NCBI GenBank assembly: GCA_020847095.1
Contig: JADLCR010000004.1
Span: forward strand, 1-64,000
Source: Oligoflexia bacterium
GTDB taxonomy: Bacteria > Bdellovibrionota > Bdellovibrionia > JABDDW01
Reading direction: 5' to 3'
Length of the DNA: 64,000 nt
A program made the translations under genes and the position numbers. This document shows, in pieces, positions 1-64,000 of the stretch; the stretch's first letter is position 1, and each line of letters opens with the position of its first letter. The notes under the pieces were generated by a model. The model ran no database searches, was not told where the DNA came from, and was given only the letters and a program-made list of their open reading frames with translations.

Positions 1-1848
1 AGTTGTGGAACGGTGAACCCCCAATTACTGCGAAATATCAATTATATGAAGTTTGATCTTCTGACCAACTACACCACTTTTGACTATAACTACTCTTCCA
101 TCATGCACTATCCACGCTCCCCAATTGGCGGAAATCTTTTTAATTTTGATCTGGTTGCATCTCGAAGATGTATTGGAGACGTTTCGGTTCAACAAGCGAT
201 CACTCCAACTGATGAACAAATTGTGCAGGCTATGTATCCCGGAACCGGTTCCGTTGATCTCATCCCCCGAGCTGGAGAGGCTCCTATTCAAGCTAAGAAG
301 TTTGACTTTCTCTTAGAGTCGATGGACCTTGTCGGAGTCAATTTTGAACTCCAATTGAAACTAAAAAACTTGAGCGATTTTGCCTGGGGCGAAAAATTTG
401 AGGTTTTGCTTCAGACAAACGATCCAGGGGTTAAAATTCAAAATGTAGCTGTACCCACGGGATTTTTAGTTAACCCAGGAGAATCCGTTCGCCTTAGTCG
501 CTACCTAACGTTTGATGGTCCCGATCGTAGCGTCAGCATTAGTGTCACAATTAAAAATTTAGCCGACGGCCAAGTTGCTGGACCGCAGTCCCTTTCTGTT
601 TACTTATCAAATGAATTTAAAACCCCGAATTTATCAATGACTCTGGTGAATGAGGGCGACCCCTATTTTGGCGATTTAGATTCGATAACCGTTCCAGTTT
701 TTGTGAAAAACTTATCTCCCCTTTACAACCATCAATCTCTAAGCGTTGTTTTAAAATTGAGTAACGGTCTAACTCGAACCGCCAATCTGGGAGTGTTGGC
801 CCCGGGGCAATCACAAACGCTTAACTTTAAGTTGCTTAAGTCCGAGGTCTTTGACCGAACGTTCGCTCCACCTGGCACCCTTGATTTTAGAACGGTCCAA
901 GTTCGCGCTTTAGAAAATAATAATCCTTTTGAAAAGTCATCGAAGTTAGACTTCTTGATTTATAACCAAAAGCCCGCACTCAATAAATTTTTGGGCCATT
1001 TAATTGAAATAGAAATCAATGATACCACTGGTAAGCGGTGGCCAAGTGGCGCATCAGCGCCAGTAGTAAGCCGGAATGCAAAGATCGACATCATGGCTTT
1101 ATTCAAAAATATTTCTGGAAATAGTTTGAATGGAAGGATGTTTTGGGAAAGATGTGACCTTTATTTCTCAAGAAACGATGGTCCTTATTATGAGTATACT
1201 CCTGGATCTTCAAAACGAGAATTTCTGAACAGGCCCTTGGCGCCTAATGAAACTGAAACTCAGAATTATAGCTGGCAATTAAGTGATTACGATCTTTCGA
1301 CTTTCGATTTGGGAAGCATCGTGTGCGTACCTTTCTTGTATGGTACCGTCGATCACATTGGCAGTTATGCGGATGGTTCATTTATTTTGGAAAAACTCCC
1401 TCGCGCCCCGGAGCCAACTCCAACAGTGCAGCCGTCGCCATCGCCAAGACATATAGCGTTACCGTCGCCCTCACCAGATGAGAGGCCTGAAGCGTCACCG
1501 TTGCCTAGCGCCGGTATAGAGACCTCTGGGGGCTGCACAGAATACCAATATACAAGAACCGAATGCGCAGAGCTCGTTGGCACCGGGCAGGTTTGTTGCG
1601 TTGGCCCTGGAAATCTTAGAGCCATTTGCGAAACTAAATGCCCAAGCTCCGTAGAACCGACTCCTGAACCAACTCCAACTCCAACCGCTCCGGATTCTGG
1701 TCCGAGCACTGAGTGTTTCTCTGATCATTTCGATACTCGAGCGGAGTGCTTGGATTGGATTGGAGCTAACCGCCCGAATCAAGGATGGACATGCGAGGTT
1801 GGGGCATTTAATCGCAAGTTTGCTTGCCCTCCAGGGGCCACTCCATAA
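1..1848 (+). CDS. Secreted astacin-like (M12A) metallopeptidase, 5' end missing
   Basis: The reading frame is open from base 1, so the N-terminus lies outside the window. Near the start the protein carries SIMHYP, the Met-turn of astacins, after the typical aromatic FDYNYS stretch. A TPTDEQIVQAMYP segment then matches the end of an astacin catalytic domain. The zinc motif HExxHxxGxxH would lie just upstream and cannot be seen. After the catalytic end come about 400 residues that look like beta-sandwich (CARDB-like) repeats, then a Pro/Ser/Thr linker, a Cys-rich module (bases 1534-1650), a second Pro/Thr linker and another Cys-rich module (1714-1845). The layout suggests an exported protease with C-terminal binding modules. 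The peptidase call rests on the Met-turn context; substrate is unknown. Confidence 0.75.
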   Translation, partial: SCGTVNPQLLRNINYMKFDLLTNYTTFDYNYSSIMHYPRSPIGGNLFNFDLVASRRCIGDVSVQQAITPTDEQIVQAMYPGTGSVDLIPRAGEAPIQAKKFDFLLESMDLVGVNFELQLKLKNLSDFAWGEKFEVLLQTNDPGVKIQNVAVPTGFLVNPGESVRLSRYLTFDGPDRSVSISVTIKNLADGQVAGPQSLSVYLSNEFKTPNLSMTLVNEGDPYFGDLDSITVPVFVKNLSPLYNHQSLSVVLKLSNGLTRTANLGVLAPGQSQTLNFKLLKSEVFDRTFAPPGTLDFRTVQVRALENNNPFEKSSKLDFLIYNQKPALNKFLGHLIEIEINDTTGKRWPSGASAPVVSRNAKIDIMALFKNISGNSLNGRMFWERCDLYFSRNDGPYYEYTPGSSKREFLNRPLAPNETETQNYSWQLSDYDLSTFDLGSIVCVPFLYGTVDHIGSYADGSFILEKLPRAPEPTPTVQPSPSPRHIALPSPSPDERPEASPLPSAGIETSGGCTEYQYTRTECAELVGTGQVCCVGPGNLRAICETKCPSSVEPTPEPTPTPTAPDSGPSTECFSDHFDTRAECLDWIGANRPNQGWTCEVGAFNRKFACPPGATP

Positions 1849-1877
1849 AAAAAGGGAGCCTGTAGGCTCCCTCTTTT
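1847..1877. terminator. Bidirectional intrinsic terminator
   Basis: A 7-bp perfect stem (GGGAGCC, loop TGTA, GGCTCCC) is flanked by a run of seven A on the left and TCTTTT on the right. It lies between the convergent metalloprotease gene (stop at 1846-1848) and ahcY (stop at 1899), so it can serve both strands. Confidence 0.85.
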
Positions 1878-1898
1878 AACTTTCAATTTTAACTGACC

Positions 1899-3158
1899 TC
1901 AAGTTCCCTCGAGATAGTTGTTGGCGTACCGAGATTGCTCCGGGGTGAGTTTATCAATGTCAAACCCTTGGGTTCTCAGTTTTGTAAGCGCCAGCATCTG
2001 ATCTTGCTCTTCGGTAATATCATGAACGCCCTTGCTCATAGACTTTCCGTCCTGAGCCAACTTCACCATTCCTAAGAATTGATTAGCAAAGCTCATATCC
2101 ATGACTTCACTGGGGTGCCCTTCGGCGGCAGCTAGGTTGACGAGTCGGCCTTGAGCCAACAAGTAAATGCGCTTTCCATTTTTTAAGCGATACTCTTCGC
2201 AGTTTGGTCGAATGGTGCGCTTGCTTTCGGCCAAAGACTCAAGGTCAGGAATATTGACTTCGCAGTCGTAATGTCCGGTGTTACAAACAATGGCGCCGTC
2301 TTTCATGGATTCAAAATGTCTTTTTACAATGACGTCTTTCATGCCCGTAGCGGTAATGAAGATATCGCCGTGTTTACAAGCTTCGTCCATTTTCATAACG
2401 CGATGACCATCGAGGGTTGCTTTCAAAGCGGCCGTCGGCTTGATTTCGGTGACGATGACATTGGCACCAAGCCCTTTAGCGCGATCGGAGCAGCCCTTTC
2501 CACAATGCCCATATCCGGCAGAGACGAAAGTTTTTCCGGCAACCAAAACGCTAGTGGCTCGGATAACGCCATCCCAGCTAGATTGACCAGTTCCATAGAC
2601 GTTATCAAAATCCCATTTGGTTTCTGCATCGTTAATGGCAATGACGGGGTACTTGAGTGCCCCTTCGTGAGCCATCGCACGAAGGCGGTGGACTCCCGTA
2701 GTGGTTTCTTCGGTTCCGCCGATGATGGTCGGAATGAGTTCAGGTTTTTTGGTATGCACGGTCATGATCAAATCAGCGCCGTCATCCAGTGTAAGCGTAG
2801 GTTTGAAGTCGAGGGTTCTCTCAATACACCAGTAGAACTCTTCGCGATTCATCCCATGCCAAGCGTAGATGCTTGTGCCGTTTTTCGCTAGAGCCGCCGC
2901 AATGGCATCATTTGTAGAAAGTGGGTTGCAACCAGACCAGCTCACTTCCGCACCGGCGGCCGTCAAGGTTTCAATCAACACGGCCGTTTCTTTGGTCACA
3001 TGAAGGCAACCGGCAATGCGATGACCCTTGAGAGGTTTCGTTTTGCTATACTCACGGCGAAACTCCATCATGACGGGCATGCGGCTTTCAGCCCATTGAA
3101 TGTCTAGCCGGCCTTGCTCAGCTAAACCAATATCTTTTACTTTGTATTTTTCTGCCAT
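1899..3158 (-). CDS. ahcY: S-adenosylhomocysteine hydrolase
   Basis: It splits S-adenosylhomocysteine into adenosine and homocysteine, removing the product inhibitor of methyltransferases. About 419 residues show the family landmarks: an N-terminal AGCLHVTKETAVL substrate segment, NDAETKWDFDN, and the NAD-binding glycine loop GYGHCGKG, where most bacteria have GYGDVGKG. The start at 3158 is chosen because AGGGAGGAAAG sits just ahead of it; the longer open frame to 3251 would run into metK. It follows metK by 22 bp, so the two make a methyl-cycle operon. The C-terminus (LTPEQSRYANNYLEGT) is close in style to the short form of the enzyme. No riboswitch fits in the short gap. Confidence 0.96.
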   Translation of the reverse strand: MAEKYKVKDIGLAEQGRLDIQWAESRMPVMMEFRREYSKTKPLKGHRIAGCLHVTKETAVLIETLTAAGAEVSWSGCNPLSTNDAIAAALAKNGTSIYAWHGMNREEFYWCIERTLDFKPTLTLDDGADLIMTVHTKKPELIPTIIGGTEETTTGVHRLRAMAHEGALKYPVIAINDAETKWDFDNVYGTGQSSWDGVIRATSVLVAGKTFVSAGYGHCGKGCSDRAKGLGANVIVTEIKPTAALKATLDGHRVMKMDEACKHGDIFITATGMKDVIVKRHFESMKDGAIVCNTGHYDCEVNIPDLESLAESKRTIRPNCEEYRLKNGKRIYLLAQGRLVNLAAAEGHPSEVMDMSFANQFLGMVKLAQDGKSMSKGVHDITEEQDQMLALTKLRTQGFDIDKLTPEQSRYANNYLEGT

Positions 3159-3180
3159 CTTTCCTCCCTTGGGCGTTGGC

Positions 3181-4350
3181 TTAAACCAATTTCTTAAGCT
3201 GTTCCACACGCTCAGTTTTCTCCCATGTGAAGCTCTCTTCGGTGCGGCCAAAGTGACCGTAAGCTGCCGTGGGTTGATAACGTGGTTTCAGCAAATCATA
3301 ATACTTAACAATAGCCGCTGGTCGTAGATCCCAGAGCTCGCGGCAAGCCTTGGTGAGTTTATCCAGATTAACTTTTTCAGTTCCGAAAGTATCAAGCATC
3401 ACGCTAATTGGCTGGGCCACGCCAATGGCATATGAAACCTGAACTAAACAACGATCGGCAAGGCCTGCAGCGACAACGTTTTTCGCCATGTGGCGGGCCG
3501 CATAGCACGCACTTCGATCGACTTTAGAGGGATCTTTTCCAGAAAATGCTCCACCACCATGACCGCCGTGTCCGCCGTAAGTGTCCACGATGATTTTTCG
3601 ACCGGTAAGACCGGCATCGCCCTGGGGACCACCAATGACAAATCGGCCTGTGGGGTTAACGTAAATTTTGGTTTTGCTGTCCATTAAGTGCTCAGGAAGC
3701 GACTTCTTGATGACGTGACTAATAACATCGTCACGAATCTGCTCAAGCGTCACATCGGGGTTATGCTGAGTAGACAACACCACCGCATCAATACGCACGG
3801 GCTTATGATCTTTATATTCAATGGTCACCTGGCTCTTGCCATCGGGACGAAGATATTTGAGCTCTCCACTTTTTCTCACTTGTGACAATCGGCGGGTGAG
3901 TTTGTGTGCAAGGCTTATAGTCAGTGGCATCATTTCTGGAGTTTCGTTGATGGCGTAACCAAACATCATTCCTTGGTCGCCCGCCCCTTGCTCTTTTTCA
4001 CCTTTGGTATCAACGCCCATGGCAATATCAGGCGACTGGCGACCGATACTTGTGAGAATGGCGCATGAATTTCCGTCAAACCCAAGTTCCGCATGATCGT
4101 AACCGATACCTTTAATGACGCCTCGGGCGATTTCGGCCATATCAACGTAGGCCCGAGTTGTAATTTCGCCGGCGATCATGGCAACACCAGTTGTGACCAA
4201 TGTTTCGCACGCTACTCGTGACGTGGGATCTTCTTTTAAGATCGCATCTAAAACTGCGTCGCTAATTTGATCGCAAATTTTGTCAGGATGACCTTCGGTG
4301 ACGGATTCACTTGTAAATAAATAGTCTTTAGGACCCATTTGAGCTGCCAT
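3181..4350 (-). CDS. metK: S-adenosylmethionine synthetase
   Basis: It makes S-adenosylmethionine from methionine and ATP. The 389-residue protein has GHPDK (20-24), [12 protein letters not shown] (from residue 122) and the glycine-rich P-loop-like [16 protein letters not shown], all diagnostic of MetK, and is of normal length for the family. AAGGAG lies 8 bases before the ATG. A good sigma-70 promoter sits directly upstream (4381-4408), separated from hpf by that gene's terminator. ahcY follows on the same strand, so SAM synthesis and SAH removal are probably co-transcribed. Confidence 0.97.
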
Positions 4351-4380
4351 GAACTTGTCTCCTTACTAAAATGACAAGGC

Positions 4381-4408
4381 ATGATAGCAGCCCAAATGGA
4401 CGGGTCAA
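4381..4408 (-). promoter_or_regulatory. Sigma-70 promoter of metK-ahcY
   Basis: On the minus strand TTGACC (4403-4408) and TATCAT (4381-4386) are separated by 16 bases, each one mismatch from consensus. The predicted start lies about 24 bases before metK, leaving room for the AAGGAG site. It lies immediately downstream of the hpf terminator. Confidence 0.6.
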
Positions 4409-4410
4409 AC

Positions 4411-4440
4411 GAAAAACGAGCTAAACCTCAGGCTTAGCTC
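4411..4440 (-). terminator. Intrinsic terminator of hpf
   Basis: On the minus strand a 10-bp stem with one G-U pair (GAGCTAAGCC, loop TGA, GGTTTAGCTC) is followed by GTTTTTC. The hpf stop codon lies inside the left arm of the stem. Confidence 0.8.
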
Positions 4441-4811
4441 ACTCTTTGTTTGGTTCTCTTGGAATCCGCTTGCAGAGCCAATTCCCTTCGAAGGTAGCCC
4501 TCGTTACTGAGCTCAGCATCGTGATGGGCTTGGACTTTTTCTTTATGCTTCATCAGCTGGCGCTCAAGCTTATCGACGACCTTATCAATCGCTGCATAAA
4601 GAACCGGGTCCTTTGCTTTGGCGGCGTAATGATGTTGCCCAGCATCAAGAGTCACTTCAGCAATTTGATCTGCTTTTTGGACGCTGAAGATAAAATGGAC
4701 TCGAGGCTCTTTATGAAGAGCGAACTTTTCCATCTTGTTGATTCTATTTAGGGCATAATCCTTAATAGATTCAAGGGCTTCCATTTTTTTGAAGGTGAAT
4801 TTGGTTTGCAT
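4434..4811 (-). CDS. hpf: Ribosome hibernation-promoting factor, short form
   Basis: The 125-residue protein matches the short HPF/YfiA family, which binds the 30S decoding region and stores idle ribosomes. Visible family traits are the N-terminal FTFKKMEALESIKDYALNRI helix, a beta strand rich in charged residues, and the AAIDKVVDKLERQLMKHKEK helix, with a basic tail. It lacks the C-terminal dimerisation domain of the long form. It lies 86 bp after rpoN, the usual neighbour of hpf in proteobacteria. Its stop codon is buried in the terminator stem. Confidence 0.92.
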   Translation of the reverse strand: MQTKFTFKKMEALESIKDYALNRINKMEKFALHKEPRVHFIFSVQKADQIAEVTLDAGQHHYAAKAKDPVLYAAIDKVVDKLERQLMKHKEKVQAHHDAELSNEGYLRRELALQADSKRTKQRVS

Positions 4812-4897
4812 GACTGACCTCCACTTAGGTTGGTTGTGGATGGGAATTTCTTCCCGTAAATAATGTGATTACTCTTCGGCGCTTTTCAAGGCCTAGA

Positions 4898-6340
4898 TCA
4901 GAAATATTTTTTGCGTTTGCTGCTGGGTAATATACCTAACATATCTCGATATTTAGCTACGGTGCGGCGGGCTATTTCGATTCCGGCCTTTTCTTTCAAA
5001 ATTTCGACGATTCTTTGATCAGAGTAAGGATTTTTAGGGTCTTCTTGGGAGACCATTTCCTTAATCTTTTCTTTTACCGACTCGCTTGCCAGCGAATCTC
5101 CGTCAGTCTTATTAATGCCACTATTAAAGAAATATTTTAATTCAAAAATACCTCGTGGTGTGTGGACGTACTTTGCGGTCGTGACCCGAGAGACCGTCGA
5201 TTCGTGCATTCCAATATCATTGGCAATATCTCTTAAGATCATCGGGCGCAGATGCTCTAAGCCCTTATCTAAAAAATCACGCTGATGACGAACAATACTT
5301 TCTGTCACTTTGTAAATGGTACGCTGCCGCTGATGAATGGACTTAATGAGCCAAACCGCTGAACGCAGTTTGTCTTGAATGTACTCTTTTGTTACGCTGC
5401 TTGATTCTTTTCCGGACAAAACATTTTTATAGAAATTTGAGATTTTAAGCCGCGGCAACCCGTCTTCATTTAACGAAACAACATATTCATCGCCAACTTT
5501 GTAGACGTAAACATCAGGAACGACATATTGAGTATCGGTTCCTGAGAAGCTTCGTCCGGGCTTCGGTTCCATATCAAAAATGATTTTACATATTTCGATG
5601 ATTTCTTGGAGCGGTTTACCCATGGCTTTGGCGATGCCTTCGAAATTCTTTTTCTCCAAGTCTTTCATGTGATTTTTGATGATGTGAACTAAGTCGTGGG
5701 TGTCTTCGCCCAGGACCTTAGCTTGAACAAGCAAACATTCTTGAAGATTGCGAGCGGCAATTCCAGGTGGGTCGAATTCTTGCACCATTTGTAAAATGCT
5801 TTCGAGTTCTTCAACTGGTAAATTTTCTTCTGGGCATACTTCTTCTATGGGAATCGGCAAGTACCCGTCATCGTCAATATTGCCGATAATTTTTTGAGCG
5901 ATGCGCTCTTCGTTTTCGCTAAATCCAGACATCTTCATTTGCCAAATCAGGTATTCGTGCAAACTTTCATGGCGCGTAATGAGATTTTCATAGTTATGCA
6001 CTTCTTCAGTGTTGCGCATGCCCGCTTGGCTCATGGATTGGCGCGAATTATCTTCGACGTAATTTTCCCATTCGAATTCTTCTTTTTTATTATCGTCAGC
6101 TTGAGGAGGTGGAGCTTCTTCGCTCTCGGCCATATCTAGATTTTCAGTTTCCTTTGTAGAAGCGTCATCTTCTGGAGATTCTGGAGCCTCTTCAAGAACG
6201 GGATTCTCTTCTAGCTCTTTGGTGACCACCGTTTCTAACTCAAGGCGGGACAGTTGCAAAAGCTTAATAGCTTGCTGCAGCTGTGGAGTCATCCGCAGCT
6301 GTTGAGAAAGTTTTAGTCCCTGTTTAAGTTCAAATCCCAT
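4898..6340 (-). CDS. rpoN: RNA polymerase sigma-54 factor
   Basis: This sigma factor recognises -24/-12 promoters and needs an AAA+ activator to open DNA. Region I is present (LKLSQQLRMTPQLQQAIKLLQ), followed by an acidic region II, the core-binding domain, and the RpoN box ARRTVAKYRD at residues 457-466 of 480. Length is normal. The ATG lies 2 bp from the lptB stop, giving the common lptC-lptB-rpoN-hpf order. An activator gene with matching AAA+ domain lies in this window at 25147. Confidence 0.97.
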   Translation of the reverse strand: MGFELKQGLKLSQQLRMTPQLQQAIKLLQLSRLELETVVTKELEENPVLEEAPESPEDDASTKETENLDMAESEEAPPPQADDNKKEEFEWENYVEDNSRQSMSQAGMRNTEEVHNYENLITRHESLHEYLIWQMKMSGFSENEERIAQKIIGNIDDDGYLPIPIEEVCPEENLPVEELESILQMVQEFDPPGIAARNLQECLLVQAKVLGEDTHDLVHIIKNHMKDLEKKNFEGIAKAMGKPLQEIIEICKIIFDMEPKPGRSFSGTDTQYVVPDVYVYKVGDEYVVSLNEDGLPRLKISNFYKNVLSGKESSSVTKEYIQDKLRSAVWLIKSIHQRQRTIYKVTESIVRHQRDFLDKGLEHLRPMILRDIANDIGMHESTVSRVTTAKYVHTPRGIFELKYFFNSGINKTDGDSLASESVKEKIKEMVSQEDPKNPYSDQRIVEILKEKAGIEIARRTVAKYRDMLGILPSSKRKKYF

Positions 6341-6342
6341 AG

Positions 6343-7065
6343 CTAGATTTTAAAATTCTCTCCTAAGTAAAACTTCCTTGCGACTGGTGATTCTGCAATT
6401 TCCTCAGCGGTCCCAGTCACCTGAATACGACCTTCTTTAAGGATATAACCTCTATCACAGATTCTCAAAGTCTCGCGAACATTGTGGTCTGTAATCAGGA
6501 CCCCAATATTTCGCTCTTTGAGCTGCTTCACGATGGCCTGGATATCTCCTACGGCGATCGGATCGATCCCGGCAAAGGGCTCGTCTAGAAGCAAAAATTT
6601 AGGCTCTCCAGCAAGTGCTCTCGCGATTTCAACGCGGCGCCTTTCGCCTCCTGAGAGCGCGTATGCGTAACTTTTACTCACATGGTGGATCTTCAAATCA
6701 TCAAGAAGATCTTCTAGCCTTTCAGCCCGTTCGCTACTTCCATAGCCGTGAGCTTCAAGCGCCACCATGATATTGTCTTCAACTGATAATCGACGAAATA
6801 CCGAAGGTTCTTGAGGAAGATAACTCACGCCAAGGCGAGCCCGTTCATACATGGGCTTTTGTCCAATGCTTGCGCCGTTGACAAAAATGTCACCGGTATC
6901 TGGCTTTACAAGACCAACGACCATGTAAAACGAAGTTGTTTTACCGGCTCCGTTTGGTCCCAAGAGACCTACAATTTCGCCAGCACGCACTTCGAAGCTG
7001 ACGCCGTCTACGACTTTTCGCTTTTTAAACGATTTTGAAATGTTATCTATTGCGAGCACGTTCAT
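6343..7065 (-). CDS. lptB: LPS export ABC transporter ATPase
   Basis: LptB is the cytoplasmic ATPase that powers extraction of LPS from the inner membrane with LptF, LptG and LptC. The 240 residues hold Walker A GPNGAGKTTS, signature LSGGERRR, Walker B LLLDEPFAGIDP and switch histidine in LITDHNVRET, all typical of LptB. It directly abuts the upstream LptC-like gene and the downstream rpoN. lptF and lptG are not in the window. Confidence 0.96.
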   Translation of the reverse strand: MNVLAIDNISKSFKKRKVVDGVSFEVRAGEIVGLLGPNGAGKTTSFYMVVGLVKPDTGDIFVNGASIGQKPMYERARLGVSYLPQEPSVFRRLSVEDNIMVALEAHGYGSSERAERLEDLLDDLKIHHVSKSYAYALSGGERRRVEIARALAGEPKFLLLDEPFAGIDPIAVGDIQAIVKQLKERNIGVLITDHNVRETLRICDRGYILKEGRIQVTGTAEEIAESPVARKFYLGENFKI

Positions 7066-8070
7066 TTAAAGTTTCCTCCGCACTTCACCGTCAACGCGTG
7101 CCTTAGCTTTTATCACACGAATTTCTTTCCCGCCGTCAATAAATCGGATTTCTTCGCCGCGCAGCTCATTTTCCCCTTGCATCACTCTCGGGTCTCCTGA
7201 AAGTACAAATTCATTTTGAGCAAAAAGAATTTCAGCTCTTCGGCTTACCGCCAGCCGCTCGCGGTCGGTCACCCGCACGTTTCCTTCAAGCAGCAAGCTT
7301 TTCAAATTCCCTCCAGGAGCATACAAGAAATCAGCTCGATCGCCGGTCATTCTGACTTGATCCATATCCACCTGAACATTTTGCTCAAACCGAGCCATGT
7401 TGGCTTTTCCTTTTACTTTTGCGTGATGCGAGCGTATTTGCATATAACGATTGTTCTTGAACAGCTTTTCGGCTTTGACGTTTTGCTTTAAGGTCATTTC
7501 GTTAGTTTTAAGATCAGCCTCAAAACCTGCGCCTACAATTCGGATCTGACCATCTGAAGTTTCGGGACCCATTAAGTCAAAAGCCTCTGCGGTGCTGAGA
7601 AGCTTTTCCTTTGCCAGATATTTAACGGCTCCACTTTTAACGACATAACCATCAGAGGTCGTTGTGAGAACGTTCCCGCTGATTTCCATATCTTTTGTTT
7701 CGGTTTCCACAGTCCCTTCGTCTCCAGAAACCAAATATTCAACATTTGAATTTCCAAAAAACTTAACTTTAACCTTCTTAAGGCGCCAAGTTCCTTTGTC
7801 CTTAAAACCTTGTCCTTGCTGAGCATCAAGCTCCCACTCTTTACGTCCATTGGTAATTCCAAAAACGTGAGCACCGCTCATTTCTTGAGAAGTTGTTTCG
7901 ACAGCCGAAGTTTTAACTTCAATGGGAGGAGGAGTTGGCATCGGTCCGGCATCTTGAATGGTGTGGGTGCGCGAAGGGTTGAAGGTGACAATCTCAACAA
8001 CCAATATCGCTAAGAGCAGCCCAAAGCCCAGGACCTGGCCTAGACGTTTCCACTTTCTATTCATGTTCAA
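7066..8070 (-). CDS. lptC: LptC-like protein with an LptA/OstA-like C-terminal half
   Basis: The protein has one N-terminal membrane segment (about residues 12-28) and then a long periplasmic part of short beta strands. The first half fits LptC, which passes LPS from LptBFG to LptA. The second half (roughly 200-330), with repeats such as KGKANMARFEQNVQV, GGNLKSLLLEGNVRV and ENELRGEEIRF, reads like the OstA/LptA beta-jellyroll. At 334 residues it is far longer than the roughly 190 of enterobacterial LptC, so a C-A fusion is likely. Its stop abuts the lptB start. ATG codons at residues 1 and 3 are both usable. The domain split is inferred from pattern. Confidence 0.8.
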   Translation of the reverse strand: MNMNRKWKRLGQVLGFGLLLAILVVEIVTFNPSRTHTIQDAGPMPTPPPIEVKTSAVETTSQEMSGAHVFGITNGRKEWELDAQQGQGFKDKGTWRLKKVKVKFFGNSNVEYLVSGDEGTVETETKDMEISGNVLTTTSDGYVVKSGAVKYLAKEKLLSTAEAFDLMGPETSDGQIRIVGAGFEADLKTNEMTLKQNVKAEKLFKNNRYMQIRSHHAKVKGKANMARFEQNVQVDMDQVRMTGDRADFLYAPGGNLKSLLLEGNVRVTDRERLAVSRRAEILFAQNEFVLSGDPRVMQGENELRGEEIRFIDGGKEIRVIKAKARVDGEVRRKL

Positions 8071-8097
8071 ATACTACCATGCCGAAAAGCCTTACAA

Positions 8098-8886
8098 ATG
8101 GACAAAACAAAGGCCGAATTCAACAAAAATTGGTTCACATACGACGGGCAACAAGTACTGGGCCCCTTGAGTCCGTTTCAAATTATTAAGCACCTGGAAT
8201 CCAAACGGCTACTAGAAACTGACCTTATTTGGAGTCGAGAATACTCTCAATGGCAGCCCATTTCAGAGTGGATGAAGGCTCAAAGCGCCCCTATAAAGGC
8301 CGACGAGGAACTGTGGTACGTTGCTTCCAAAGGACTAAATCAAGGTCCCCTCACTACAGATAGCCTGGTCAAACTAATGAAGCAAAAACAGCTTGGATTA
8401 GATAGCCGATTTTGGACGCCGGGAATGGACCGCTGGCTTCCGCTTTCTCAGTTCCCGGAGCTTGTTAAACGCGTGGGCCTAATGGCAAGAAAGCACCCGC
8501 GTGCTCCCTTTGTCGGAAGAGTTCGATTTGATGACGGACAAGAAATTCCCGCCCTAGCGCTGAACATTTCCCGTGGCGGAATGGGTTTGAGGCTTAACGA
8601 ACCGGCTGCAGGGGATAACAGTGATCTTGAAAAAACCGTGATCATGGATTGGGAATCTGAGGATCAAGAAAAAACCCGCATCTTCACATTTGATAAGCCC
8701 GAAACTTTTCTGGTTGGTTCGGAGTTCAAACTTCAAATTGAATCACCACTTTTAGACAAAGTCTTTTCAGTAGAATCCATTGTGGTCCATCGGACCAATG
8801 AAGAAATCGGGCTTAGGTTCTTGAGTATTCCAGAACCCGCCCTTCAAAGCCTAGATCGCTATATCAGTGAATTTCTAGAGGCTTAA
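8098..8886 (+). CDS. Tandem GYF_2 domains plus PilZ domain protein
   Basis: Two repeats of about 50 residues, WFTYDGQQVLGPLS...W and WYVASKGLNQGPLTT...W, fit the GYF_2 (DUF4339) family, which binds proline-rich peptides. A PilZ domain follows from about residue 130: RKHPR gives the RxxxR element and NISRGG the [D/N]xSxxG element, so the cyclic-di-GMP contact residues look intact. No signal peptide or membrane segment is seen. The gene is divergent from lptC and overlaps the 3' end of aglS by 4 bp. GYF domains also occur in the Myxococcus gliding protein GltJ, so a control role on the neighbouring motor is a reasonable inference. The start has a weak ribosome site. Confidence 0.82.
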   Translation: MDKTKAEFNKNWFTYDGQQVLGPLSPFQIIKHLESKRLLETDLIWSREYSQWQPISEWMKAQSAPIKADEELWYVASKGLNQGPLTTDSLVKLMKQKQLGLDSRFWTPGMDRWLPLSQFPELVKRVGLMARKHPRAPFVGRVRFDDGQEIPALALNISRGGMGLRLNEPAAGDNSDLEKTVIMDWESEDQEKTRIFTFDKPETFLVGSEFKLQIESPLLDKVFSVESIVVHRTNEEIGLRFLSIPEPALQSLDRYISEFLEA

Positions 8887-9464
8887 AGATTCTCACTCTC
8901 AATCGGAGTCTCTTTTTTCATGACAGCAAAATTGATTTCGCTGGCACCGGCTTCAGTGAGTGTGAACATGATCTTTTTAATGGTTAGAAAATCCAGCTGC
9001 TTATCGGCCTGCACGGTCACTTTCTTAAAGTCTTCCGGCGGTGCTTGATCGGCGGGTTTGTTTCCCCCAATGGCGGCCTTTATGGCTTCTTTAAAAGTGA
9101 CTTCGTCTTTTTGTAACAAAATAGCCAGCTTTTCTCGGAGCGCCGGAATCATCCAATCCTTTTGGGACTTAACATCATCCAGCTTGGCAACCGTTTCTTT
9201 GTCCAAGATAACGTCTTTATCTGTCACTGAAACCACGTGGGCGGGACGCAATTCTTTTACCTGCTCGGCTTGAGGAAGAGATACTTCTTTTGGAATATAA
9301 AGAATCTCACCCGTACTGCTGTAATGCTGCAGCAAGAAGATGACGAGAATTGTGAAGATATCAACCATTGAGGTCAAACTGAGCTCAACCATAATGTTTC
9401 GCTTATTGACGACTATCTTTCTCTTATGGCGAGGATCTCGTTTTCCTGGAATATAAATGGCCAT
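8883..9464 (-). CDS. aglS: ExbD/TolR-type motor subunit, AglS-like
   Basis: This is the second of two ExbD-like stator proteins. A basic N-terminus is followed by a single membrane helix (about 28-46) carrying the proton-path aspartate D35 in SLTSMVDIFTILVIFLL, then a periplasmic domain. At 193 residues it has a longer periplasmic insert than usual ExbD. It follows aglQ by 9 bp with AGGAGATCTC before the start. The ExbB-ExbD-ExbD order equals the aglR-aglQ-aglS motor of Myxococcus; the letter assignment of Q versus S rests on order only. Confidence 0.82.
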   Translation of the reverse strand: MAIYIPGKRDPRHKRKIVVNKRNIMVELSLTSMVDIFTILVIFLLQHYSSTGEILYIPKEVSLPQAEQVKELRPAHVVSVTDKDVILDKETVAKLDDVKSQKDWMIPALREKLAILLQKDEVTFKEAIKAAIGGNKPADQAPPEDFKKVTVQADKQLDFLTIKKIMFTLTEAGASEINFAVMKKETPIESENL

Positions 9465-9473
9465 GAGATCTCC

Positions 9474-9950
9474 TTATTGTCCTGCACCCTGAGTCGCAAT
9501 TGCGATTTCAGTAAATTTGGCAATCATCATTGCGTCCATGCCACGAATAAGTTCGTTGTACTTCAAGTCGTCTTGGACGGTGATGATGCCATCAAGTTTA
9601 TTAGGATACTTCTGTTTGATATCGCCAAGCTGCTTAACAAGTGTCGTTTGATCCCACTCTTCTCCAACCTTGGGGATTCGAACCGATTGTTTGCCCCAGT
9701 TAACGACATACCCTTGATGAGTCACGTCGACTCGTAAATTGACTTGCTCTCTTTCGGGCTGTTCGACTTGTCCCGTATCGTTTCGCTTGCCGTAAATTGA
9801 ACTACCAATTTGAATCATGCTCACTTGGGTCCAGACGGCCGTCATCAGCAAGAAACAAATCGCCGTACTCATGAGATCAATAAAGGGAACCAGGTTAAGT
9901 TCGAAGTTAACCTGTTTCCCTTTTCCAGAATGTGAATCGGGGTTTTGCAT
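9474..9950 (-). CDS. aglQ: ExbD/TolR-type motor subunit, AglQ-like
   Basis: The 158-residue protein has a membrane helix starting at about residue 18 with the essential-type aspartate D25 in NLVPFIDLMSTAICFLL, then a periplasmic domain ending in FTEIAIATQ. It should form, with AglR and AglS, a proton-driven channel in the inner membrane. It lies 18 bp after aglR. Its sequence differs clearly from the following ExbD gene, so this is not a recent duplication. Confidence 0.84.
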   Translation of the reverse strand: MQNPDSHSGKGKQVNFELNLVPFIDLMSTAICFLLMTAVWTQVSMIQIGSSIYGKRNDTGQVEQPEREQVNLRVDVTHQGYVVNWGKQSVRIPKVGEEWDQTTLVKQLGDIKQKYPNKLDGIITVQDDLKYNELIRGMDAMMIAKFTEIAIATQGAGQ

Positions 9951-9968
9951 GGTGCTTTCCTCAGTCGC

Positions 9969-10649
9969 TTAGTCTTTAAATTTTTCTCTGTTAGCGACAA
10001 CCAGGTTCATCAAATTCATCGAGCTTTCAGCAAGATCGTTTTGAATACGGTTAATTCGTGTTTGAAAGTAACCGTAGAAGATCAGTGCTGGAATAGCTAC
10101 GACCAGTCCGAATGCTGTACAGTTCATCGCTTCAGCGATACCTGACGACAACATCGCAGCCTTCTGAGCAGGATCGGCCTGAGCCACCGCTCGGAATGAT
10201 GTAATAAGACCAACGATGGTTCCCAGTAGTCCAAGCAGCGTGGCCACGTTTGAAAACAAAGCCAAAAAGCCTGTCCAACCTTCGAGTGCTGGGTTTTCTT
10301 TTAATGCTGCTCCGTCCATTGCCACTTGAACTTCTTCGTCAGGTCGTTTGTTCAAGACCTGAACAAGTCCGGCTTTCATGGTGTTGGTTAATGGTGCGGG
10401 CCGGCTGTCACAAAATGTGATGGCCTGTCGAATGTCGCCTCTCAAAATCATTCCAAAGAGCTTTTCGTTGAAATCCTCTTTGTCGACTGCGACTTTTCCG
10501 AGAGTAAAAAACCTCTCAAGAACGATAAATAAAACAAACACCCCAACAATGGCGATGGGGTACATTCCTGGCCCGCCGCCCTGAAAGGCTGCTATTATGA
10601 AATTGGCTGCCGGCGTGGCTGCCACCTGTGCTGTTAATCCTGGTTCCAT
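9969..10649 (-). CDS. aglR: MotA/TolQ/ExbB-type proton channel, AglR-like
   Basis: The 226 residues show three membrane helices (about 30-46, 129-151 and 171-195) and the TolQ/ExbB core GLLGTIVGLITSF followed by GIAEAMNCTAFGLVVAIPA. This is the stator protein that surrounds the ExbD dimer. The gene lies after the GltG-like FHA gene and before two ExbD genes, the arrangement of the Agl gliding motor. A TolQ or ExbB role in Tol-Pal or TonB systems is the alternative, but the TPR/FHA neighbours favour Agl. Confidence 0.86.
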   Translation of the reverse strand: MEPGLTAQVAATPAANFIIAAFQGGGPGMYPIAIVGVFVLFIVLERFFTLGKVAVDKEDFNEKLFGMILRGDIRQAITFCDSRPAPLTNTMKAGLVQVLNKRPDEEVQVAMDGAALKENPALEGWTGFLALFSNVATLLGLLGTIVGLITSFRAVAQADPAQKAAMLSSGIAEAMNCTAFGLVVAIPALIFYGYFQTRINRIQNDLAESSMNLMNLVVANREKFKD

Positions 10650-10684
10650 GTCCTACCCCCTGGTTTTGACCTTGATGACCGTTT

Positions 10685-12640
10685 TTATTCTTGAGCCTGG
10701 AACACAAACGGATACGCCACATCGGCAACTGTGCCAGGAGGCGGCTCCGGAAATTTCCAAGTTCTTAATCTTGCTACTAAACAATTTTCGACTTCCGGCG
10801 CGTTCATCGTAGTTGCGCCCACTCCCGCCGAAATGACATTGCCTCCAGGACCAATCGACCACTTAATGGTCACCTTTCCGTAGAGGCTCGGGTTTTTATT
10901 CAAACCTTTTTCGTAACATGAGCGAATTTGACCGAGATTGCTTTGCACCACACGTCGAATAGCTTCTTTATCGATGGTGCCAGTGGCTGTCATTTCTTCA
11001 CCACCTGCCAAGATCGTGGCGTTTTTCTTCGCGCCCAGTGATCCGGTTCCGTAGCCACTGAGCCCACCGCCACGGCCTTTGGTTGTGACCCCACTAATTC
11101 CAACCGTTGCCGTACCTTGTCCACCGGCGCCGGTTTCTCTAAGCCCCGCACCGGGAGTGGTTCCGCTTCCTGCTGCTTCAGCCGCTTCACCGGTGGCGGA
11201 TTTCGAAAGACCCGCGACAGCTCCCGAACCTTGAAAGGCTTTATTCAACTGGTCTTGAACACCTTTTGTTCCGAAAACGCTCAATACGCCAGTTTTCGTA
11301 ACGTCTTTGGCCTCAGTCTTAGGAGCCGAATCGGACTTTGTTTTCCCGGGAATGGGCTGAATGCCTTTGTCTTTTCCAGCTTTATCCGTAGTTGGGATCT
11401 TCTTTGTGCTTTCGCTTTTGTTTGGTTTGGCATCACGAGACGCACCTTCTTCGCCTCGGGCCGGAGCCACCTCTTTATCTTTGATGGGCTCTTGTGCGGT
11501 TTTTGGAACCGTTTGAGGGGCCGGCGGAGTTTGCTCTGACAAATCCACTTTCTCGCGTTTATAAAAGAATTGCGCTTTTCGTGGCTCTTCTTTGGCCTTT
11601 TCTAAGATTTCTTCGAGTGGTGGAGGCGCGTACAAAAAGGCATAAAACAAGAAAAGTGACGTCGCCATCAAACCTAAAATCAGAGCAGTCAGTTGATTGA
11701 CACTGATATCAATCCAAGGTGCTATTCGAGTTTCGGGAGCTGCAGCCACATACCGAATAATGAGCGCCACACCCTGACCGAAGCTAATTTTAATAACTTC
11801 ACCCTGTTGAAGCGCGTAGCTATGCCCAGCACCGGAAGCCGTCATCGTTCCCTGTCTTTTGAGATCTTCAAAACTCAATGTGCGATCTTCGCGTATGAGT
11901 TCGCCCGTCATGTCGGCCGTGAGCAATACGGTGGCAATGCCTGCTATTTTGACAATCGGATGACTTTGTCGAACGCTTCCAAAAACGGGCAAAATAATTT
12001 CATTTTTGGGATGAGAGCCCACATTGATCATTCCGCCCTTACTAAAATGATAGGTGTTCACGATACGATCGTGCCAAGTCAGAACGATCTCAACCACTGA
12101 ACCCTTTGTGGGTTTCAAATTTTCGCTTATTTTGGCCGATGACCGCGGAGCAAATGTTCCCTTTAATGGTTTTACTGACGTTCTGGCAACGGTTGCCATA
12201 CCTGCGCCACTTGAGCCTGCATGCCGAACCGGCTGGGGCTGTGACTTTGGCAGCGGGCGCGCTGGTTCTTGTTTAGTACTGGTTTTCGGGGCACTCGCCT
12301 CGGAACTTGTGGTGGATTTAACTTTGGGAACGCCAACGTTAAACTCAATTCTTAAACCGCCAACGTTGAAACTATCGCCGGATTGAATTTTCGTATCAAC
12401 AACTTTGGCCCCCTTGTAATGGGTGCCCGATTGACTTCCTAAGTCGCAAAGGTGAAATTGTCCCTCACCGCGCTCTTCAAGCATGGCGTGGATTGTTGAA
12501 ATTCCGGGATCGTCAAGGCGAACATCAACCTCACCTTCTCGTCCAAAAACAATTTGAGATTTGACCGCAAATTGCTTCACTTCAACAAGTTGATCACCTT
12601 TAAAAATTCGAATAAAAATGGGCTGCCTGTTGCTTGTCAT
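10685..12640 (-). CDS. gltG: GltG-like inner-membrane protein: FHA domain, TM helix, AgmX/PglI C-terminal domain
   Basis: An N-terminal FHA domain (about 5-102) has the phosphothreonine-site residues GR (33-34) and SxxH (48-51). A second region (about 180-300) looks like a degenerate FHA-type sandwich. A single membrane helix follows (about 313-337), then a Lys/Pro-rich stretch, a Gly-rich stretch and a TonB-like AgmX/PglI C-terminal domain (about 555-651) with the paired cysteines C575 and C620. The protein can therefore link a cytoplasmic phosphorylation signal to periplasmic or outer-membrane partners. It lies directly upstream of aglRQS and overlaps the preceding small gene by 4 bp. The gltG name is by architecture. 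Confidence 0.8.
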   Translation of the reverse strand: MTSNRQPIFIRIFKGDQLVEVKQFAVKSQIVFGREGEVDVRLDDPGISTIHAMLEERGEGQFHLCDLGSQSGTHYKGAKVVDTKIQSGDSFNVGGLRIEFNVGVPKVKSTTSSEASAPKTSTKQEPARPLPKSQPQPVRHAGSSGAGMATVARTSVKPLKGTFAPRSSAKISENLKPTKGSVVEIVLTWHDRIVNTYHFSKGGMINVGSHPKNEIILPVFGSVRQSHPIVKIAGIATVLLTADMTGELIREDRTLSFEDLKRQGTMTASGAGHSYALQQGEVIKISFGQGVALIIRYVAAAPETRIAPWIDISVNQLTALILGLMATSLFLFYAFLYAPPPLEEILEKAKEEPRKAQFFYKREKVDLSEQTPPAPQTVPKTAQEPIKDKEVAPARGEEGASRDAKPNKSESTKKIPTTDKAGKDKGIQPIPGKTKSDSAPKTEAKDVTKTGVLSVFGTKGVQDQLNKAFQGSGAVAGLSKSATGEAAEAAGSGTTPGAGLRETGAGGQGTATVGISGVTTKGRGGGLSGYGTGSLGAKKNATILAGGEEMTATGTIDKEAIRRVVQSNLGQIRSCYEKGLNKNPSLYGKVTIKWSIGPGGNVISAGVGATTMNAPEVENCLVARLRTWKFPEPPPGTVADVAYPFVFQAQE

Positions 12641-12936
12641 TTGGTCTTCTCTATATCTTCAGCTGTTTGAGTCATTTCAGGAACAAAGTTTTCTCTGAGC
12701 TTAATGAGCTTTCCAAAATTAAATTGCTTCTTCTGCAAAAGATAAAAAAGTTCCGGTTTCTTAACTTCACCCTGAACAAGCTGATCTTCAAAATCGACCG
12801 TGGTTCGCTTTGTGGGTTTTGGCGCGGCTTGCTGACTTTGCTCTTGGGCGTACGCATTCGGACACGACCAGGCGAGCAACAATGTGATGCTTGCTACAAA
12901 AGAAATCCAAAATGATTTACCCCAGATGAAGGTCAC
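12637..12936 (-). CDS. Small exported protein of the gliding cluster, unknown
   Basis: A 99-residue protein with a clear signal peptide ending at about SCPNAYAQ, then a short charged mature part (KRTTVDFEDQLVQGEVKKPELFYLLQKKQFNFGKLIKLRENF). It overlaps both neighbours by 4 bp, so it is translationally coupled to the TPR lipoprotein and the FHA gene. A similar small protein is common in such gltG-upstream positions, but I do not recognise a domain. It may be a periplasmic piece of the envelope complex. Confidence 0.8.
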   Translation of the reverse strand: MTFIWGKSFWISFVASITLLLAWSCPNAYAQEQSQQAAPKPTKRTTVDFEDQLVQGEVKKPELFYLLQKKQFNFGKLIKLRENFVPEMTQTAEDIEKTK

Positions 12937-13802
12937 TCGGACTCTCCCTTTTCCGTGCTCCCCTTTGCAGCAGCTTCCGCTCGCTTGGCCATTTGTATGG
13001 CCTTTTCAATTATAGCAGGATCAGTGCTAGACGATCGAATTTTGTTCAAAAATTTCAACGCCTTCTTTGGACGATTGACCTGGTCCAATAGCAAGACGGC
13101 GTAGTTGAGCTGGACTACCGCATTGCCTTCATTTTTCTTGAGAGCCTTTTCAAACGCCTCAATGGCCTGCTCGCTTTGTCCCGTTCGAGATAAAGCGACG
13201 CCCCAATTGGAGAGAGTTTCTACCGACTCATCTCCACTTCGGACCGCTGATTCAAGCTCGGCAGCCGCTGCCGTGTAGTTTCTGTAAGAAAGATAAATTT
13301 GACCTAAGTTCGCTCGGGCGGAGCGATTTGACGGGTTGATCTCGATGGACTTTTTAAAATGAGATAGAGCCAGTCTCAAGTTCCCCGACTTTAGTTCGAT
13401 AAGCCCAAGGTTATTTTGAGCAGCAGAATTTGAGGGCTCTTTGGCCAGTACCTTTCCGATCAGAAGCCTGGCCAACGAAAGCTTATTTTGTTCAATGGCC
13501 ATAATTCCCAAGGCATTCAGTATCCGTAGGTCATTGGGCTGACGCGCCAAGATCTCGCCCCCAATTTCTTGAGCAAGCTTAAAATTCTTCGACAATCGCG
13601 CCTCGTTAAACCGACGATAGTGCTCACTGCTAGGCGCCTCCGAAGGGGGTGGTACCGATTTTCCGCCATCAGCATCTGAAAGAGTGACTTCATCAGAGCG
13701 GCTCTCCACATCGGGAACTGGGGCGTTTGTCGATGAGGTGGAACATGCCATTAATCCTGTGCATGTCAAAACCCCAATGAGAATCTTAAACGGTTTGGTC
13801 AT
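12933..13802 (-). CDS. TPR lipoprotein of the gliding cluster
   Basis: The 289-residue protein starts with a lipoprotein signal whose lipobox LMAC places the lipid-bearing Cys near residue 20. At least four TPR units follow, with typical NLGLIELKSGNLRLALSHFKK and ANLGQIYLSYRNYTAA patterns. It is likely anchored to the outer membrane and faces the periplasm. It overlaps the genes on both sides by 4 bp. It probably corresponds to one of the TPR lipoproteins (AglT/Glt type) of the Myxococcus machine; I do not assign a letter. Confidence 0.85.
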   Translation of the reverse strand: MTKPFKILIGVLTCTGLMACSTSSTNAPVPDVESRSDEVTLSDADGGKSVPPPSEAPSSEHYRRFNEARLSKNFKLAQEIGGEILARQPNDLRILNALGIMAIEQNKLSLARLLIGKVLAKEPSNSAAQNNLGLIELKSGNLRLALSHFKKSIEINPSNRSARANLGQIYLSYRNYTAAAAELESAVRSGDESVETLSNWGVALSRTGQSEQAIEAFEKALKKNEGNAVVQLNYAVLLLDQVNRPKKALKFLNKIRSSSTDPAIIEKAIQMAKRAEAAAKGSTEKGESE

Positions 13803-16800
13803 GGCATTAACCCCATGTCGTCGGCTTTCGAAACAGATGACACAATTTCTTTAGGTTCTGCAAACTTGTCGGGAACGAACTCACCCATTTTATTAAGGGC
13901 AAGCCTGGTGTACTTATTGTAATAATTTATTTCGTAACTCTTATTGATTGCCGAAGTGAAATTTTCGACGGCCTTCGCCTTAAGCGGCAGCGCCACCTGA
14001 TCGACTCCCTTTTTGTACGCCTCTACTTCTTGCGGATTAAGACCTTTAGGAACCGGCGCCGACCAAAGGGCCTTGCTGATATGATCATACGCAAGCCCAA
14101 GTTTAGCGAGCGACGCTATGACCATGTTTCCTTCGTCATATTTGATCACTTCAGCGAGAGCGCCATTTAACTTCGTGAGAAGCTGCAGCTTCTGCTGAAT
14201 GGCTTCGCCCTGCTTAGCCGGATTTGCTGGAATTCGAATTGAAGCAAACTCATCGTACACCCGCTCGGCGAGCTTAAACTTTGCTTCTGCCGCAAATACC
14301 AACCCCACAGGTCTTCCGGATTTAGCCGTCAATGATTTTTCCGTAGCTACGGTTCTTTGATAAGCCTTTGTAGCATCATCCACTCGGCCTTTTGCACTAT
14401 GCAATTCGCCGATTCTAAATACGGCTTCTACAATTTGCTCACCGTCCGTGGGGCCTGAAGATAAAAAATGTTCGTAGGCTTCAATGGCCGGTTTATTTTG
14501 ACCCAGCTGCTCTTTAATTTGCGCAATTTTGAATAACGCTGAAGCCCGATCCTTTCGTTTGGTCGAATTGTAATACTTTTCGTAGCTGTTAATGGCTTTG
14601 TAATATTCTTTTTGGCCTTCCCAGATGAGGGCCGAATTGTAATACAAATCCGGTGTTAATCTGTCGCCGGGATTTTCTTTGGCGTAACGCTCAAACTGGA
14701 GAGCCGCCTTGTCGTATTGCCCAGTTTGCTCGTACATCTTTCCAAGCAGCAAGAGCGAGCGATAGTAAGATTTTTCCTGTCCCTTTTTAGGCGGTGTTGC
14801 CACCACCCGAGAATATGAAACGATGGCTTCCGGAAATTTATAAGCGCGCTCGTAATTGACTCCAGCGTTGAACGTGGCAACCGGAGTGAGTGCGCTCTTC
14901 GGATATTTTTTGGCAAACAAAGCAAAAGCCCTGGCGCTATCCTCATACTTTTTGGCGAGTTCCAAATCTTGGGCCTTTTTAAAATCCACCTTTTCAACAA
15001 CTTCTCTGACGTCAGCCGAGAAACCCTGCGATGCCAGAGCGGGGTTTTTTATAAGATCTTGACCCTCTCGAGCCAGGCCATCGTAATCTTTGCGCAAATT
15101 AAAGATATCGAGAATGAGGTTCGCCGAGTATACGGCGTATGGAGTTTTGGGGTGTTGAGAAACAATTTGCTTAAATGTTTTAAGCGCTTCATCGAAATGA
15201 TTGAATGAGTAGTGAAGTCGACCGACTTTAAACTTCACATCGACCGACTTTTCGCCCCGAGGAAATGTCTTAATATAGTACTCGGCGGCTGCCACGAAAT
15301 TGTTCTCTACTTCACCAAAAGCAACTGGCTGAAGACTGTCGCCAACGACCTTTTTCATCTGCTCATCGGTTTTCAAACCCTTTTCAAGTGAGAGCACCGA
15401 ATTGAGGACCGAAGGTTCGAAATATTTTCCTTTAGGATCTTTATCCGCCACCATGCGGTAGTTGCGACCGGCATTTTCGAATTCACCCATGGCGTACAAG
15501 AGCTCTGAAAAGAAGAAGTGCATTTCGCTATTCTTCGGTGAGTCCTTAAATTTAACGAGATAGAGTTGATAGGACTCTCTGGCCTGAGCAAAATCGCCCT
15601 TTTTAGTGCTATTTTGTGCGTTCTTGTGCAACAGCAACGTGTAATTGCGAAGGGCGGACTCTCTCAACGTGTAGGCATCCGCCATCAGTTTTTCATTTCC
15701 GGCGTTGGCGCGCCCCCACGCCCCGTCGGGCCCATAGTTATCGACCCAATTGAACAATTCATCCCGATAGACGCGCTGATTTCGGCTCGTCGAAAAATTT
15801 TTAACAATTTGATATTGATAATCGAATGCTCGTGGCGCGGTTGCATTGTGATCTAGGAGTTGTTTAAAAACATACTGCGCTGGTTCTTTTCTTCCCGTAT
15901 CGCTATAAAGATAAGCGAGTTTCTCCAACATGATCCAGGCAGCCTTCTCTCCGCCAAGGGACATAAAATACTGCTTGGCCGCGGCGTAATTTCCAACGTC
16001 AGCATAAAATAAAACTGCGTCTTTCAGTGCCTCACTTCCTAAACGAATTTTACTTACTGGCTTTGAACGCCCATCAGTTTGAGAAGCATCCGATGTACGA
16101 CTGAGCTTAATAACCTGCTCTAGAGTCTTTAGACCCTGTCCCACTCGCCCCATACGATACTGACACCAGGCAATTTTATAGAGAGCAAATGAGTAAAGCC
16201 TGGCTCGAGGATTTTTTAAGACGTCTGAATATGACTTGAGCCCTTCGCTCCATTTATCGTTTTCAAAGTAATACTCGCCCAATGCAAAATGCGCTTCACC
16301 GATATAAGGAGAATTTGGATGTTCTTTCACGAGTCTTTGATAGTAACTAACGCCTTGTTTGATTTGACCCATTTCGACGTGGTTGTAGCCCAAGAAAAAT
16401 AATGCTTGGTCAATCTTTTGATCCTTAGGAAAGTCTCTCAAAAACCACTGATAAAGTGTGATGGCCTTCTTATTGTACTCTTGGCTCGAGCTAAGACTGA
16501 GCTTGGGTTTAGGGCCCTTTTTTTCGAGATATCGCGCAAGCTTGACGTCGTACTCCTTTTGAATCCGATATTCGATGTATTTGGCTTTCTCCACATAGAG
16601 CTCAGCCAAACGGAGCCACAATTCACCACGATTTTTACTTTTTGTGTAACGTTTGGTGAGGCGGTAAAGTTCGTTAATTCCTTCGTCGGTGATCTTTTCA
16701 AGTTTTCCTTCGTCGGTTTCGTCCCCCATAAAGAATTCACGACTTGAAGGAGGCTTGACTGACGATAGAGGAACAGCTTGAACGGCTGTTTGCTTGACTT

Positions 16801-16972
16801 CAGGCAGGGCGATCGATTGTTTTCGCAACTGAACATTTTGACCGCGGCTATTAGAATCAATTGATTCTAAGACATCAGCGACGGTCTTCTTACGAACGGC
16901 TCGCTGACCGTAAACGGGTGAGCCCATTAGACCTGCTAGAAATAAAGTTAAAACCAATGATTTCTTTTTCAT
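13799..16972 (-). CDS. Large periplasmic TPR protein, GltD/AgmU-like
   Basis: A 1057-residue protein with a signal peptide (cleavage near VYGQ) and many TPR units along its whole length, for example ALFFLGYNHVEMGQIKQGVSYYQ and ALFKIAQIKEQLGQNKPAIEAY. Such proteins form a long scaffold in the periplasm. Its size and position match the giant TPR protein of the gliding machine. It overlaps the TPR lipoprotein gene by 4 bp and lies 1 bp after the preceding TPR gene. Confidence 0.83.
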   Translation of the reverse strand: MKKKSLVLTLFLAGLMGSPVYGQRAVRKKTVADVLESIDSNSRGQNVQLRKQSIALPEVKQTAVQAVPLSSVKPPSSREFFMGDETDEGKLEKITDEGINELYRLTKRYTKSKNRGELWLRLAELYVEKAKYIEYRIQKEYDVKLARYLEKKGPKPKLSLSSSQEYNKKAITLYQWFLRDFPKDQKIDQALFFLGYNHVEMGQIKQGVSYYQRLVKEHPNSPYIGEAHFALGEYYFENDKWSEGLKSYSDVLKNPRARLYSFALYKIAWCQYRMGRVGQGLKTLEQVIKLSRTSDASQTDGRSKPVSKIRLGSEALKDAVLFYADVGNYAAAKQYFMSLGGEKAAWIMLEKLAYLYSDTGRKEPAQYVFKQLLDHNATAPRAFDYQYQIVKNFSTSRNQRVYRDELFNWVDNYGPDGAWGRANAGNEKLMADAYTLRESALRNYTLLLHKNAQNSTKKGDFAQARESYQLYLVKFKDSPKNSEMHFFFSELLYAMGEFENAGRNYRMVADKDPKGKYFEPSVLNSVLSLEKGLKTDEQMKKVVGDSLQPVAFGEVENNFVAAAEYYIKTFPRGEKSVDVKFKVGRLHYSFNHFDEALKTFKQIVSQHPKTPYAVYSANLILDIFNLRKDYDGLAREGQDLIKNPALASQGFSADVREVVEKVDFKKAQDLELAKKYEDSARAFALFAKKYPKSALTPVATFNAGVNYERAYKFPEAIVSYSRVVATPPKKGQEKSYYRSLLLLGKMYEQTGQYDKAALQFERYAKENPGDRLTPDLYYNSALIWEGQKEYYKAINSYEKYYNSTKRKDRASALFKIAQIKEQLGQNKPAIEAYEHFLSSGPTDGEQIVEAVFRIGELHSAKGRVDDATKAYQRTVATEKSLTAKSGRPVGLVFAAEAKFKLAERVYDEFASIRIPANPAKQGEAIQQKLQLLTKLNGALAEVIKYDEGNMVIASLAKLGLAYDHISKALWSAPVPKGLNPQEVEAYKKGVDQVALPLKAKAVENFTSAINKSYEINYYNKYTRLALNKMGEFVPDKFAEPKEIVSSVSKADDMGLMP

Positions 16973-16973
16973 A

Positions 16974-18653
16974 CTATTCGCAACCTTGGGTTCCTAGGTA
17001 ATGATAATCGCCAATTTCATCTAGCCAGTACTCACCCCTAAAGGGCCAGTATTCAAATCCGTTTTGAATATAAAAATCACGATTCTGAGATTCGTCGACC
17101 TGCTTAGCCAGAAGACCTTTACCCTGAATTTTCTTTTTCAAGGTTTCTTTTCGTCCGTTGATCATTTCGTATCGAGCGAAGTTGTATTGCTCAAAAAGAT
17201 CCTCTAACTCTTGTTTCATCGTAAGCATGTGATTTTTAGAAATTTCTCCAGCCAATCTCATGCTGGAGTTCAATCGCCCTTTGATGAGTTGGCTTGCGTA
17301 CTGGCCTATGGCCGCTCTCTTCCAAGTGACCGGCTGATTGTGAATGACGGACTCTTCTTGACGAAGTTGAGTAATGTATCCGTAAATGTTTTTAAAATCG
17401 CCCTCTCTAAAAATGCTTCGAGACACCATAAAAGGCACGCGTAAGGTCTTCCTCAAAGAGGGATCAGCCTTAAGCTTCTCGTAGTTACGCGCCACTTTTT
17501 CAACTTCGTTGAAATAAGACTGAGAATCAGAATTTCCGCGAGTGAAACTCTCAAGACTATTTTGTACGGGTTGATAGAGACGCTCAAAAAGGGCCAGCGT
17601 CTTTTCCATTTCGTCATATTGGCAAATGTAGAGATAGACGATTCCTCTCAACAAAATCGATTCAGGAATCCAAAAATCTTCATAATAGGGGGAGTGAAGC
17701 GAGTGAAGATTTGAAAGTACACTTCTAAACTCTGCTGATCTTAGGTGGGCCCAACTTTGTTCAAACAGCACATCATGCCAGAGCTCAGTGTCCCTGGGCA
17801 CTTGGCGATAGAAGTCCGCAGCCAAGTCCCACTTTTTTGCTTGATAATAAACTCGCGCAAGACCGGCCACAGCGGCAACCCGATTGGTGTCAGTGACACC
17901 CCTCGGTGCGCGGGCATTGGCCAGAATATTGAAAGAGCGAATCGCATTATTGAGTTCGTTGAGTTTTACATATGAAAGCGCTTCCAGATACTTGGCGCGG
18001 GAGAAGTAAATAGAACTTTGCGGAACTTGAGCCAACATTTGCGTGGCCTTTTCCCATTGTCCTTTTCGATGAAAGAATTCACCAAATCGATAGCGCAGCA
18101 TATCGCGATTTTCGGCCGGAAAGTCTTCAATGGAAATACGCCCGATTGCGTAGTTCAAAAGTGTGTCATCATCGGAGATGTCGGCGGCCACTGAAAGTTT
18201 TTGCAGAGCTTGCTTAACATAGCGAGGGTCACCTTGCCTGACGACATCCACAAACTGAAACGCCGCTACCTGAAATAGCTTCATCTCAAATAACATCAGG
18301 CCCAAGACGTATTTAATTCGATTGCGGCTTGCCATAAATCTTGGGTCACGAGTCATTCTAAACAATCTTGCACTGGCTCCTGCATAATCGGGTGGATCTA
18401 GTTTTGTGAGCGCCAGGGCTGCGCGCAATTCATTTTCGGCCTGGTCAGACATCGAAGTGCTACTGGAATAACCAGGTCGAGCCGGAACCGAAGATTTGAA
18501 TGAAGAAGAAACAGGGGCTTTCTTAGCAGGTCTGGTTTTCGAAGCTGTGCTTTTAGCCTTTCTTTGGGATTTTTGAGCCAACACCACTCCCGTTGAAAGC
18601 GACATCGCCACGAGAATCACGACACCTAATTTAAATCCGAATATTTTCATCAT
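16974..18653 (-). CDS. Periplasmic TPR protein, GltE-like
   Basis: The 559-residue protein has a signal peptide (about 1-26, ending VVLAQ), a basic Ser/Lys/Pro-rich segment (about 27-65) and TPR-like helices through about residue 500. The C-terminal end NGFEYWPFRGEYWLDEIGDYHYLGTQGCE is aromatic and unusual. It overlaps the upstream barrel gene by 4 bp and ends 1 bp before the large TPR gene. Two ATG codons in a row make the start uncertain by one residue. Confidence 0.82.
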   Translation of the reverse strand: MMKIFGFKLGVVILVAMSLSTGVVLAQKSQRKAKSTASKTRPAKKAPVSSSFKSSVPARPGYSSSTSMSDQAENELRAALALTKLDPPDYAGASARLFRMTRDPRFMASRNRIKYVLGLMLFEMKLFQVAAFQFVDVVRQGDPRYVKQALQKLSVAADISDDDTLLNYAIGRISIEDFPAENRDMLRYRFGEFFHRKGQWEKATQMLAQVPQSSIYFSRAKYLEALSYVKLNELNNAIRSFNILANARAPRGVTDTNRVAAVAGLARVYYQAKKWDLAADFYRQVPRDTELWHDVLFEQSWAHLRSAEFRSVLSNLHSLHSPYYEDFWIPESILLRGIVYLYICQYDEMEKTLALFERLYQPVQNSLESFTRGNSDSQSYFNEVEKVARNYEKLKADPSLRKTLRVPFMVSRSIFREGDFKNIYGYITQLRQEESVIHNQPVTWKRAAIGQYASQLIKGRLNSSMRLAGEISKNHMLTMKQELEDLFEQYNFARYEMINGRKETLKKKIQGKGLLAKQVDESQNRDFYIQNGFEYWPFRGEYWLDEIGDYHYLGTQGCE

Positions 18654-19522
18654 CTGTACTTTGCCCCCGGAAAGAAGAAGCTAAGCCCAATGGTGGCGTG
18701 AAGGTTGGTGTAAGTTCCACCTGGACGGTTTGCAACTTTGGAGTCGGTTTTATAAAGAAACCAACTAATATCCCATCGGGCCGCAAGCCACTTTTTGATG
18801 GCAAACAATTGACCCGCTCCCAAATGAAAAGTGGGCGGGCGACTGTCCTGATTTGTTCCAGTGAGTCCGCCGCCAACAGTGAGATAGAAGTCGTACGGAA
18901 TAATTGAAGAGTTCAGCCATGCCACTTTTCCGTAAATGGGAGACCATTTAAAATCAATACCCATGTAATTGGTTGGCGTAGCCAAAGAGGCTGTTGAAAT
19001 ATTGCGTTCTGACTCTAGTTCGCGAGTGACTTCTTTTTGCCCGGTTCCAAAAAGGAGTCCCGTTAACTCAACCCCGTAATGCTCGTGAAAGTAGTATCCG
19101 AATTTTGCTCCGTAAACAAACGAGTTGAAGAACTTATCATTGAGAACCATCCCGCCATTCGGAAAAAATTCAAATCGTTTAGTTTTCGGAAGATACTTTC
19201 TGGAAATCACCGCCACATCACTAAAAGGAGCTAGCCTGCCTAATCCCGAAAGTTCAGCCGGAATCATCTTTTTTGGTTTACCGTCGACTTGCACTCTTGT
19301 CGGTGTGGGAGTTGACATGGGAATCGCTTCTAACTCCTTTTCGACTTCTTCGGGGGTCATAGGAGCTGGCTCCGGGCTCTCGCTGCCCGAAAAACTTCCC
19401 TGAGGCGGCGGAACATTTGGATCAAATGGAATTTCTTGAGCTTGAGCAACTGAACTCACGACTAACAGTACGCTCAGCGCCATGACCCAATTTAGTTTAC
19501 TGATTGTTCTGCTCAAAATCAT
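18650..19522 (-). CDS. Outer-membrane beta-barrel protein of the gliding cluster
   Basis: After a signal peptide ending SSVAQAQ comes a Pro-rich linker (about 28-70) and a barrel domain of alternating amphipathic strands, with motifs such as FNSFVYGAKFGYYFHEHYGVELTG and DFYLTVGGGLTG and a terminal GLSFFFPGAKYR. This fits the small myxobacterial-type outer-membrane barrel family seen in Glt operons (GltA/GltB). I chose the ATG at 19522 over the GTG at 19531 because AGGTGGCGGG precedes it. It follows a paralogous barrel gene. Confidence 0.82.
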   Translation of the reverse strand: MILSRTISKLNWVMALSVLLVVSSVAQAQEIPFDPNVPPPQGSFSGSESPEPAPMTPEEVEKELEAIPMSTPTPTRVQVDGKPKKMIPAELSGLGRLAPFSDVAVISRKYLPKTKRFEFFPNGGMVLNDKFFNSFVYGAKFGYYFHEHYGVELTGLLFGTGQKEVTRELESERNISTASLATPTNYMGIDFKWSPIYGKVAWLNSSIIPYDFYLTVGGGLTGTNQDSRPPTFHLGAGQLFAIKKWLAARWDISWFLYKTDSKVANRPGGTYTNLHATIGLSFFFPGAKYR

Positions 19523-19531
19523 TCCCGCCAC

Positions 19532-20242
19532 CTATTGCAACATGGGAAAGTTAATGACTGCTCCCACTGTCAGCATGATGTTAACTGTGTTTTTCTTCGT
19601 AACGGTTTGAAGCACCACATCTTCTTGTTGATAAAACAACGCGCGAATATCGGCCTTAATGCCAATGTCTCGGGTGAAGAAAAATCTCTGCGTGATGCCG
19701 CCAGAAATCGCAACACTGCTATCTGATGCCACATCACTTTTAACTCCCAGTAATCCGCCCCCAACAATAGCGCCGATGTTCAAGTGCATAACTCTTTGTT
19801 TAGTCAGGCTGATTTTCCCGTAGAAAGGAGTGAACTCATATTCCAACAACCCTAAGAATGACGGATAAGGGGCGCGGGCAAACGGAATGTTCTGTCCGTT
19901 ATTCAACTCTTGAACCGCCGCGATCTCGCTTGCTCGCTGTGAAATGAAATAGCTGCCAAAAATTCCAACACTGTGGATTTCGTCAAAGTGATAAGCAATT
20001 TTGGCACCCAATGGGTAAGCGTTAAACCAAGGGTCTGAAAGAAAAGAGCCTACTAATGGGTTGAGTTCAAATCGAGATTCCATTGGAACCAGTCGCTTCT
20101 TTACCGCTTCGGGCTGATCAAAAACGGGCAAGACGCTTTCGCGAGCAAGCTCTTCTTCAGGGAATTTAATCGTCTCAGCTTTGACCAAACTGACATTTAA
20201 ACTCAAAGCGACGAATAAGAATGCAAAGACCAACTGCTTCAT
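19532..20242 (-). CDS. Outer-membrane beta-barrel protein, paralogue of the next gene
   Basis: The 236-residue protein has a signal peptide (ends VKAE) and the same barrel pattern as its downstream neighbour: PWFNAYPLGAKIAYHFDEIHSVGIFG parallels FFNSFVYGAKFGYYFHEHYGVELTG. The pair probably forms the outer-membrane part of the gliding complex. Its ATG overlaps the kdsC stop (ATGA), so it is coupled to the Kdo genes. Confidence 0.82.
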   Translation of the reverse strand: MKQLVFAFLFVALSLNVSLVKAETIKFPEEELARESVLPVFDQPEAVKKRLVPMESRFELNPLVGSFLSDPWFNAYPLGAKIAYHFDEIHSVGIFGSYFISQRASEIAAVQELNNGQNIPFARAPYPSFLGLLEYEFTPFYGKISLTKQRVMHLNIGAIVGGGLLGVKSDVASDSSVAISGGITQRFFFTRDIGIKADIRALFYQQEDVVLQTVTKKNTVNIMLTVGAVINFPMLQ

Positions 20243-20787
20243 AACTGAGCACCCCGCTCCGATTTAGAACGCGAACCTTTTTTACCTTTGGATGAATGCG
20301 CACCATGATCCAAAATAAGATCGACGATCTCTCTTACGGCTCCGTAACCGCCTTCAACCTTTGTGACGTAATGAGCCGCCTTTTTAACTTTGGCCACCGC
20401 ATTTGGAACGGTCGCTGCAAAGCCCACTTTTTCAAGTATGGGAATGTCAAAAATTTCATCGCCGATGAATGCGATTTCATCTGTTTGAAGTCCGGTATTT
20501 TTTAAAATTTCAAGAAAGGGAATAGTTTTGTCGGCGACTTCTAAATAGAAGTGCTTGATATTCAAAAAGCTCATCCGTTGGATCACGTCGTCGGATTTTC
20601 CACCAGAGATGACGCCTACTTCATAACCGGCTTCTTGAAGCAGTTTCATCCCTACACCGTCTTTCACATGAAAGAAACGGCGCCATTTTCCATCGTCGCT
20701 GATCCACAAACGCCCGTCAGTGAGTACACCGTCCACGTCACAGATGAGCATCCGGACCTTCCGTAGTCGCTGCTGAAGGTGACGCAT
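20239..20787 (-). CDS. kdsC: 3-deoxy-D-manno-octulosonate 8-phosphate phosphatase
   Basis: KdsC removes the phosphate from Kdo-8-phosphate, the third step of Kdo synthesis for LPS. The 182 residues carry the HAD nucleophile motif DVDGVLTDG, the GVISGGKSDD motif and IGDEIFDIPILEKVGFAATVPNA. It lacks a cap domain, as KdsC does. A basic tail of about 20 residues (HSSKGKKGSRSKSERG) is extra. The gene follows kdsD and overlaps the first barrel gene by 4 bp. Confidence 0.94.
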   Translation of the reverse strand: MRHLQQRLRKVRMLICDVDGVLTDGRLWISDDGKWRRFFHVKDGVGMKLLQEAGYEVGVISGGKSDDVIQRMSFLNIKHFYLEVADKTIPFLEILKNTGLQTDEIAFIGDEIFDIPILEKVGFAATVPNAVAKVKKAAHYVTKVEGGYGAVREIVDLILDHGAHSSKGKKGSRSKSERGAQL

Positions 20788-20877
20788 ACTGCCTTTATTG
20801 TGGCAAATCAGGTACTTAAATACCAGCTACGCATGAGTCCGTTTGGAAGTTCTCGACTTGAGTCGGGCTTCTACCTG

Positions 20878-21855
20878 CTATCGGATTCTTGCCTTTAAGA
20901 TGTCTTGGAGATGCAAGAGGCCAACCGGCTTTGTAGGCTGGCTCGAGCTTTGATCGATAACGAACAGGGTTTGGATTGCGAATTGTTCCATCAAAAAGAG
21001 GGCGCGTTCGGCGAGCTCATTCTTGTCTACGACCTTAGGGTTTTTCCCCATTATGTCCTGGGCCAGATCATTGAGTGGGTTATGACTTTTATCTAGGCGA
21101 CGGCGAATATCTCCGTCCGTAATGACACCGAGCAAAGCTCCTTGTGGATCCACTACTCCGCAAACACCTCGAACTTCTCTTGAGGTCATTTGGCTGATCA
21201 CTTCTTTCATTGTGGCCGTTGGGGCGACAAGCGGCAGCCCTTTTCCTGAATGCATGAGGTCCACGACACGCGTGAGGAGTTTTCGCCCGAGACTTCCCCC
21301 GGGATGATATTCAGCAAAGTCCTCTGGTTTAAACCCGCGGCGGGTCAGCAATGAAACTGCAAGAGCATCGCCCATTGCCAGAGCAGCCGTAGTACTCGCG
21401 GTTGGAGCCAGTCCCAAAGGACAAGCTTCTTCTTGCACTGAAACATCGAGGTGAACATCGCTGGCCTTGGCCAAAGTGGAATCGCTATTGCCTGTCATTG
21501 AAATAAGAGGCACACCTTTTCGCTTCACATAGGCAATTAGGTCTTTGAGCTCGTCCGTTTCCCCCCGATAACTCAGGGCCACGACGACGTCGCCGGACGA
21601 CAACACACCCATATCACCGTGGCTAGATTCTGCCGGATGTACAAATAGCGCCGGAGTTCCCGTAGAAGCAAATGTCGATGCAATCTTTCGCGCAATTTGC
21701 CCGGACTTTCCCATTCCGGTAACGATGACTTTGCCTTGGCATTTAAATAAAGTTTCAATCGCCAAATCAAAGCGCTTATCAACTTTTTCTTTGAGTCCCA
21801 ATATCGCGCTAGCTTCAATTTCAAAAACCCGACGGGCTTCACCGACAAACGACAT
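20878..21855 (-). CDS. kdsD: D-arabinose 5-phosphate isomerase
   Basis: It converts ribulose 5-phosphate to arabinose 5-phosphate, the first dedicated step to Kdo. A SIS domain (about 30-170: TGMGKSGQIARKIASTFASTGTPALFVHPAESSHGD) is followed by two CBS motifs (about 205-325). The length of 325 residues is normal. It starts 11 bp after pyrG ends. A 90-bp gap separates it from kdsC. Confidence 0.94.
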   Translation of the reverse strand: MSFVGEARRVFEIEASAILGLKEKVDKRFDLAIETLFKCQGKVIVTGMGKSGQIARKIASTFASTGTPALFVHPAESSHGDMGVLSSGDVVVALSYRGETDELKDLIAYVKRKGVPLISMTGNSDSTLAKASDVHLDVSVQEEACPLGLAPTASTTAALAMGDALAVSLLTRRGFKPEDFAEYHPGGSLGRKLLTRVVDLMHSGKGLPLVAPTATMKEVISQMTSREVRGVCGVVDPQGALLGVITDGDIRRRLDKSHNPLNDLAQDIMGKNPKVVDKNELAERALFLMEQFAIQTLFVIDQSSSQPTKPVGLLHLQDILKARIR

Positions 21856-21866
21856 ACTTCAACAAC

Positions 21867-24416
<2,550 letters not shown>

Positions 24417-24444
<28 letters not shown>

Positions 24445-25010
24445 CTTTTGAAAACGTGCCTTTCTAACTCTTCGATTTCAGACCCGGTTCTTGCCGAAAT
24501 AAACCAAAATTGGTCGCGCGCGAGCCCTGACTTACCCATCCAAGATTTTTGAGCCGCTTCTCGCTCTTTTCTTGAAAGTTTGTCGGTTTTATTTAGAAGG
24601 CAAATGATCTCAAATCCCCGATTGCGAGCAAGCTCGGCGATCAGTTCTTCTTCAGCCTCCCAGCTCCGACGAACATCACAGACTAAAAGTAAACCAATGA
24701 GATTCTCTCGTTGCAAAAGATAAGTGCGGATCATTTCTTCCCACATCACGCGCTCGTCCCGTGGACGCGCCGCAAAGCCATAACCTGGCAAGTCAACAAG
24801 CCGGTAATGATCGCCAGCGTCAAAGAAATTAACGAGTCTCGTCTTTCCTGGGGTGCCGCTGATCTTGGCCACCTTCACTTGCCCCAAGAGGGCATTGATC
24901 AATGTGCTCTTTCCAGAATTTGAACGCCCCACAACCGCAAGCTCCGGCCGGTCAGCCGGAGGAAAGTCCGAAGGAAGAACAGCGCTTTTTAAAAAACGAC
25001 CAAGTGGCAT
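24417..25010 (-). CDS. engB: Ribosome-biogenesis GTPase EngB/YsxC
   Basis: An essential GTPase of 50S assembly. The 197 residues hold G1 GRSNSGKST, G3 DLPGYGFA and G4 NKTD motifs and the family end ERHVFKRW. It is the first gene of the long minus-strand run towards aglS and lies divergent to the FHA/sigma-54 activator, with 136 bp between them. Confidence 0.95.
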
Positions 25011-25146
25011 AAGCCGCGGATATTACAACGAAAAAAAATATGTGACAACCGCAAGAATGCTTGCCAGCAAAGCTTCTCTGCTCTCATTAAACGAACAATG
25101 GGGGCGGCACAAGTGTTGATGATACGGCCAGGCAGGAGGAATTTTC

Positions 25147-26439
25147 ATGAGTCTTACTATGTCTTTAGATCAATCCCAGCAGGTTTTGAAGGATGGGTAC
25201 CTTGTGCCTTTGGCGGGGGGAAGCCCAACCCCCGTAGAAGGGGTCGTCACCATCGGCCGCGACCCCACAACTCTCATCTGTATTTCTGATCCCACCTTGA
25301 GTTTGTTTCATTGCCAGATCGAAAAACGCCCATTTGGATTCTTTATTCGGGACCTTAAAAGCAGAAATGGAACATTTCTCAACGGCTCACGAGTTACAGA
25401 AGCCCAACTCCTGGAGGATGCCCGAATTCAGGTGGGAAATTCAGAGTTCAGCTTTAGATCGCTAAAACCGCCAGAAGAAGTCCAGGACCTTCCGGTGCAG
25501 TCAAAAAATCCGGTGCTTTTGAGTCAATTGCGATCCATTCAGTTTGTTGCCAATTCCGATATGCCCGTTCTCATTCAAGGGGAAAGCGGGTCCGGAAAAG
25601 AAGTGATGGCCAGACTCATTCATGACCAAAGCTTAAGATCGAAAGGACCTTACATAACCGTCAATTGCAGCGCGCTGACCGAGTCATTGGTTGAAAGTGA
25701 GCTCTTTGGACACATGCGGGGTAGCTTCACTGGGGCCACCTCTGATCGGAAAGGTGCCTTTGAAGCCGCTAAGGGAGGAACCCTATTCTTAGATGAAATT
25801 GGGGATCTTCCAATTAACCTTCAACCCAAACTCTTACGAGCACTCGAAAACAAAGAGATTAGACCCGTTGGAAGCGACCGCATTGTGAGAACAGATGTCC
25901 GAATCATTACCGCAACTCACAAAAACCTTGAATCGCTGGTTGCAGAGGGGCTTTTTCGGGCTGATCTATTTTATCGGATACACGTCATTCGTTTAAGAAT
26001 TCCGAGTCTTCGTGAGCGCATGGAGGATTTTGAAGACTTGCTCTACCAATTTTGTCGAGAAATGCGTGTTCGTTTTTCTGTGTCCGCGATTGAAAACCTC
26101 AAGAAACACACTTGGCCCGGAAATATTCGGGAATTAAAAAATGTGGTAGCCCGAGCCAAGGCGCTATTTGGAAATCGGTCTATTCAATTGGAGCATCTCA
26201 ATGACATTGTCGATCGCCCTATATTGAACACTCCCCCAGCTCAGGGTCCTGTGTTTTCAAGTGGATCACCGGTTCTCAAAGAACTTGAGAGAGAACTTAT
26301 AAAGGCCCGCTTGAGAGCCAATGGAGGTAATCAAAGACGAACGGCTTTTGATTTAGGAATTCCCAAAAGCACTCTTCACGATCGCATCAAAGCCTATCAA
26401 ATTGATGTAAAAGGACTACTTGGTTTGGATGTTAAATGA
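25147..26439 (+). CDS. FHA-domain sigma-54-dependent transcriptional activator
   Basis: An N-terminal FHA domain (about 30-105: TIGRDP, SRNGTFLNG) replaces the usual receiver; its input is probably phosphothreonine. An AAA+ domain follows with Walker A GESGSGKE (145-152), the sigma-54 contact loop written GSFTGA (192-197) instead of GAFTGA, Walker B LFLDEI and a Fis-type HTH at the end (GGNQRRTAFDLGIPKSTLHDRI). This activator would drive RpoN promoters. GGAGGAATTTTC precedes the ATG. The 3' end overlaps the convergent FliL-like gene by 24 bp. Targets are unknown; a near-match to a -24/-12 site just upstream hints at autoregulation. Confidence 0.93.
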   Translation: MSLTMSLDQSQQVLKDGYLVPLAGGSPTPVEGVVTIGRDPTTLICISDPTLSLFHCQIEKRPFGFFIRDLKSRNGTFLNGSRVTEAQLLEDARIQVGNSEFSFRSLKPPEEVQDLPVQSKNPVLLSQLRSIQFVANSDMPVLIQGESGSGKEVMARLIHDQSLRSKGPYITVNCSALTESLVESELFGHMRGSFTGATSDRKGAFEAAKGGTLFLDEIGDLPINLQPKLLRALENKEIRPVGSDRIVRTDVRIITATHKNLESLVAEGLFRADLFYRIHVIRLRIPSLRERMEDFEDLLYQFCREMRVRFSVSAIENLKKHTWPGNIRELKNVVARAKALFGNRSIQLEHLNDIVDRPILNTPPAQGPVFSSGSPVLKELERELIKARLRANGGNQRRTAFDLGIPKSTLHDRIKAYQIDVKGLLGLDVK

Positions 26440-27729
26440 ATCGAAAAAGACTCTCTTGATTCGTCCTTTGTTAAGGATGCGACTCACTTCAAACCGGATT
26501 TTGTTTTTGAGTCGCTCCTTACCCTCGGGAGAGTCAGCCTCTTCAAAAGTTACGTTTTCCACAATGCGGGTCACGATATGAGTAACTTCCGTATGACGCT
26601 CGGATATTTCGATCGCCGCGTCGGGATTGGACATTTCGACATACAATCTTATCGAAACCATGGAGAAGCGTCCGCGTAGAGGTGGCTTTAAATTAGCCAC
26701 CATGCGCGGCAGTCTCACCGTTTGTTCGGGGTGTTTATTGGGATTGTCAAAACCTTCCTCGGAATCATCATCAGGGATCACCTGAACTTCGTTGGCAACA
26801 TCTGTGAAGCTTCGAATAAACGGGTCCTTGTGTGGATCAGTGCCCCACTCGCGAATAATGTTTTTAACCACCGCGACAAGTGAAAATAGAAGAACTAAAA
26901 ATATTCCTAAATTCACAAAGTATCGTTTTGGCAAGCTGAGCAATTTTTTAATAAAAGCCTTAACAAGCTCAACCCAAGCCAAAATGATGGGCTTTAAAAC
27001 TCCAGGGAGACCAAGAATTACCTCTCTGGCGCCTAAAGTCTTAACCATCTTTAATTGCTTAACTACTTCCGATCCGATCTTAAGTGGCAGTTGGGCTGCC
27101 TCAACCAACACTTGCTTAAGCAAGGGCCACATTCCGTCGGGTTGACCTGACGGTGCAGGCGTTTTGTCGTCGAAGTCATCCGTAAGACTTGCCTCAATAT
27201 CTAAACTGAGCTCATCAGGCTCGGGCGTTGGCTCTTCTTTTTCGACTCCTTCTAGAAAATCTTTTCCAATGTTTATGGACTCAAGGTGCGGAGGGGGATC
27301 GATCTTTCCAACTTCTTCTTGTGTCGCCTTTAGGGATTCTTGAAACTGCGGATCTAGCTGCCCTAAGATGTCATCAACATCTTGAAGACTGAGATCATCG
27401 ACATTTTTTCCGAGCGGCGTTTGATTTCCGGCCATAGAAGCCGGTCCCTGGGTAGGAGCTGCGGCTGTGCCAGTGGCAGTAGATTCCTTGGTTGCCGTCA
27501 CAGCACCTACGGGAGTAGCTGGAGGGGCTTGTCCTTTGGTCTTGGGCACACTTGCATCTAAAGTTGGATTAACCATGACCGAGCCATCTAGTCTTTTGTC
27601 CGATGGCTCGGATAAACGAACCTGTTGATCCAGCTCTTTGGCCAAAGCGACCTCAAGCTCCTTTAGCTTCTTGGCGTGAGCTTCATCCTGCTTTTTTTGT
27701 TCGTCCTGATTCTTGGGATCTTCAGCCAA
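26416..27729 (-). CDS. Orphan membrane protein with FliL-like C-terminal domain
   Basis: About 437 residues: a charged N-terminus (DPKNQDEQKKQDEAHAKK), a Pro/Ala/Thr-rich disordered part, a region with weakly hydrophobic helices, one strong membrane helix (YFVNLGIFLVLLFSLVAVV) and a periplasmic domain. The last ~90 residues (SIRLYVEMSNPDAAIEISERHTEV... EGKERLKNKIRFEVSRILNKGRIKRVFFDSFNIQ) read like FliL, which supports stator-driven rotation. No flagellar gene is nearby. I place the start at the TTG at 27729 because AGGAG lies 8 bases ahead and this leaves a 73-bp divergent promoter gap; a longer ATG frame to 27798 would leave none. FliL relation is a pattern match. Confidence 0.72.
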   Translation of the reverse strand: MAEDPKNQDEQKKQDEAHAKKLKELEVALAKELDQQVRLSEPSDKRLDGSVMVNPTLDASVPKTKGQAPPATPVGAVTATKESTATGTAAAPTQGPASMAGNQTPLGKNVDDLSLQDVDDILGQLDPQFQESLKATQEEVGKIDPPPHLESINIGKDFLEGVEKEEPTPEPDELSLDIEASLTDDFDDKTPAPSGQPDGMWPLLKQVLVEAAQLPLKIGSEVVKQLKMVKTLGAREVILGLPGVLKPIILAWVELVKAFIKKLLSLPKRYFVNLGIFLVLLFSLVAVVKNIIREWGTDPHKDPFIRSFTDVANEVQVIPDDDSEEGFDNPNKHPEQTVRLPRMVANLKPPLRGRFSMVSIRLYVEMSNPDAAIEISERHTEVTHIVTRIVENVTFEEADSPEGKERLKNKIRFEVSRILNKGRIKRVFFDSFNIQTK

Positions 27730-27802
27730 AGAACACTCTCCTGAACATAGTGTAAGAAACTTATTCAGTTTTGGGAAAATCTTTCCGAACAGAATCATTG
27801 AG

Positions 27803-28444
27803 ATGGATCAAAAGATTCGGTTTTTGAAGTTCGGATTGCTAATTGCGTGTAGCGTAGGGCTCACGGCCTGTGCCGCATTGCGAACGCACCCGGGAAATGC
27901 ATCGTATTACGAAGAAGATTACGCCGCTTATGCTGCCCAAAAGTCTGGGGCTTTGGACGCCATGGATGAGCTTGGTTACGCTCCCTCCAAACCGCTTTCA
28001 GCAGACGAAGCCTATGCCATTCAAACCCGAGTCAGACTCAAAAATCTTGAAAGTCAATTGAGCAGCTCTCGAGAACGTGAACAGTACTATAAATATAAAC
28101 CTTATTTAGATAATGACGAAGAGAGGGTTCAATTTCTCAAGCTACAATCCTTTGAGGCCAAAGAGCGCTACGCCCTTCAAAAGGGAATTGCTACTCGTGA
28201 AGTCAAATACTCTTCAAACATCATGGATGCCGTCGCTAAAGGCGACATTGTGTTGGGAATGACCAAAGATGCCGTCGTCGAAAGTTGGGGCGACCCGTCT
28301 GTTGTCGAGGTGGCTGGGAGCCAGCTATATGGCAACGAACGTTGGACCTATGTGGATTATATCTCGACTCCCGAAGGGTTTCAAAAAGAAGAACGCATCC
28401 TATATTTTGAGAGCGGTAAAGTCGTCGGCTGGCGAAAGAACTAG
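27803..28444 (+). CDS. Lipoprotein, unknown function
   Basis: Starting at the ATG at 27803 gives a 213-residue protein with a lipoprotein signal (lipobox LTAC, Cys at 24). The mature part is charged and helical up to about residue 140, then ends in a compact module (GDIVLGMTKDAVVESWGDPSVVEVAG...WTYVDY...ILYFESGKVVGW) that resembles the SmpA/OmlA (BamE-like) fold. This could place it near the Bam complex, but that is only a fold-level guess. It is divergent from the FliL-like gene and its stop overlaps the polA stop by 4 bp. Confidence 0.8.
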   Translation: MDQKIRFLKFGLLIACSVGLTACAALRTHPGNASYYEEDYAAYAAQKSGALDAMDELGYAPSKPLSADEAYAIQTRVRLKNLESQLSSSREREQYYKYKPYLDNDEERVQFLKLQSFEAKERYALQKGIATREVKYSSNIMDAVAKGDIVLGMTKDAVVESWGDPSVVEVAGSQLYGNERWTYVDYISTPEGFQKEERILYFESGKVVGWRKN

Positions 28445-31011
28445 TCGCCCCAGCTATCTCCAATTTCCATTGAAACTTTTAACGGAACGCGAAGAGGAGC
28501 CACTGTTTCCATGGCAACTTTCATTTGTTCACCAAACTGGTGAGCCAATTCTTTTGGAGCTTCAAAGACAAGTTCATCATGAACCTGCAGTATCATTCTA
28601 GCTTTGGTACCTGATTCCTTGATCTTTCGATGCACTGCAATCATAGCTAATTTCATTAAATCCGCCGCTGCACCTTGAATAGGCATATTAATAACCGCCC
28701 GTTCGGCCATTTGGCGAACTCGCCCATTGCTTGATTTCAGGTCGTCATAATAACGCCTTCTACCGAAAACTGTTTCGACATAACCCTGGGCCTTACCTTT
28801 TTCGACAATTTCATGCATGTACTTTTGCACACCCGAAAATCGGGCGAAGTATTTTTTGATAAACTCCGCTGCCTGAGACCGCTCTATATCCAAGCGCTCA
28901 GCTAATCCAAAATCATTCATGCCGTAGGCTATGCCAAAATTAATGGCCTTTGCCGCACGCCTTTGGTCGTCTGTCACCTCTCCCAGTTTAACGCCAAAAA
29001 CTTCTGCCGCAGTCGCTGAGTGAATATCTAAATCCTCTTCGAACGCCTTGATGAGTGACTCATCCTGAGCAATATGAGCCAATATCCTAAGTTCAATCTG
29101 ACTGTAATCGAGAGATATGAGCGTATTCCCTTGATCTGCAATAAAACTTTTTCGAATGCGACTTCCCCTTGGAGTTCGAATGGGAATGTTTTGAAGATTA
29201 GGATTCGCCGAGCTGAGTCGCCCCGTAGATGTGACCGCCTGATAAAAATGAGTATGAATTCGATGATCGCGATGATCAACAAGTCTCGGTAAAGCGTCTA
29301 CGTAGGTCGAGCGAAGTTTTGTCAGTTCCCGCCATTCGAGTATTTTTGCGCAAATGGGGTGCTCCTTCATGAGCTTTTCCAAAACATCTGAATCCGTTGA
29401 GTAACCCGTTTTTGTTTTTCTGACGGGTTTAAGACCCAGTTTATCGAAGAGCACTTGACTGAGCTGCTTAGGACTTCCGAGATTAAAATCCATTCCTGCC
29501 ATTGAACAAATGATTTTCTCAAGGCTCGATGACTCTTGGGCTAGTTCAACTGAATATTGATTCAAGGCATCGGTATCAATCTTAAATCCGTCCCATTCCA
29601 TCTCGTACAAAATAGGCGCCAACGGCAGCTCGAGCTTTTCGTACACCTTCATCGCCCGTATATTATCGAGCTCTGTCATCACCTTTTTGCCGAGGTCTTG
29701 TATCAGTTTAAGACTAAGTTCAGGTTGCCCGAACTCAGGCAAAGTCTGTCCCAGATGAGTTTTGATTAATTCAGAAAGCTCTAAGCCCTCACCACGGCCT
29801 AGGCAGTAAGCCGCGAGCTCCACATCGATGGCAATGTTTTGAAACACTTTTGGATCAAGTTGAAGCTGTCTCAAAGTTTCTTTTACTGAATACCCGCTCC
29901 ACTTCAGAGGCTTTTGACTTCCCAATTGCTCAAGTGCGCTTTTTAATTGAGTGAGTTCTCCTTCAAAACGAGCATGCTTTTGCCCGTCAGAAATGGCGAT
30001 TCCCCTGGCAGAGATATCAAGCCAAATATCTTCGGAGGACGAGAGAAAGCCTACCACTTCTTCGGATTTTGTCAGAGTTGAGGCCTCAACCTGCGGCAGC
30101 GGTGCTTGCGAAACCAGAGCCGGGGCAGCATCAGACTCTTTCGGTTGGGCGGGTTGCCCGCCTTCACCTAAAAGCCTCTGTAAAAAACCTTTAAACCCCA
30201 GTTCTTCAAGTAAAGGCACAAGCTTTGCCCGATCCACTGGTCGTATTTTTAAATCTTCGGCGGTCGCTTTGATAGGGGCGTCCAATCGAATGGTCACGAG
30301 TTTTTGCGACAGATAGGCTTTGTCTTTTTGCTCGATCAGTTTTTGCTTCAGCTTTGGATTGGCCACCTTATCAATTGACTTGTAAATTTCATCTAAAGAA
30401 CCAAACTCCTGCAGAAGCTTCTGAGCTCCTTTCGGTCCGATACCCGCAATGCCCGGGACATTGTCGGAGCTATCGCCAACGAGAGCTAAATAATCAATCA
30501 CTTGATTAGGCTTCACGCCAAGCTTCGCCTCAACCCCAAGAGGATCGGTGTACAAATCTTTTGAAGGATCATAGATTTTCACGCCGTGCTTGACTAGCTG
30601 CCCGAAATCCTTATCGCCGCTCACAATAATGACTTCGTACCCGTGGGCATGACACTGCTCTGCAAGAGTCCCGATAACATCATCAGCCTCAAACCCAGGA
30701 ACTTCAAATTTAGGAATATTCAATGCATCTGCAAGTCTTGGAAGGTAAGGAAACTGCTTCTGCAAATCATCGGGCGCTTCGTCACGATTGGCTTTGTAAT
30801 CTTCGTAGAGCTCTTCGCGAAACCCGGGCTCCGGTCGATCAAAACAAAAAGCTATTCCATAAGGCTGATGTTCTTTAAGAAGCTTAACTATCGACGCTAA
30901 AAATCCATAGAGCGCGTTTGTCGGAAGTCCGGCGCTATTATTCAGGCTGCGGATGGCATAGAAAGCTCTAAAGAAGAGAGAGCTGACGTCCACCAAATAA
31001 ATTCTCTTCAT
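28441..31011 (-). CDS. polA: DNA polymerase I
   Basis: The 856 residues contain the 5'-3' exonuclease/flap domain (1 to about 285, with GFEADDVIGTLA and GDKDFGQLV), a middle 3'-5' exonuclease-like domain (about 316-455) and the polymerase domain with motif A DYSQIELRILAH, motif B RRAAKAINFGIAYG and motif C QVHDELVFE. In the middle domain the DxE pair of proofreading enzymes reads D332-I-S334 and the other acidic positions are not clear, so proofreading is probably lost. Ribosome site is weak. Convergent overlap of 4 bp with the lipoprotein gene. Confidence 0.97.
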   Translation of the reverse strand: MKRIYLVDVSSLFFRAFYAIRSLNNSAGLPTNALYGFLASIVKLLKEHQPYGIAFCFDRPEPGFREELYEDYKANRDEAPDDLQKQFPYLPRLADALNIPKFEVPGFEADDVIGTLAEQCHAHGYEVIIVSGDKDFGQLVKHGVKIYDPSKDLYTDPLGVEAKLGVKPNQVIDYLALVGDSSDNVPGIAGIGPKGAQKLLQEFGSLDEIYKSIDKVANPKLKQKLIEQKDKAYLSQKLVTIRLDAPIKATAEDLKIRPVDRAKLVPLLEELGFKGFLQRLLGEGGQPAQPKESDAAPALVSQAPLPQVEASTLTKSEEVVGFLSSSEDIWLDISARGIAISDGQKHARFEGELTQLKSALEQLGSQKPLKWSGYSVKETLRQLQLDPKVFQNIAIDVELAAYCLGRGEGLELSELIKTHLGQTLPEFGQPELSLKLIQDLGKKVMTELDNIRAMKVYEKLELPLAPILYEMEWDGFKIDTDALNQYSVELAQESSSLEKIICSMAGMDFNLGSPKQLSQVLFDKLGLKPVRKTKTGYSTDSDVLEKLMKEHPICAKILEWRELTKLRSTYVDALPRLVDHRDHRIHTHFYQAVTSTGRLSSANPNLQNIPIRTPRGSRIRKSFIADQGNTLISLDYSQIELRILAHIAQDESLIKAFEEDLDIHSATAAEVFGVKLGEVTDDQRRAAKAINFGIAYGMNDFGLAERLDIERSQAAEFIKKYFARFSGVQKYMHEIVEKGKAQGYVETVFGRRRYYDDLKSSNGRVRQMAERAVINMPIQGAAADLMKLAMIAVHRKIKESGTKARMILQVHDELVFEAPKELAHQFGEQMKVAMETVAPLRVPLKVSMEIGDSWGD

Positions 31012-31074
31012 GGTGAATCATTAGATGTCTTGGTCGAAGCCCGAAGTCTAGAAAAACTTAAATCCCTAAGAATT

Positions 31075-31365
31075 TTATTCTGCGGATCGATCAAGGCTCT
31101 CTAAAACCTGCTTGGCCCCCATGACCTGTTCGCCGATTCGCTTCTCCACTTCATTTTTCGAATCGTCATTGGAGCGAAGCGCACCTTGAGCCATTAAGTC
31201 CAAAAGTCGGCCATAGGCATTACCGGGAATATACATTCCAAGTTCCCATTCACTAATGGTTTGCTGGCGACATCCTAGGGTTCGGGCAAACTCAGCCTGT
31301 GTCAGATTGAGTCGTTGACGTAATTCTTTAATTCGATTCTGGTCCCAATTCATTGCTGTTCTCAT
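31075..31365 (-). CDS. Small XRE-family HTH protein
   Basis: A Cro/C1-type helix-turn-helix covers LRQRLNLTQAEFARTLGCRQQTISEWELG, followed by a short helical tail with KNEVEKRIGEQVMGAKQVLESL. The open frame extends upstream into the csp terminator, so I start at the ATG at 31365 (96 residues); the ATG at 31353 is also possible. It lies between csp and polA on the same strand, behind the terminator. It is probably a DNA-binding regulator; its target is unknown. Confidence 0.8.
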   Translation of the reverse strand: MRTAMNWDQNRIKELRQRLNLTQAEFARTLGCRQQTISEWELGMYIPGNAYGRLLDLMAQGALRSNDDSKNEVEKRIGEQVMGAKQVLESLDRSAE

Positions 31366-31382
31366 CTTTATTGTAACGGGCC

Positions 31383-31410
31383 AAAAAAAAGGCCCCGGTT
31401 GCCCGAGGCC
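31383..31410 (-). terminator. Intrinsic terminator of the cold-shock gene
   Basis: On the minus strand GGCCTCGG, loop GCAA, CCGGGGCC (one G-U pair) is followed by eight T. It lies 23 bp after the cold-shock stop and before the HTH gene. Confidence 0.88.
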
Positions 31411-31432
31411 CCTCATCACTTTCGTGGATTAA

Positions 31433-31648
31433 CTAAACGGCCTGGTTTTTAACCACGGTCACGTTTGCAGCTTGAGGTCCTCGATCGGTTTCCAAGAGAT
31501 CAAACTCGACGGCGGCACCTTCAGGAAGGGTTTTAAAACCTTCTCCTACAATCGCGGTGTAGTGGACAAATACATCTTTTCCACCTTCGCGCTCGATGAA
31601 GCCAAAGCCCTTGCTATCGTTAAACCATTTTACTTTTCCTGCTGCCAT
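31433..31648 (-). CDS. Cold-shock domain protein
   Basis: A 71-residue single CSD protein with [15 protein letters not shown] (RNP1) and DVFVHY (RNP2), which binds single-stranded RNA and DNA. It is monocistronic: strong AGGAGGGG before the start and a terminator after. The leader appears short, unlike the long thermosensor leader of E. coli cspA, so a cold-induced RNA switch is not evident. Confidence 0.95.
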
Positions 31649-31687
31649 ACTACATACCCCTCCTAAAAAATAATGTACCTGTATTCG

Positions 31688-31716
31688 AAGCTACGCGACG
31701 GCCCTATCTCGGTCAA
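31688..31716 (-). promoter_or_regulatory. Possible sigma-70 promoter of the cold-shock gene
   Basis: TTGACC (31711-31716) and TAGCTT (31688-31693) on the minus strand are 17 bases apart. The -35 is good, the -10 is weak. The leader to the ATG would be about 34 bases. Confidence 0.35.
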
Positions 31717-31768
31717 GAAACAAATTTCTTACATTTTCTTAACCGATGATCGGCCTAGAAGTGTCTCT

Positions 31769-32101
31769 TTATTGTGCAACTTTTTCGTTGGAGAGTTGGG
31801 AATCATTCTCGAAAATAAATACGATTTCGTCTTCACTTATCAAATCCAAACGGTCACGGGCCTGTCGACCGATAAACGTTGGAGAAAAGGTTGCTTGATT
31901 CAATTTGTGTCGTAACGCTTCATTATTTTTAAGGGTGTCTTCATAACGGTTGCGAAGTCGCCATTGCTCGCGCTTTAACGTCCATAAATGAAAAAGGGTG
32001 CCCTCGCTAATAAGTCCCAAGGCTACAAAAATAAGAGCAATGGTCGAAACCTTTAAGGGGTGATTGAGCAGATCGGCAATGAACTTTCCAAAGGCCTTCA
32101 T
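31769..32101 (-). CDS. FtsB/DivIC-type septum formation protein
   Basis: About 110 residues with one membrane helix (VSTIALIFVALGLISEG), a coiled coil (LKREQWRLRNRYEDTLKNNEALRHKL) and the family end FIGRQARDRLDLISEDEIVFIF. Such proteins join FtsL and FtsQ at the division site. In many bacteria ftsB follows eno; here eno lies upstream on the same strand but two barrel genes lie between. The ATG at 32101 has AAGG very close; a GTG one codon earlier is possible. Confidence 0.85.
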   Translation of the reverse strand: MKAFGKFIADLLNHPLKVSTIALIFVALGLISEGTLFHLWTLKREQWRLRNRYEDTLKNNEALRHKLNQATFSPTFIGRQARDRLDLISEDEIVFIFENDSQLSNEKVAQ

Positions 32102-32121
32102 CACCTTCTATTTTGCCATAA

Positions 32122-32154
32122 ATAAAAAAAAAGTGGGACCTCACGGTCCCACTT
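32122..32154 (-). terminator. Intrinsic terminator after the barrel gene
   Basis: On the minus strand AAGTGGGACC, loop GTGA, GGTCCCACTT is a perfect 10-bp stem followed by a T run. It ends the transcript of the gene at 32179-33366 and isolates ftsB. Confidence 0.9.
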
Positions 32155-32178
32155 CGATTATCTGACTTAAGTCTAAGT

Positions 32179-33366
32179 TTAGAACTTAATTGTTGCCGTC
32201 AGGTAGCTGTAGAGATAATCTCGTCCACCGCCGTCTGGCAAGACTTCAAATGGCACATACCCAGTTACAGGAATTGCTGCCATGTTGGTGTCTTCGTAAA
32301 CTCCGGCCGCAAGGCTAAAGTTTTCGTTAAACGCATAACTCATTTCAGGGTTAACCGTCATAACATCACGGCGAAATCCTGAGCGGTCGGTGTCAGGGTC
32401 GTCATGAAACACGGTTTGGTAAAAGCCAGTGCTCAAAGTAAGAGCGAACTTATCTGTGAAATTGTAGCCCAAATCGAGCGTTTCATAGAATCGCACTTGC
32501 TTGTTTTGCTTACGAAGATCGTCTTTGGTGATTTCGCTAGTGTTAAATTGTTGAATATAATAGCGACCCATGAAAGAGATCTTGGCGTCAAATTTTCCAA
32601 ACGAACGGCCAAGACCAACATTTAAACGGGTTTGACCAAGTTCACCATCTTTTTGGGAAGCTTCGCTCGTCGGCAAATCATAACGAACGAATCCGTCCAA
32701 AGTTAATCCGCCTTTTAACTGTGCAATTTTTGAATTGGCCAAAATAAGCTTCACTGGACCCATGTATCCCGCACCAGAGCTGGAGTACTGAGCGTTGCCA
32801 TCAGCCAATCGGTCTCGGTTACCAAACCAAGTATGATAAAATTCGGCTTGTACGGTTCCTGAAAAAGTATCAGTAAACTTATAGCTCAAGCCCAAATTAT
32901 CAGTGGCCTTCACTTCTGTATCCGCCCCCGGATTATTCTGAATAGCGGCCATGTCCAAAGCGTTTTCTGAAGAGTATTTGAAAGCAAAATTGCTCTTAGC
33001 TGCCTTTGGAGCCACTTTAGTGATTGTGGTTCGAACGGTACCCACATCAGCGCGGCTAGCGGCTGGACTCACCGGTCGAGCAACTGGAGCTGCTGAAGGT
33101 TGAATCACGCTCGGCGCAGGCTGTGCTGCAACGGCAGGTTTTGACTCAACCGGAGTAATCACCTTGCGGGTTACTGTTTTCTTTGGTTGGGTTTGCGCGG
33201 CCTTTTTCTTAATCTTTTTCTTGGCCGGTCCCGCCTCATCGGTAATGGTCACGTTGGTGACATTGTCATTCACTGCAACAATGACTTTTTTCTTGTTAGC
33301 TGCTTGTCCCAAGCTTCCAGAAGCCATGACGGCCAATACAGCTGTTAATACGATTGCCTTTTTCAT
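32179..33366 (-). CDS. Outer-membrane beta-barrel protein with Lys/Ala/Pro-rich N-terminal region
   Basis: The ATG at 33366 (AGAGGAAGGG ahead) gives a 395-residue protein with a signal peptide ending SLGQAA. A basic, low-complexity region follows (KKKIKKKAAQTQPKKT, then Pro/Ala-rich to about 110), then about 280 residues of alternating strands (TFSGTVQAEFYHTWFG, LDLGYNFTDKFALTLSTGFYQ) ending YSYLTATIKF, a classical C-terminal aromatic residue. It looks like a porin-type barrel with an unstructured periplasmic arm. Substrate unknown. Confidence 0.78.
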   Translation of the reverse strand: MKKAIVLTAVLAVMASGSLGQAANKKKVIVAVNDNVTNVTITDEAGPAKKKIKKKAAQTQPKKTVTRKVITPVESKPAVAAQPAPSVIQPSAAPVARPVSPAASRADVGTVRTTITKVAPKAAKSNFAFKYSSENALDMAAIQNNPGADTEVKATDNLGLSYKFTDTFSGTVQAEFYHTWFGNRDRLADGNAQYSSSGAGYMGPVKLILANSKIAQLKGGLTLDGFVRYDLPTSEASQKDGELGQTRLNVGLGRSFGKFDAKISFMGRYYIQQFNTSEITKDDLRKQNKQVRFYETLDLGYNFTDKFALTLSTGFYQTVFHDDPDTDRSGFRRDVMTVNPEMSYAFNENFSLAAGVYEDTNMAAIPVTGYVPFEVLPDGGGRDYLYSYLTATIKF

Positions 33367-33551
33367 TCGAACCCTTCCTCTGCGGGATCCAGCCCGCATC
33401 AATTAACGTGCAAAAGCTAACCTCTCTAAGCCAAGGCTCAAAGAGCAATGGGTATGCCACGGCCAAAAAACGGTTAACTTTGAAGAAGTCGTAGTAATTC
33501 AAAGGACTTAATCGCGCAAGTTGCATTTCTGTTAGGGAGTGACAAGCTAAA

Positions 33552-33755
33552 ATGCCACTGAATTTTAATCAACCGGTGCCAGAAGGTCCCTGGCTCGTGT
33601 CCCCCGAAACCTTTCTAAGCCCTGGTAAACTCGCAGAATTTTTAAACCCAGCGGACCCTCTTGATACCAAACGACCAAAAGCAATCGTGGCCATGGCCAT
33701 CGCACAAAATACGCAAAAACAAAAGCGCCCCAAAATGGCGCTTTTGTCGACCTAA
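33552..33755 (+). CDS. Possible small protein, unknown
   Basis: A 67-residue frame (MPLNFNQPVPEGPWLVSPETF...) with GGGAG 11 bases ahead of the ATG. The first 45 residues look protein-like, with proline turns and no long basic runs. The last third runs through the terminator stem of the opposite gene, which argues against it. It would be the only plus-strand gene between 28444 and 42627. Weakly supported. Confidence 0.3.
   Translation: MPLNFNQPVPEGPWLVSPETFLSPGKLAEFLNPADPLDTKRPKAIVAMAIAQNTQKQKRPKMALLST
33712..33747 (-). terminator. Intrinsic terminator of the barrel gene at 33786-34706
   Basis: On the minus strand ACAAAAGCGCC, a 7-base loop, and GGCGCTTTTGT form an 11-bp stem followed by TTTTG. 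It lies about 40 bp past the stop codon. Confidence 0.82.
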
Positions 33756-33785
33756 TGGTCATCCCTGAAATTGATGCTAAACCCT

Positions 33786-34706
33786 TTAGAACGCTTGGGT
33801 TATGCCCACATTTGCAGAAATATTAGCCATCTCATCGGGCCTATCAAAAGAGGCTAAAGCAGCGCTCATCATAGAACCAGAGTTAGCGATATCTTGCTGC
33901 AAGCTCTTAGTGATACCGGCCGTAAAGGCGCGACCTTCTCCAAGATCCATGCGGCCCGTCAGAGCCAAGTTCAATCGTTCAACCGCGTTAAAATCCAATC
34001 GGCCTGTGGTTCCGGCGGGATCAGCGAAATAAACGTGGGTTGTTCCGATTCCGTAGATGGCTTGCAATCCCAAACCTAAAGCCATCACATCCGATTCCCG
34101 AATAACTCCAGCAAATGCTCGAGCCACAGGAGTTCGCTCGTAAGTCAAGCGATTGGTCTCTTCAATATCAACTTGAGTATTGAGATCAATCGAAAGATTC
34201 AATGATGCCTGAGCAAAAAGATTTCCGCTGAGATGACGCTTCAATCCCACTTCTGGGGCGATTTGAGCCGCACGATACAGTTCGTTTGATCCCCTTGAGC
34301 TATCCGCTAGCGGCATCTTAAATCCGAGGCCAAAATAGGCAACGGTGTCCGGAGTATCCATAAAATTCACGGACCCGGCCACCTGCGGGCGCCCGATAAT
34401 TCGAGTGGTCGTATCAACGCCAGAAGTGTCATAAATGAACGGAACCGAAACCGATGCGGCGTAGGCATCTTTAGAACCTACAGTGAGTGATGGTGTTACG
34501 GAAAAATAGTTATCGCGACTACTAGAATCCAAGCCCCCGGCGCTTGTCAATGTTCCCACGGAGGTCGAAACCCCGCCCGTCACTTTTAGATTTTCAGCTT
34601 TCGGAAGCACGTTCCCAATTTTCGAAGTGCTTTGAGCGAAATCACTTGCCGCGTTAGCGAAGCTCGCCAAAACCGCGGACGCCATGAACATAATAAATAG
34701 TTTCAT
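33786..34706 (-). CDS. Outer-membrane beta-barrel protein
   Basis: The 306-residue protein starts with a signal peptide (ends FANAAS). The rest alternates short amphipathic strands with polar turns (NYFSVTPSLTVGSKDAYAASVSVPF, RDNYFSVT, YFGLGFKMPLADSS) and ends in ITQAF with a terminal phenylalanine, as expected for a barrel inserted by Bam. The best family guess is a transporter-like porin. It has its own terminator and lies after eno on the same strand. Confidence 0.78.
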   Translation of the reverse strand: MKLFIMFMASAVLASFANAASDFAQSTSKIGNVLPKAENLKVTGGVSTSVGTLTSAGGLDSSSRDNYFSVTPSLTVGSKDAYAASVSVPFIYDTSGVDTTTRIIGRPQVAGSVNFMDTPDTVAYFGLGFKMPLADSSRGSNELYRAAQIAPEVGLKRHLSGNLFAQASLNLSIDLNTQVDIEETNRLTYERTPVARAFAGVIRESDVMALGLGLQAIYGIGTTHVYFADPAGTTGRLDFNAVERLNLALTGRMDLGEGRAFTAGITKSLQQDIANSGSMMSAALASFDRPDEMANISANVGITQAF

Positions 34707-34810
34707 ATTTCTACCCCTTTCAATTTTTGTGCAGGCCCAGACTCGGCCTTTTAGGCTAAGAATTCAAGATCTTTGGGGTAACTTTAAGAAAGTTTTAGAA
34801 AACATACCGC

Positions 34811-36085
34811 CTATTTAAAAGCCTGGGCACCCCAAAACTCAGCCCGACTTCCCAAATACTCTTGTATTCTTAATAGCTGATTGTATTTGGCTGTTCTCTC
34901 GCCGCGGCAAAGTGACCCCGTTTTGATTTGTTGACATCCGGTCGCCACGGCCAAATCGGCAATGGTGGCATCTTCCGTTTCTCCACTGCGATGAGACATC
35001 ACCGTTCGGTATTTATTTTGATGGGCCAATTGAATGGACTCGAGGGTTTCAGTCAGTGACCCGATTTGATTCACCTTGATGAGTACGGCATTGGCGATTT
35101 TTTGATCGATTCCTTTTTGAATGCGTTTTTTATTTGTGACGAACAAATCATCGCCAACCAACTGCACGCGATCACCGATTCGACCCGTAAGTTCAGCCCA
35201 ACCCTCCCAATCATCTTCGCTGAGCCCGTCTTCAATACTGACCAACGGAAAATTCAATGACCAGGAATTGTAAATCGTGGCCAGCTCAGACGCATCGATA
35301 TGGCGATCTTCCCAACGATACTTTTTTGTTTTCTCGTCAAAAAGTTCCGTTGCCGCAACATCTAAAGCAAGGCAAATGTCCTTGCCAAGTTTGTAACCCG
35401 CCTTTTCGACACTTTCCGCTACAAGCTCAAGCGCATGAAGGTTACTTTTCACTTTCGGGGCAAAACCACCTTCATCTCCAACACCCGTACTTAGCCCCTG
35501 TTTTTTAAGATGATTTTTAAGCGTTTGAAAAACTTCGGATCCCGCACGCAAGGCCTCAGAAAACCGACCTCCACAAATGGGGGCAATCATGAACTCCTGA
35601 ATATCGAGTCCGTTGTCGGCGTGGGCTCCGCCATTGAGCACGTTCATTAAAGGCACGGGTAATTTTGTTCGCGGCCCCCCACCAATAGATTCAAAGAGAT
35701 GTTTCTTTTCAATCAGCGCATGAGCTTTCGCAAAAGCAAGGCTCACTCCCAAAATAGCGTTAGCTCCTAGTTTTGTTTTATTTTCTGTTCCGTCGATTTC
35801 AAGCATCGCCAAATCAAGACTGCGTTGGGAATCGAAAGCTTTTCCTTTTAATTTCGGCTGCAATAAATCCACCACATGGGAAACCGCTTTGGTCACACCC
35901 TTTCCTAAATAACGAGACTTGTCGCCATCACGAAGCTCTAGGGCTTCGTGAGCGCCGGTCGACGCACCCGACGGCACCGCCGCGCGGCCCATCACTCCAG
36001 ATTCCAGAGTCAAATCGACTTCAATAGTAGGGAGTCCACGAGAATCTAAAATTTCACGGGCCATGATTTCTTTTATTTTAGGCAT
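34811..36085 (-). CDS. eno: Enolase
   Basis: It interconverts 2-phosphoglycerate and phosphoenolpyruvate. The 424 residues include REILDSRGLPTIEVD, the substrate loop SGASTGAHEA, SIEDGLSEDDWEGW and VMSHRSGETED, all conserved. The start overlaps the histidine kinase stop by 8 bp, so the two are coupled; whether that has a regulatory meaning is unclear. Confidence 0.97.
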   Translation of the reverse strand: MPKIKEIMAREILDSRGLPTIEVDLTLESGVMGRAAVPSGASTGAHEALELRDGDKSRYLGKGVTKAVSHVVDLLQPKLKGKAFDSQRSLDLAMLEIDGTENKTKLGANAILGVSLAFAKAHALIEKKHLFESIGGGPRTKLPVPLMNVLNGGAHADNGLDIQEFMIAPICGGRFSEALRAGSEVFQTLKNHLKKQGLSTGVGDEGGFAPKVKSNLHALELVAESVEKAGYKLGKDICLALDVAATELFDEKTKKYRWEDRHIDASELATIYNSWSLNFPLVSIEDGLSEDDWEGWAELTGRIGDRVQLVGDDLFVTNKKRIQKGIDQKIANAVLIKVNQIGSLTETLESIQLAHQNKYRTVMSHRSGETEDATIADLAVATGCQQIKTGSLCRGERTAKYNQLLRIQEYLGSRAEFWGAQAFK

Positions 36086-37556
36086 GCATCTCCCCTTCTT
36101 GTTTCATAGGTAGGCTAATTGTAAATCGGCTTCCTTTACCTTTTTCGCTCCTGACATCGATGCGTCCCCGGTGCATTTCAATAATGCTCTGAGCAATGCT
36201 CAAACCCAAGCCCGTTCCTTTACCCGCCTCTTTAGTAGTAAAAAATGGCGTGAATAGTTTTGAGACCACCTTTTCATCCATACCAGTTCCACTGTCAGCA
36301 ATTTCAATGATCGCACGCCCATCTTGTTGGCCAGTCTTAATCTTGATGACTCCGCCCATAGGCTCGACCGCATGAATGGCGTTACTCAAAAGGTTAATAA
36401 ATACCTGGCTCATGCGCACAGGGTAGACATCAACGGGCTGAGAAAGTTCTAACTGCTTTTCTACCTGGATCCGGTCCCCTAAATCCTTCCCTAAGACTTT
36501 TATGGAACTTTCTATGATTGAATTAAGATCAGACCTTAGGGCTTTGTCACTTCCGGGGTCGCGAGGTTGTGCCAACGTCGAAAGATCTTTGACAATCTCT
36601 CTTACACGGTTCAAGCCTTCTTGCCCTTCTTTGATCATCACGGGAGTTTCTTTTAAGACAAACTCAATATCTAAATCGGCTTTAAGATCATGGTCTGAGG
36701 CCATCGATTCCAAATGGGCAATATAAGTTGAAAGCTTTTGAAAATACTCTTCAAACCTTCGAAGGTGACTCGTAACAAAAGCCAGCGGATTATTGATTTC
36801 ATGGGCCACGCCGGCAGCAAGCTGCGCCAGTCCCGAAACACGATCACCATTATTTGCTTCTTTGTTGTGCAAAACACCTTTGAGTTTTTCAAGCTCCGAT
36901 CGCTGACTGAGAATTTCGCGATTCTTGGCTTCGATTTGCTTTTCTTGATTTTCAACAAGGCTCGTCAGATTTTGTAAAAGTTTTGGATTTAAAACATGAC
37001 CGGGCTCTTCATTGAAAAGACTAGGTTGAGCGGTATCCCAACTTATCCACATTTCATTTTTCAGATCCGTCCAGTCGGAAGCCGCCGCAATATGGCCCGT
37101 GTAACGAGGAAGTGTTTCAAGTAACGCTCTTAAGAATTCAAAAATGTGCGGCGCTTGAGTGCGATCAATCGGAAATCGAAACCGCACAAAGGTTTCGCCT
37201 CGTTCGAGCTCTACAAAATCTTGGAGCGGTCCGACGAAGTAAGAAAACGCCCGCCCCAAATTGGCATAATAATCTTTAGCTGAGGGCATGAGCTTAAAAA
37301 CAGAATCAAGCGCGCCCCATGTTTGAAGGTCCGGAACTTGTTGAGCCACGTGGCGCGCAAGATAAGGATCTTCCACCATGCGCGAAGCACGTTCGAAAAT
37401 TTTCTCCACCTGAGAAACTTCAAGCCAGAAATGAGGATCTTTTAAGAACTCTTCAGGACCGTCAAAGATTTCGAAAATCGGTCCTAGCGATACCCCCTGG
37501 CGATCAAGATGGTGAAGAAGCGAGTTTGTAAGCTTACAACTGACCTGCGTGATCAC
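36078..37556 (-). CDS. Cytosolic histidine kinase with an AraC-type sensor-like N-terminus
   Basis: Residues 1 to about 160 resemble the N-terminal ligand domain of OruR-like AraC regulators (DPHFWLEVSQVEKIFERASRMVEDPYLARHVA...YFVGPL). A coiled linker follows (about 200-230), then the HisKA dimerisation helix with the H-box AAGVAHEINNPLAF and a HATPase with N-box NLLSNAIHAV, G1 DSGTGMD and G2 GKGTGLGLSIAQS. No membrane segment is seen, so it senses inside the cell. The GTG start at 37556 has no ribosome site, but a near-consensus promoter puts +1 on its first base. The partner regulator is not adjacent. The sensor-domain call is a pattern match only. Confidence 0.85.
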   Translation of the reverse strand: MITQVSCKLTNSLLHHLDRQGVSLGPIFEIFDGPEEFLKDPHFWLEVSQVEKIFERASRMVEDPYLARHVAQQVPDLQTWGALDSVFKLMPSAKDYYANLGRAFSYFVGPLQDFVELERGETFVRFRFPIDRTQAPHIFEFLRALLETLPRYTGHIAAASDWTDLKNEMWISWDTAQPSLFNEEPGHVLNPKLLQNLTSLVENQEKQIEAKNREILSQRSELEKLKGVLHNKEANNGDRVSGLAQLAAGVAHEINNPLAFVTSHLRRFEEYFQKLSTYIAHLESMASDHDLKADLDIEFVLKETPVMIKEGQEGLNRVREIVKDLSTLAQPRDPGSDKALRSDLNSIIESSIKVLGKDLGDRIQVEKQLELSQPVDVYPVRMSQVFINLLSNAIHAVEPMGGVIKIKTGQQDGRAIIEIADSGTGMDEKVVSKLFTPFFTTKEAGKGTGLGLSIAQSIIEMHRGRIDVRSEKGKGSRFTISLPMKQEGEMHA

Positions 37557-37562
37557 AGGGCT

Positions 37563-37590
37563 TTTATACGTGATTTTGTAGCTTTATCAA
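37563..37590 (-). promoter_or_regulatory. Sigma-70 promoter of the kinase-enolase pair, leaderless start
   Basis: TTGATA (37585-37590) and TATAAA (37563-37568) on the minus strand lie 16 bases apart, each one mismatch from consensus. Counting seven bases from the -10 puts +1 at 37556, the first base of the GTG start codon. Confidence 0.65.
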
Positions 37591-37594
37591 CTGA

Positions 37595-38713
37595 TTAAGC
37601 GGCCGTCGGGCTTTGGAATTTGTCCCGCCCAAAGGGGATGCGGTTGTTTTCTATTTCATCAATAAAGGTTGGTAAAACCCCGGTAGGTTGGATCTGTCCC
37701 GTCAATCGCCCGTCAGGTTCTCGCTTAAGAGAACCAATTCTAAAAAGCTCTTCGACTTCGTAAGCGCCTTGGCTATTGAGGCCCGTGACCTCGGCTATGC
37801 TTGCAATGCGCCTGCTTCCATCAGGAAATCTTGAAATTTGCACAATGATATCAACGGCGGACGCGATCTGCGAACGAACCGCTCGCTCCGACACTTGCGA
37901 ATCTCCGCTCATGGCGAGGGTCTCTAGGCGCACCATGGCATCAGCCGGGCTATTTGCATGCACCGTCCCAAGGCACCCCTTGTGTCCTGTATTCATCGCA
38001 TTAATAAGCTCTACGGCTTCGGCACCCCGAACTTCTCCAACTATGATTCGGTCAGGGCGGAGGCGAAGGCTGCTTTTCAATAAATCTCTCATCGAAACTT
38101 CGCCTTTGCCTTGTTCGTCTGCCATTCGAGTTTCAAATCGAACCACATGCTCATAGTCGATAATCAATTCGCTGGCGTCTTCGATGACTATCACGCGTTG
38201 TCCTGGTGGCACTCGATTGGCCAAGAGCCCCAACAAGGTGGTTTTTCCAGATCCCGTTCCACCACTTACGACGACGTTTTTTCCCAAAAACATGCAGATA
38301 TCAAGAAACTGAGCTGCGGCCGCGGTGATGGTTCCTCGCTTGATATAATCGGGAAACGTCATTCGGGTTTTGGAAAATTTCCGAACACTCACTGTCGTCC
38401 CATTGCGAGCGCAAGGGGGAAATACGGCATGAATGCGTGACCCGTCCGGAAGGCGAGCATCTAACGTTGGTCGTTCGTCATTGATTCGTCTTCCGACGCT
38501 TTGAGCGATATTATGAACAGCAGCCTGCAAAGTATCTTCGTCAGCAAACTGAGCGTCAGTTTTTGTAAGTTTTCCGCCGCGCTCGATAAAAATATCTTTG
38601 GGTCCGTTGATAAGTACTTCAGTTACCGTTTCATCTTTGAGGTAGGTAAGAACTGGTGCCAAGAAGCTCTGAATGGCGGCTTCAAAGACTGATGTCTGCG
38701 TGACCTCAGACAT
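37595..38713 (-). CDS. cpaF: CpaF/TadA-type secretion ATPase
   Basis: The 372 residues show a CpaF-type N-domain with TEVLINGPKDIFIERGG, Walker A GGTGSGKTTLLGLL (about 151-164), Asp box VIEDASEL, Walker B-like RIIVGEVRGAEAVEL and the His box GHKGCLGTVHANS. It would power Flp/Tad pilus or related secretion. No other tad genes lie nearby; the next gene encodes a cupredoxin-like exported protein, so it appears to be an orphan locus. Function in a Flp pilus is therefore only inferred. Confidence 0.92.
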   Translation of the reverse strand: MSEVTQTSVFEAAIQSFLAPVLTYLKDETVTEVLINGPKDIFIERGGKLTKTDAQFADEDTLQAAVHNIAQSVGRRINDERPTLDARLPDGSRIHAVFPPCARNGTTVSVRKFSKTRMTFPDYIKRGTITAAAAQFLDICMFLGKNVVVSGGTGSGKTTLLGLLANRVPPGQRVIVIEDASELIIDYEHVVRFETRMADEQGKGEVSMRDLLKSSLRLRPDRIIVGEVRGAEAVELINAMNTGHKGCLGTVHANSPADAMVRLETLAMSGDSQVSERAVRSQIASAVDIIVQISRFPDGSRRIASIAEVTGLNSQGAYEVEELFRIGSLKREPDGRLTGQIQPTGVLPTFIDEIENNRIPFGRDKFQSPTAA

Positions 38714-38722
38714 GGGTCACCT

Positions 38723-39283
38723 TCACTCAGCCGATAGGTTTCGGTTGATAGGCTGTGGACCTTTGCCACCAAAAACAATAATTTCGCCTCGCGCCGATGT
38801 TTCGGGGCAAACAAACTCATAAACACCGTCAACTTTAGGATCTAGAAAGAAGCTCTTTTTCTTTCCAAAAAATGTGGCGTGGTGCTGAGCAAATCCATCC
38901 AAAATGAAACTGACGTTCTTTTTGCTGTCATTAATATTCACGACATGAGCTGTATAGTGGGTCCCATTACGCAAGCGAATACTTCGCGGAATAAAACCTG
39001 ATGGAGTATTCACTATCACAAATTCTTGCCGATCCACGGGCCCTTCAACTTGACTGACGAAACTTTCTAACCGCTTTTCTTTTGATTTTATCTTTAACGG
39101 TTCGGCTTCGACCGTTTGTGTCGCTGCTTCAGGTGCCGGTGCGGTAGCTGCAGCCGGTTGTTCCGATGCCATCTCTCGAGAATTTTTCCTTCGAGAGAAG
39201 TCTACTTCCCAAGATAGCGCTTGCACCGATCCCGCCAATACCAAAACAGCAATCAAAAATCCTGTGGAACGTTTCATCATCAT
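38723..39283 (-). CDS. Exported cupredoxin-like protein
   Basis: Starting at the ATG at 39283 gives about 186 residues with a signal peptide ending SVQALS, an Ala/Pro/Glu-rich linker, then a beta domain (FIPRSIRLRNGTHYTAHVVNINDSKKNVSFIL...FFLDPKVDGVYEFVCPETSARGEIIVF). The strand pattern and FVCPE turn resemble cupredoxins, but the His and Met ligands expected near that Cys are absent, so it may not bind copper. It sits between a small gene and cpaF. ATG triplets at 39280 and 39277 are alternatives. Confidence 0.72.
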   Translation of the reverse strand: MMMKRSTGFLIAVLVLAGSVQALSWEVDFSRRKNSREMASEQPAAATAPAPEAATQTVEAEPLKIKSKEKRLESFVSQVEGPVDRQEFVIVNTPSGFIPRSIRLRNGTHYTAHVVNINDSKKNVSFILDGFAQHHATFFGKKKSFFLDPKVDGVYEFVCPETSARGEIIVFGGKGPQPINRNLSAE

Positions 39284-39287
39284 TACC

Positions 39288-39578
39288 TCAGTGCACCGTG
39301 TGTGAGCCCGCTTTTGCGTCTTGGGCATCTACTAGTTCTCGTGCCACTTCAATGACTATGGCTTCAATATGGTCTTGAGGAAGGTCATTCAAAAAATCCC
39401 GGATCTCCGAGATTGATTTCAGTTTGTTCAAAACGTGAATGGATTCTCTCACTTCAGTCCAATTATTTTGGCTTTTTTGGATCACCGGCTTCCAATCTTT
39501 GATGAGCATAGGGTCTATGTGACCGAGCTCATACAGTGCCGTAAAAATGCGATCCAAATCCCCGTTGAGAAAATCCAT
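39288..39578 (-). CDS. Small protein of unknown function
   Basis: A 96-residue, mostly helical and acidic protein with no signal peptide. AAGGAGTGATTC ahead of the ATG supports it as real. Its stop codon overlaps the ribosome site of the cupredoxin-like gene, so they are coupled and probably act in the same cpaF-linked process. I recognise no domain. Confidence 0.75.
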   Translation of the reverse strand: MDFLNGDLDRIFTALYELGHIDPMLIKDWKPVIQKSQNNWTEVRESIHVLNKLKSISEIRDFLNDLPQDHIEAIVIEVARELVDAQDAKAGSHTVH

Positions 39579-39699
39579 GAATCACTCCTTCTCTCATCCA
39601 AGAGAGCTTCGTGATTCACTGTTCGGGTGATCTGCGCAATTCCTAAACACTTCTGTGTCAAACCGGACTTAGATCAAGGCCCGCGGCAATTTAAATAGT

Positions 39700-40488
39700 T
39701 TATTTGGCCCCTGGACCAAATTGAACATCAGGATTGGTTCTTCCGGCCTTTGACCCACGATTGGGAAGTAGGTAGTAGCGAAAACAAGCTCCAATAATGT
39801 CAATTTTTCGAACCTCGTTGGATTCGTCAAGCTCTTGGAAGTTTTTGTTGTTCCATTCCTTTTCACAATCTTTATAGCTGAGTTCGGAGACTCGCTTTCC
39901 TTGGGAGCTTTCATCAGTGATGCGAACGGCTTCAATACATTGATTGGGTGAAAAAAGATATTCGCGATGACGAACCATGGGCTGCTTACTTGTTCCACCC
40001 TTGGTCATGACTGTAATGGCTAAGGGAAATTCGCAAAGTACGATTGTGGCAATTTTCTTTTTTCGAGAGTTTGACCAACAAACGGCATTGGCCCCATGCA
40101 CCTCAACCTTCGGAAACAAGGGACTGCCATTTTCTTCTATTCCGTGATCGAGCAAAAGTTCTTTTCTTAATTGGCGCTTATCGCAACCCACGCGGTACGA
40201 GAGAGAATTGCCGGATTGGCAAATCTGAACAGCGTTGCGAAGTGATTTTGCTTCTTCTGTAAGCCCGGCCGACCTCTCTTGCAATAGATCGAGAGACTGA
40301 AGAGTTCTTTGATAATCTTGGTAGAGTTTTAGCGAAGAGCAATTCTTGCGAGCGCAGTTGGCTTTTGCGGTCGCAACTTTTCTAAGCTCTGCCCGCACCC
40401 ATGCCGGTGTCAGTTCGCTTGTATTTTTGGTCTTGGCGTGGGCGACCAAGCCCATCAAGACCATTGTCCAGAATAAAAGACCCTTCAT
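39700..40488 (-). CDS. Exported Cys-rich protein, unknown
   Basis: The ATG at 40488 gives a 262-residue protein with a signal peptide (ends LVAHAK). At least nine cysteines are spread along the chain (for example KANCARKNCSS, NAVCWSNS, VLCEFP, IGACFRYY), which suggests a disulfide-rich periplasmic or secreted protein. The end QFGPGAK is Gly/Lys-rich. It lies alone between the small gene and phoH. No family recognised; the longer frame would need a TTG start without ribosome site. Confidence 0.7.
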   Translation of the reverse strand: MKGLLFWTMVLMGLVAHAKTKNTSELTPAWVRAELRKVATAKANCARKNCSSLKLYQDYQRTLQSLDLLQERSAGLTEEAKSLRNAVQICQSGNSLSYRVGCDKRQLRKELLLDHGIEENGSPLFPKVEVHGANAVCWSNSRKKKIATIVLCEFPLAITVMTKGGTSKQPMVRHREYLFSPNQCIEAVRITDESSQGKRVSELSYKDCEKEWNNKNFQELDESNEVRKIDIIGACFRYYLLPNRGSKAGRTNPDVQFGPGAK

Positions 40489-40538
40489 AGTCTTCGGTTC
40501 GGAAAAACCAATGAAGAACAAAAGAGAATCTGACGAGT

Positions 40539-41870
40539 TTACAAGAGATTTGCGGCCAATTCGGCAAGCTCAGATCGCTCACCCTTGGATAGAGTCACAT
40601 GCGCCGCAATGGCCTCGCCCTTGAATCTTTCAACAACGTAAGTGAGTCCGTTGTTGGCCGAGTCGACATAGGGATTATCGATTTGATAACAATCTCCCGT
40701 GAGCACGACCTTCGTCCCCTGCCCTGCCCTCGTGATAATGGTTTTGATTTCGTGTGGGGTCAGGTTTTGCGCTTCGTCGACAATCAAATACTGGTTCGGG
40801 ATGCTTCGTCCGCGAATATAGGTGAGGGGTTCAATGTTCAGCATCCCTTGACTGATAAGTTCTTGAGCTCGCCCGGCTGCGCGTTTTTGACTTGTCCCTG
40901 AACCCAGAAGATATTCAATGTTATCAAAAACCGGTTGCATCCAAGGATTGAGTTTTTCTTCTACATCACCAGGTAAATATCCAATGTCACGACCCATTGG
41001 GAAAATGGGACGGCTCACTAAGAGTCGATGATACTTACCCTCATCAAGGGTTTTCGAAAGCCCTGCGGCCAATGCCAGCAAGGTTTTTCCGGTTCCTGCT
41101 TTTCCAACCAAGCTCACGAGCTTGATTTCGTCGTTAAGCAAGCAGTCAAGCGCAAAGCTTTGTTCCACGTTGCGAGGATAAATTCCCCAAACATTGTCTG
41201 TAGGTCTAATGAGTGGCACAGCACTTTTAGTCGCCAGGTTATAGCGCGCAATTGCACTGTGATTTGGATTTGTGACGTCTTTAAAAATTATATATTGGTT
41301 GGGCACAATCGACGAATCGCTGATGGGCATTGTCTTTTGACTATAAAAACTGTCAATGGCGTCAGCGGAAACTTCGTACTCTGTGAGCCCGCTGAACAGA
41401 TCTTCAATGTCTACTTTCTGCGGCTCATAGTCTTCGGCAATGATGCCCAAGACGTCAGCTTTGATTCGAAGGTTTGTATCTTTGGTAATGAGCACCGTTG
41501 GGCGCGGAGGTTTTTCTTTTTGAAGTTTAATCGCAAGAGCGAGAATGCGGTTGTCAACTTTGCCAGTTTCAAGATGATCTGGCAGCACATCCGTATCATT
41601 GTCCAAATTAACAAAGAAGTAGCTGTGGCTCTTTTCGAGCAAGACTCCTTTGCTGAGAGCGCCCTTTGAGCGCATCACATCGACGAATCGAGAAAATTGA
41701 CGGGCATTTCGCCCATTTTCTCCTAAGTCTTTTTTGAAACGATCCATTTCTTCGATAACAGAAATGGGGATAATGACATCCGCATTCTGAAATTTGAAGA
41801 TGGCTTGTGGATCGAACAAGATAACGTTGGTGTCTATGACGAAACGTTTTCGAATGTTGGCTTTACTCAA
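40539..41870 (-). CDS. PIN-PhoH protein (PhoH2-type ATPase)
   Basis: An N-terminal PIN nuclease domain (DTNVILFDP with its acidic triad, about 10-150) is fused to a PhoH ATPase (about 230-443) with Walker A GKAGTGKTLLALAAG, Walker B YLIVDEAQNLTPHE and TGDCYQIDNPY. Such PIN-PhoH fusions are RNA helicase/nuclease enzymes. The 443-residue length is typical of the family. The start ATG lies downstream of the PilZ gene on the same strand, with a 97-bp gap. Confidence 0.93.
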   Translation of the reverse strand: MSKANIRKRFVIDTNVILFDPQAIFKFQNADVIIPISVIEEMDRFKKDLGENGRNARQFSRFVDVMRSKGALSKGVLLEKSHSYFFVNLDNDTDVLPDHLETGKVDNRILALAIKLQKEKPPRPTVLITKDTNLRIKADVLGIIAEDYEPQKVDIEDLFSGLTEYEVSADAIDSFYSQKTMPISDSSIVPNQYIIFKDVTNPNHSAIARYNLATKSAVPLIRPTDNVWGIYPRNVEQSFALDCLLNDEIKLVSLVGKAGTGKTLLALAAGLSKTLDEGKYHRLLVSRPIFPMGRDIGYLPGDVEEKLNPWMQPVFDNIEYLLGSGTSQKRAAGRAQELISQGMLNIEPLTYIRGRSIPNQYLIVDEAQNLTPHEIKTIITRAGQGTKVVLTGDCYQIDNPYVDSANNGLTYVVERFKGEAIAAHVTLSKGERSELAELAANLL

Positions 41871-41967
41871 CGATTTCCTCCCCCCAACGAAGGTCCTAAA
41901 GTCAATTAACCCTTAGAATGCGGGAGGAATTCAAGTTAATTATGAGTTCAGACGCGACACAGCAAAA

Positions 41968-42498
41968 TCAAGTCGTTCGACTTACAACGCGATCACCGTG
42001 ATCCTTCTTAGCAACACTTGCCACTGCTTCTAAAAACTTCATGAAGTGTTGAATGGCGTCGTAGGATTCACTGCTACGCAAAACTTTTGCCCCATGGCGA
42101 TTGACGGCTTCACCCAATATGGATCTCATGTTGGCCACTTTGACATTAAAGCTGAAGTACATATCGTGGCTTAAGTAAATGCGCATCGTGATCGTTTCGC
42201 CAATCGTGAAACTTCCCAGCTCCTGATTGAGATCAAACGCCAAACCATCTTCGGAAATATCATACAGCGACACTGGCTGAAGGCCCACGTCCTTGAGCAC
42301 AACGAATACTCCGATAAATTGAGAGAGAACGGTTCGGGTGACTTGGCGGCGGTCATTTTGTTTGGCGAGATCCCGGCGCGCAGATAGGTCGATCGGGGTG
42401 TCTGATGGCTCAAGACCGGCCTTGAGCTTTTCTAACTTGGGATCCTGTTTTTTAGTTTTCTTGCCCGTAAATGGAATGATATTTGATCGATCTGCCAT
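41968..42498 (-). CDS. PilZ-domain protein
   Basis: The 176 residues have a basic N-terminal arm (GKKTKKQDPKLEKLK) and then a PilZ domain: RRQVTR gives RxxxR and LYDISEDGLAF gives the DxSxxG element, so cyclic-di-GMP binding is likely. A helical C-terminal end follows. It is one of two PilZ proteins in the window. No membrane segment. A divergent promoter region for the TonB-like gene lies upstream. Confidence 0.88.
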   Translation of the reverse strand: MADRSNIIPFTGKKTKKQDPKLEKLKAGLEPSDTPIDLSARRDLAKQNDRRQVTRTVLSQFIGVFVVLKDVGLQPVSLYDISEDGLAFDLNQELGSFTIGETITMRIYLSHDMYFSFNVKVANMRSILGEAVNRHGAKVLRSSESYDAIQHFMKFLEAVASVAKKDHGDRVVSRTT

Positions 42499-42590
42499 AA
42501 CCCTCTCCTTGGTATCTCACCTTTAATTTCGGCATAAACTGTTGAACCTTTAGGCAAATTGAGGGTTTTTGATTCAGTAACGAAGCCCAG

Positions 42591-42619
42591 TTGAAGTGAC
42601 CAAGGTCCTGCAATATAAA
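42591..42619 (+). promoter_or_regulatory. Sigma-70 promoter of the TonB-like gene, probably leaderless
   Basis: TTGAAG (42591-42596), a 17-base spacer and TATAAA (42614-42619), then the ATG at 42627. Counting seven bases from the -10 puts +1 at 42626, so the mRNA would begin at the start codon. No ribosome site is present. Confidence 0.65.
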
Positions 42620-42626
42620 GTAAGCA

Positions 42627-43412
42627 ATGAATCCCTTAAGACTTACAATCTTGTTGGCACTAAGTAGCCTGATTCACCTGGCCGTGTATCAGGGGGCTTG
42701 GCTTGTCGCCACCCGAACGCCATCGGCTCGGCATGACCCCATCACCATTGAGGTTCGAAAGCCCAGTGAAGAACGCAAGAGTCGATTAGTGGTAGACGCT
42801 CTTCCAGACTTACGCTCCCTCACACCGGATCTCACCAAGCCTGCTGAATATTTGTCAGACGAAACAAGACGCGTTGAAAAAGAAACTCGGGCGCTCAAAT
42901 GGGGAAAAACGGAAAATCGAAAAGCTAAAAAAATGGCCCCGCAAATTCCGTATACCCCTGGTGAAGGGCTTGGCTCTCGTCGCGAATCGGCGGGTCGGGA
43001 AATGATCACGATGGAACCTGCCACCGACATGTATCTGCCAGGTGTCCAGGCCGGTGCCATGACGGCGTTAAATACGGACCAGTTCAAATATCACTCGTTT
43101 TTCTCACGCATTAAAGAACGGGTCCGCCCGCTTTGGCTAAGCCGCGTAAGAAGTCATTTAACAGCGCTTTCAAATGAAGAGCGACAGGTTTGGAAAGAGC
43201 AAAAAGAGTTTATCACGGAGTTTCAGGTCATCTTGGATTCAACGGGGAAATTTGAAGAGGCGATTTTGCATAGAAGCTCGGGGCTTAGTCACCTCGATCA
43301 AGCGGCCATTCAAGGATTTGCTGACGCTGAGTACTTTCCCAATCCCCCACAGGGAATGCGTGATCCAGATGGAAAGTTTCGCCTTAACTACACGATTGCA
43401 CTTTTCAAATAA
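42627..43412 (+). CDS. TonB-like energy-transducing protein
   Basis: The 261-residue protein has an N-terminal membrane anchor (about 8-28), a charged periplasmic stretch and a C-terminal domain ending EFQVILDSTGKFEEAILHRSSGLSHLDQAAIQGFADAEYFPNPP that fits the TonB C-terminal fold. It would link an ExbB/ExbD motor to outer-membrane receptors. No ExbB/ExbD is adjacent; the aglR-Q-S motor 30 kb away is the only one in the window. It opens a three-gene plus-strand run with a barrel and a lipoprotein peptidase. Confidence 0.82.
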   Translation: MNPLRLTILLALSSLIHLAVYQGAWLVATRTPSARHDPITIEVRKPSEERKSRLVVDALPDLRSLTPDLTKPAEYLSDETRRVEKETRALKWGKTENRKAKKMAPQIPYTPGEGLGSRRESAGREMITMEPATDMYLPGVQAGAMTALNTDQFKYHSFFSRIKERVRPLWLSRVRSHLTALSNEERQVWKEQKEFITEFQVILDSTGKFEEAILHRSSGLSHLDQAAIQGFADAEYFPNPPQGMRDPDGKFRLNYTIALFK

Positions 43413-43487
43413 GCCTTCTCTAAAGTCCAGGAATCACGGACTGGTCTAAGAAGCGGTTCAAATCTCAGATAGAATAGTGAAGTGACC

Positions 43488-44066
43488 ATGAGATCACTTT
43501 TCGCATCACTATTAGCTTTGTTTGTCGCAATTCCTGCCTGGGCTGGTCTCTGGGAAATCAGCGCCACCGGCAGCTATCGTAAAACAAACTTCGACGCCAC
43601 TCACAATGCAGTCATGGAGAGTGCTACCGGTAGCCTTGGTTATTATTTCTGGGAATCCAGCGCCATTATGGCCAGCTACACCCGAGGGGCCGCCAAGCAA
43701 GTGCAACCCGAATATACGGCGTATCAAACTTATGAGGCCTATGGTTTGGACCTGCAAATGACCGCCGGCGAACGCAATAGTCCGTTCCGACCCTATATCA
43801 AAGGTGGGGCCGCTTATGTGGTCAAAGACCTTCGCACTTACGTTCCCATTCCCGGCTCAAACCCGACCTCTTACCAAACAATCATTGTTAAAACATACGG
43901 GGTGACGCCAACGGCAGGAGTTGGTTTCAAACTCATGCTGGGTCAGCAGTTTGCCATCAAAATGGGTGCCGAGGGATCCATCACGCCGTCCGGAGGCAGC
44001 AATTCCAATTCCAGTGAAACCACATATGACCTATCGCTTTCAGCCGGCATTAGCTTTCTCTTTTAG
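43488..44066 (+). CDS. Outer-membrane beta-barrel protein
   Basis: A 192-residue protein with a signal peptide ending PAWAG. The mature part is short amphipathic strands (ATGSLGYYFWESSAIMASYTRGAA, SPFRPYIKGGAAYVVKDL, PTAGVGFKLMLGQQFAIKMGAEGSI) and ends in GISFLF with a terminal Phe, so an eight-strand OmpA-like or similar barrel is likely. The start at 43488 is the ATG nearest the signal; a GTG two codons earlier is possible. It lies between the TonB-like and peptidase genes. Confidence 0.82.
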   Translation: MRSLFASLLALFVAIPAWAGLWEISATGSYRKTNFDATHNAVMESATGSLGYYFWESSAIMASYTRGAAKQVQPEYTAYQTYEAYGLDLQMTAGERNSPFRPYIKGGAAYVVKDLRTYVPIPGSNPTSYQTIIVKTYGVTPTAGVGFKLMLGQQFAIKMGAEGSITPSGGSNSNSSETTYDLSLSAGISFLF

Positions 44067-45114
44067 AGCCATCCTCGCGGGAATTTTCCTGACTCCACTT
44101 CTGGGCTGCCAGATGGGATATGTGATCAATTCAGGCTTTCATCAAATGGGCATTTTACTTAAAAAGAAAAAATTTGAACGAGCCCTTCAAGATCCTCGCC
44201 TAGATGAAGAAACGAAAAGAAAAATTCGGCTCGTCGCTAAAGTTAAAAGCTTCGCAGAAGAAAAGCTTTCGCTTACAAAAAGTCGAAACTATGAAAGCTT
44301 TGTTTGGCTAGATGACAAATATGTCGTTTATGCGGTAACAGCAGCCCCCAAGGACTCGCTCAATACTTACCAGTGGGAATTTCCCATCGTGGGGAAAGTT
44401 CCATACAAGGGCTTTTTTGACAAAGCGTCCGCAGATGCCGAAGCAAAAGAAATGGAAACCAAAGGGTTTGATACCAGCGTCAGAGGAGTCACCGCCTATT
44501 CTACACTGGGTTGGTTTTCAGACCCGCTGCTCTCTACTATGACTTGGGGAGACGATGAGTATTTAGTTGAAACCGTGATTCATGAGTTAACCCATGTCAC
44601 TTTGTTTTTGAAAAACGGTGGCGATTTCAATGAGTCACTGGCGACTTTTGTTGGCGAAAAAGGGGCCGAGGCCTTTTATACCGATCAACATGGCCCAACG
44701 GCTCCAAGCATTCAGCGTATTAAAAACTCAAATCATGATTCGCAAGTCTTCGGAAAATTCATTCGCCGAGAACTTGCCCGACTAGAATCATTTTATCTAG
44801 AAAACAAAAAGAATTCAGACCTTCTGGCATTAAGAGAAAAAGAATTTGAACGCATCAAAAGGGATTTTCAAAAAGAGGTCGTTCCACAGCTCAAAAGCCG
44901 CGATTATTCACGATTCTCGGAGAAGAAGCTTAATAATGCGGTTTTGTCTGGGTACAAGACCTATCAAAGCGGCTACGAGATTTTTGAGAGGACCTTCAAA
45001 CACTGTCACGAAAATTGGGTCGAGTTTTTTGATTTTATACGGAAATTCTCTGAATCTCGATCACCTATCGAAGATCTTAAACGGGCCTTAGAAGAAAAAA
45101 AGGAAGCCCCCTAG
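44026..45114 (+). CDS. Lipoprotein zinc aminopeptidase family (PF10023-type)
   Basis: From the ATG at 44026, which overlaps the barrel gene by 41 bp, a 362-residue protein begins with a lipoprotein signal (lipobox LLGC, Cys at 28). It then has the HExxH motif HELTH (about 186-190) and NESLATFVGEKGAE (about 202-215) that supplies the third zinc ligand, in the layout of the putative aminopeptidase family PF10023. It is probably a membrane-anchored protease of the periplasm. A Lys-rich helical tail closes it. The start overlapping the upstream stop implies coupling. Confidence 0.86.
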   Translation: MTYRFQPALAFSFRAILAGIFLTPLLGCQMGYVINSGFHQMGILLKKKKFERALQDPRLDEETKRKIRLVAKVKSFAEEKLSLTKSRNYESFVWLDDKYVVYAVTAAPKDSLNTYQWEFPIVGKVPYKGFFDKASADAEAKEMETKGFDTSVRGVTAYSTLGWFSDPLLSTMTWGDDEYLVETVIHELTHVTLFLKNGGDFNESLATFVGEKGAEAFYTDQHGPTAPSIQRIKNSNHDSQVFGKFIRRELARLESFYLENKKNSDLLALREKEFERIKRDFQKEVVPQLKSRDYSRFSEKKLNNAVLSGYKTYQSGYEIFERTFKHCHENWVEFFDFIRKFSESRSPIEDLKRALEEKKEAP

Positions 45115-45124
45115 AGCTTCCTTT
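45097..45124. terminator. Terminator between convergent genes
   Basis: AAAGGAAGC, an 8-base loop and GCTTCCTTT form a 9-bp stem. The minus strand side ends in a run of eight T, so it mainly ends the small exported gene at 45149; on the plus strand the T run is poor. Confidence 0.7.
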
Positions 45125-45148
45125 GTAGTGTCATCGAAACTTACTGTA

Positions 45149-45376
45149 TCAACGTCGGGAAGCTGCTCTTTCGACCAAACGTTTATGTTTGCGCTGCTCT
45201 TGCTTGGCTTGGGCATCGTCTTGCTCGGCCTTTTCGGTATTCACTTCATTTACATATTCGGGAGCAGCGGCAGCGTCCTTGCTTTCTTGATTGATCGTTC
45301 TTGACTCATCAGCTTGAGAAACCTGAACAGTCATTAAAATTCCAACTGAGATTAATACTGAAATTAAGTGTTTCAT
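45149..45376 (-). CDS. Small exported protein, unknown
   Basis: The ATG at 45376, with AAAGGAGAGAGC ahead, gives 75 residues: a signal peptide (ends VSQADES) and a charged, mostly helical mature part ending RKHKRLVERAASRR. It is the last gene of the ECF sigma run and shares no recognised domain. It may be part of the same stress response. Confidence 0.75.
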   Translation of the reverse strand: MKHLISVLISVGILMTVQVSQADESRTINQESKDAAAAPEYVNEVNTEKAEQDDAQAKQEQRKHKRLVERAASRR

Positions 45377-45451
45377 GTTGCTCTCTCCTTTGGCCATCTT
45401 GGCCTCCTACCTTAATGACAAGAGAGCAACAGGATTAGGTTAAGATTTTTT

Positions 45452-45964
45452 TCACTCTTGAATAACTTCTGGATCTTTGAGCGGGGAACTTGCGGCTTTC
45501 GTCTGTAAATTTAAGCCGCCATGAGAAATAACATCTTTGAGCTTCTGTGTCATTTCTCGCTTGAGCAGCAAATACTCGCTAAGCTTTTCGGAACCCATAA
45601 ACTTCTTAAGCCTCTCGAGCTCCTTAACGCTCACCGTATTATATTCAGCCAAAAGACTTTCGTATTGGGCCACTAACTTTTGTACGGTTTTAGAGTTCCC
45701 TTTGGCGGCTTCAATTTGATTGAGGCACTTTTCAATTTCCGACGCCGCTTTGTTTCGGGCCTCAACAATTTCTTTGTAGATCGCCCGAAATTTAGCTTCT
45801 TGGTCGGGAGTCAGTTTAAGCCGGTCAGAAACCTTCCATAGGTAGAGCTGTTCGAGCCGATTCTTTACTTTAGAATCAGAAGCTTCCCCCTTTTCGACCG
45901 CTTCCCCCTTTGATGCCCCCAGTGTTGCCACAACAAGCAGAATACCTAGAACTGAATTAGCCAT
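45452..45964 (-). CDS. Periplasmic LTxxQ-type (Spy/CpxP/CnrX-like) protein
   Basis: A 170-residue protein with a signal peptide (ends GEAVEKG) and then an all-helical part carrying RLKLTPDQEAKFRAIYKEI, the LTxxQ signature of the Spy/CpxP/CnrX family. Such proteins act as periplasmic chaperones or as stress sensors of an anti-sigma pair. It lies 9 bp after the anti-sigma gene, so it is probably the sensor arm of the same ECF system. Confidence 0.75.
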   Translation of the reverse strand: MANSVLGILLVVATLGASKGEAVEKGEASDSKVKNRLEQLYLWKVSDRLKLTPDQEAKFRAIYKEIVEARNKAASEIEKCLNQIEAAKGNSKTVQKLVAQYESLLAEYNTVSVKELERLKKFMGSEKLSEYLLLKREMTQKLKDVISHGGLNLQTKAASSPLKDPEVIQE

Positions 45965-45973
45965 GAGCGAATA

Positions 45974-46558
45974 TCACCTCATTTGTTCAATAGTTTCCTC
46001 GGACTTCTTGCCATTCATTAAATCAAGTCTTCGGGTTGCCACATCCAAGAGCATTTCATGTTCATCTTGATTTGAAATAAGAACCTCATTTAACACACTC
46101 GGATCTCCAGCCACGGTTTCAGCCATGTACCTTTCATCCAAAGTAAGTCCAGGCACACTCTTTTCAGAGGGCACCGGACTTCGGTGCAATCCCACAAAAA
46201 CCGAGCTCATAATTAAAACGAAAACGGCCGCAACCGGCACCAAATATTGCCTTGCCTGAAACGCGAACTCGGGATGAAGAGGTTCAATTTGGGTGGTGCT
46301 CACCTTGCTCATGATTTGATTTTCAAGCTTTTTAAAATACAAATCATGGGGCATTTCCAACTTGTCACTGCGCAAAAGACTGCCCAGACGGCTCCATCCT
46401 TCTTTTGCTTTTTGGCAATCCCCGCAACCGGCCAAGTGAGCTTCAAGCTCTTGACTCAATGACGGATCAAGCTCGCCTTCTGAAAAGTCGAGCCAAAGTT
46501 CTTCGTCGATTCCACACGGTGTCGTATATCGTTTTTTATTCATTCGCTTCAGTGACAC
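45974..46558 (-). CDS. Membrane-bound zinc-finger anti-sigma factor
   Basis: The 194 residues start with a ZAS-type motif H41-x3-C45-x2-C48 (HLAGCGDC) and have one membrane helix (about 106-126, VPVAAVFVLIMSSVFVGL) and an extracytoplasmic tail. It should hold the adjacent sigma factor. The GTG at 46558 has GGAG eight bases ahead and lies 3 bp after the sigma stop; an ATG five codons on is possible. Confidence 0.9.
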   Translation of the reverse strand: MSLKRMNKKRYTTPCGIDEELWLDFSEGELDPSLSQELEAHLAGCGDCQKAKEGWSRLGSLLRSDKLEMPHDLYFKKLENQIMSKVSTTQIEPLHPEFAFQARQYLVPVAAVFVLIMSSVFVGLHRSPVPSEKSVPGLTLDERYMAETVAGDPSVLNEVLISNQDEHEMLLDVATRRLDLMNGKKSEETIEQMR

Positions 46559-46561
46559 AAA

Positions 46562-47173
46562 TCAATCTCCATCCGGTTCAGAAAAATTGGTCGAGTTCGA
46601 AATTTCTTGCCCATCGGACAGGTTCCAATCAGCCAATTTATCGATTCCCTTAATAGACAAGGTCTTCTTTAGTCTTAATACCGCGTGTCGAAAATTAGCT
46701 TTTGCCGTATCGTAAGGGCAGCCCATGATCGTTGCGATCTCTTGAAAACTTAGGTCTTCATAGATTCTCAACGTGAGAGCCTCTCGCTGGCGCTCCGGTA
46801 ACTTTTTGACTTCATCGCCAAGCAGCCGGCTGAGCTCTTGGGATTCTAAATCCGATTGCGCCTGAGACCCGACTGACAAGACGACGTCTTCCACATCCAC
46901 ATCTAGGTGATCTCCCGATCGAAGCTTGTTCTTGGCAGTATTTATGGCAATTCGGTAGAGCCAGCTCTTAAAGCTGCTTCTTTCTTCGAAGGAATTCAAT
47001 TTTTGATATGCCTTCACAAAGCTCTCCTGGACAACGTCCTCAGCCGTCCCTTCATCCCGACAAAACCTCAGGGCTAATCGAAACAAGGCACGCTGATGGC
47101 GACGAACCAACTCGCCAAAAACCTCTGCCTTACCCGCTTTAATTTCCCTGACTAGGTCAAAATCGGCTTTCAT
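46562..47173 (-). CDS. ECF-type RNA polymerase sigma factor
   Basis: The 203-residue form begins at the ATG at 47173. Region 2 (ALFRLALRFCRDEGTAEDVVQESFVKAYQKL...FKSWLYRIAINTAKNKLRSG) and region 4 (LPERQREALTLRIYEDLSFQEIATIMGCPYDTAKANFRHAVLRLKK) are complete and typical of ECF sigma factors. AGGACGG is near the ATG; an earlier GTG at 47200 has a weaker site. It leads the sigma, anti-sigma, LTxxQ and small exported gene run. Confidence 0.94.
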   Translation of the reverse strand: MKADFDLVREIKAGKAEVFGELVRRHQRALFRLALRFCRDEGTAEDVVQESFVKAYQKLNSFEERSSFKSWLYRIAINTAKNKLRSGDHLDVDVEDVVLSVGSQAQSDLESQELSRLLGDEVKKLPERQREALTLRIYEDLSFQEIATIMGCPYDTAKANFRHAVLRLKKTLSIKGIDKLADWNLSDGQEISNSTNFSEPDGD

Positions 47174-47326
47174 CACCCGTCCTAGCCTTTGGTCAGACAC
47201 ACCTCTATCTTGGTCCGGTTAAAAGAAAATAACAATTTAAAAAGAATTCAGGGGTAGCTTTAAAAATCTAAGCATTTACAACCACTTAAATGGAAACTAA
47301 GATGACTGAAAGTTAAAGGAGTTTGC

Positions 47327-47689
47327 GTGCGCTGGAAGGCTTGGATCGCAGTCATTTTGATCGTTTTTGTTTTGGGATTCATTGGGCTTTATATTTGGGC
47401 ACCAAATGTCGTGGCTTGGGTTTTCTCTTATAAGCGAGAATGCCGCGTGGCGCGGGTTGAAAGCTTTTCTAAGGGTTTTGTCGTCACCAATAAGCAATTG
47501 AATAAATTCTCCGTGGTCTGTGATGACGGCTCGGTTTGTCGGGCCGACGATTCAGGATTTGCAGGAGTAAAACCCGGTGACCTTATTGTTTTTAGGGGCT
47601 TTCCAGAAATTTCTAGTCTTCAGGAATTTGGAAAGTGTGACCACGCCCAACTCATTAAAATCAAAGAGACCGCCCCGTCAACGCCATGA
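47327..47689 (+). CDS. Small membrane-anchored protein, unknown
   Basis: A GTG start with AAAGGAGTTTGC gives 120 residues: one N-terminal membrane helix (about 6-30) and a small beta-rich domain (VARVESFSKGFVVTNKQLNKFSVVCDDGSVCRADDSGF, then PGDLIVFRGFPEI) with four cysteines. The beta pattern might be an OB-like fold. It overlaps the O-antigen ligase-like gene by 4 bp (ATGA), so it may help that protein. No family recognised. Confidence 0.75.
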   Translation: MRWKAWIAVILIVFVLGFIGLYIWAPNVVAWVFSYKRECRVARVESFSKGFVVTNKQLNKFSVVCDDGSVCRADDSGFAGVKPGDLIVFRGFPEISSLQEFGKCDHAQLIKIKETAPSTP

Positions 47690-48864
47690 AAACTCTCGAG
47701 GATCGAATGATCCTGTTTCTGAATACCTACATTGTTTTTCTTTGCCTTGTCCCACCGATTAGAGTTTTCAATAAGACCATTTTCTTTTCAGAACTTTTGC
47801 TATTGCCATTGATCGCATTGGCCATAGTTAATCATTCAAAAATAAGACTTCCCAAATCCCTTGGAGCGGTTTGGTTATGCCTGACCGCCAGTTTTTTAGC
47901 CGGCCTATGGCGCGGAGATTTGGGAGTGACCATTTCGCAATACCCAATGGGTGACGATTCCTTTCGTCTGGGCCAAGACTCGATTCGTTATGTCCGATGG
48001 CTCCTGCTGTTTTCAACTCCGTGGCTCGTTTATTCCATCGGTGCCAAAATTCCATTTGAACCGTTGTTCAAAACATTACGACTAAGTTTGGCCGCCTCCG
48101 CTCTTATCGCCGTTTTTGAAGCTCTCAAATTATTTGATCCCACTAAGATATATGGTCATGCCTCAGTCTTAGGATGGGCCGATCGTGTGCAAGGCCCATT
48201 TGCTTCACCTCTTGAGGCATCGCTGATGTTTTCTGTGGGAATTTTGCTTGGGGTTGAAGGGTTACTCACCAAGAAGAACTTGATACTCAATTTAATTTTG
48301 GCGGCATGCTCGCTTTTTGCCCTTGTAAAAAGCCAAGGAGGGACCGCCTTCGTGGCTGTAAGTGTGGCGGCAGCTTATTTGATGTTCAAATTGCCTACGC
48401 CCCATCGCTCAAGTCCTAGCAGACGCCAAGTCCTTTATATTTTTCTAGGCCTGGGAGCCATATTGGCTGTTGTTTTAGCTTGGCTCCCGCCCTGGATTTA
48501 CGAACAGAAGTTAGCAAATTTTTTGATTCGATTTTCAACTTGGGGAAAGTTCTTAACACTTTGTCTTGAGAAACCTTATGTAGGTTTGGTCGGACTGGGA
48601 TTCACCGGCGTCGTGGGCGATAATAGTTTATTTCTGATGTCCATTTACGGCGGATTAGCACTTCTCATCGCAGCGGCAATCTGGATTACCGGGCTCATGC
48701 GAAATCTTAATACGCCCCTACTTAGAAGCTTGGGTGTCTTGTGGGTATTAAGTTTTTTCACTCTCGATTCGATTGGCTACTGGGGGCTTGGAAGATTGAT
48801 GTGGTTCTTACTTGGCGTTGCAGGTCTTGCGAGTCTCAGTCGTCAATCAAGTCAAAACCGCTAG
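47686..48864 (+). CDS. O-antigen ligase/polymerase-like membrane protein
   Basis: A 392-residue protein with about ten hydrophobic helices. The long loop after the fifth or sixth helix carries RVQGPFASPLEASLMFSVG, the kind of motif seen in WaaL/Wzy-type enzymes, and SQGGTAFVAVS resembles the conserved R/G-containing loop. It would join or polymerise sugar chains onto lipid A-core or a lipid carrier. The call is by topology and motif, not by close homology. It overlaps the preceding gene by 4 bp and the convergent Rsm22-like gene by 29 bp. Confidence 0.7.
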   Translation: MKTLEDRMILFLNTYIVFLCLVPPIRVFNKTIFFSELLLLPLIALAIVNHSKIRLPKSLGAVWLCLTASFLAGLWRGDLGVTISQYPMGDDSFRLGQDSIRYVRWLLLFSTPWLVYSIGAKIPFEPLFKTLRLSLAASALIAVFEALKLFDPTKIYGHASVLGWADRVQGPFASPLEASLMFSVGILLGVEGLLTKKNLILNLILAACSLFALVKSQGGTAFVAVSVAAAYLMFKLPTPHRSSPSRRQVLYIFLGLGAILAVVLAWLPPWIYEQKLANFLIRFSTWGKFLTLCLEKPYVGLVGLGFTGVVGDNSLFLMSIYGGLALLIAAAIWITGLMRNLNTPLLRSLGVLWVLSFFTLDSIGYWGLGRLMWFLLGVAGLASLSRQSSQNR

Positions 48865-49903
48865 TCGATGAAATCCGCACTTCGTTTTTCTTTTCCTCAA
48901 AATCCCGAAGCTTGATGAGGTCTCCCCGCTCAAGATACGGAGATACTTGATCGCGATGAAGCCAGGACAAAAACTCCCGGCGTTCGCCGCGACAAATTTG
49001 TTGTCTTGATTTACCGCGCTCTTCTTGTTCATCGCCAATAACTCGGGCCAAAAACCTGTGACGTTCAGGCGGCGGTTGCCGTGCGATCAACAGATAGCTC
49101 ATTGTCAAAGTGTCGTTTCGCATAGGAAGGTGCTTTTCCAGCTCTACAAACCATTCGGGTTTATTCCAGTTTATACGGTGATGGCACCAATCCCTCGGGG
49201 ACTGAGTGTAAACAGGACATGGCCCCTGATGCACGCAAGGCGCCCAAGCATACCAACCGCGAGTCAGGATCTCTTCTCTCCATTTAAGTAAGGCGCGGCT
49301 TGCTTGGTGGGTGCTGGGTTCGATAATAATTAGTCTTTGAACATGATCGGGAATTTCGGGCCAGCTGGCAACTTCATTTAAGACATAGCTGAGTATCAGC
49401 GTATCGGACTGACACTCACGAATTTGCCCTAGGTTTTTCTTACTGATTTCCACATTCACATTGAGAAACTCAAAAAACTTTTTTAATTCACCAAGTGCCG
49501 AGTCACTACTATCTACGGCATCGACGAGATTAAGCGACTCGGCTTCGTGATCTAAAATGGCCCAGGAAGCTGCCCCCAGGCCACACCCCCAATCAGAAAT
49601 CTTCTTGGCCGATACCAGAAAATTTTGTCTTGAGGCCTCACTTAAAACAGCGCGAGCTCGCAAATAATTAAGAACCTGAAAATAGCTCAGGTAAGCCGCT
49701 CTGTATTTACTATCGGCCCAATAGTCGAGACTAAGCTGTCTCAATAGAAACTTTTGAGAAAGCTCCCGAATAACCTGACTTAACGTTTCTGGTTTATGAA
49801 GATCGTACCCCAACTGAACAAGTCGGTTTTGAAGATACTGAGTATATTTTTCGGGAATGCTAAAGTGTGGAGACACGGTTACGACCAGCTCTCTTGCTTG
49901 CAT
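48836..49903 (-). CDS. Rsm22/METTL17-like methyltransferase-fold protein
   Basis: The ATG at 49903 gives about 355 residues (residue numbers here are from the TTG at 49927). A SAM-binding motif ISDWGCGLGAASW is followed by an Rsm22-type cysteine segment: C231 and C237 (PCVHQGPCP), C248 (RDWCHH) and a distant C312 (QQICRG). This spacing resembles the iron-sulfur four-Cys pattern of METTL17. Rsm22 proteins assemble the small ribosomal subunit in mitochondria; bacterial members are less studied. The C-terminal Lys/Arg-rich part fits the family. It overlaps the FHA-GGDEF gene by 44 bp. True start is uncertain (TTG 49927 and GTG 49876 are alternatives). Confidence 0.8.
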   Translation of the reverse strand: MQARELVVTVSPHFSIPEKYTQYLQNRLVQLGYDLHKPETLSQVIRELSQKFLLRQLSLDYWADSKYRAAYLSYFQVLNYLRARAVLSEASRQNFLVSAKKISDWGCGLGAASWAILDHEAESLNLVDAVDSSDSALGELKKFFEFLNVNVEISKKNLGQIRECQSDTLILSYVLNEVASWPEIPDHVQRLIIIEPSTHQASRALLKWREEILTRGWYAWAPCVHQGPCPVYTQSPRDWCHHRINWNKPEWFVELEKHLPMRNDTLTMSYLLIARQPPPERHRFLARVIGDEQEERGKSRQQICRGERREFLSWLHRDQVSPYLERGDLIKLRDFEEKKNEVRISSTSGFDLIDD

Positions 49904-50786
49904 AAGAAGCCTGGTCAGCCTTTTCAAACAGTGCTGATGCCGACGCCATGGTCGAATCTAGGCACGCCACTCCAAGAGATATAGTTACAGGAATTGTCTT
50001 ACCGCCGAAACTAAAGTTGTGCTTTTCAATGGTCGATCGAATACGCTCAGCCACATCGCAGGCTCTCTGCAGGGGGCTGCCGTACAATATAATTACAAAT
50101 TCTTCGCCCCCGTATCTGCCGAAGGTATCTCCAGACCGGATCAATTGATTTTTGACGACCGTGCAGACTTCTCTCAGCACAAAGTCGCCCGCTTGGTGCC
50201 CATGGGTATCGTTAATTTTCTTAAAGTGATCAAGATCGAAAACAATAAGTGAAAGATTGGTTTCAGTAAGTCGCGACTTTTTAAAACTTTCTTCCAAGGA
50301 CAGTAATAAGGCCGACTTATTTAGTATTCCAGTCAGGCCGTCAGTTGTACCGCGATCGTAATTATGAGCAGCAGCAAAGGATTCGATTCCACTACTTACG
50401 AACTTGAAGATCACATTTCCCAATTTTACCGTATCATTATCAACGAGTTTTGCTTCTTTCATGGGATCGAGGCGCTGTCCGTGAAATTCCGTTCCGTTTG
50501 TGGATCCTTGATCCACAATGAAAACCCCATCGTCTTTAACTCTTACCAATGCATGGCGCTTACTCATGCTTTTTTCGTCAACATGAATGTCACAAGTTGG
50601 ATCGCGTCCCACCGTAAGTTCCGCTTTCTCCAACGGCCACTGCTTACCCATGACTCCAGCCGGGCCCATCAGCAAAATGAGAGCGGGCGGCCTTTTTCCT
50701 GCCTCTTCGAGACGAACCTTAAGAGTATCGCTATCAACAACGCTGGTCTTGTCGAGTTTGTTTTCTTCCGCCGCCATGAAATCCAT
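49860..50786 (-). CDS. FHA-GGDEF diguanylate cyclase, DgcB-like
   Basis: The 308 residues begin with an unstructured Thr/Ser-rich tail (DKTSVVDSDTLK), then an FHA domain (TVGRDPTCDIHVDEKSMSKRHA, GSTNGTEFHG) and a GGDEF domain with the active GGEEF signature and an upstream RxxD (RSGDTFGRY), the cyclic-di-GMP inhibition site. This architecture is that of DgcB of Bdellovibrio bacteriovorus, needed for prey entry, where the tail is phosphorylated and bound by the FHA. Whether this tail is used so here is inference. No membrane segment. The gene overlaps the Rsm22-like gene start and lies 47 bp after pgi. Confidence 0.88.
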   Translation of the reverse strand: MDFMAAEENKLDKTSVVDSDTLKVRLEEAGKRPPALILLMGPAGVMGKQWPLEKAELTVGRDPTCDIHVDEKSMSKRHALVRVKDDGVFIVDQGSTNGTEFHGQRLDPMKEAKLVDNDTVKLGNVIFKFVSSGIESFAAAHNYDRGTTDGLTGILNKSALLLSLEESFKKSRLTETNLSLIVFDLDHFKKINDTHGHQAGDFVLREVCTVVKNQLIRSGDTFGRYGGEEFVIILYGSPLQRACDVAERIRSTIEKHNFSFGGKTIPVTISLGVACLDSTMASASALFEKADQASYASKRAGRNRVSTL

Positions 50787-50833
50787 TATAGAGTTTCACC
50801 ACTCTGAGGTACAGAGACTAGTCGATCTGGGTA

Positions 50834-52060
50834 TTATTTCTGAAGAAGTTCGTGAGTGAGTTTCTTTACGCCCTCGACCCCAGGCTGGTTAAAAGCATTG
50901 ATCTCCAAGGCTTCTCCCAAGACTGCGACCACCATTTCAAAAATATAAAAAAGGGCGCCAATTGATTCCGGACTATGATCCAGTACGGTGAGTCTTTCCG
51001 CCAAAAGTCCTTTTTCTTTCAGAAAGGTTTCAGAAGCCGTTGCTTCAATGCCAAGCAAAGAGCCCACGCTCTTACCCTTGGTCATATAAAGCTGCTCAGA
51101 AAAAACTTTGTTAATGGCACTCGATTTTTCGGATTCACTGTTTCGAATGAAAAGAAAACTTTTGTCAGGGGCACCTTCAACAAACTGTTGTAATAGCGAG
51201 TGCTGATCCGTGGCCCCCAGGCAGGGCAATGGAGTGCTAACGCGAGGCGCTTCGTGGCCATGCAGATTCACAGCCTTGGCCAACGACTCCGCCCAAAGCT
51301 GTTGTAGCCAAGCGCCGAACGACTTAAGCCCCTGACAATAAATCCAAAAAATACTAATCCAGTTAGCGCGATTCCAGCTACGAAAGTAAAATTCACAAAT
51401 TTGAGCGATCATTTCTCGCTGATTCTGCGCCCAACTTGCCCCTTCTAAAACTTTCTCTACGGGCACACCGGCCCAGGCCATGGGCGCAAGTCCCACGGCA
51501 CTAAGGACAGAAAATCTTCCTCCCACATTGGGGTCAGCCTTCATTTCCGTTAAGCCGAGCTCTTGCGAAACACCCTTCATCACGTTGGCTGTATCCTCGG
51601 TCATAACCGAAAGATGCTTTGCAAAGCTCAACTTCTTTGATTTTAGAACTCCCAAAATATGCGCCATTTGGAAAAGCGTCTCCGAAGTACCCCCGCTCTT
51701 AGATATGGCCAAAAAGTGGGTCTTTTTCAGATTAAGTGCCTTGATCGCCGTTTCAAAATGGAAGCCGTCAATATTGTCGAGAAAGATAACTTGCTTCTTG
51801 GAAGGCAAAAAATCCAAGGCTGCACGTCCACCCAGACTGCTTCCCCCTATTCCTAAGACTACGAGAGTTTCAAAAGACTTGGTTCTACTCAGCCAAGCTT
51901 TAACTTGGAGAACATGTTCCTTTGATTTTGGAAGGTGGACCCAAGCCAACATTTCGCTTTGCTTTTGCGCCTTAAATTCAACCTGCGAAATAAGCTGGGA
52001 CCAATCAATCGTAAGAGTTTGCGATTGACCACTAAACTTGAGATAGGGCTTACCAGGCAT
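50834..52060 (-). CDS. pgi: Glucose-6-phosphate isomerase
   Basis: It interconverts glucose 6-phosphate and fructose 6-phosphate. The protein is about 408 residues, short against ~450-550 in most bacteria, yet it holds GIGGSSLGG, SKSGGTSETL, NVGGRFSVLSAVGL, QQLWAESLAK, DQHSLLQQF and NAFNQPGVEGVK. The start at the ATG at 52060 overlaps the acyl-CoA dehydrogenase stop by 11 bp; a TTG at 52072 is the alternative. No kinase of glucose is nearby. Confidence 0.93.
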   Translation of the reverse strand: MPGKPYLKFSGQSQTLTIDWSQLISQVEFKAQKQSEMLAWVHLPKSKEHVLQVKAWLSRTKSFETLVVLGIGGSSLGGRAALDFLPSKKQVIFLDNIDGFHFETAIKALNLKKTHFLAISKSGGTSETLFQMAHILGVLKSKKLSFAKHLSVMTEDTANVMKGVSQELGLTEMKADPNVGGRFSVLSAVGLAPMAWAGVPVEKVLEGASWAQNQREMIAQICEFYFRSWNRANWISIFWIYCQGLKSFGAWLQQLWAESLAKAVNLHGHEAPRVSTPLPCLGATDQHSLLQQFVEGAPDKSFLFIRNSESEKSSAINKVFSEQLYMTKGKSVGSLLGIEATASETFLKEKGLLAERLTVLDHSPESIGALFYIFEMVVAVLGEALEINAFNQPGVEGVKKLTHELLQK

Positions 52061-53201
52061 TCTGACCGTCAATTTCTTTCAATAGCTCACGGGCAATTAC
52101 GAGTCGCATAACTTCGTTAGTTCCGGCGCCGATTTCCATGAGTTTTGCGTCTCTCATGAATCGTTCGACTGGGTATTCTTTGGTGTATCCGTATCCACCC
52201 AAAATCTGAATAGCGTTGAGCCCCACTTGTGTGGCCATTTCTGCTGCAAAGAGTTTGCACGCAGATGCATTGCGCCCCAGGTCTTGACCACTGTCAATAT
52301 ATTGAGCGCATTCCAAGGTTAGAGCTCGACTCGCTCGGTATTGAGTGTAGTTATCGGCAATCATTTTTTGAATCATTTGAAAATGTCCAAGGGCCTGGCC
52401 AAACTGCTTTCGCTCGGTGGCGTATTTCGTTGAATATTCATGGGCAGCTCGAGCACATCCATTGCTGATTCCTGCGATCGTCACTCGCTCGATATTCAGG
52501 TTTCTCATCATATGAGAAACACTCTCCCCTTCGGCGCCAACAAGGTTTTCAACGGGGACTTCACAGTTTTCGAAAATAAGTTCTGATGTCGGACTAGCTC
52601 GCATTCCAAGTTTATGCAGCTTTTTTCCAACGCTGAATCCCTTAAAACTTTTTTCGATGAGAAAAGTGCTGATATCTCGCTTTTTTGGTCCGGTTTTAGC
52701 GTAAACAAGAAAAAATTCACCAACAGGGCCATTGGTAATCCACATTTTAGTTCCATTTAAAATGTAGCGATCACCTTTTTTTTCAGCTTTCGTAGCCATG
52801 CCTAACGCATCACTACCCGCCTCAGGTTCGCTCATGGCCATTCCGCCAATCCATTCACCACTGCAGAGCTTTGGAAGGTATTTTTTCTTTTGAGCTTCGC
52901 TTCCGTTAATATGAAGATTGTGAGCCGCCAAAATAGAATGGGCCAAATAAGACAGTGCGGTTGAGGCACAAACGGCCCCAATTTCTTCCATCACAAGGGT
53001 CGCCGCAACAGCGTCCATCTGGGAGCCACCAAAAGCCTCGTCCACCGTAATGCCCAGTAGTCCCATCGAACCCATTTTGGGGAAAAGAGAGCGATCAAAA
53101 GATTCACTTTCATCTCGCGATGCGGCCTCCGGAGCAATTTCCTTTTGAGAAAATTCTCTTACCGTTTGAACCAATAGCTCATGATCTTTTGAAATGATCA
53201 T
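52050..53201 (-). CDS. Acyl-CoA dehydrogenase, isovaleryl-CoA type
   Basis: A flavin enzyme of 383 residues with the acyl-CoA dehydrogenase signatures AMSEPEAGSD, WITNGPVGEFF and QILGGYGYTKEYPVERFMRDAK. The catalytic base seems to be the Glu in NLNIERVTIAG, as in isovaleryl-CoA dehydrogenase, while the position used by medium-chain enzymes reads GAGTNE instead of EGT. It may act in leucine breakdown. The rest of that pathway is not in the window. It starts 36 bp after the phosphoesterase end. Confidence 0.92.
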   Translation of the reverse strand: MIISKDHELLVQTVREFSQKEIAPEAASRDESESFDRSLFPKMGSMGLLGITVDEAFGGSQMDAVAATLVMEEIGAVCASTALSYLAHSILAAHNLHINGSEAQKKKYLPKLCSGEWIGGMAMSEPEAGSDALGMATKAEKKGDRYILNGTKMWITNGPVGEFFLVYAKTGPKKRDISTFLIEKSFKGFSVGKKLHKLGMRASPTSELIFENCEVPVENLVGAEGESVSHMMRNLNIERVTIAGISNGCARAAHEYSTKYATERKQFGQALGHFQMIQKMIADNYTQYRASRALTLECAQYIDSGQDLGRNASACKLFAAEMATQVGLNAIQILGGYGYTKEYPVERFMRDAKLMEIGAGTNEVMRLVIARELLKEIDGQNAW

Positions 53202-53237
53202 ACTGTCCCCTCTGGAAGTTCGATTTGATCTAGCGGA

Positions 53238-54314
53238 TTATACGGCCACGTCGGCTTCCGCACGGTAATGGCCTCTCCACTCTTTTAAACGGGCACGCGG
53301 GCGCCCACCCTCTTCGGGATACTCGATCAAAGCGTACGTCAACCTTGTTAGCTTTCCAAGACCTACGATGTCAAGATTTGTCAAATCCGTCCAAGTGCCC
53401 GTATTCAAATACTCTTTATTCTTACCCCATTGCCTATACAAATAAATGTGGGTATGGCCGAAAATCACGGTGTGAACGCGCTCATCAGCAAGAACTCTTT
53501 TGGCCGCTTTTTCGAGGTCAGGATAAATTGCCCCATCACGTAGAATCTGGAGTTGAGTTTTCAAAGAAAACTCCCTTTTTGAGTCGTTTTGGAGAGCAAA
53601 CTTGACCAAATAAATAAAACATTTGATCAAATTCTTGATTGTGAAAATCGTATCGTAAATGAGTCCCCACCTTAAATAAATATCGTAGGGTCGAATTTTG
53701 TCGATAAATGGCTTTTCAACTTTAAGTTTAAGGATGAAGTTAACAAAAAAGTGAGAGGCCCACGGGAGATTCAAAATTGGCTCCGGCAAATCTTGTTTCA
53801 AAAAGAATTTTTTCGGATTGAGCCTGTTGGCCGCCTCATGTTGATGTCCGTGCTCGATGTGAACTCCATCAAAGAAATAAACAATGTTTTTAAAATTGAT
53901 TCTAGTTCCACAAACCTCATCAAGAAACTCGCGCGTTTTTGGCCAAAGCATTCCCTGATCATGATTTCCAATAATATAAGTGAGTCTCTTTCCTGGTCGC
54001 GAGCAAAACCTTTTGAAGGCTTCAAATACGGGACGGTGACCATCAACAATTGCTTTAACTTTATAAAGGTCGATGCCCTCGGTTATGACAGTGGTGTTGT
54101 GGCCTTTGTAATCTGTTTGAAGGAGATTTAAGAAGTCTCCGTTGATGATCAGTTCAACTTCAGACTCCGCATAGGGACCGCTTGAATAAAACTCTAAGAA
54201 CTCAATGAATTTGTCGTCAAAATAGAACTCTTCCATGATGTTGATTGAACCGTCAGGAAGAAATTGACCCTTCCCGAGATGGAAATCGCTGATGACAAGC
54301 TTTACCTTTTTCAT
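53238..54314 (-). CDS. Calcineurin-like metallophosphoesterase
   Basis: The 358 residues have the five metal motifs in order: SDFHLG, INGDFLN, IGNHDQG, EHGHQHE and FGHTHI. The insert with aromatic and basic helices between the fourth and fifth motifs could touch a membrane. LpxH-type UDP-diacylglucosamine hydrolases use a similar set, but this protein is longer and that role is not proven. It lies 2 bp after the GGDEF gene. Confidence 0.88.
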   Translation of the reverse strand: MKKVKLVISDFHLGKGQFLPDGSINIMEEFYFDDKFIEFLEFYSSGPYAESEVELIINGDFLNLLQTDYKGHNTTVITEGIDLYKVKAIVDGHRPVFEAFKRFCSRPGKRLTYIIGNHDQGMLWPKTREFLDEVCGTRINFKNIVYFFDGVHIEHGHQHEAANRLNPKKFFLKQDLPEPILNLPWASHFFVNFILKLKVEKPFIDKIRPYDIYLRWGLIYDTIFTIKNLIKCFIYLVKFALQNDSKREFSLKTQLQILRDGAIYPDLEKAAKRVLADERVHTVIFGHTHIYLYRQWGKNKEYLNTGTWTDLTNLDIVGLGKLTRLTYALIEYPEEGGRPRARLKEWRGHYRAEADVAV

Positions 54315-54316
54315 TG

Positions 54317-55717
54317 TTAGCTCGCTACGTAAACAACATTACGGGATTTATGTTTACCGCAGTACATCGCCCGATCGGCAATTTCGATTATTTCTTCCTT
54401 TGATCGAGCATGAGCCGGAAAGCTGGCAATACCTATACTTATTGTGACTTGAACCTTATTACCATCTAAGTCAATAATCGTTTCTTCTACTTGTTTGCGT
54501 ATTCTCTCTGCTACCACGTGCGCCTGCTCGCTATTTGATCCCACCAGAACTGCCAAGAATTCGTCGCCGCCGTATCTAAATCCGTAATCTATGCTGCGAA
54601 TGTTTTGCTTTAAAATCTTGGAGATTTCAATCAAAACTCTGCTTCCGATGACATGCCCACGAGTGTCATTGACTCGCTTAAAGTGATCGATATCCATGAA
54701 GAGAACGGAGAAGCAGCTCGACTGACGCTGGGATCGATTGATTTCTTTTTCTAAAACCATTTGCAGATATCTTTGATTGAATAAATCGGTCAAATCGTCG
54801 ACATAACTGAGACCCTTAACCTCGCTGTGCATTTCGCAATTGACCAGATGCCGAGCGACGGATTGAGCCCCATGGTGCACCAGTTCAGCAAATCCTCCGG
54901 ATTCTAGGTTTCGAGGGTTAATGAGGAGGGCATGCCCTAAGATATTTTTTGAATTCTCATCATAGAATGGAATAACGGCCAATGAACGCTTTTGAGTTTT
55001 GAACTCCGAAGCCTGCCGGCGAAATTCCCATCCACTTGGAGCAAGCTTGCTCAATTGCCTGAATAAGATCGTTACTTCTTGGTCTTTGATTGGCTGACAA
55101 GATGAAACGGTCGTTCGTGGTGGACGCCCACGCTCCACGGCGGTTTGAAGATGAGTAACTTTATAACGCTCTTCAATGAAGTGGTTAAATGATCCTGGAG
55201 GCAGAAACAAGGTATTCTCGGCTTGAAATGTCTGATTTAGAAATTGCACCAAATCCATATGAAAAGGCAGAGAATCAAGCGTTTTAAAAGTCTGCTGGAC
55301 CCCTCGTTCGAATTTAACCGCTTCCACCGAGTGGTCTTTACCTAAAATCAACCGACCCAAGCGCACCAATTTCTTGACGCGACTTATGAAAACTCGCTCA
55401 GGTAGCAAATGTCTCATCTTGTAGTGGTAGGGTCCCTTAAATTTTAAGTGAAATTCTTCGGCCTTTTCTCCGGTGGCGAAGTGAATACTCGGAAATTGTG
55501 GGTGGCGATCCATGATTTCTTGGCAAATGCGCCAATGAGTTTCTGTAGAATGCGAAAAATGCACAAGGAGTCCAGCACCATGACCGTCAATTTCATGGAG
55601 AGCTTCTTCTCCGGACTTGGGCTCTACAACGACAAAACCATGGGAGATAAGCGCCTTTTTTAGGCGCCCGCCCATTTTTGGTTCATCGTCTAAAAAGATG
55701 ATGCGCCCTTTTCCCAT
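54317..55717 (-). CDS. GGDEF diguanylate cyclase with degenerate receiver domain
   Basis: The 466 residues start with a receiver-like fold (IIFLDDEPKMGGRLKKAL) in which the phospho-acceptor position reads GLLVHFSH, with no aspartate, so it is a pseudo-receiver. A middle region of about 170 residues could be GAF-like. The C-terminal GGDEF domain has the active signature YGGDEF and the RxxD inhibition site (RSIDYGFRY). No membrane helix. It shares a 1-bp ATG/stop overlap with the coiled-coil gene upstream, so they are coupled. Confidence 0.87.
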   Translation of the reverse strand: MGKGRIIFLDDEPKMGGRLKKALISHGFVVVEPKSGEEALHEIDGHGAGLLVHFSHSTETHWRICQEIMDRHPQFPSIHFATGEKAEEFHLKFKGPYHYKMRHLLPERVFISRVKKLVRLGRLILGKDHSVEAVKFERGVQQTFKTLDSLPFHMDLVQFLNQTFQAENTLFLPPGSFNHFIEERYKVTHLQTAVERGRPPRTTVSSCQPIKDQEVTILFRQLSKLAPSGWEFRRQASEFKTQKRSLAVIPFYDENSKNILGHALLINPRNLESGGFAELVHHGAQSVARHLVNCEMHSEVKGLSYVDDLTDLFNQRYLQMVLEKEINRSQRQSSCFSVLFMDIDHFKRVNDTRGHVIGSRVLIEISKILKQNIRSIDYGFRYGGDEFLAVLVGSNSEQAHVVAERIRKQVEETIIDLDGNKVQVTISIGIASFPAHARSKEEIIEIADRAMYCGKHKSRNVVYVAS

Positions 55718-56655
55718 TATCCCGCGGCCTTCTTTTTGTCTTCGACCTCACCGGCTTCAAGCATACTTAAAGCCAGCCTAAGGGCCTTCACCGTGCGATG
55801 ATTGCGGTCGTGAAATTCACTAAGCTTAGAGCTAAGATCCGCAGATTTTGCTTTGAAGTTATCCAACTCAAAGCTCAGTTGCTCGAGTTGTCTTCGAAGC
55901 TCTAAAATGATGTCATCTTTTGAGCCCATGACGACGGTCATTTCTGATCGCATTAAGGCCAAACGATTTTCCAACTCACGTTCACGAACCCGAATTTTTC
56001 TCAAGTCGTTTTGAAATCGAATCTGAATCTCGTCATATTTCTGCTTTAAATCTTGAACTTCCATTTCTCTCGCGGACAACCGACCTTTGACGACGATCTT
56101 TTCTTCTTCCAGTATTTCTACTTTTTCTCGATATTTGCGCTCCGAACTTTCGACTTCAGTTTTCAACTCACCGACTCGCCTTTGCAGACTTTCAGCATGC
56201 GACAAAAGACGCTCAGTTTCGTCGCGCAATTCGTCTCGCTCTCGCTCTAACTGGGTGATGCGGTTTTGTGCGGTTCTGAGCGCTTCAACGCCACCGACAA
56301 TATTTCCCACTTCTCGAGCGGCTTGGGTGGCCTTTTCGGTCATTGCCGTCGCAGCCGCCATCTGAGTGGGGCCAAAATTAAAATCGGTTTTACCCGGAAC
56401 GGGACGAACCGGAATCTCTGGCTCTTTTTGACCCTGAGGTTTTGGCAATGCCTGAAGATTTGGATCATCAACGTCGAGCGAGAACTCCGCGGTTGCAGGC
56501 GCAGCGGCAGGTTGGTCGGGAACCTTTGCCGACTGTGGCTTCGGGCCTTTGTTTTCTTGTGGAGACTCAGCTTCGGATTTCTTTTTTTGCGCTTCCTCTT
56601 TCAAAAGGAACTGCACAAGCTCCGTAGCCAGGTCGCCTTTCTTTTCAGAACTCAT
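55717..56655 (-). CDS. Coiled-coil protein, unknown
   Basis: A 312-residue cytoplasmic protein: a disordered Pro/Lys/Glu-rich N-terminus (to about 105), then a continuous coiled coil from about 120 to 285 with heptads such as RITQLERERDELRDETERLL, ending KALRLALSMLEAGEVEDKK. No signal peptide or membrane segment. Coupled to the GGDEF gene; such coiled coils can act as polar scaffolds. The family is not recognised. Confidence 0.8.
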   Translation of the reverse strand: MSSEKKGDLATELVQFLLKEEAQKKKSEAESPQENKGPKPQSAKVPDQPAAAPATAEFSLDVDDPNLQALPKPQGQKEPEIPVRPVPGKTDFNFGPTQMAAATAMTEKATQAAREVGNIVGGVEALRTAQNRITQLERERDELRDETERLLSHAESLQRRVGELKTEVESSERKYREKVEILEEEKIVVKGRLSAREMEVQDLKQKYDEIQIRFQNDLRKIRVRERELENRLALMRSEMTVVMGSKDDIILELRRQLEQLSFELDNFKAKSADLSSKLSEFHDRNHRTVKALRLALSMLEAGEVEDKKKAAG

Positions 56656-56755
56656 CCAAAAGACTTATCGGGCTTATGACGTAACTTATTTAGAAGATTG
56701 GGGATTTTAACCGGCCGAAGCTCTTAAAACTCGACGTTGGACACAAGGCCTTTGT

Positions 56756-57667
56756 CTAACTGAAGAGCGAAACCACTTCTTTGTACTGTAAATGCCTTTT
56801 CTCAACCTGAGCTGCCGTTAGGTCTTTTAATGCTCCCACACTAAAGTCTTGAACCGTAAAGCTCGCCAGCAAAGTTCCAAACACTGCCGCCTGCCCCATT
56901 GAGCTTGCCTTAAGTCCTAAATCGTTCTTCGCCAAATACCCCATGAATCCGCCAGCAAAAGTGTCTCCAGCTCCTGTGGGATCGACAACTTGCTTAATGG
57001 GAAACGCTGGAAGAGCGTGAAAGTTACCGTCGGTGAAGAGCAAAAATCCGTACTCGCCGCGTTTAATGACAACGCTCTTCGGGCCCATCTCACAAAGTCT
57101 CTCGCAAGCGGAAACCGCATTGGTCGCGTCGGTCAACAACTTAGCTTCACCTTCGTTGATAAACAAAATATCCAATCGCTTTAAAACCTTTTTGAGATCG
57201 TCGAGTTTGGTTTTAATCCAAAAATTCATAGTGTCAGCAGCAACAATTTTTGGTGATTGAACCTGATCTAATACGTCGAGCTGAAGAACGGGATCAATAT
57301 TGGCCAAAAAAACGTACTCGGCAGTTTTATAGCTTGCTGGTAGTTTCGGCTTAAAAGTTTCAAAGACATTGAGCTCCGTTGCCAATGTTTTTGCTTCATT
57401 GAGATCTCCAGCGTATTCGCCAGCCCAATGAAAAGTTTTTCCCTCGATCCTCTCGACTCCCGAAACATCCACTCCTCGCACTTTCAGTAACTGAAGATCA
57501 TCAGGGTTATAATCTTGCCCAACCACTCCAACAGCTTGAACTGGAGCGAATAGGGAAGCGGCAAGGCTAAAATAATTGGCACTGCCACCCAAGGCTCGGT
57601 CCACTTGCCCACTCGGTGTCTTTACTGAATCATACGCCATGCTGCCGACAACAACGATTTTGCCCAT
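56756..57667 (-). CDS. PfkB-family sugar or nucleoside kinase
   Basis: The ATG at 57667 with GAGGAG ahead gives 303 residues with the PfkB signatures GGSANYFSLAAS and DPTGAGDTFAGGFMGYL. Between them come VIKRGEYGFLLF and an Asp-rich active site. The substrate could be ribose, adenosine or another sugar; it lacks the long insert of fructokinases. It lies 14 bp after rlmN. Its place beside the heptose kinase is noted, but they are not close copies. Confidence 0.9.
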   Translation of the reverse strand: MGKIVVVGSMAYDSVKTPSGQVDRALGGSANYFSLAASLFAPVQAVGVVGQDYNPDDLQLLKVRGVDVSGVERIEGKTFHWAGEYAGDLNEAKTLATELNVFETFKPKLPASYKTAEYVFLANIDPVLQLDVLDQVQSPKIVAADTMNFWIKTKLDDLKKVLKRLDILFINEGEAKLLTDATNAVSACERLCEMGPKSVVIKRGEYGFLLFTDGNFHALPAFPIKQVVDPTGAGDTFAGGFMGYLAKNDLGLKASSMGQAAVFGTLLASFTVQDFSVGALKDLTAAQVEKRHLQYKEVVSLFS

Positions 57668-57681
57668 AACTGCTCCTCTTT

Positions 57682-58731
57682 TTAAACCTGAATAGCCATG
57701 CGGGTTGGGTGTTTTTCCATTTCCGATCTTAACTGCCCACAAGCGGCGAAAATATCGCGTCCCATTGTCTTTCTAATCAACACATGCCGTCCAGCATCCA
57801 TCAAAATTCGCTGAAAATGCAGAACTTCTGCAGCTGGAGGGCGATGAAAACCAGAGTCAGGATGTTCATTAAACGGAATCAAATTTATTTTATTAGGAAT
57901 GTTCTTTGTTAACCGTACTATCCGATGAGCGTCATCTCGAGAGTCATTGACACCCTTAAGTAAAACATATTCAAAAGTTACTTTGTCGCCCGTCTGTGAG
58001 GCGTACTCGCGACATGCGTCGAGCAGTGTGGTGAGCGGATACTTTTTGTTTATCGGCATTACTTTATCTCGAATTTCGTCGGTGGTAGCGTTCAAGCTTA
58101 CGGCCAAACGCACACCGGCCTCTGCCACTTCGCGAATAAGCGGAGCAATTCCACTTGTTGAAACAGTGATGCGACGTTTTGGAAACCCAAACCCATGTTG
58201 ATTATGCAAAATCTCAATGGCTTTTCTCACATTCGCCACGTTGTCCAGAGGCTCGCCCATACCCATGAAAACAATATTCGTAATTTTTCTTCCACCAGGA
58301 CTATTCGCCGAAGCATTCACAAACTGCCCTACAATTTCAAAGGGCAGAAGCCGACGCATGAGGCCCATTTTTGAAGTGAAACAAAACCGGCACCCCATGG
58401 CGCACCCAACCTCGGATGACACACATAGGGTGAGGCGATCACCATTTGGAATCAAAACGGATTCAACGGTTTTTCCCCCATCAACGTCCATCAGGAACTT
58501 TCTGGTTCCGTCAGAACTATCCGCAATGTGAGAAATCTTAGGAAGTTTAAATTCGATTAAATTCAGCAGCTGCGACCGAAAGTCTTTGGACATATTGGTC
58601 ATTTTTTCAGGGTCAAGGATTCCTTTTTGATAGACCCATCTGTAGATCTGCTGAGCGCGAAACTTCTCTTTACCGCACTGAGCTAGATGCTCTCGCAACT
58701 CTTCGAGTGTTTTGTCAAAAAAGTTAACCAT
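57682..58731 (-). CDS. rlmN: Dual-specificity rRNA/tRNA adenine-C2 methyltransferase
   Basis: A radical SAM enzyme that methylates A2503 of 23S rRNA and A37 of some tRNAs. The 349 residues have the cluster motif C110-x3-C114-x2-C117 (GCAMGCRFCFTS), VFMGMGEPLDN, VSLNA and the methyl-carrying Cys near 331 (RDIFAACGQL). Length is normal. It precedes the PfkB kinase. Confidence 0.96.
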   Translation of the reverse strand: MVNFFDKTLEELREHLAQCGKEKFRAQQIYRWVYQKGILDPEKMTNMSKDFRSQLLNLIEFKLPKISHIADSSDGTRKFLMDVDGGKTVESVLIPNGDRLTLCVSSEVGCAMGCRFCFTSKMGLMRRLLPFEIVGQFVNASANSPGGRKITNIVFMGMGEPLDNVANVRKAIEILHNQHGFGFPKRRITVSTSGIAPLIREVAEAGVRLAVSLNATTDEIRDKVMPINKKYPLTTLLDACREYASQTGDKVTFEYVLLKGVNDSRDDAHRIVRLTKNIPNKINLIPFNEHPDSGFHRPPAAEVLHFQRILMDAGRHVLIRKTMGRDIFAACGQLRSEMEKHPTRMAIQV

Positions 58732-58749
58732 ATCAAGCCGGAAGGCTTA

Positions 58750-59769
58750 TCACACTGGGCTAGAATGGGAAAGGATGTATTGCTTGAGTTCTTCTGGGCT
58801 TGCCGATACGCATCCCACTTTTCCAACAACGACGCCCGCTGCAAAATTTGCAAGAACGCAAGCCTCTTCCAAGGTGACTCCTGCGGCCAGGGCCAAGCTC
58901 ATGGCCGCGATAACAGTATCCCCGGCCCCAGTGACGTCAAATACGGTTCGCGCAAAGGTGGGGATGTGGGCGCCAGCCTGCACATTACCCTTTCTAAACA
59001 AACTCATGCCATCTCGCCCGCGGGTGATGACAACCGCTTGAGCGTCGGTGGCTAGAAGGATGCGTCCTGCCATTTTTTCAATGCTGTCTTGGGTGGCCCG
59101 CAGATCATCGAGGTGAATTCCAGAGAGAGCTTGAGCTTCTTCAATGTTGGGCGTGAGATAGTCGACGCCCTTATAAGAAGTCGCCGGAGTTGAGCGGTTA
59201 GGATCAAGGTTAACAAATTTACCCTTAGAATGTGCAATGCGAATGACTTCTTCGATAAGTCTTTCTGATAACACCCCTTTGGCGTAATCTTGAAGTACGA
59301 CGCCGTCGCAATTTGAAATTAACTCTCGGGCTCTCTCCAAAATACGATCTTCAATTGGCGATCCCAAAAACTTTTTTCTCTCGAAATCCGCACGGACCAC
59401 ATGATGCTGGCCCGCCAAAATGCGAAGCTTTCGGGTAGTCGGGCGTGACGAATCGGTCACGAGATATTCAGGTGAACAACCATGAGTTCTCAGTTCTGCT
59501 TTTAAGACTTCAGCGGTGCTGTCATCTCCAACAACGCCTAGAAGATAAGGAACTCCGCCAAGGCTTGAGATATTTGCGGCCACGTTTCCTGCTAAACCAA
59601 GACGCTTGTCTTGAGTTTCAACTTCAACAACAGGCACCGGAGCTTCGGGAGAGATCCTTCTGACAGGACCGATAAAATACTCATCAAGACCAACATCGCC
59701 CACGACGAGAAGGCGCTTCCCATTGAGGTTTTGCATGGTGGAGAACAGCTTGTTTTGATTAACGTTCAT
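58750..59769 (-). CDS. hldA: D-glycero-beta-D-manno-heptose-7-phosphate kinase
   Basis: It is the kinase half (RfaE1) of ADP-heptose synthesis for LPS core. The 339 residues show VGDVGLDEYFIGPVRRISPEAPVPVVEV, AGNVAANISSLGG, VLQDYAKG, NLDPNRST and DVTGAGDTVIAA. There is no nucleotidyltransferase half, unlike HldE, so this part must be elsewhere. It overlaps the glycosyltransferase gene by 4 bp. The pair point to core heptose assembly. Confidence 0.93.
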   Translation of the reverse strand: MNVNQNKLFSTMQNLNGKRLLVVGDVGLDEYFIGPVRRISPEAPVPVVEVETQDKRLGLAGNVAANISSLGGVPYLLGVVGDDSTAEVLKAELRTHGCSPEYLVTDSSRPTTRKLRILAGQHHVVRADFERKKFLGSPIEDRILERARELISNCDGVVLQDYAKGVLSERLIEEVIRIAHSKGKFVNLDPNRSTPATSYKGVDYLTPNIEEAQALSGIHLDDLRATQDSIEKMAGRILLATDAQAVVITRGRDGMSLFRKGNVQAGAHIPTFARTVFDVTGAGDTVIAAMSLALAAGVTLEEACVLANFAAGVVVGKVGCVSASPEELKQYILSHSSPV

Positions 59770-60791
59770 AGCTTTTCAATAACACAGGAAAGTACGGATT
59801 CCACAGAAATTTGGTCCATGCAATTGTATGCCGAGCACCTTGGACCTAAACAACCGTAAATTCCCGGGCAATGAACCTCTGGAACGATAACAGACTTCTT
59901 TGGGCCGATGGGACCCCAGCGTTTGGGCGATTGTACGCGCACGGGACTATAAATTCCGACGACAGAGCTTCCCAGCGCTGAGGCCAGATGCAAGACTCCG
60001 GTGCTTGGTGCCACGACGAGCTTGGCTTTTTCTAAAACAGCCAGAAGTTTTTTAGGCGACGTTTTTTCGGTTTGGTCAATCACTCCGGGAATCAAGAGCA
60101 CGCCCGATCTTTCAACCAAAATTTTGTCAGCAGAAGAGCCAGTAATGACGACCGTATACCCCCTATTTATGATTCCTCTGACGAGGTTGGCGTACTTCGT
60201 CAATGGCCAGTTTTCAGCACTACCCGCCATGCCGGGATGAACAACAACGTAAGGGACTTTACCCCCTAACTCTCCAAACTCCTTCAACCAGTTTGCCGAT
60301 AGGCTTTGGTCCGCAGTCAAATAGGGTTCCGTTGGCAAGCCGAGCTTTGTTTGAATCCCCAATGCCTTTTGTATAAGATCCAAATTATATTCGGCTTCAT
60401 TTTTCTCAGCCAAACTTCTCTTTTGCCTCGGGCCTCCATTGAGAAACGAGAACGAATGCCATTGGGACCGCGGTCCCCATCGAGCCGGCACTCGGGAGAC
60501 AAAGCTGGCCAGGGTCATCCACCAAGGGGCATGAAAAAATATAACGATGTCAGGATTAACTAACTTCATTAAGCGATAGGCTTGCAAAAATCTTTTCCAT
60601 ACATTTGTATTTAAACTGATCAGATGAAATTCGCTCTTTTGAGAGCGCGCTTCCATGACGAATTTTAGCTCTTCGGGGACAATCCAGGCAGTTTGATCGT
60701 TGGGTTGATGCTTCAACCACGCTAACTCCGAAGGAAGGGTGAGAACTAAATCTCCAATTCGATCGATGCGGCAAAATAATACTTTTTTCAA
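59766..60791 (-). CDS. GT9-family (heptosyl) glycosyltransferase
   Basis: The 341 residues have RIDRIGDLVLTLP near the start, VVHPGMAGSAENWPLTKYANL, VVITGSSADK and VVAPSTGVLHLASALGSSVVGIYSPV, the WaaF/WaaC-type glycosyltransferase 9 fold. It likely adds heptose to the LPS core, as its neighbour makes the heptose precursor. Exact sugar is inferred. Confidence 0.9.
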   Translation of the reverse strand: MKKVLFCRIDRIGDLVLTLPSELAWLKHQPNDQTAWIVPEELKFVMEARSQKSEFHLISLNTNVWKRFLQAYRLMKLVNPDIVIFFHAPWWMTLASFVSRVPARWGPRSQWHSFSFLNGGPRQKRSLAEKNEAEYNLDLIQKALGIQTKLGLPTEPYLTADQSLSANWLKEFGELGGKVPYVVVHPGMAGSAENWPLTKYANLVRGIINRGYTVVITGSSADKILVERSGVLLIPGVIDQTEKTSPKKLLAVLEKAKLVVAPSTGVLHLASALGSSVVGIYSPVRVQSPKRWGPIGPKKSVIVPEVHCPGIYGCLGPRCSAYNCMDQISVESVLSCVIEKL

Positions 60792-60792
60792 A

Positions 60793-61605
60793 TCAGGCCT
60801 TCTTCGAAGTTAGCTTTTCAATCTCTTTTTTTCTCGCGTCTGAAGCTCGTTTAAAATCTGCAAGTAGCTTGTCCTTTTGCTTTTTTAATTCGGACAGTTT
60901 TTTTTCAAGTGCGGGTTTAGCTTTGGCAAACTCGTCTTGCTTCTTTTTAAGCTCATTTTGCCACGACTCTTCAACCTGGGGTCTTTTTTGACTCATTTCG
61001 TTTAACTTAGAATCGTGCAAGTTGGATTCATTGGTGAGCTTTTCAAGCTGAACCTCAAGCTCTCGAACTTTTCCAAAACTTTCTTTATTCACTACTCCTG
61101 GCATCTCTTTTTTGAGAAGCAAAATACGATCGTCAAAAAATTTCTTTTCTGATTCCAGAGCTCTCGCCATGCGCAAGACCTCTGCCAGGCGAGCCTTGAG
61201 CTGACTCGCTCGTGTCTCAAAGGCATCAGCAGCAATGGACTCTCGGGCCGAGGTTCCTTTTAAAATAACACTTTGCGATAAATCCGGGGTCGAAGTGGGC
61301 TTAGAATCCTCAACTAAAATCCCCAAAGTTTCGACGCGCCCAATCAAATCCGAAGGAATCTGCCCCCGAATGCCCGAAACCGTCAGTCTCCCCCCATGTT
61401 GGGAAACAACCTTTTGAAGGGCCATCAGATCCTGAAGGATCTCGCTAACCGCCTGGGGCTTGAGAGACAAGTCGATGATCAAGTTAACGGCAATCGCCTG
61501 CAGTGCGGCTTTCAGAGCATTTTGAAAATGTTCGCGCCCGCCATCGAGAGCTTCTAGTCGAATTATGCCCCGCCCAGTGTCAAGGGGTTCAAATCGATAA
61601 CTCAT
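60793..61605 (-). CDS. STAS-like plus coiled-coil protein
   Basis: The first ~100 residues alternate helix and strand with LIIDLSLKPQAVSEILQDLMAL and GGRLTVSGIRG, similar to STAS/anti-sigma-antagonist folds. From about 130 a long coiled coil runs to the end (LKKKQDEFAKAKPALEKKLSELKKQKDKLL), very Lys-rich. No membrane segment. It ends 1 bp before the GT9 gene and is divergent from glutamate dehydrogenase. There is no ribosome site at the ATG. Function unknown. Confidence 0.75.
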   Translation of the reverse strand: MSYRFEPLDTGRGIIRLEALDGGREHFQNALKAALQAIAVNLIIDLSLKPQAVSEILQDLMALQKVVSQHGGRLTVSGIRGQIPSDLIGRVETLGILVEDSKPTSTPDLSQSVILKGTSARESIAADAFETRASQLKARLAEVLRMARALESEKKFFDDRILLLKKEMPGVVNKESFGKVRELEVQLEKLTNESNLHDSKLNEMSQKRPQVEESWQNELKKKQDEFAKAKPALEKKLSELKKQKDKLLADFKRASDARKKEIEKLTSKKA

Positions 61606-61697
61606 ATGGAACAGTTTACGGAAATCGAGAAATCCCTTGCAATGTCAATCTGCTAAAAACAAAATGGCCTCATTGGAATATCTCAGAGGAGTTTCCC

Positions 61698-62960
61698 ATG
61701 GACATCATTACCGAAGGCCATCTCTATCAGAACACGCTGCTCACGTTTACAGAAGCCGCCCAATTGATGAATCTCGACCCTAACGTTTTTGAACGGCTCA
61801 AGCGCCCAAAACGCTCAATCATTGTAAGTGTGCCGACGCGAATGGATGATGGTTCGGTTAAGGTATTCACGGGTTATCGCGTGCAGCACAGCTCAACCCT
61901 AGGACCATGTAAAGGTGGTATCCGTTATCACGAATCGGTCAATTTGAGCGAGGTCGCTGCGCTGGCCATGCTGATGACATTTAAGTGTTCGCTAGTGGGA
62001 CTCCCTTTGGGAGGCGCAAAGGGCGGCGTCCAAGTTAACGCCACCAAATTGTCACGGGCAGAAAAGCAGCGTCTCACGAGACGGTACACCAGCGAAATTT
62101 CGCCGTTTATTGGTCCCGAAAAAGATATTCCCGCTCCTGATATTGGCACTGATTCGCAGACCATGGCTTGGCTCATGGATACCTATAGTCAAGAGGTCGG
62201 TCACGCCGTGCCCGGTGTGGTGACCGGAAAGCCCATTGAAATTGGTGGCAGTCTGGGCCGCAATACTTCAACGGGTCGAGGCGCCGTATTTGTGGTCGAA
62301 GAGGCGCTCAATCATCTGAAAATGAAACAAGATAAATCAATAAGGGTCGTCGTTCAGGGGTTTGGCGAAGTCGGCGCCAGCGCAGCTCAGTGCTCATATG
62401 ATTTGGGACTTAGCGTAGTGGCCGTGAGTGACGTTAGCGGAGGAATATACAACTCCAAAGGCCTTAATATCAATCAAGTGAAAGACTACTACTCAAAAAA
62501 TAAAACTCTTAAGGGCTATCCGGAGGCCGAAGCGGTTACAAATGAAGCCTTGCTAGAGCTCCCCTGTGAAGTCTTGATTCCATCAGCTGTTGATGGAGTT
62601 ATTAACAGCAAAAATGCCTCGAAGATTTCAGCCAAAATAATTTCGGAGGGCGCCAATGGACCCGTCACTCACGACGCCCATCAGATTTTGATCGAACGCG
62701 GAATCTTTGTGATTCCAGATTTTTTGGCAAATGCCGGAGGCGTTATCGTGAGCTATTTTGAGTGGGTCCAAGATCTTCAGAATTTTTTCTGGAGCGAAAA
62801 AGAGATCAATTCAAGACTAAGAGAGATTATGACCACGACGTTCAAAAACGTCCTACAACAATCTCAAGCTCAAAAAATTGATTTAAGAAAGGCCGCTATG
62901 GTCACCGCCGTGAAGCGTGTATCAACAGCAATGCTCCTTAGAGGCCTTTATCCACAATAA
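61698..62960 (+). CDS. gdhA: Glutamate dehydrogenase
   Basis: The ATG at 61698 (AGAGGAG ahead) gives 421 residues with PCKGGIRYHESV, the active-site PLGGAKGGV, GPEKDIPAPDIGTDSQTMAWLMDTYS, the dinucleotide loop VQGFGEVGASAA, EGANGPV and NAGGVIVSYFEW. It interconverts glutamate and 2-oxoglutarate; cofactor preference cannot be read safely. It stands alone on the plus strand between two minus genes. Confidence 0.95.
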   Translation: MDIITEGHLYQNTLLTFTEAAQLMNLDPNVFERLKRPKRSIIVSVPTRMDDGSVKVFTGYRVQHSSTLGPCKGGIRYHESVNLSEVAALAMLMTFKCSLVGLPLGGAKGGVQVNATKLSRAEKQRLTRRYTSEISPFIGPEKDIPAPDIGTDSQTMAWLMDTYSQEVGHAVPGVVTGKPIEIGGSLGRNTSTGRGAVFVVEEALNHLKMKQDKSIRVVVQGFGEVGASAAQCSYDLGLSVVAVSDVSGGIYNSKGLNINQVKDYYSKNKTLKGYPEAEAVTNEALLELPCEVLIPSAVDGVINSKNASKISAKIISEGANGPVTHDAHQILIERGIFVIPDFLANAGGVIVSYFEWVQDLQNFFWSEKEINSRLREIMTTTFKNVLQQSQAQKIDLRKAAMVTAVKRVSTAMLLRGLYPQ

Positions 62961-62968
62961 CCGAAATT

Positions 62969-63619
62969 CTAGTTTTTGATATTGGGATACGCCGGCATGC
63001 CTCCAGCTTGGCTACAATCGAAACTCCGCGTCCATAATACATCTAGGTTTGGATTGAATGCGGGACAATTTGTCGAGTTGATGCCATTGAAGCTGCAAGT
63101 CGGATGAGTTGCCGGCCCACTGTAATTGGCTGGTGGGGTTGCATATCCTGAGTGCCACCAACAATCATAGTTTGCCGCTTGAATGACATAACATTCGGAA
63201 TTGTTATTGGATCTCCTTCGATCAATACAAATAGATCTCCAAGCTCCATTGTTGTTATTGGCGGCGTAGGAAATACACTCGCTTGGATTATGGTAGGCAT
63301 TGGGACAAGGACATTGAGGTCCAGGACATGGACAAGGCGGCAACGGAGAAGCACCGCATTGCCCCCCATTTGTCGGCGTCGGCGACGTCGGAATGGGGCT
63401 GATTATTGGAGTGGACGAAGCCGTTGAAGTTGGAGTCGCCGTGGGGGAAACTGTTCCAACTGGGGTTGGATTTCCTGGTATTAAGTAACCTGTCGATTGC
63501 TGCGATCTTCGCACAGTCGTATTTTGACTTTCACTTGCGCAATTTTGAAAGAGCAAAGCTAAAATCCCCGAGACCATTGTGATCCCAGAAAAAATCAAAA
63601 TCCTTTTTCCGCTTTTCAT
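62969..63619 (-). CDS. Cys-rich lipoprotein with Pro/Thr linker
   Basis: The 216 residues start with a lipoprotein-type signal (FQNC, Cys near 27), then a Thr/Pro/Ser linker with short repeats (about 45-85), a Cys/Pro-rich turn (CPCPGPQCPCP) and a Cys-rich domain (SECISYAANNNNGAW, then SIC, SEC and DC). The last module has the same C-x9-EC...AN..N..W..C pattern as the C-terminal modules of the astacin-like protein at the window start. It probably sits on the cell surface. Its stop lies 8 bp from the convergent gdhA stop. Confidence 0.75.
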   Translation of the reverse strand: MKSGKRILIFSGITMVSGILALLFQNCASESQNTTVRRSQQSTGYLIPGNPTPVGTVSPTATPTSTASSTPIISPIPTSPTPTNGGQCGASPLPPCPCPGPQCPCPNAYHNPSECISYAANNNNGAWRSICIDRRRSNNNSECYVIQAANYDCWWHSGYATPPANYSGPATHPTCSFNGINSTNCPAFNPNLDVLWTRSFDCSQAGGMPAYPNIKN

Positions 63620-63796
63620 ATTTGAAGTCCTCCGCCTCTATAAGCCCTTACCCATTAACACTTATCGGCAACAACACCCCCCGGCTAAAGCCTAGGAGCG
63701 CATTAAATACCAAATAATTTCAACTACTTAATACTTATTTCCCAGCTCTAAAAAGCATTTGCCCCGAATCGTCATTTAAAATACGTTATCAAAACG

Positions 63797-64000
63797 ATGA
63801 AATCTGAAGCCATATTAGAATACTTCTCGAATTTGAATCCGCAATCGCTCATGAATTCGCGAGCAAAAAATAAGTATTTTTATGATGAGGTCGCCTCGTT
63901 TCATCAGTTCTTGATTGGCAATTCTAAGACTTGCCTTGAAGTAGGAGCTGGATCTGGTGATTTACTTTCTCATCTTAAACCCTCAAGCGCGGTAGCGGTT
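63797..64000 (+). CDS. SAM-dependent methyltransferase, 3' end missing
   Basis: From the ATG at 63797 the frame stays open to the last base (68 codons). It reads MKSEAILEYFSNLNPQSL..., then FYDEVASFHQFLI and the SAM-binding motif I CLEVGAGSGDLLSHL. The catalytic part lies beyond the window. Similar methyltransferase domains are common in sugar-modifying genes, but the target cannot be judged. The ribosome site is weak. Confidence 0.7.
   Translation, partial: MKSEAILEYFSNLNPQSLMNSRAKNKYFYDEVASFHQFLIGNSKTCLEVGAGSGDLLSHLKPSSAVAV

Follow-up and report, generated by a model that had tools for sequence, protein, structure and literature searches.

A gene convergent with aglS, in the gliding locus of an Oligoflexia bacterium (GenBank assembly GCA_020847095.1), codes for a protein in which two GYF domains are joined to a PilZ domain. 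What role could such a protein have beside an Agl-Glt motor? The gene is found in the window, the stretch of 64,000 nucleotides of contig JADLCR010000004.1 (positions 1 to 64,000) that was analysed here, and an earlier note on this DNA had proposed it as a candidate cyclic-di-GMP switch of gliding.

The reading preferred here, to which a probability of roughly 0.55 is given, is that of a soluble cytosolic cyclic-dinucleotide receptor acting on the Agl-Glt machinery as an adaptor similar to YcgR or MotI. It is built on the domain set, the fold, the RxxxR motif in an interdomain linker, the repeated linkage to Agl-Glt genes and the Pro-rich linker of GltG, all of which are observed. The earlier interpretation holds in part, namely for the regulator linked to gliding, the GltJ-like GYF domains and the Pro-rich stretch of GltG; against it, the second PilZ motif is degenerate in nearly all relatives and the type I gene is unlinked to the main motor in Bdellovibrionaceae.

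Domain organization of the GYF-GYF-PilZ protein

The open reading frame starts at an ATG and codes for 262 amino acids. Its product matches Pfam GYF_2 (PF14237) in two copies (E=2.5e-21, 75.6 bits for a cut-off of 25.8) and Pfam PilZ (PF07238; E=2.7e-12, 47.4 bits for a curated cut-off of 22.5), so that the GYF_2-GYF_2-PilZ organization first read from the sequence is confirmed with both profiles above their curated cut-offs. These are the only Pfam domains found, and a YcgR/PilZN amino-terminal domain was not detected in the protein.

In the AlphaFold2 model two small GYF domains are followed by a linker with the RxxxR motif and by a PilZ barrel, into which a disordered stretch (residues 168-201) is inserted. 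The confidence of the model is moderate (pLDDT 69, nine sequences) and conclusions are therefore restricted to the fold level. In Foldseek searches the PilZ part matches the solved c-di-GMP receptors MapZ, Alg44, MotI/DgrA and YcgR, while the GYF part matches the GYF domain of GltJ (7z3c) with 32% identity. The window gene is a member of an unstudied family of soluble proteins combining GYF and PilZ domains. Its features and those of the surrounding locus are listed in Table 1.

Table 1. Features of the GYF-PilZ gene and of the neighbouring Agl-Glt and lpt genes (positions in the window)
Feature	Position	Strand	Basis
lptC-like gene in divergent orientation, ~30 nt between its start codon and that of the GYF-PilZ gene	7066..8070	-	Neighbour in 21/25 loci
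GYF-GYF-PilZ protein, type I	8098..8886	+	Pfam GYF_2 and PilZ over cut-offs; homologues across Bdellovibrionia; AlphaFold2 model
GYF_2 domain 1	8131..8268	+	W12, G22, P23, W45, W52 invariant (44 homologues)
GYF_2 domain 2	8314..8463	+	W73, W113 invariant (44 homologues); resembles GltJ GYF region
PilZ domain, interrupted by insertion at residues ~168-201	8488..8868	+	Pfam; insertion disordered in model
RxxxR = RKHPR, residues 131-135	8488..8502	+	Linker between GYF 2 and PilZ barrel (position from model)
NxSxxG = NISRGG, residues 156-161	8563..8580	+	Sequence reading
aglS (ExbD/TolR-like)	8883..9464	-	Pfam
aglQ (ExbD/TolR-like)	9474..9950	-	Pfam
aglR (MotA/TolQ/ExbB proton channel)	9969..10649	-	Pfam, NCBIfam
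gltG: FHA domain, TM helix near residue 318, AgmX/PglI C-terminal domain	10685..12640	-	NCBIfam
Pro-rich cytosolic GltG linker, residues ~99-185, candidate GYF target	12086..12346	-	Ortholog comparison
TFAPRS within GltG linker	12140-12157	-	TFAPxS-like motif
CglF/GltF-like	12637..12936	-	NCBIfam CglF E=4.7e-13
GltE-like TPR lipoprotein	12933..13802	-	NCBIfam GltE E=2.2e-17
Large TPR protein, GltD position	13799..16972	-	Name GltD inferred from position
GltC	16974..18653	-	NCBIfam GltC E=1.4e-61
Two outer-membrane barrels, GltA/GltB-like (18650-19531, 19532-20242)	18650..20242	-	TIGR04565 OMP_myx_plus over cut-off, both

The Agl-Glt locus of the window

The genes convergent with the GYF-PilZ gene form an operon that amounts to a complete Agl-Glt locus, here in a genome of the Bdellovibrionia, as shown by homologues of two ExbD proteins, MotA/ExbB, GltG, CglF, GltE and GltC together with two outer-membrane barrels. 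The gltG product is recognized by the NCBIfam models GltG (E=1.1e-87) and myxo_SS_tail (E=3.7e-32). On the opposite side the gene is flanked by divergent homologues of lptC, lptB and rpoN. The convergence with aglS and the overlap of the two genes, both mentioned previously, are correct and amount to 4 shared nucleotides. The overlap was considered as a regulatory feature and rejected: it is not conserved in relatives and is best taken as incidental.

PilZ motifs and the putative ligand

The PilZ motifs had been described as intact, which applies to the window protein with its RKHPR and NISRGG and less so to its family. Among 60 family members both arginines of RxxxR are invariant (60/60), while in the second motif, (D/N)xSxxG, the serine is found in 54, the glycine in all 60 and D/N in only two, one of them the window protein. 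The D/N position is mostly T or S in type I and mostly E in type II, the two clades of the family that are described below. As a control, D/N is kept in 8 of the 10 other PilZ domains with a readable motif from Bdellovibrio bacteriovorus HD100. An invariant RxxxR combined with the frequent loss of D/N leads to the expectation, based on these motifs, that GYF-PilZ proteins bind a cyclic dinucleotide that is not necessarily c-di-GMP and could be cGAMP.

The degenerate second motif in 58 of the 60 proteins could also mean that GYF-PilZ proteins are scaffolds that bind no nucleotide, the PilZ domain serving for docking and the protein being a constitutive factor for assembly or localization of the Agl-Glt complex. 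PilZ domains can act without ligand, as found for Myxococcus xanthus PixA whose RxxxR mutant still restored motility (PMC8316039). This explanation is nevertheless unlikely. The constancy of RxxxR, with SxxG nearly as constant, is hard to account for without a ligand, the window protein carries the full motif, and M. xanthus PixB binds c-di-GMP even though it lacks the conserved serine (PMC8316039).

Five GGDEF proteins are encoded in the window genome, two of them with a Hypr-type serine (one at locus L125, the other at window positions 54317-55717). In the latter, encoded on the minus strand, the GHxxGD site reads GHVIGS and the serine is of the type of Bd0367, where it accompanies cGAMP synthesis (PMC9140294); the protein is predicted to be a cGAMP-capable synthase. 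An FHA-GGDEF protein resembling HD100 DgcB, which is required for prey invasion, is encoded ~40 kb from the gliding locus (49860-50786, minus strand), and in one relative (G002) two GGDEF genes lie on the same contig as aglRQS.

It would be a bold and rather improbable proposal that the GYF-PilZ family serves as receptor for 3',3'-cGAMP, instead of or besides c-di-GMP. With T, S or E in place of D/N, the second motif would then be adapted to Hypr GGDEF enzymes of the Bd0367 type, which B. bacteriovorus needs for gliding, and Agl-Glt motors would own dedicated cGAMP-gated adaptors. The second motif of the window GYF-PilZ protein has the canonical asparagine despite the Hypr-type GGDEF proteins of the same genome.

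Distribution of the family and linkage of type I genes

The family is common throughout the class and its architecture is not a chance combination: relatives were matched in 143 of 197 related genomes, the weakest matches covering the GYF domain only. In scans of genome contigs the window protein alone as query retrieved no confirmed relative, and alignment A4 retrieved only 8 loci, from Bdellovibrionaceae. In a tree of 60 GYF-PilZ proteins, type I and type II come out as two clades, both supported, and the window gene falls in type I.

Of 54 genomes outside the Bdellovibrionaceae, 36 have the type I gene within 1 kb of the main aglS and 43 have it within 5 kb. In none of the 41 genomes of group f2 is it within 5 kb of the main aglS; this group is taken to be the Bdellovibrionaceae, the named loci among its closest relatives being Bdellovibrio. 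Type I genes are convergent with the agl genes and outside the agl operon. The proposal of the earlier note would have been refuted if the architecture were common away from motor genes, which is partly the case: type I lies apart from the main motor in Bdellovibrionaceae, unlike the linked majority outside this family.

The search of gene neighbourhoods suggested by the earlier note gave a similarly divided answer, with repeated Agl-Glt linkage on one side and, on the other, motor-bearing genomes without the protein and an equally constant lptC. Type I was undetected in at least four aglS-bearing genomes that are more than 90% complete (G051, G063, G069 and G075), and is thus an accessory rather than a core part. 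A deeply branching relative from beyond the class (L070) has a GYF-GYF-PilZ gene with no motor genes nearby. At a distance of 1.6 kb lies a second gene (the pair being at L070:4081-5217 and 6811-7593), whose lipoprotein-like product contains a VWA-like DDTGS motif and had no NCBIfam match.

Over 25 type I loci the neighbours are lptC in 21 and aglS in 20. The type I protein might accordingly be tied to the divergent lptC-lptB-rpoN genes, in control of the envelope or of LPS, with adjacency to agl being inherited gene order. Three loci keep lptC although they lack aglS or have it 6 kb away (L038, L067 and L069), and agl and lpt are adjacent in HD100 at a locus (L084) where the GYF-PilZ gene is missing. 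This explanation is improbable: a relocated type I gene is upstream of another aglRQS in two Bdellovibrio species (L064, L065), the HD100 type I gene, at ~1.911 Mb, is near neither agl nor lpt (L057), and type II genes are found in Agl-Glt operons devoid of lpt genes.

Type II genes in second Agl-Glt loci

Type II is present in 30 of the 31 genomes searched and in all 30 it belongs to a second Agl-Glt cluster. Its gene is 0.3-2.5 kb from the second aglS in 25 genomes, and in the other five (L094-L098) it opens a Glt operon that lacks aglRQS. Of 12 sampled loci, 11 have a next gene transcribed in the same direction at a distance of -53 to +146 nt. The window genome has both types: its type II gene, on contig C73 (L079), precedes by 28 nt a second aglR, truncated at the contig end.

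Conserved linkage to Agl-Glt components is thus found for type II in 30/30 genomes and for type I in 43/54 outside and 0/41 inside the Bdellovibrionaceae. That a single family is associated twice, independently, with one type of machinery is the chief reason to regard the link as functional. It supports the idea of a regulator tied to the gliding machinery, which gains from type II being co-operonic with motor or Glt genes. Given the repeated position of the family beside gliding-motor genes in Bdellovibrio relatives, the window protein probably puts surface gliding under the control of a cyclic-dinucleotide signal.

The window genome has four aglRQS-glt clusters besides that of the window (on contigs C6, C27, C73 and C94; L080, L081, L079 and L093), five in total. 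Within the stretches covered, a GYF-PilZ gene accompanies only the clusters of the window and of C73.

The cytosolic domains of Myxococcus GltJ work with polarity factors, and a CglD/MIDAS-adhesin-like lipoprotein gene directly follows type II in several loci and is the only such neighbour of a third HD100 copy of the family (L086), so that the GYF-PilZ protein might be a cyclic-dinucleotide receptor for a polarity or adhesion factor (MglA/RomR-type, or a CglD/MIDAS-like lipoprotein system) clustered with the motor by shared behaviour, quite an improbable explanation given that aglR or a Glt TPR gene comes next where the lipoprotein gene is absent, and that the lipoprotein would sit outside the cytosol, which would make its direct binding by GYF-PilZ impossible.

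GYF domains and the GltG linker

A profile of 44 homologues compared with PDB entries has its best match in the GYF domain of GltJ (7z3c; E=3.2e-7), and GYF domain 2 matches the GltJ GYF region (residues 63-124) with E=2.4e-8. The kinship to GltJ is thus supported by the PDB profile, NCBIfam and Foldseek. It is not exclusive to the window protein, as the GltJ model is likewise matched by other GYF proteins encoded in the genome, and for this reason a GltJ-specific origin of the GYF domains is not claimed. Identity with full-length GltJ was not found in the short, PilZ-bearing window protein, which scores 33.6 bits for an NCBIfam cut-off of 450, in the GYF region only.

Further GYF proteins of the window genome include a HAMP/adenylate-cyclase-like sensor with carboxyl-terminal GYF domains (L090:4067-7180) and a GYF-GYF-transmembrane protein with Pro-rich segments (L091:7653-9398).

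The Pro-rich stretch that the earlier note placed in the cytosol or periplasm for GltG is cytosolic and is conserved across the 22 orthologues compared: in all of them it comes after the FHA domain and is followed by a further cytosolic part and then by the transmembrane helix. A TFAPxS-like motif is present in 19 of them. The linker of the window genome is less Pro-rich (6 per 30 residues) than that of most orthologues. PPG is the ligand motif of eukaryotic GYF domains, and in the cytosolic part of the GltG orthologues it is nearly absent. The composition and conservation of the linker make it a plausible candidate target of the GYF domains, in agreement with the earlier suggestion.

A working scheme for the proposed adaptor

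For a cyclic-dinucleotide adaptor of the Agl-Glt machinery, we propose ligand binding, a conformational switch, a partner and an effect as follows. The PilZ domain would bind c-di-GMP (or cGAMP) through RxxxR in its linker to GYF 2, and the ligand would alter how the GYF pair is placed with respect to the PilZ barrel. The GYF pair might then bind or release a Pro-rich segment on the cytosolic side of the motor complex, for which the linker of GltG is the likeliest candidate and a loop of AglR a less likely one. Recruitment, braking or release of the complex would make gliding follow the second messenger.

GYF-PilZ proteins of B. bacteriovorus HD100

In HD100 18 PilZ matches were found, three of which are identified as GYF-PilZ proteins (locus tags used here are inferred, in part from published gene numbers). 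One is Bd1482, a type II protein with a single GYF_2 domain encoded at the head of an aglRQS-glt operon; its identification follows from bd1480 being aglQ (PMC9140294) and from the gene order at L078. In the operon of Bd1482, bd1480 is responsive to surfaces as well as to Bd0367, a GGDEF enzyme required for gliding (PMC9140294). The third copy, a GYF-GYF-PilZ gene directly 5' of a CglD/MIDAS-like lipoprotein gene (L086:7409-9249, at ~3.008-3.010 Mb), has no motor genes beside it. Judging by its position, the lipoprotein gene is probably the surface-induced bd3099.

The earlier note knew of no described protein with this domain set in that place. This has to be qualified: Hobley et al. 2012 present Bd1482 as a PilZ protein whose gene lies at the 5' end of a gliding operon, and as candidate DgcA/c-di-GMP receptor for gliding (PMC3271064). 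The GYF domain of Bd1482 seems unreported before. A search of mostly open-access literature for papers combining GYF and PilZ gave none of relevance, and extending the finding to a GYF-bearing family, encoded at two Agl-Glt loci throughout the class, seems to be new.

Bdellovibrio gliding needs the cyclic-dinucleotide enzyme Bd0367/DgcA, and no published receptor relaying its signal to the motor was found. The presence of the GYF-PilZ family at two independent Agl-Glt loci offers a short list of candidates, three genes in HD100.

Relation to known systems

The closest described protein is Bd1482, which shares GYF_2 and PilZ with the window protein and belongs to the same family. It differs in having one GYF domain instead of two, in being of type II with its gene inside the motor operon rather than convergent, and in its SxSxxG motif.

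GltJ (AgmX) of M. xanthus, the best PDB match, likewise has a cytosolic GYF domain and is part of the gliding complex. It is, however, a large membrane protein with other domains, including an AgmX/PglI tail, and without PilZ, and it was reported to be absent in Bdellovibrio (PMC3169522). PixA, PixB and PlpA of M. xanthus are PilZ proteins whose loss impairs gliding; the partner domains are a receiver in PixA and an acetyltransferase in PixB instead of GYF, and their action on motility goes via or beside the Frz system (PMC8316039).

YcgR and MotI (DgrA) are like GYF-PilZ proteins in the combination of accessory domain(s) with a carboxyl-terminal PilZ and an RxxxR in the interdomain linker. 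Their target motor has a MotA homologue, and AglR, a MotA/ExbB homologue, is encoded beside the window gene. They differ by a YcgR/PilZN domain in place of GYF and by acting on the flagellar stator rather than the gliding motor. Judged by its domain content, the window protein is outside the YcgR family and is not a GltJ. If the adaptor role is confirmed, PilZ control of MotA-type motors would reach beyond flagella to gliding.
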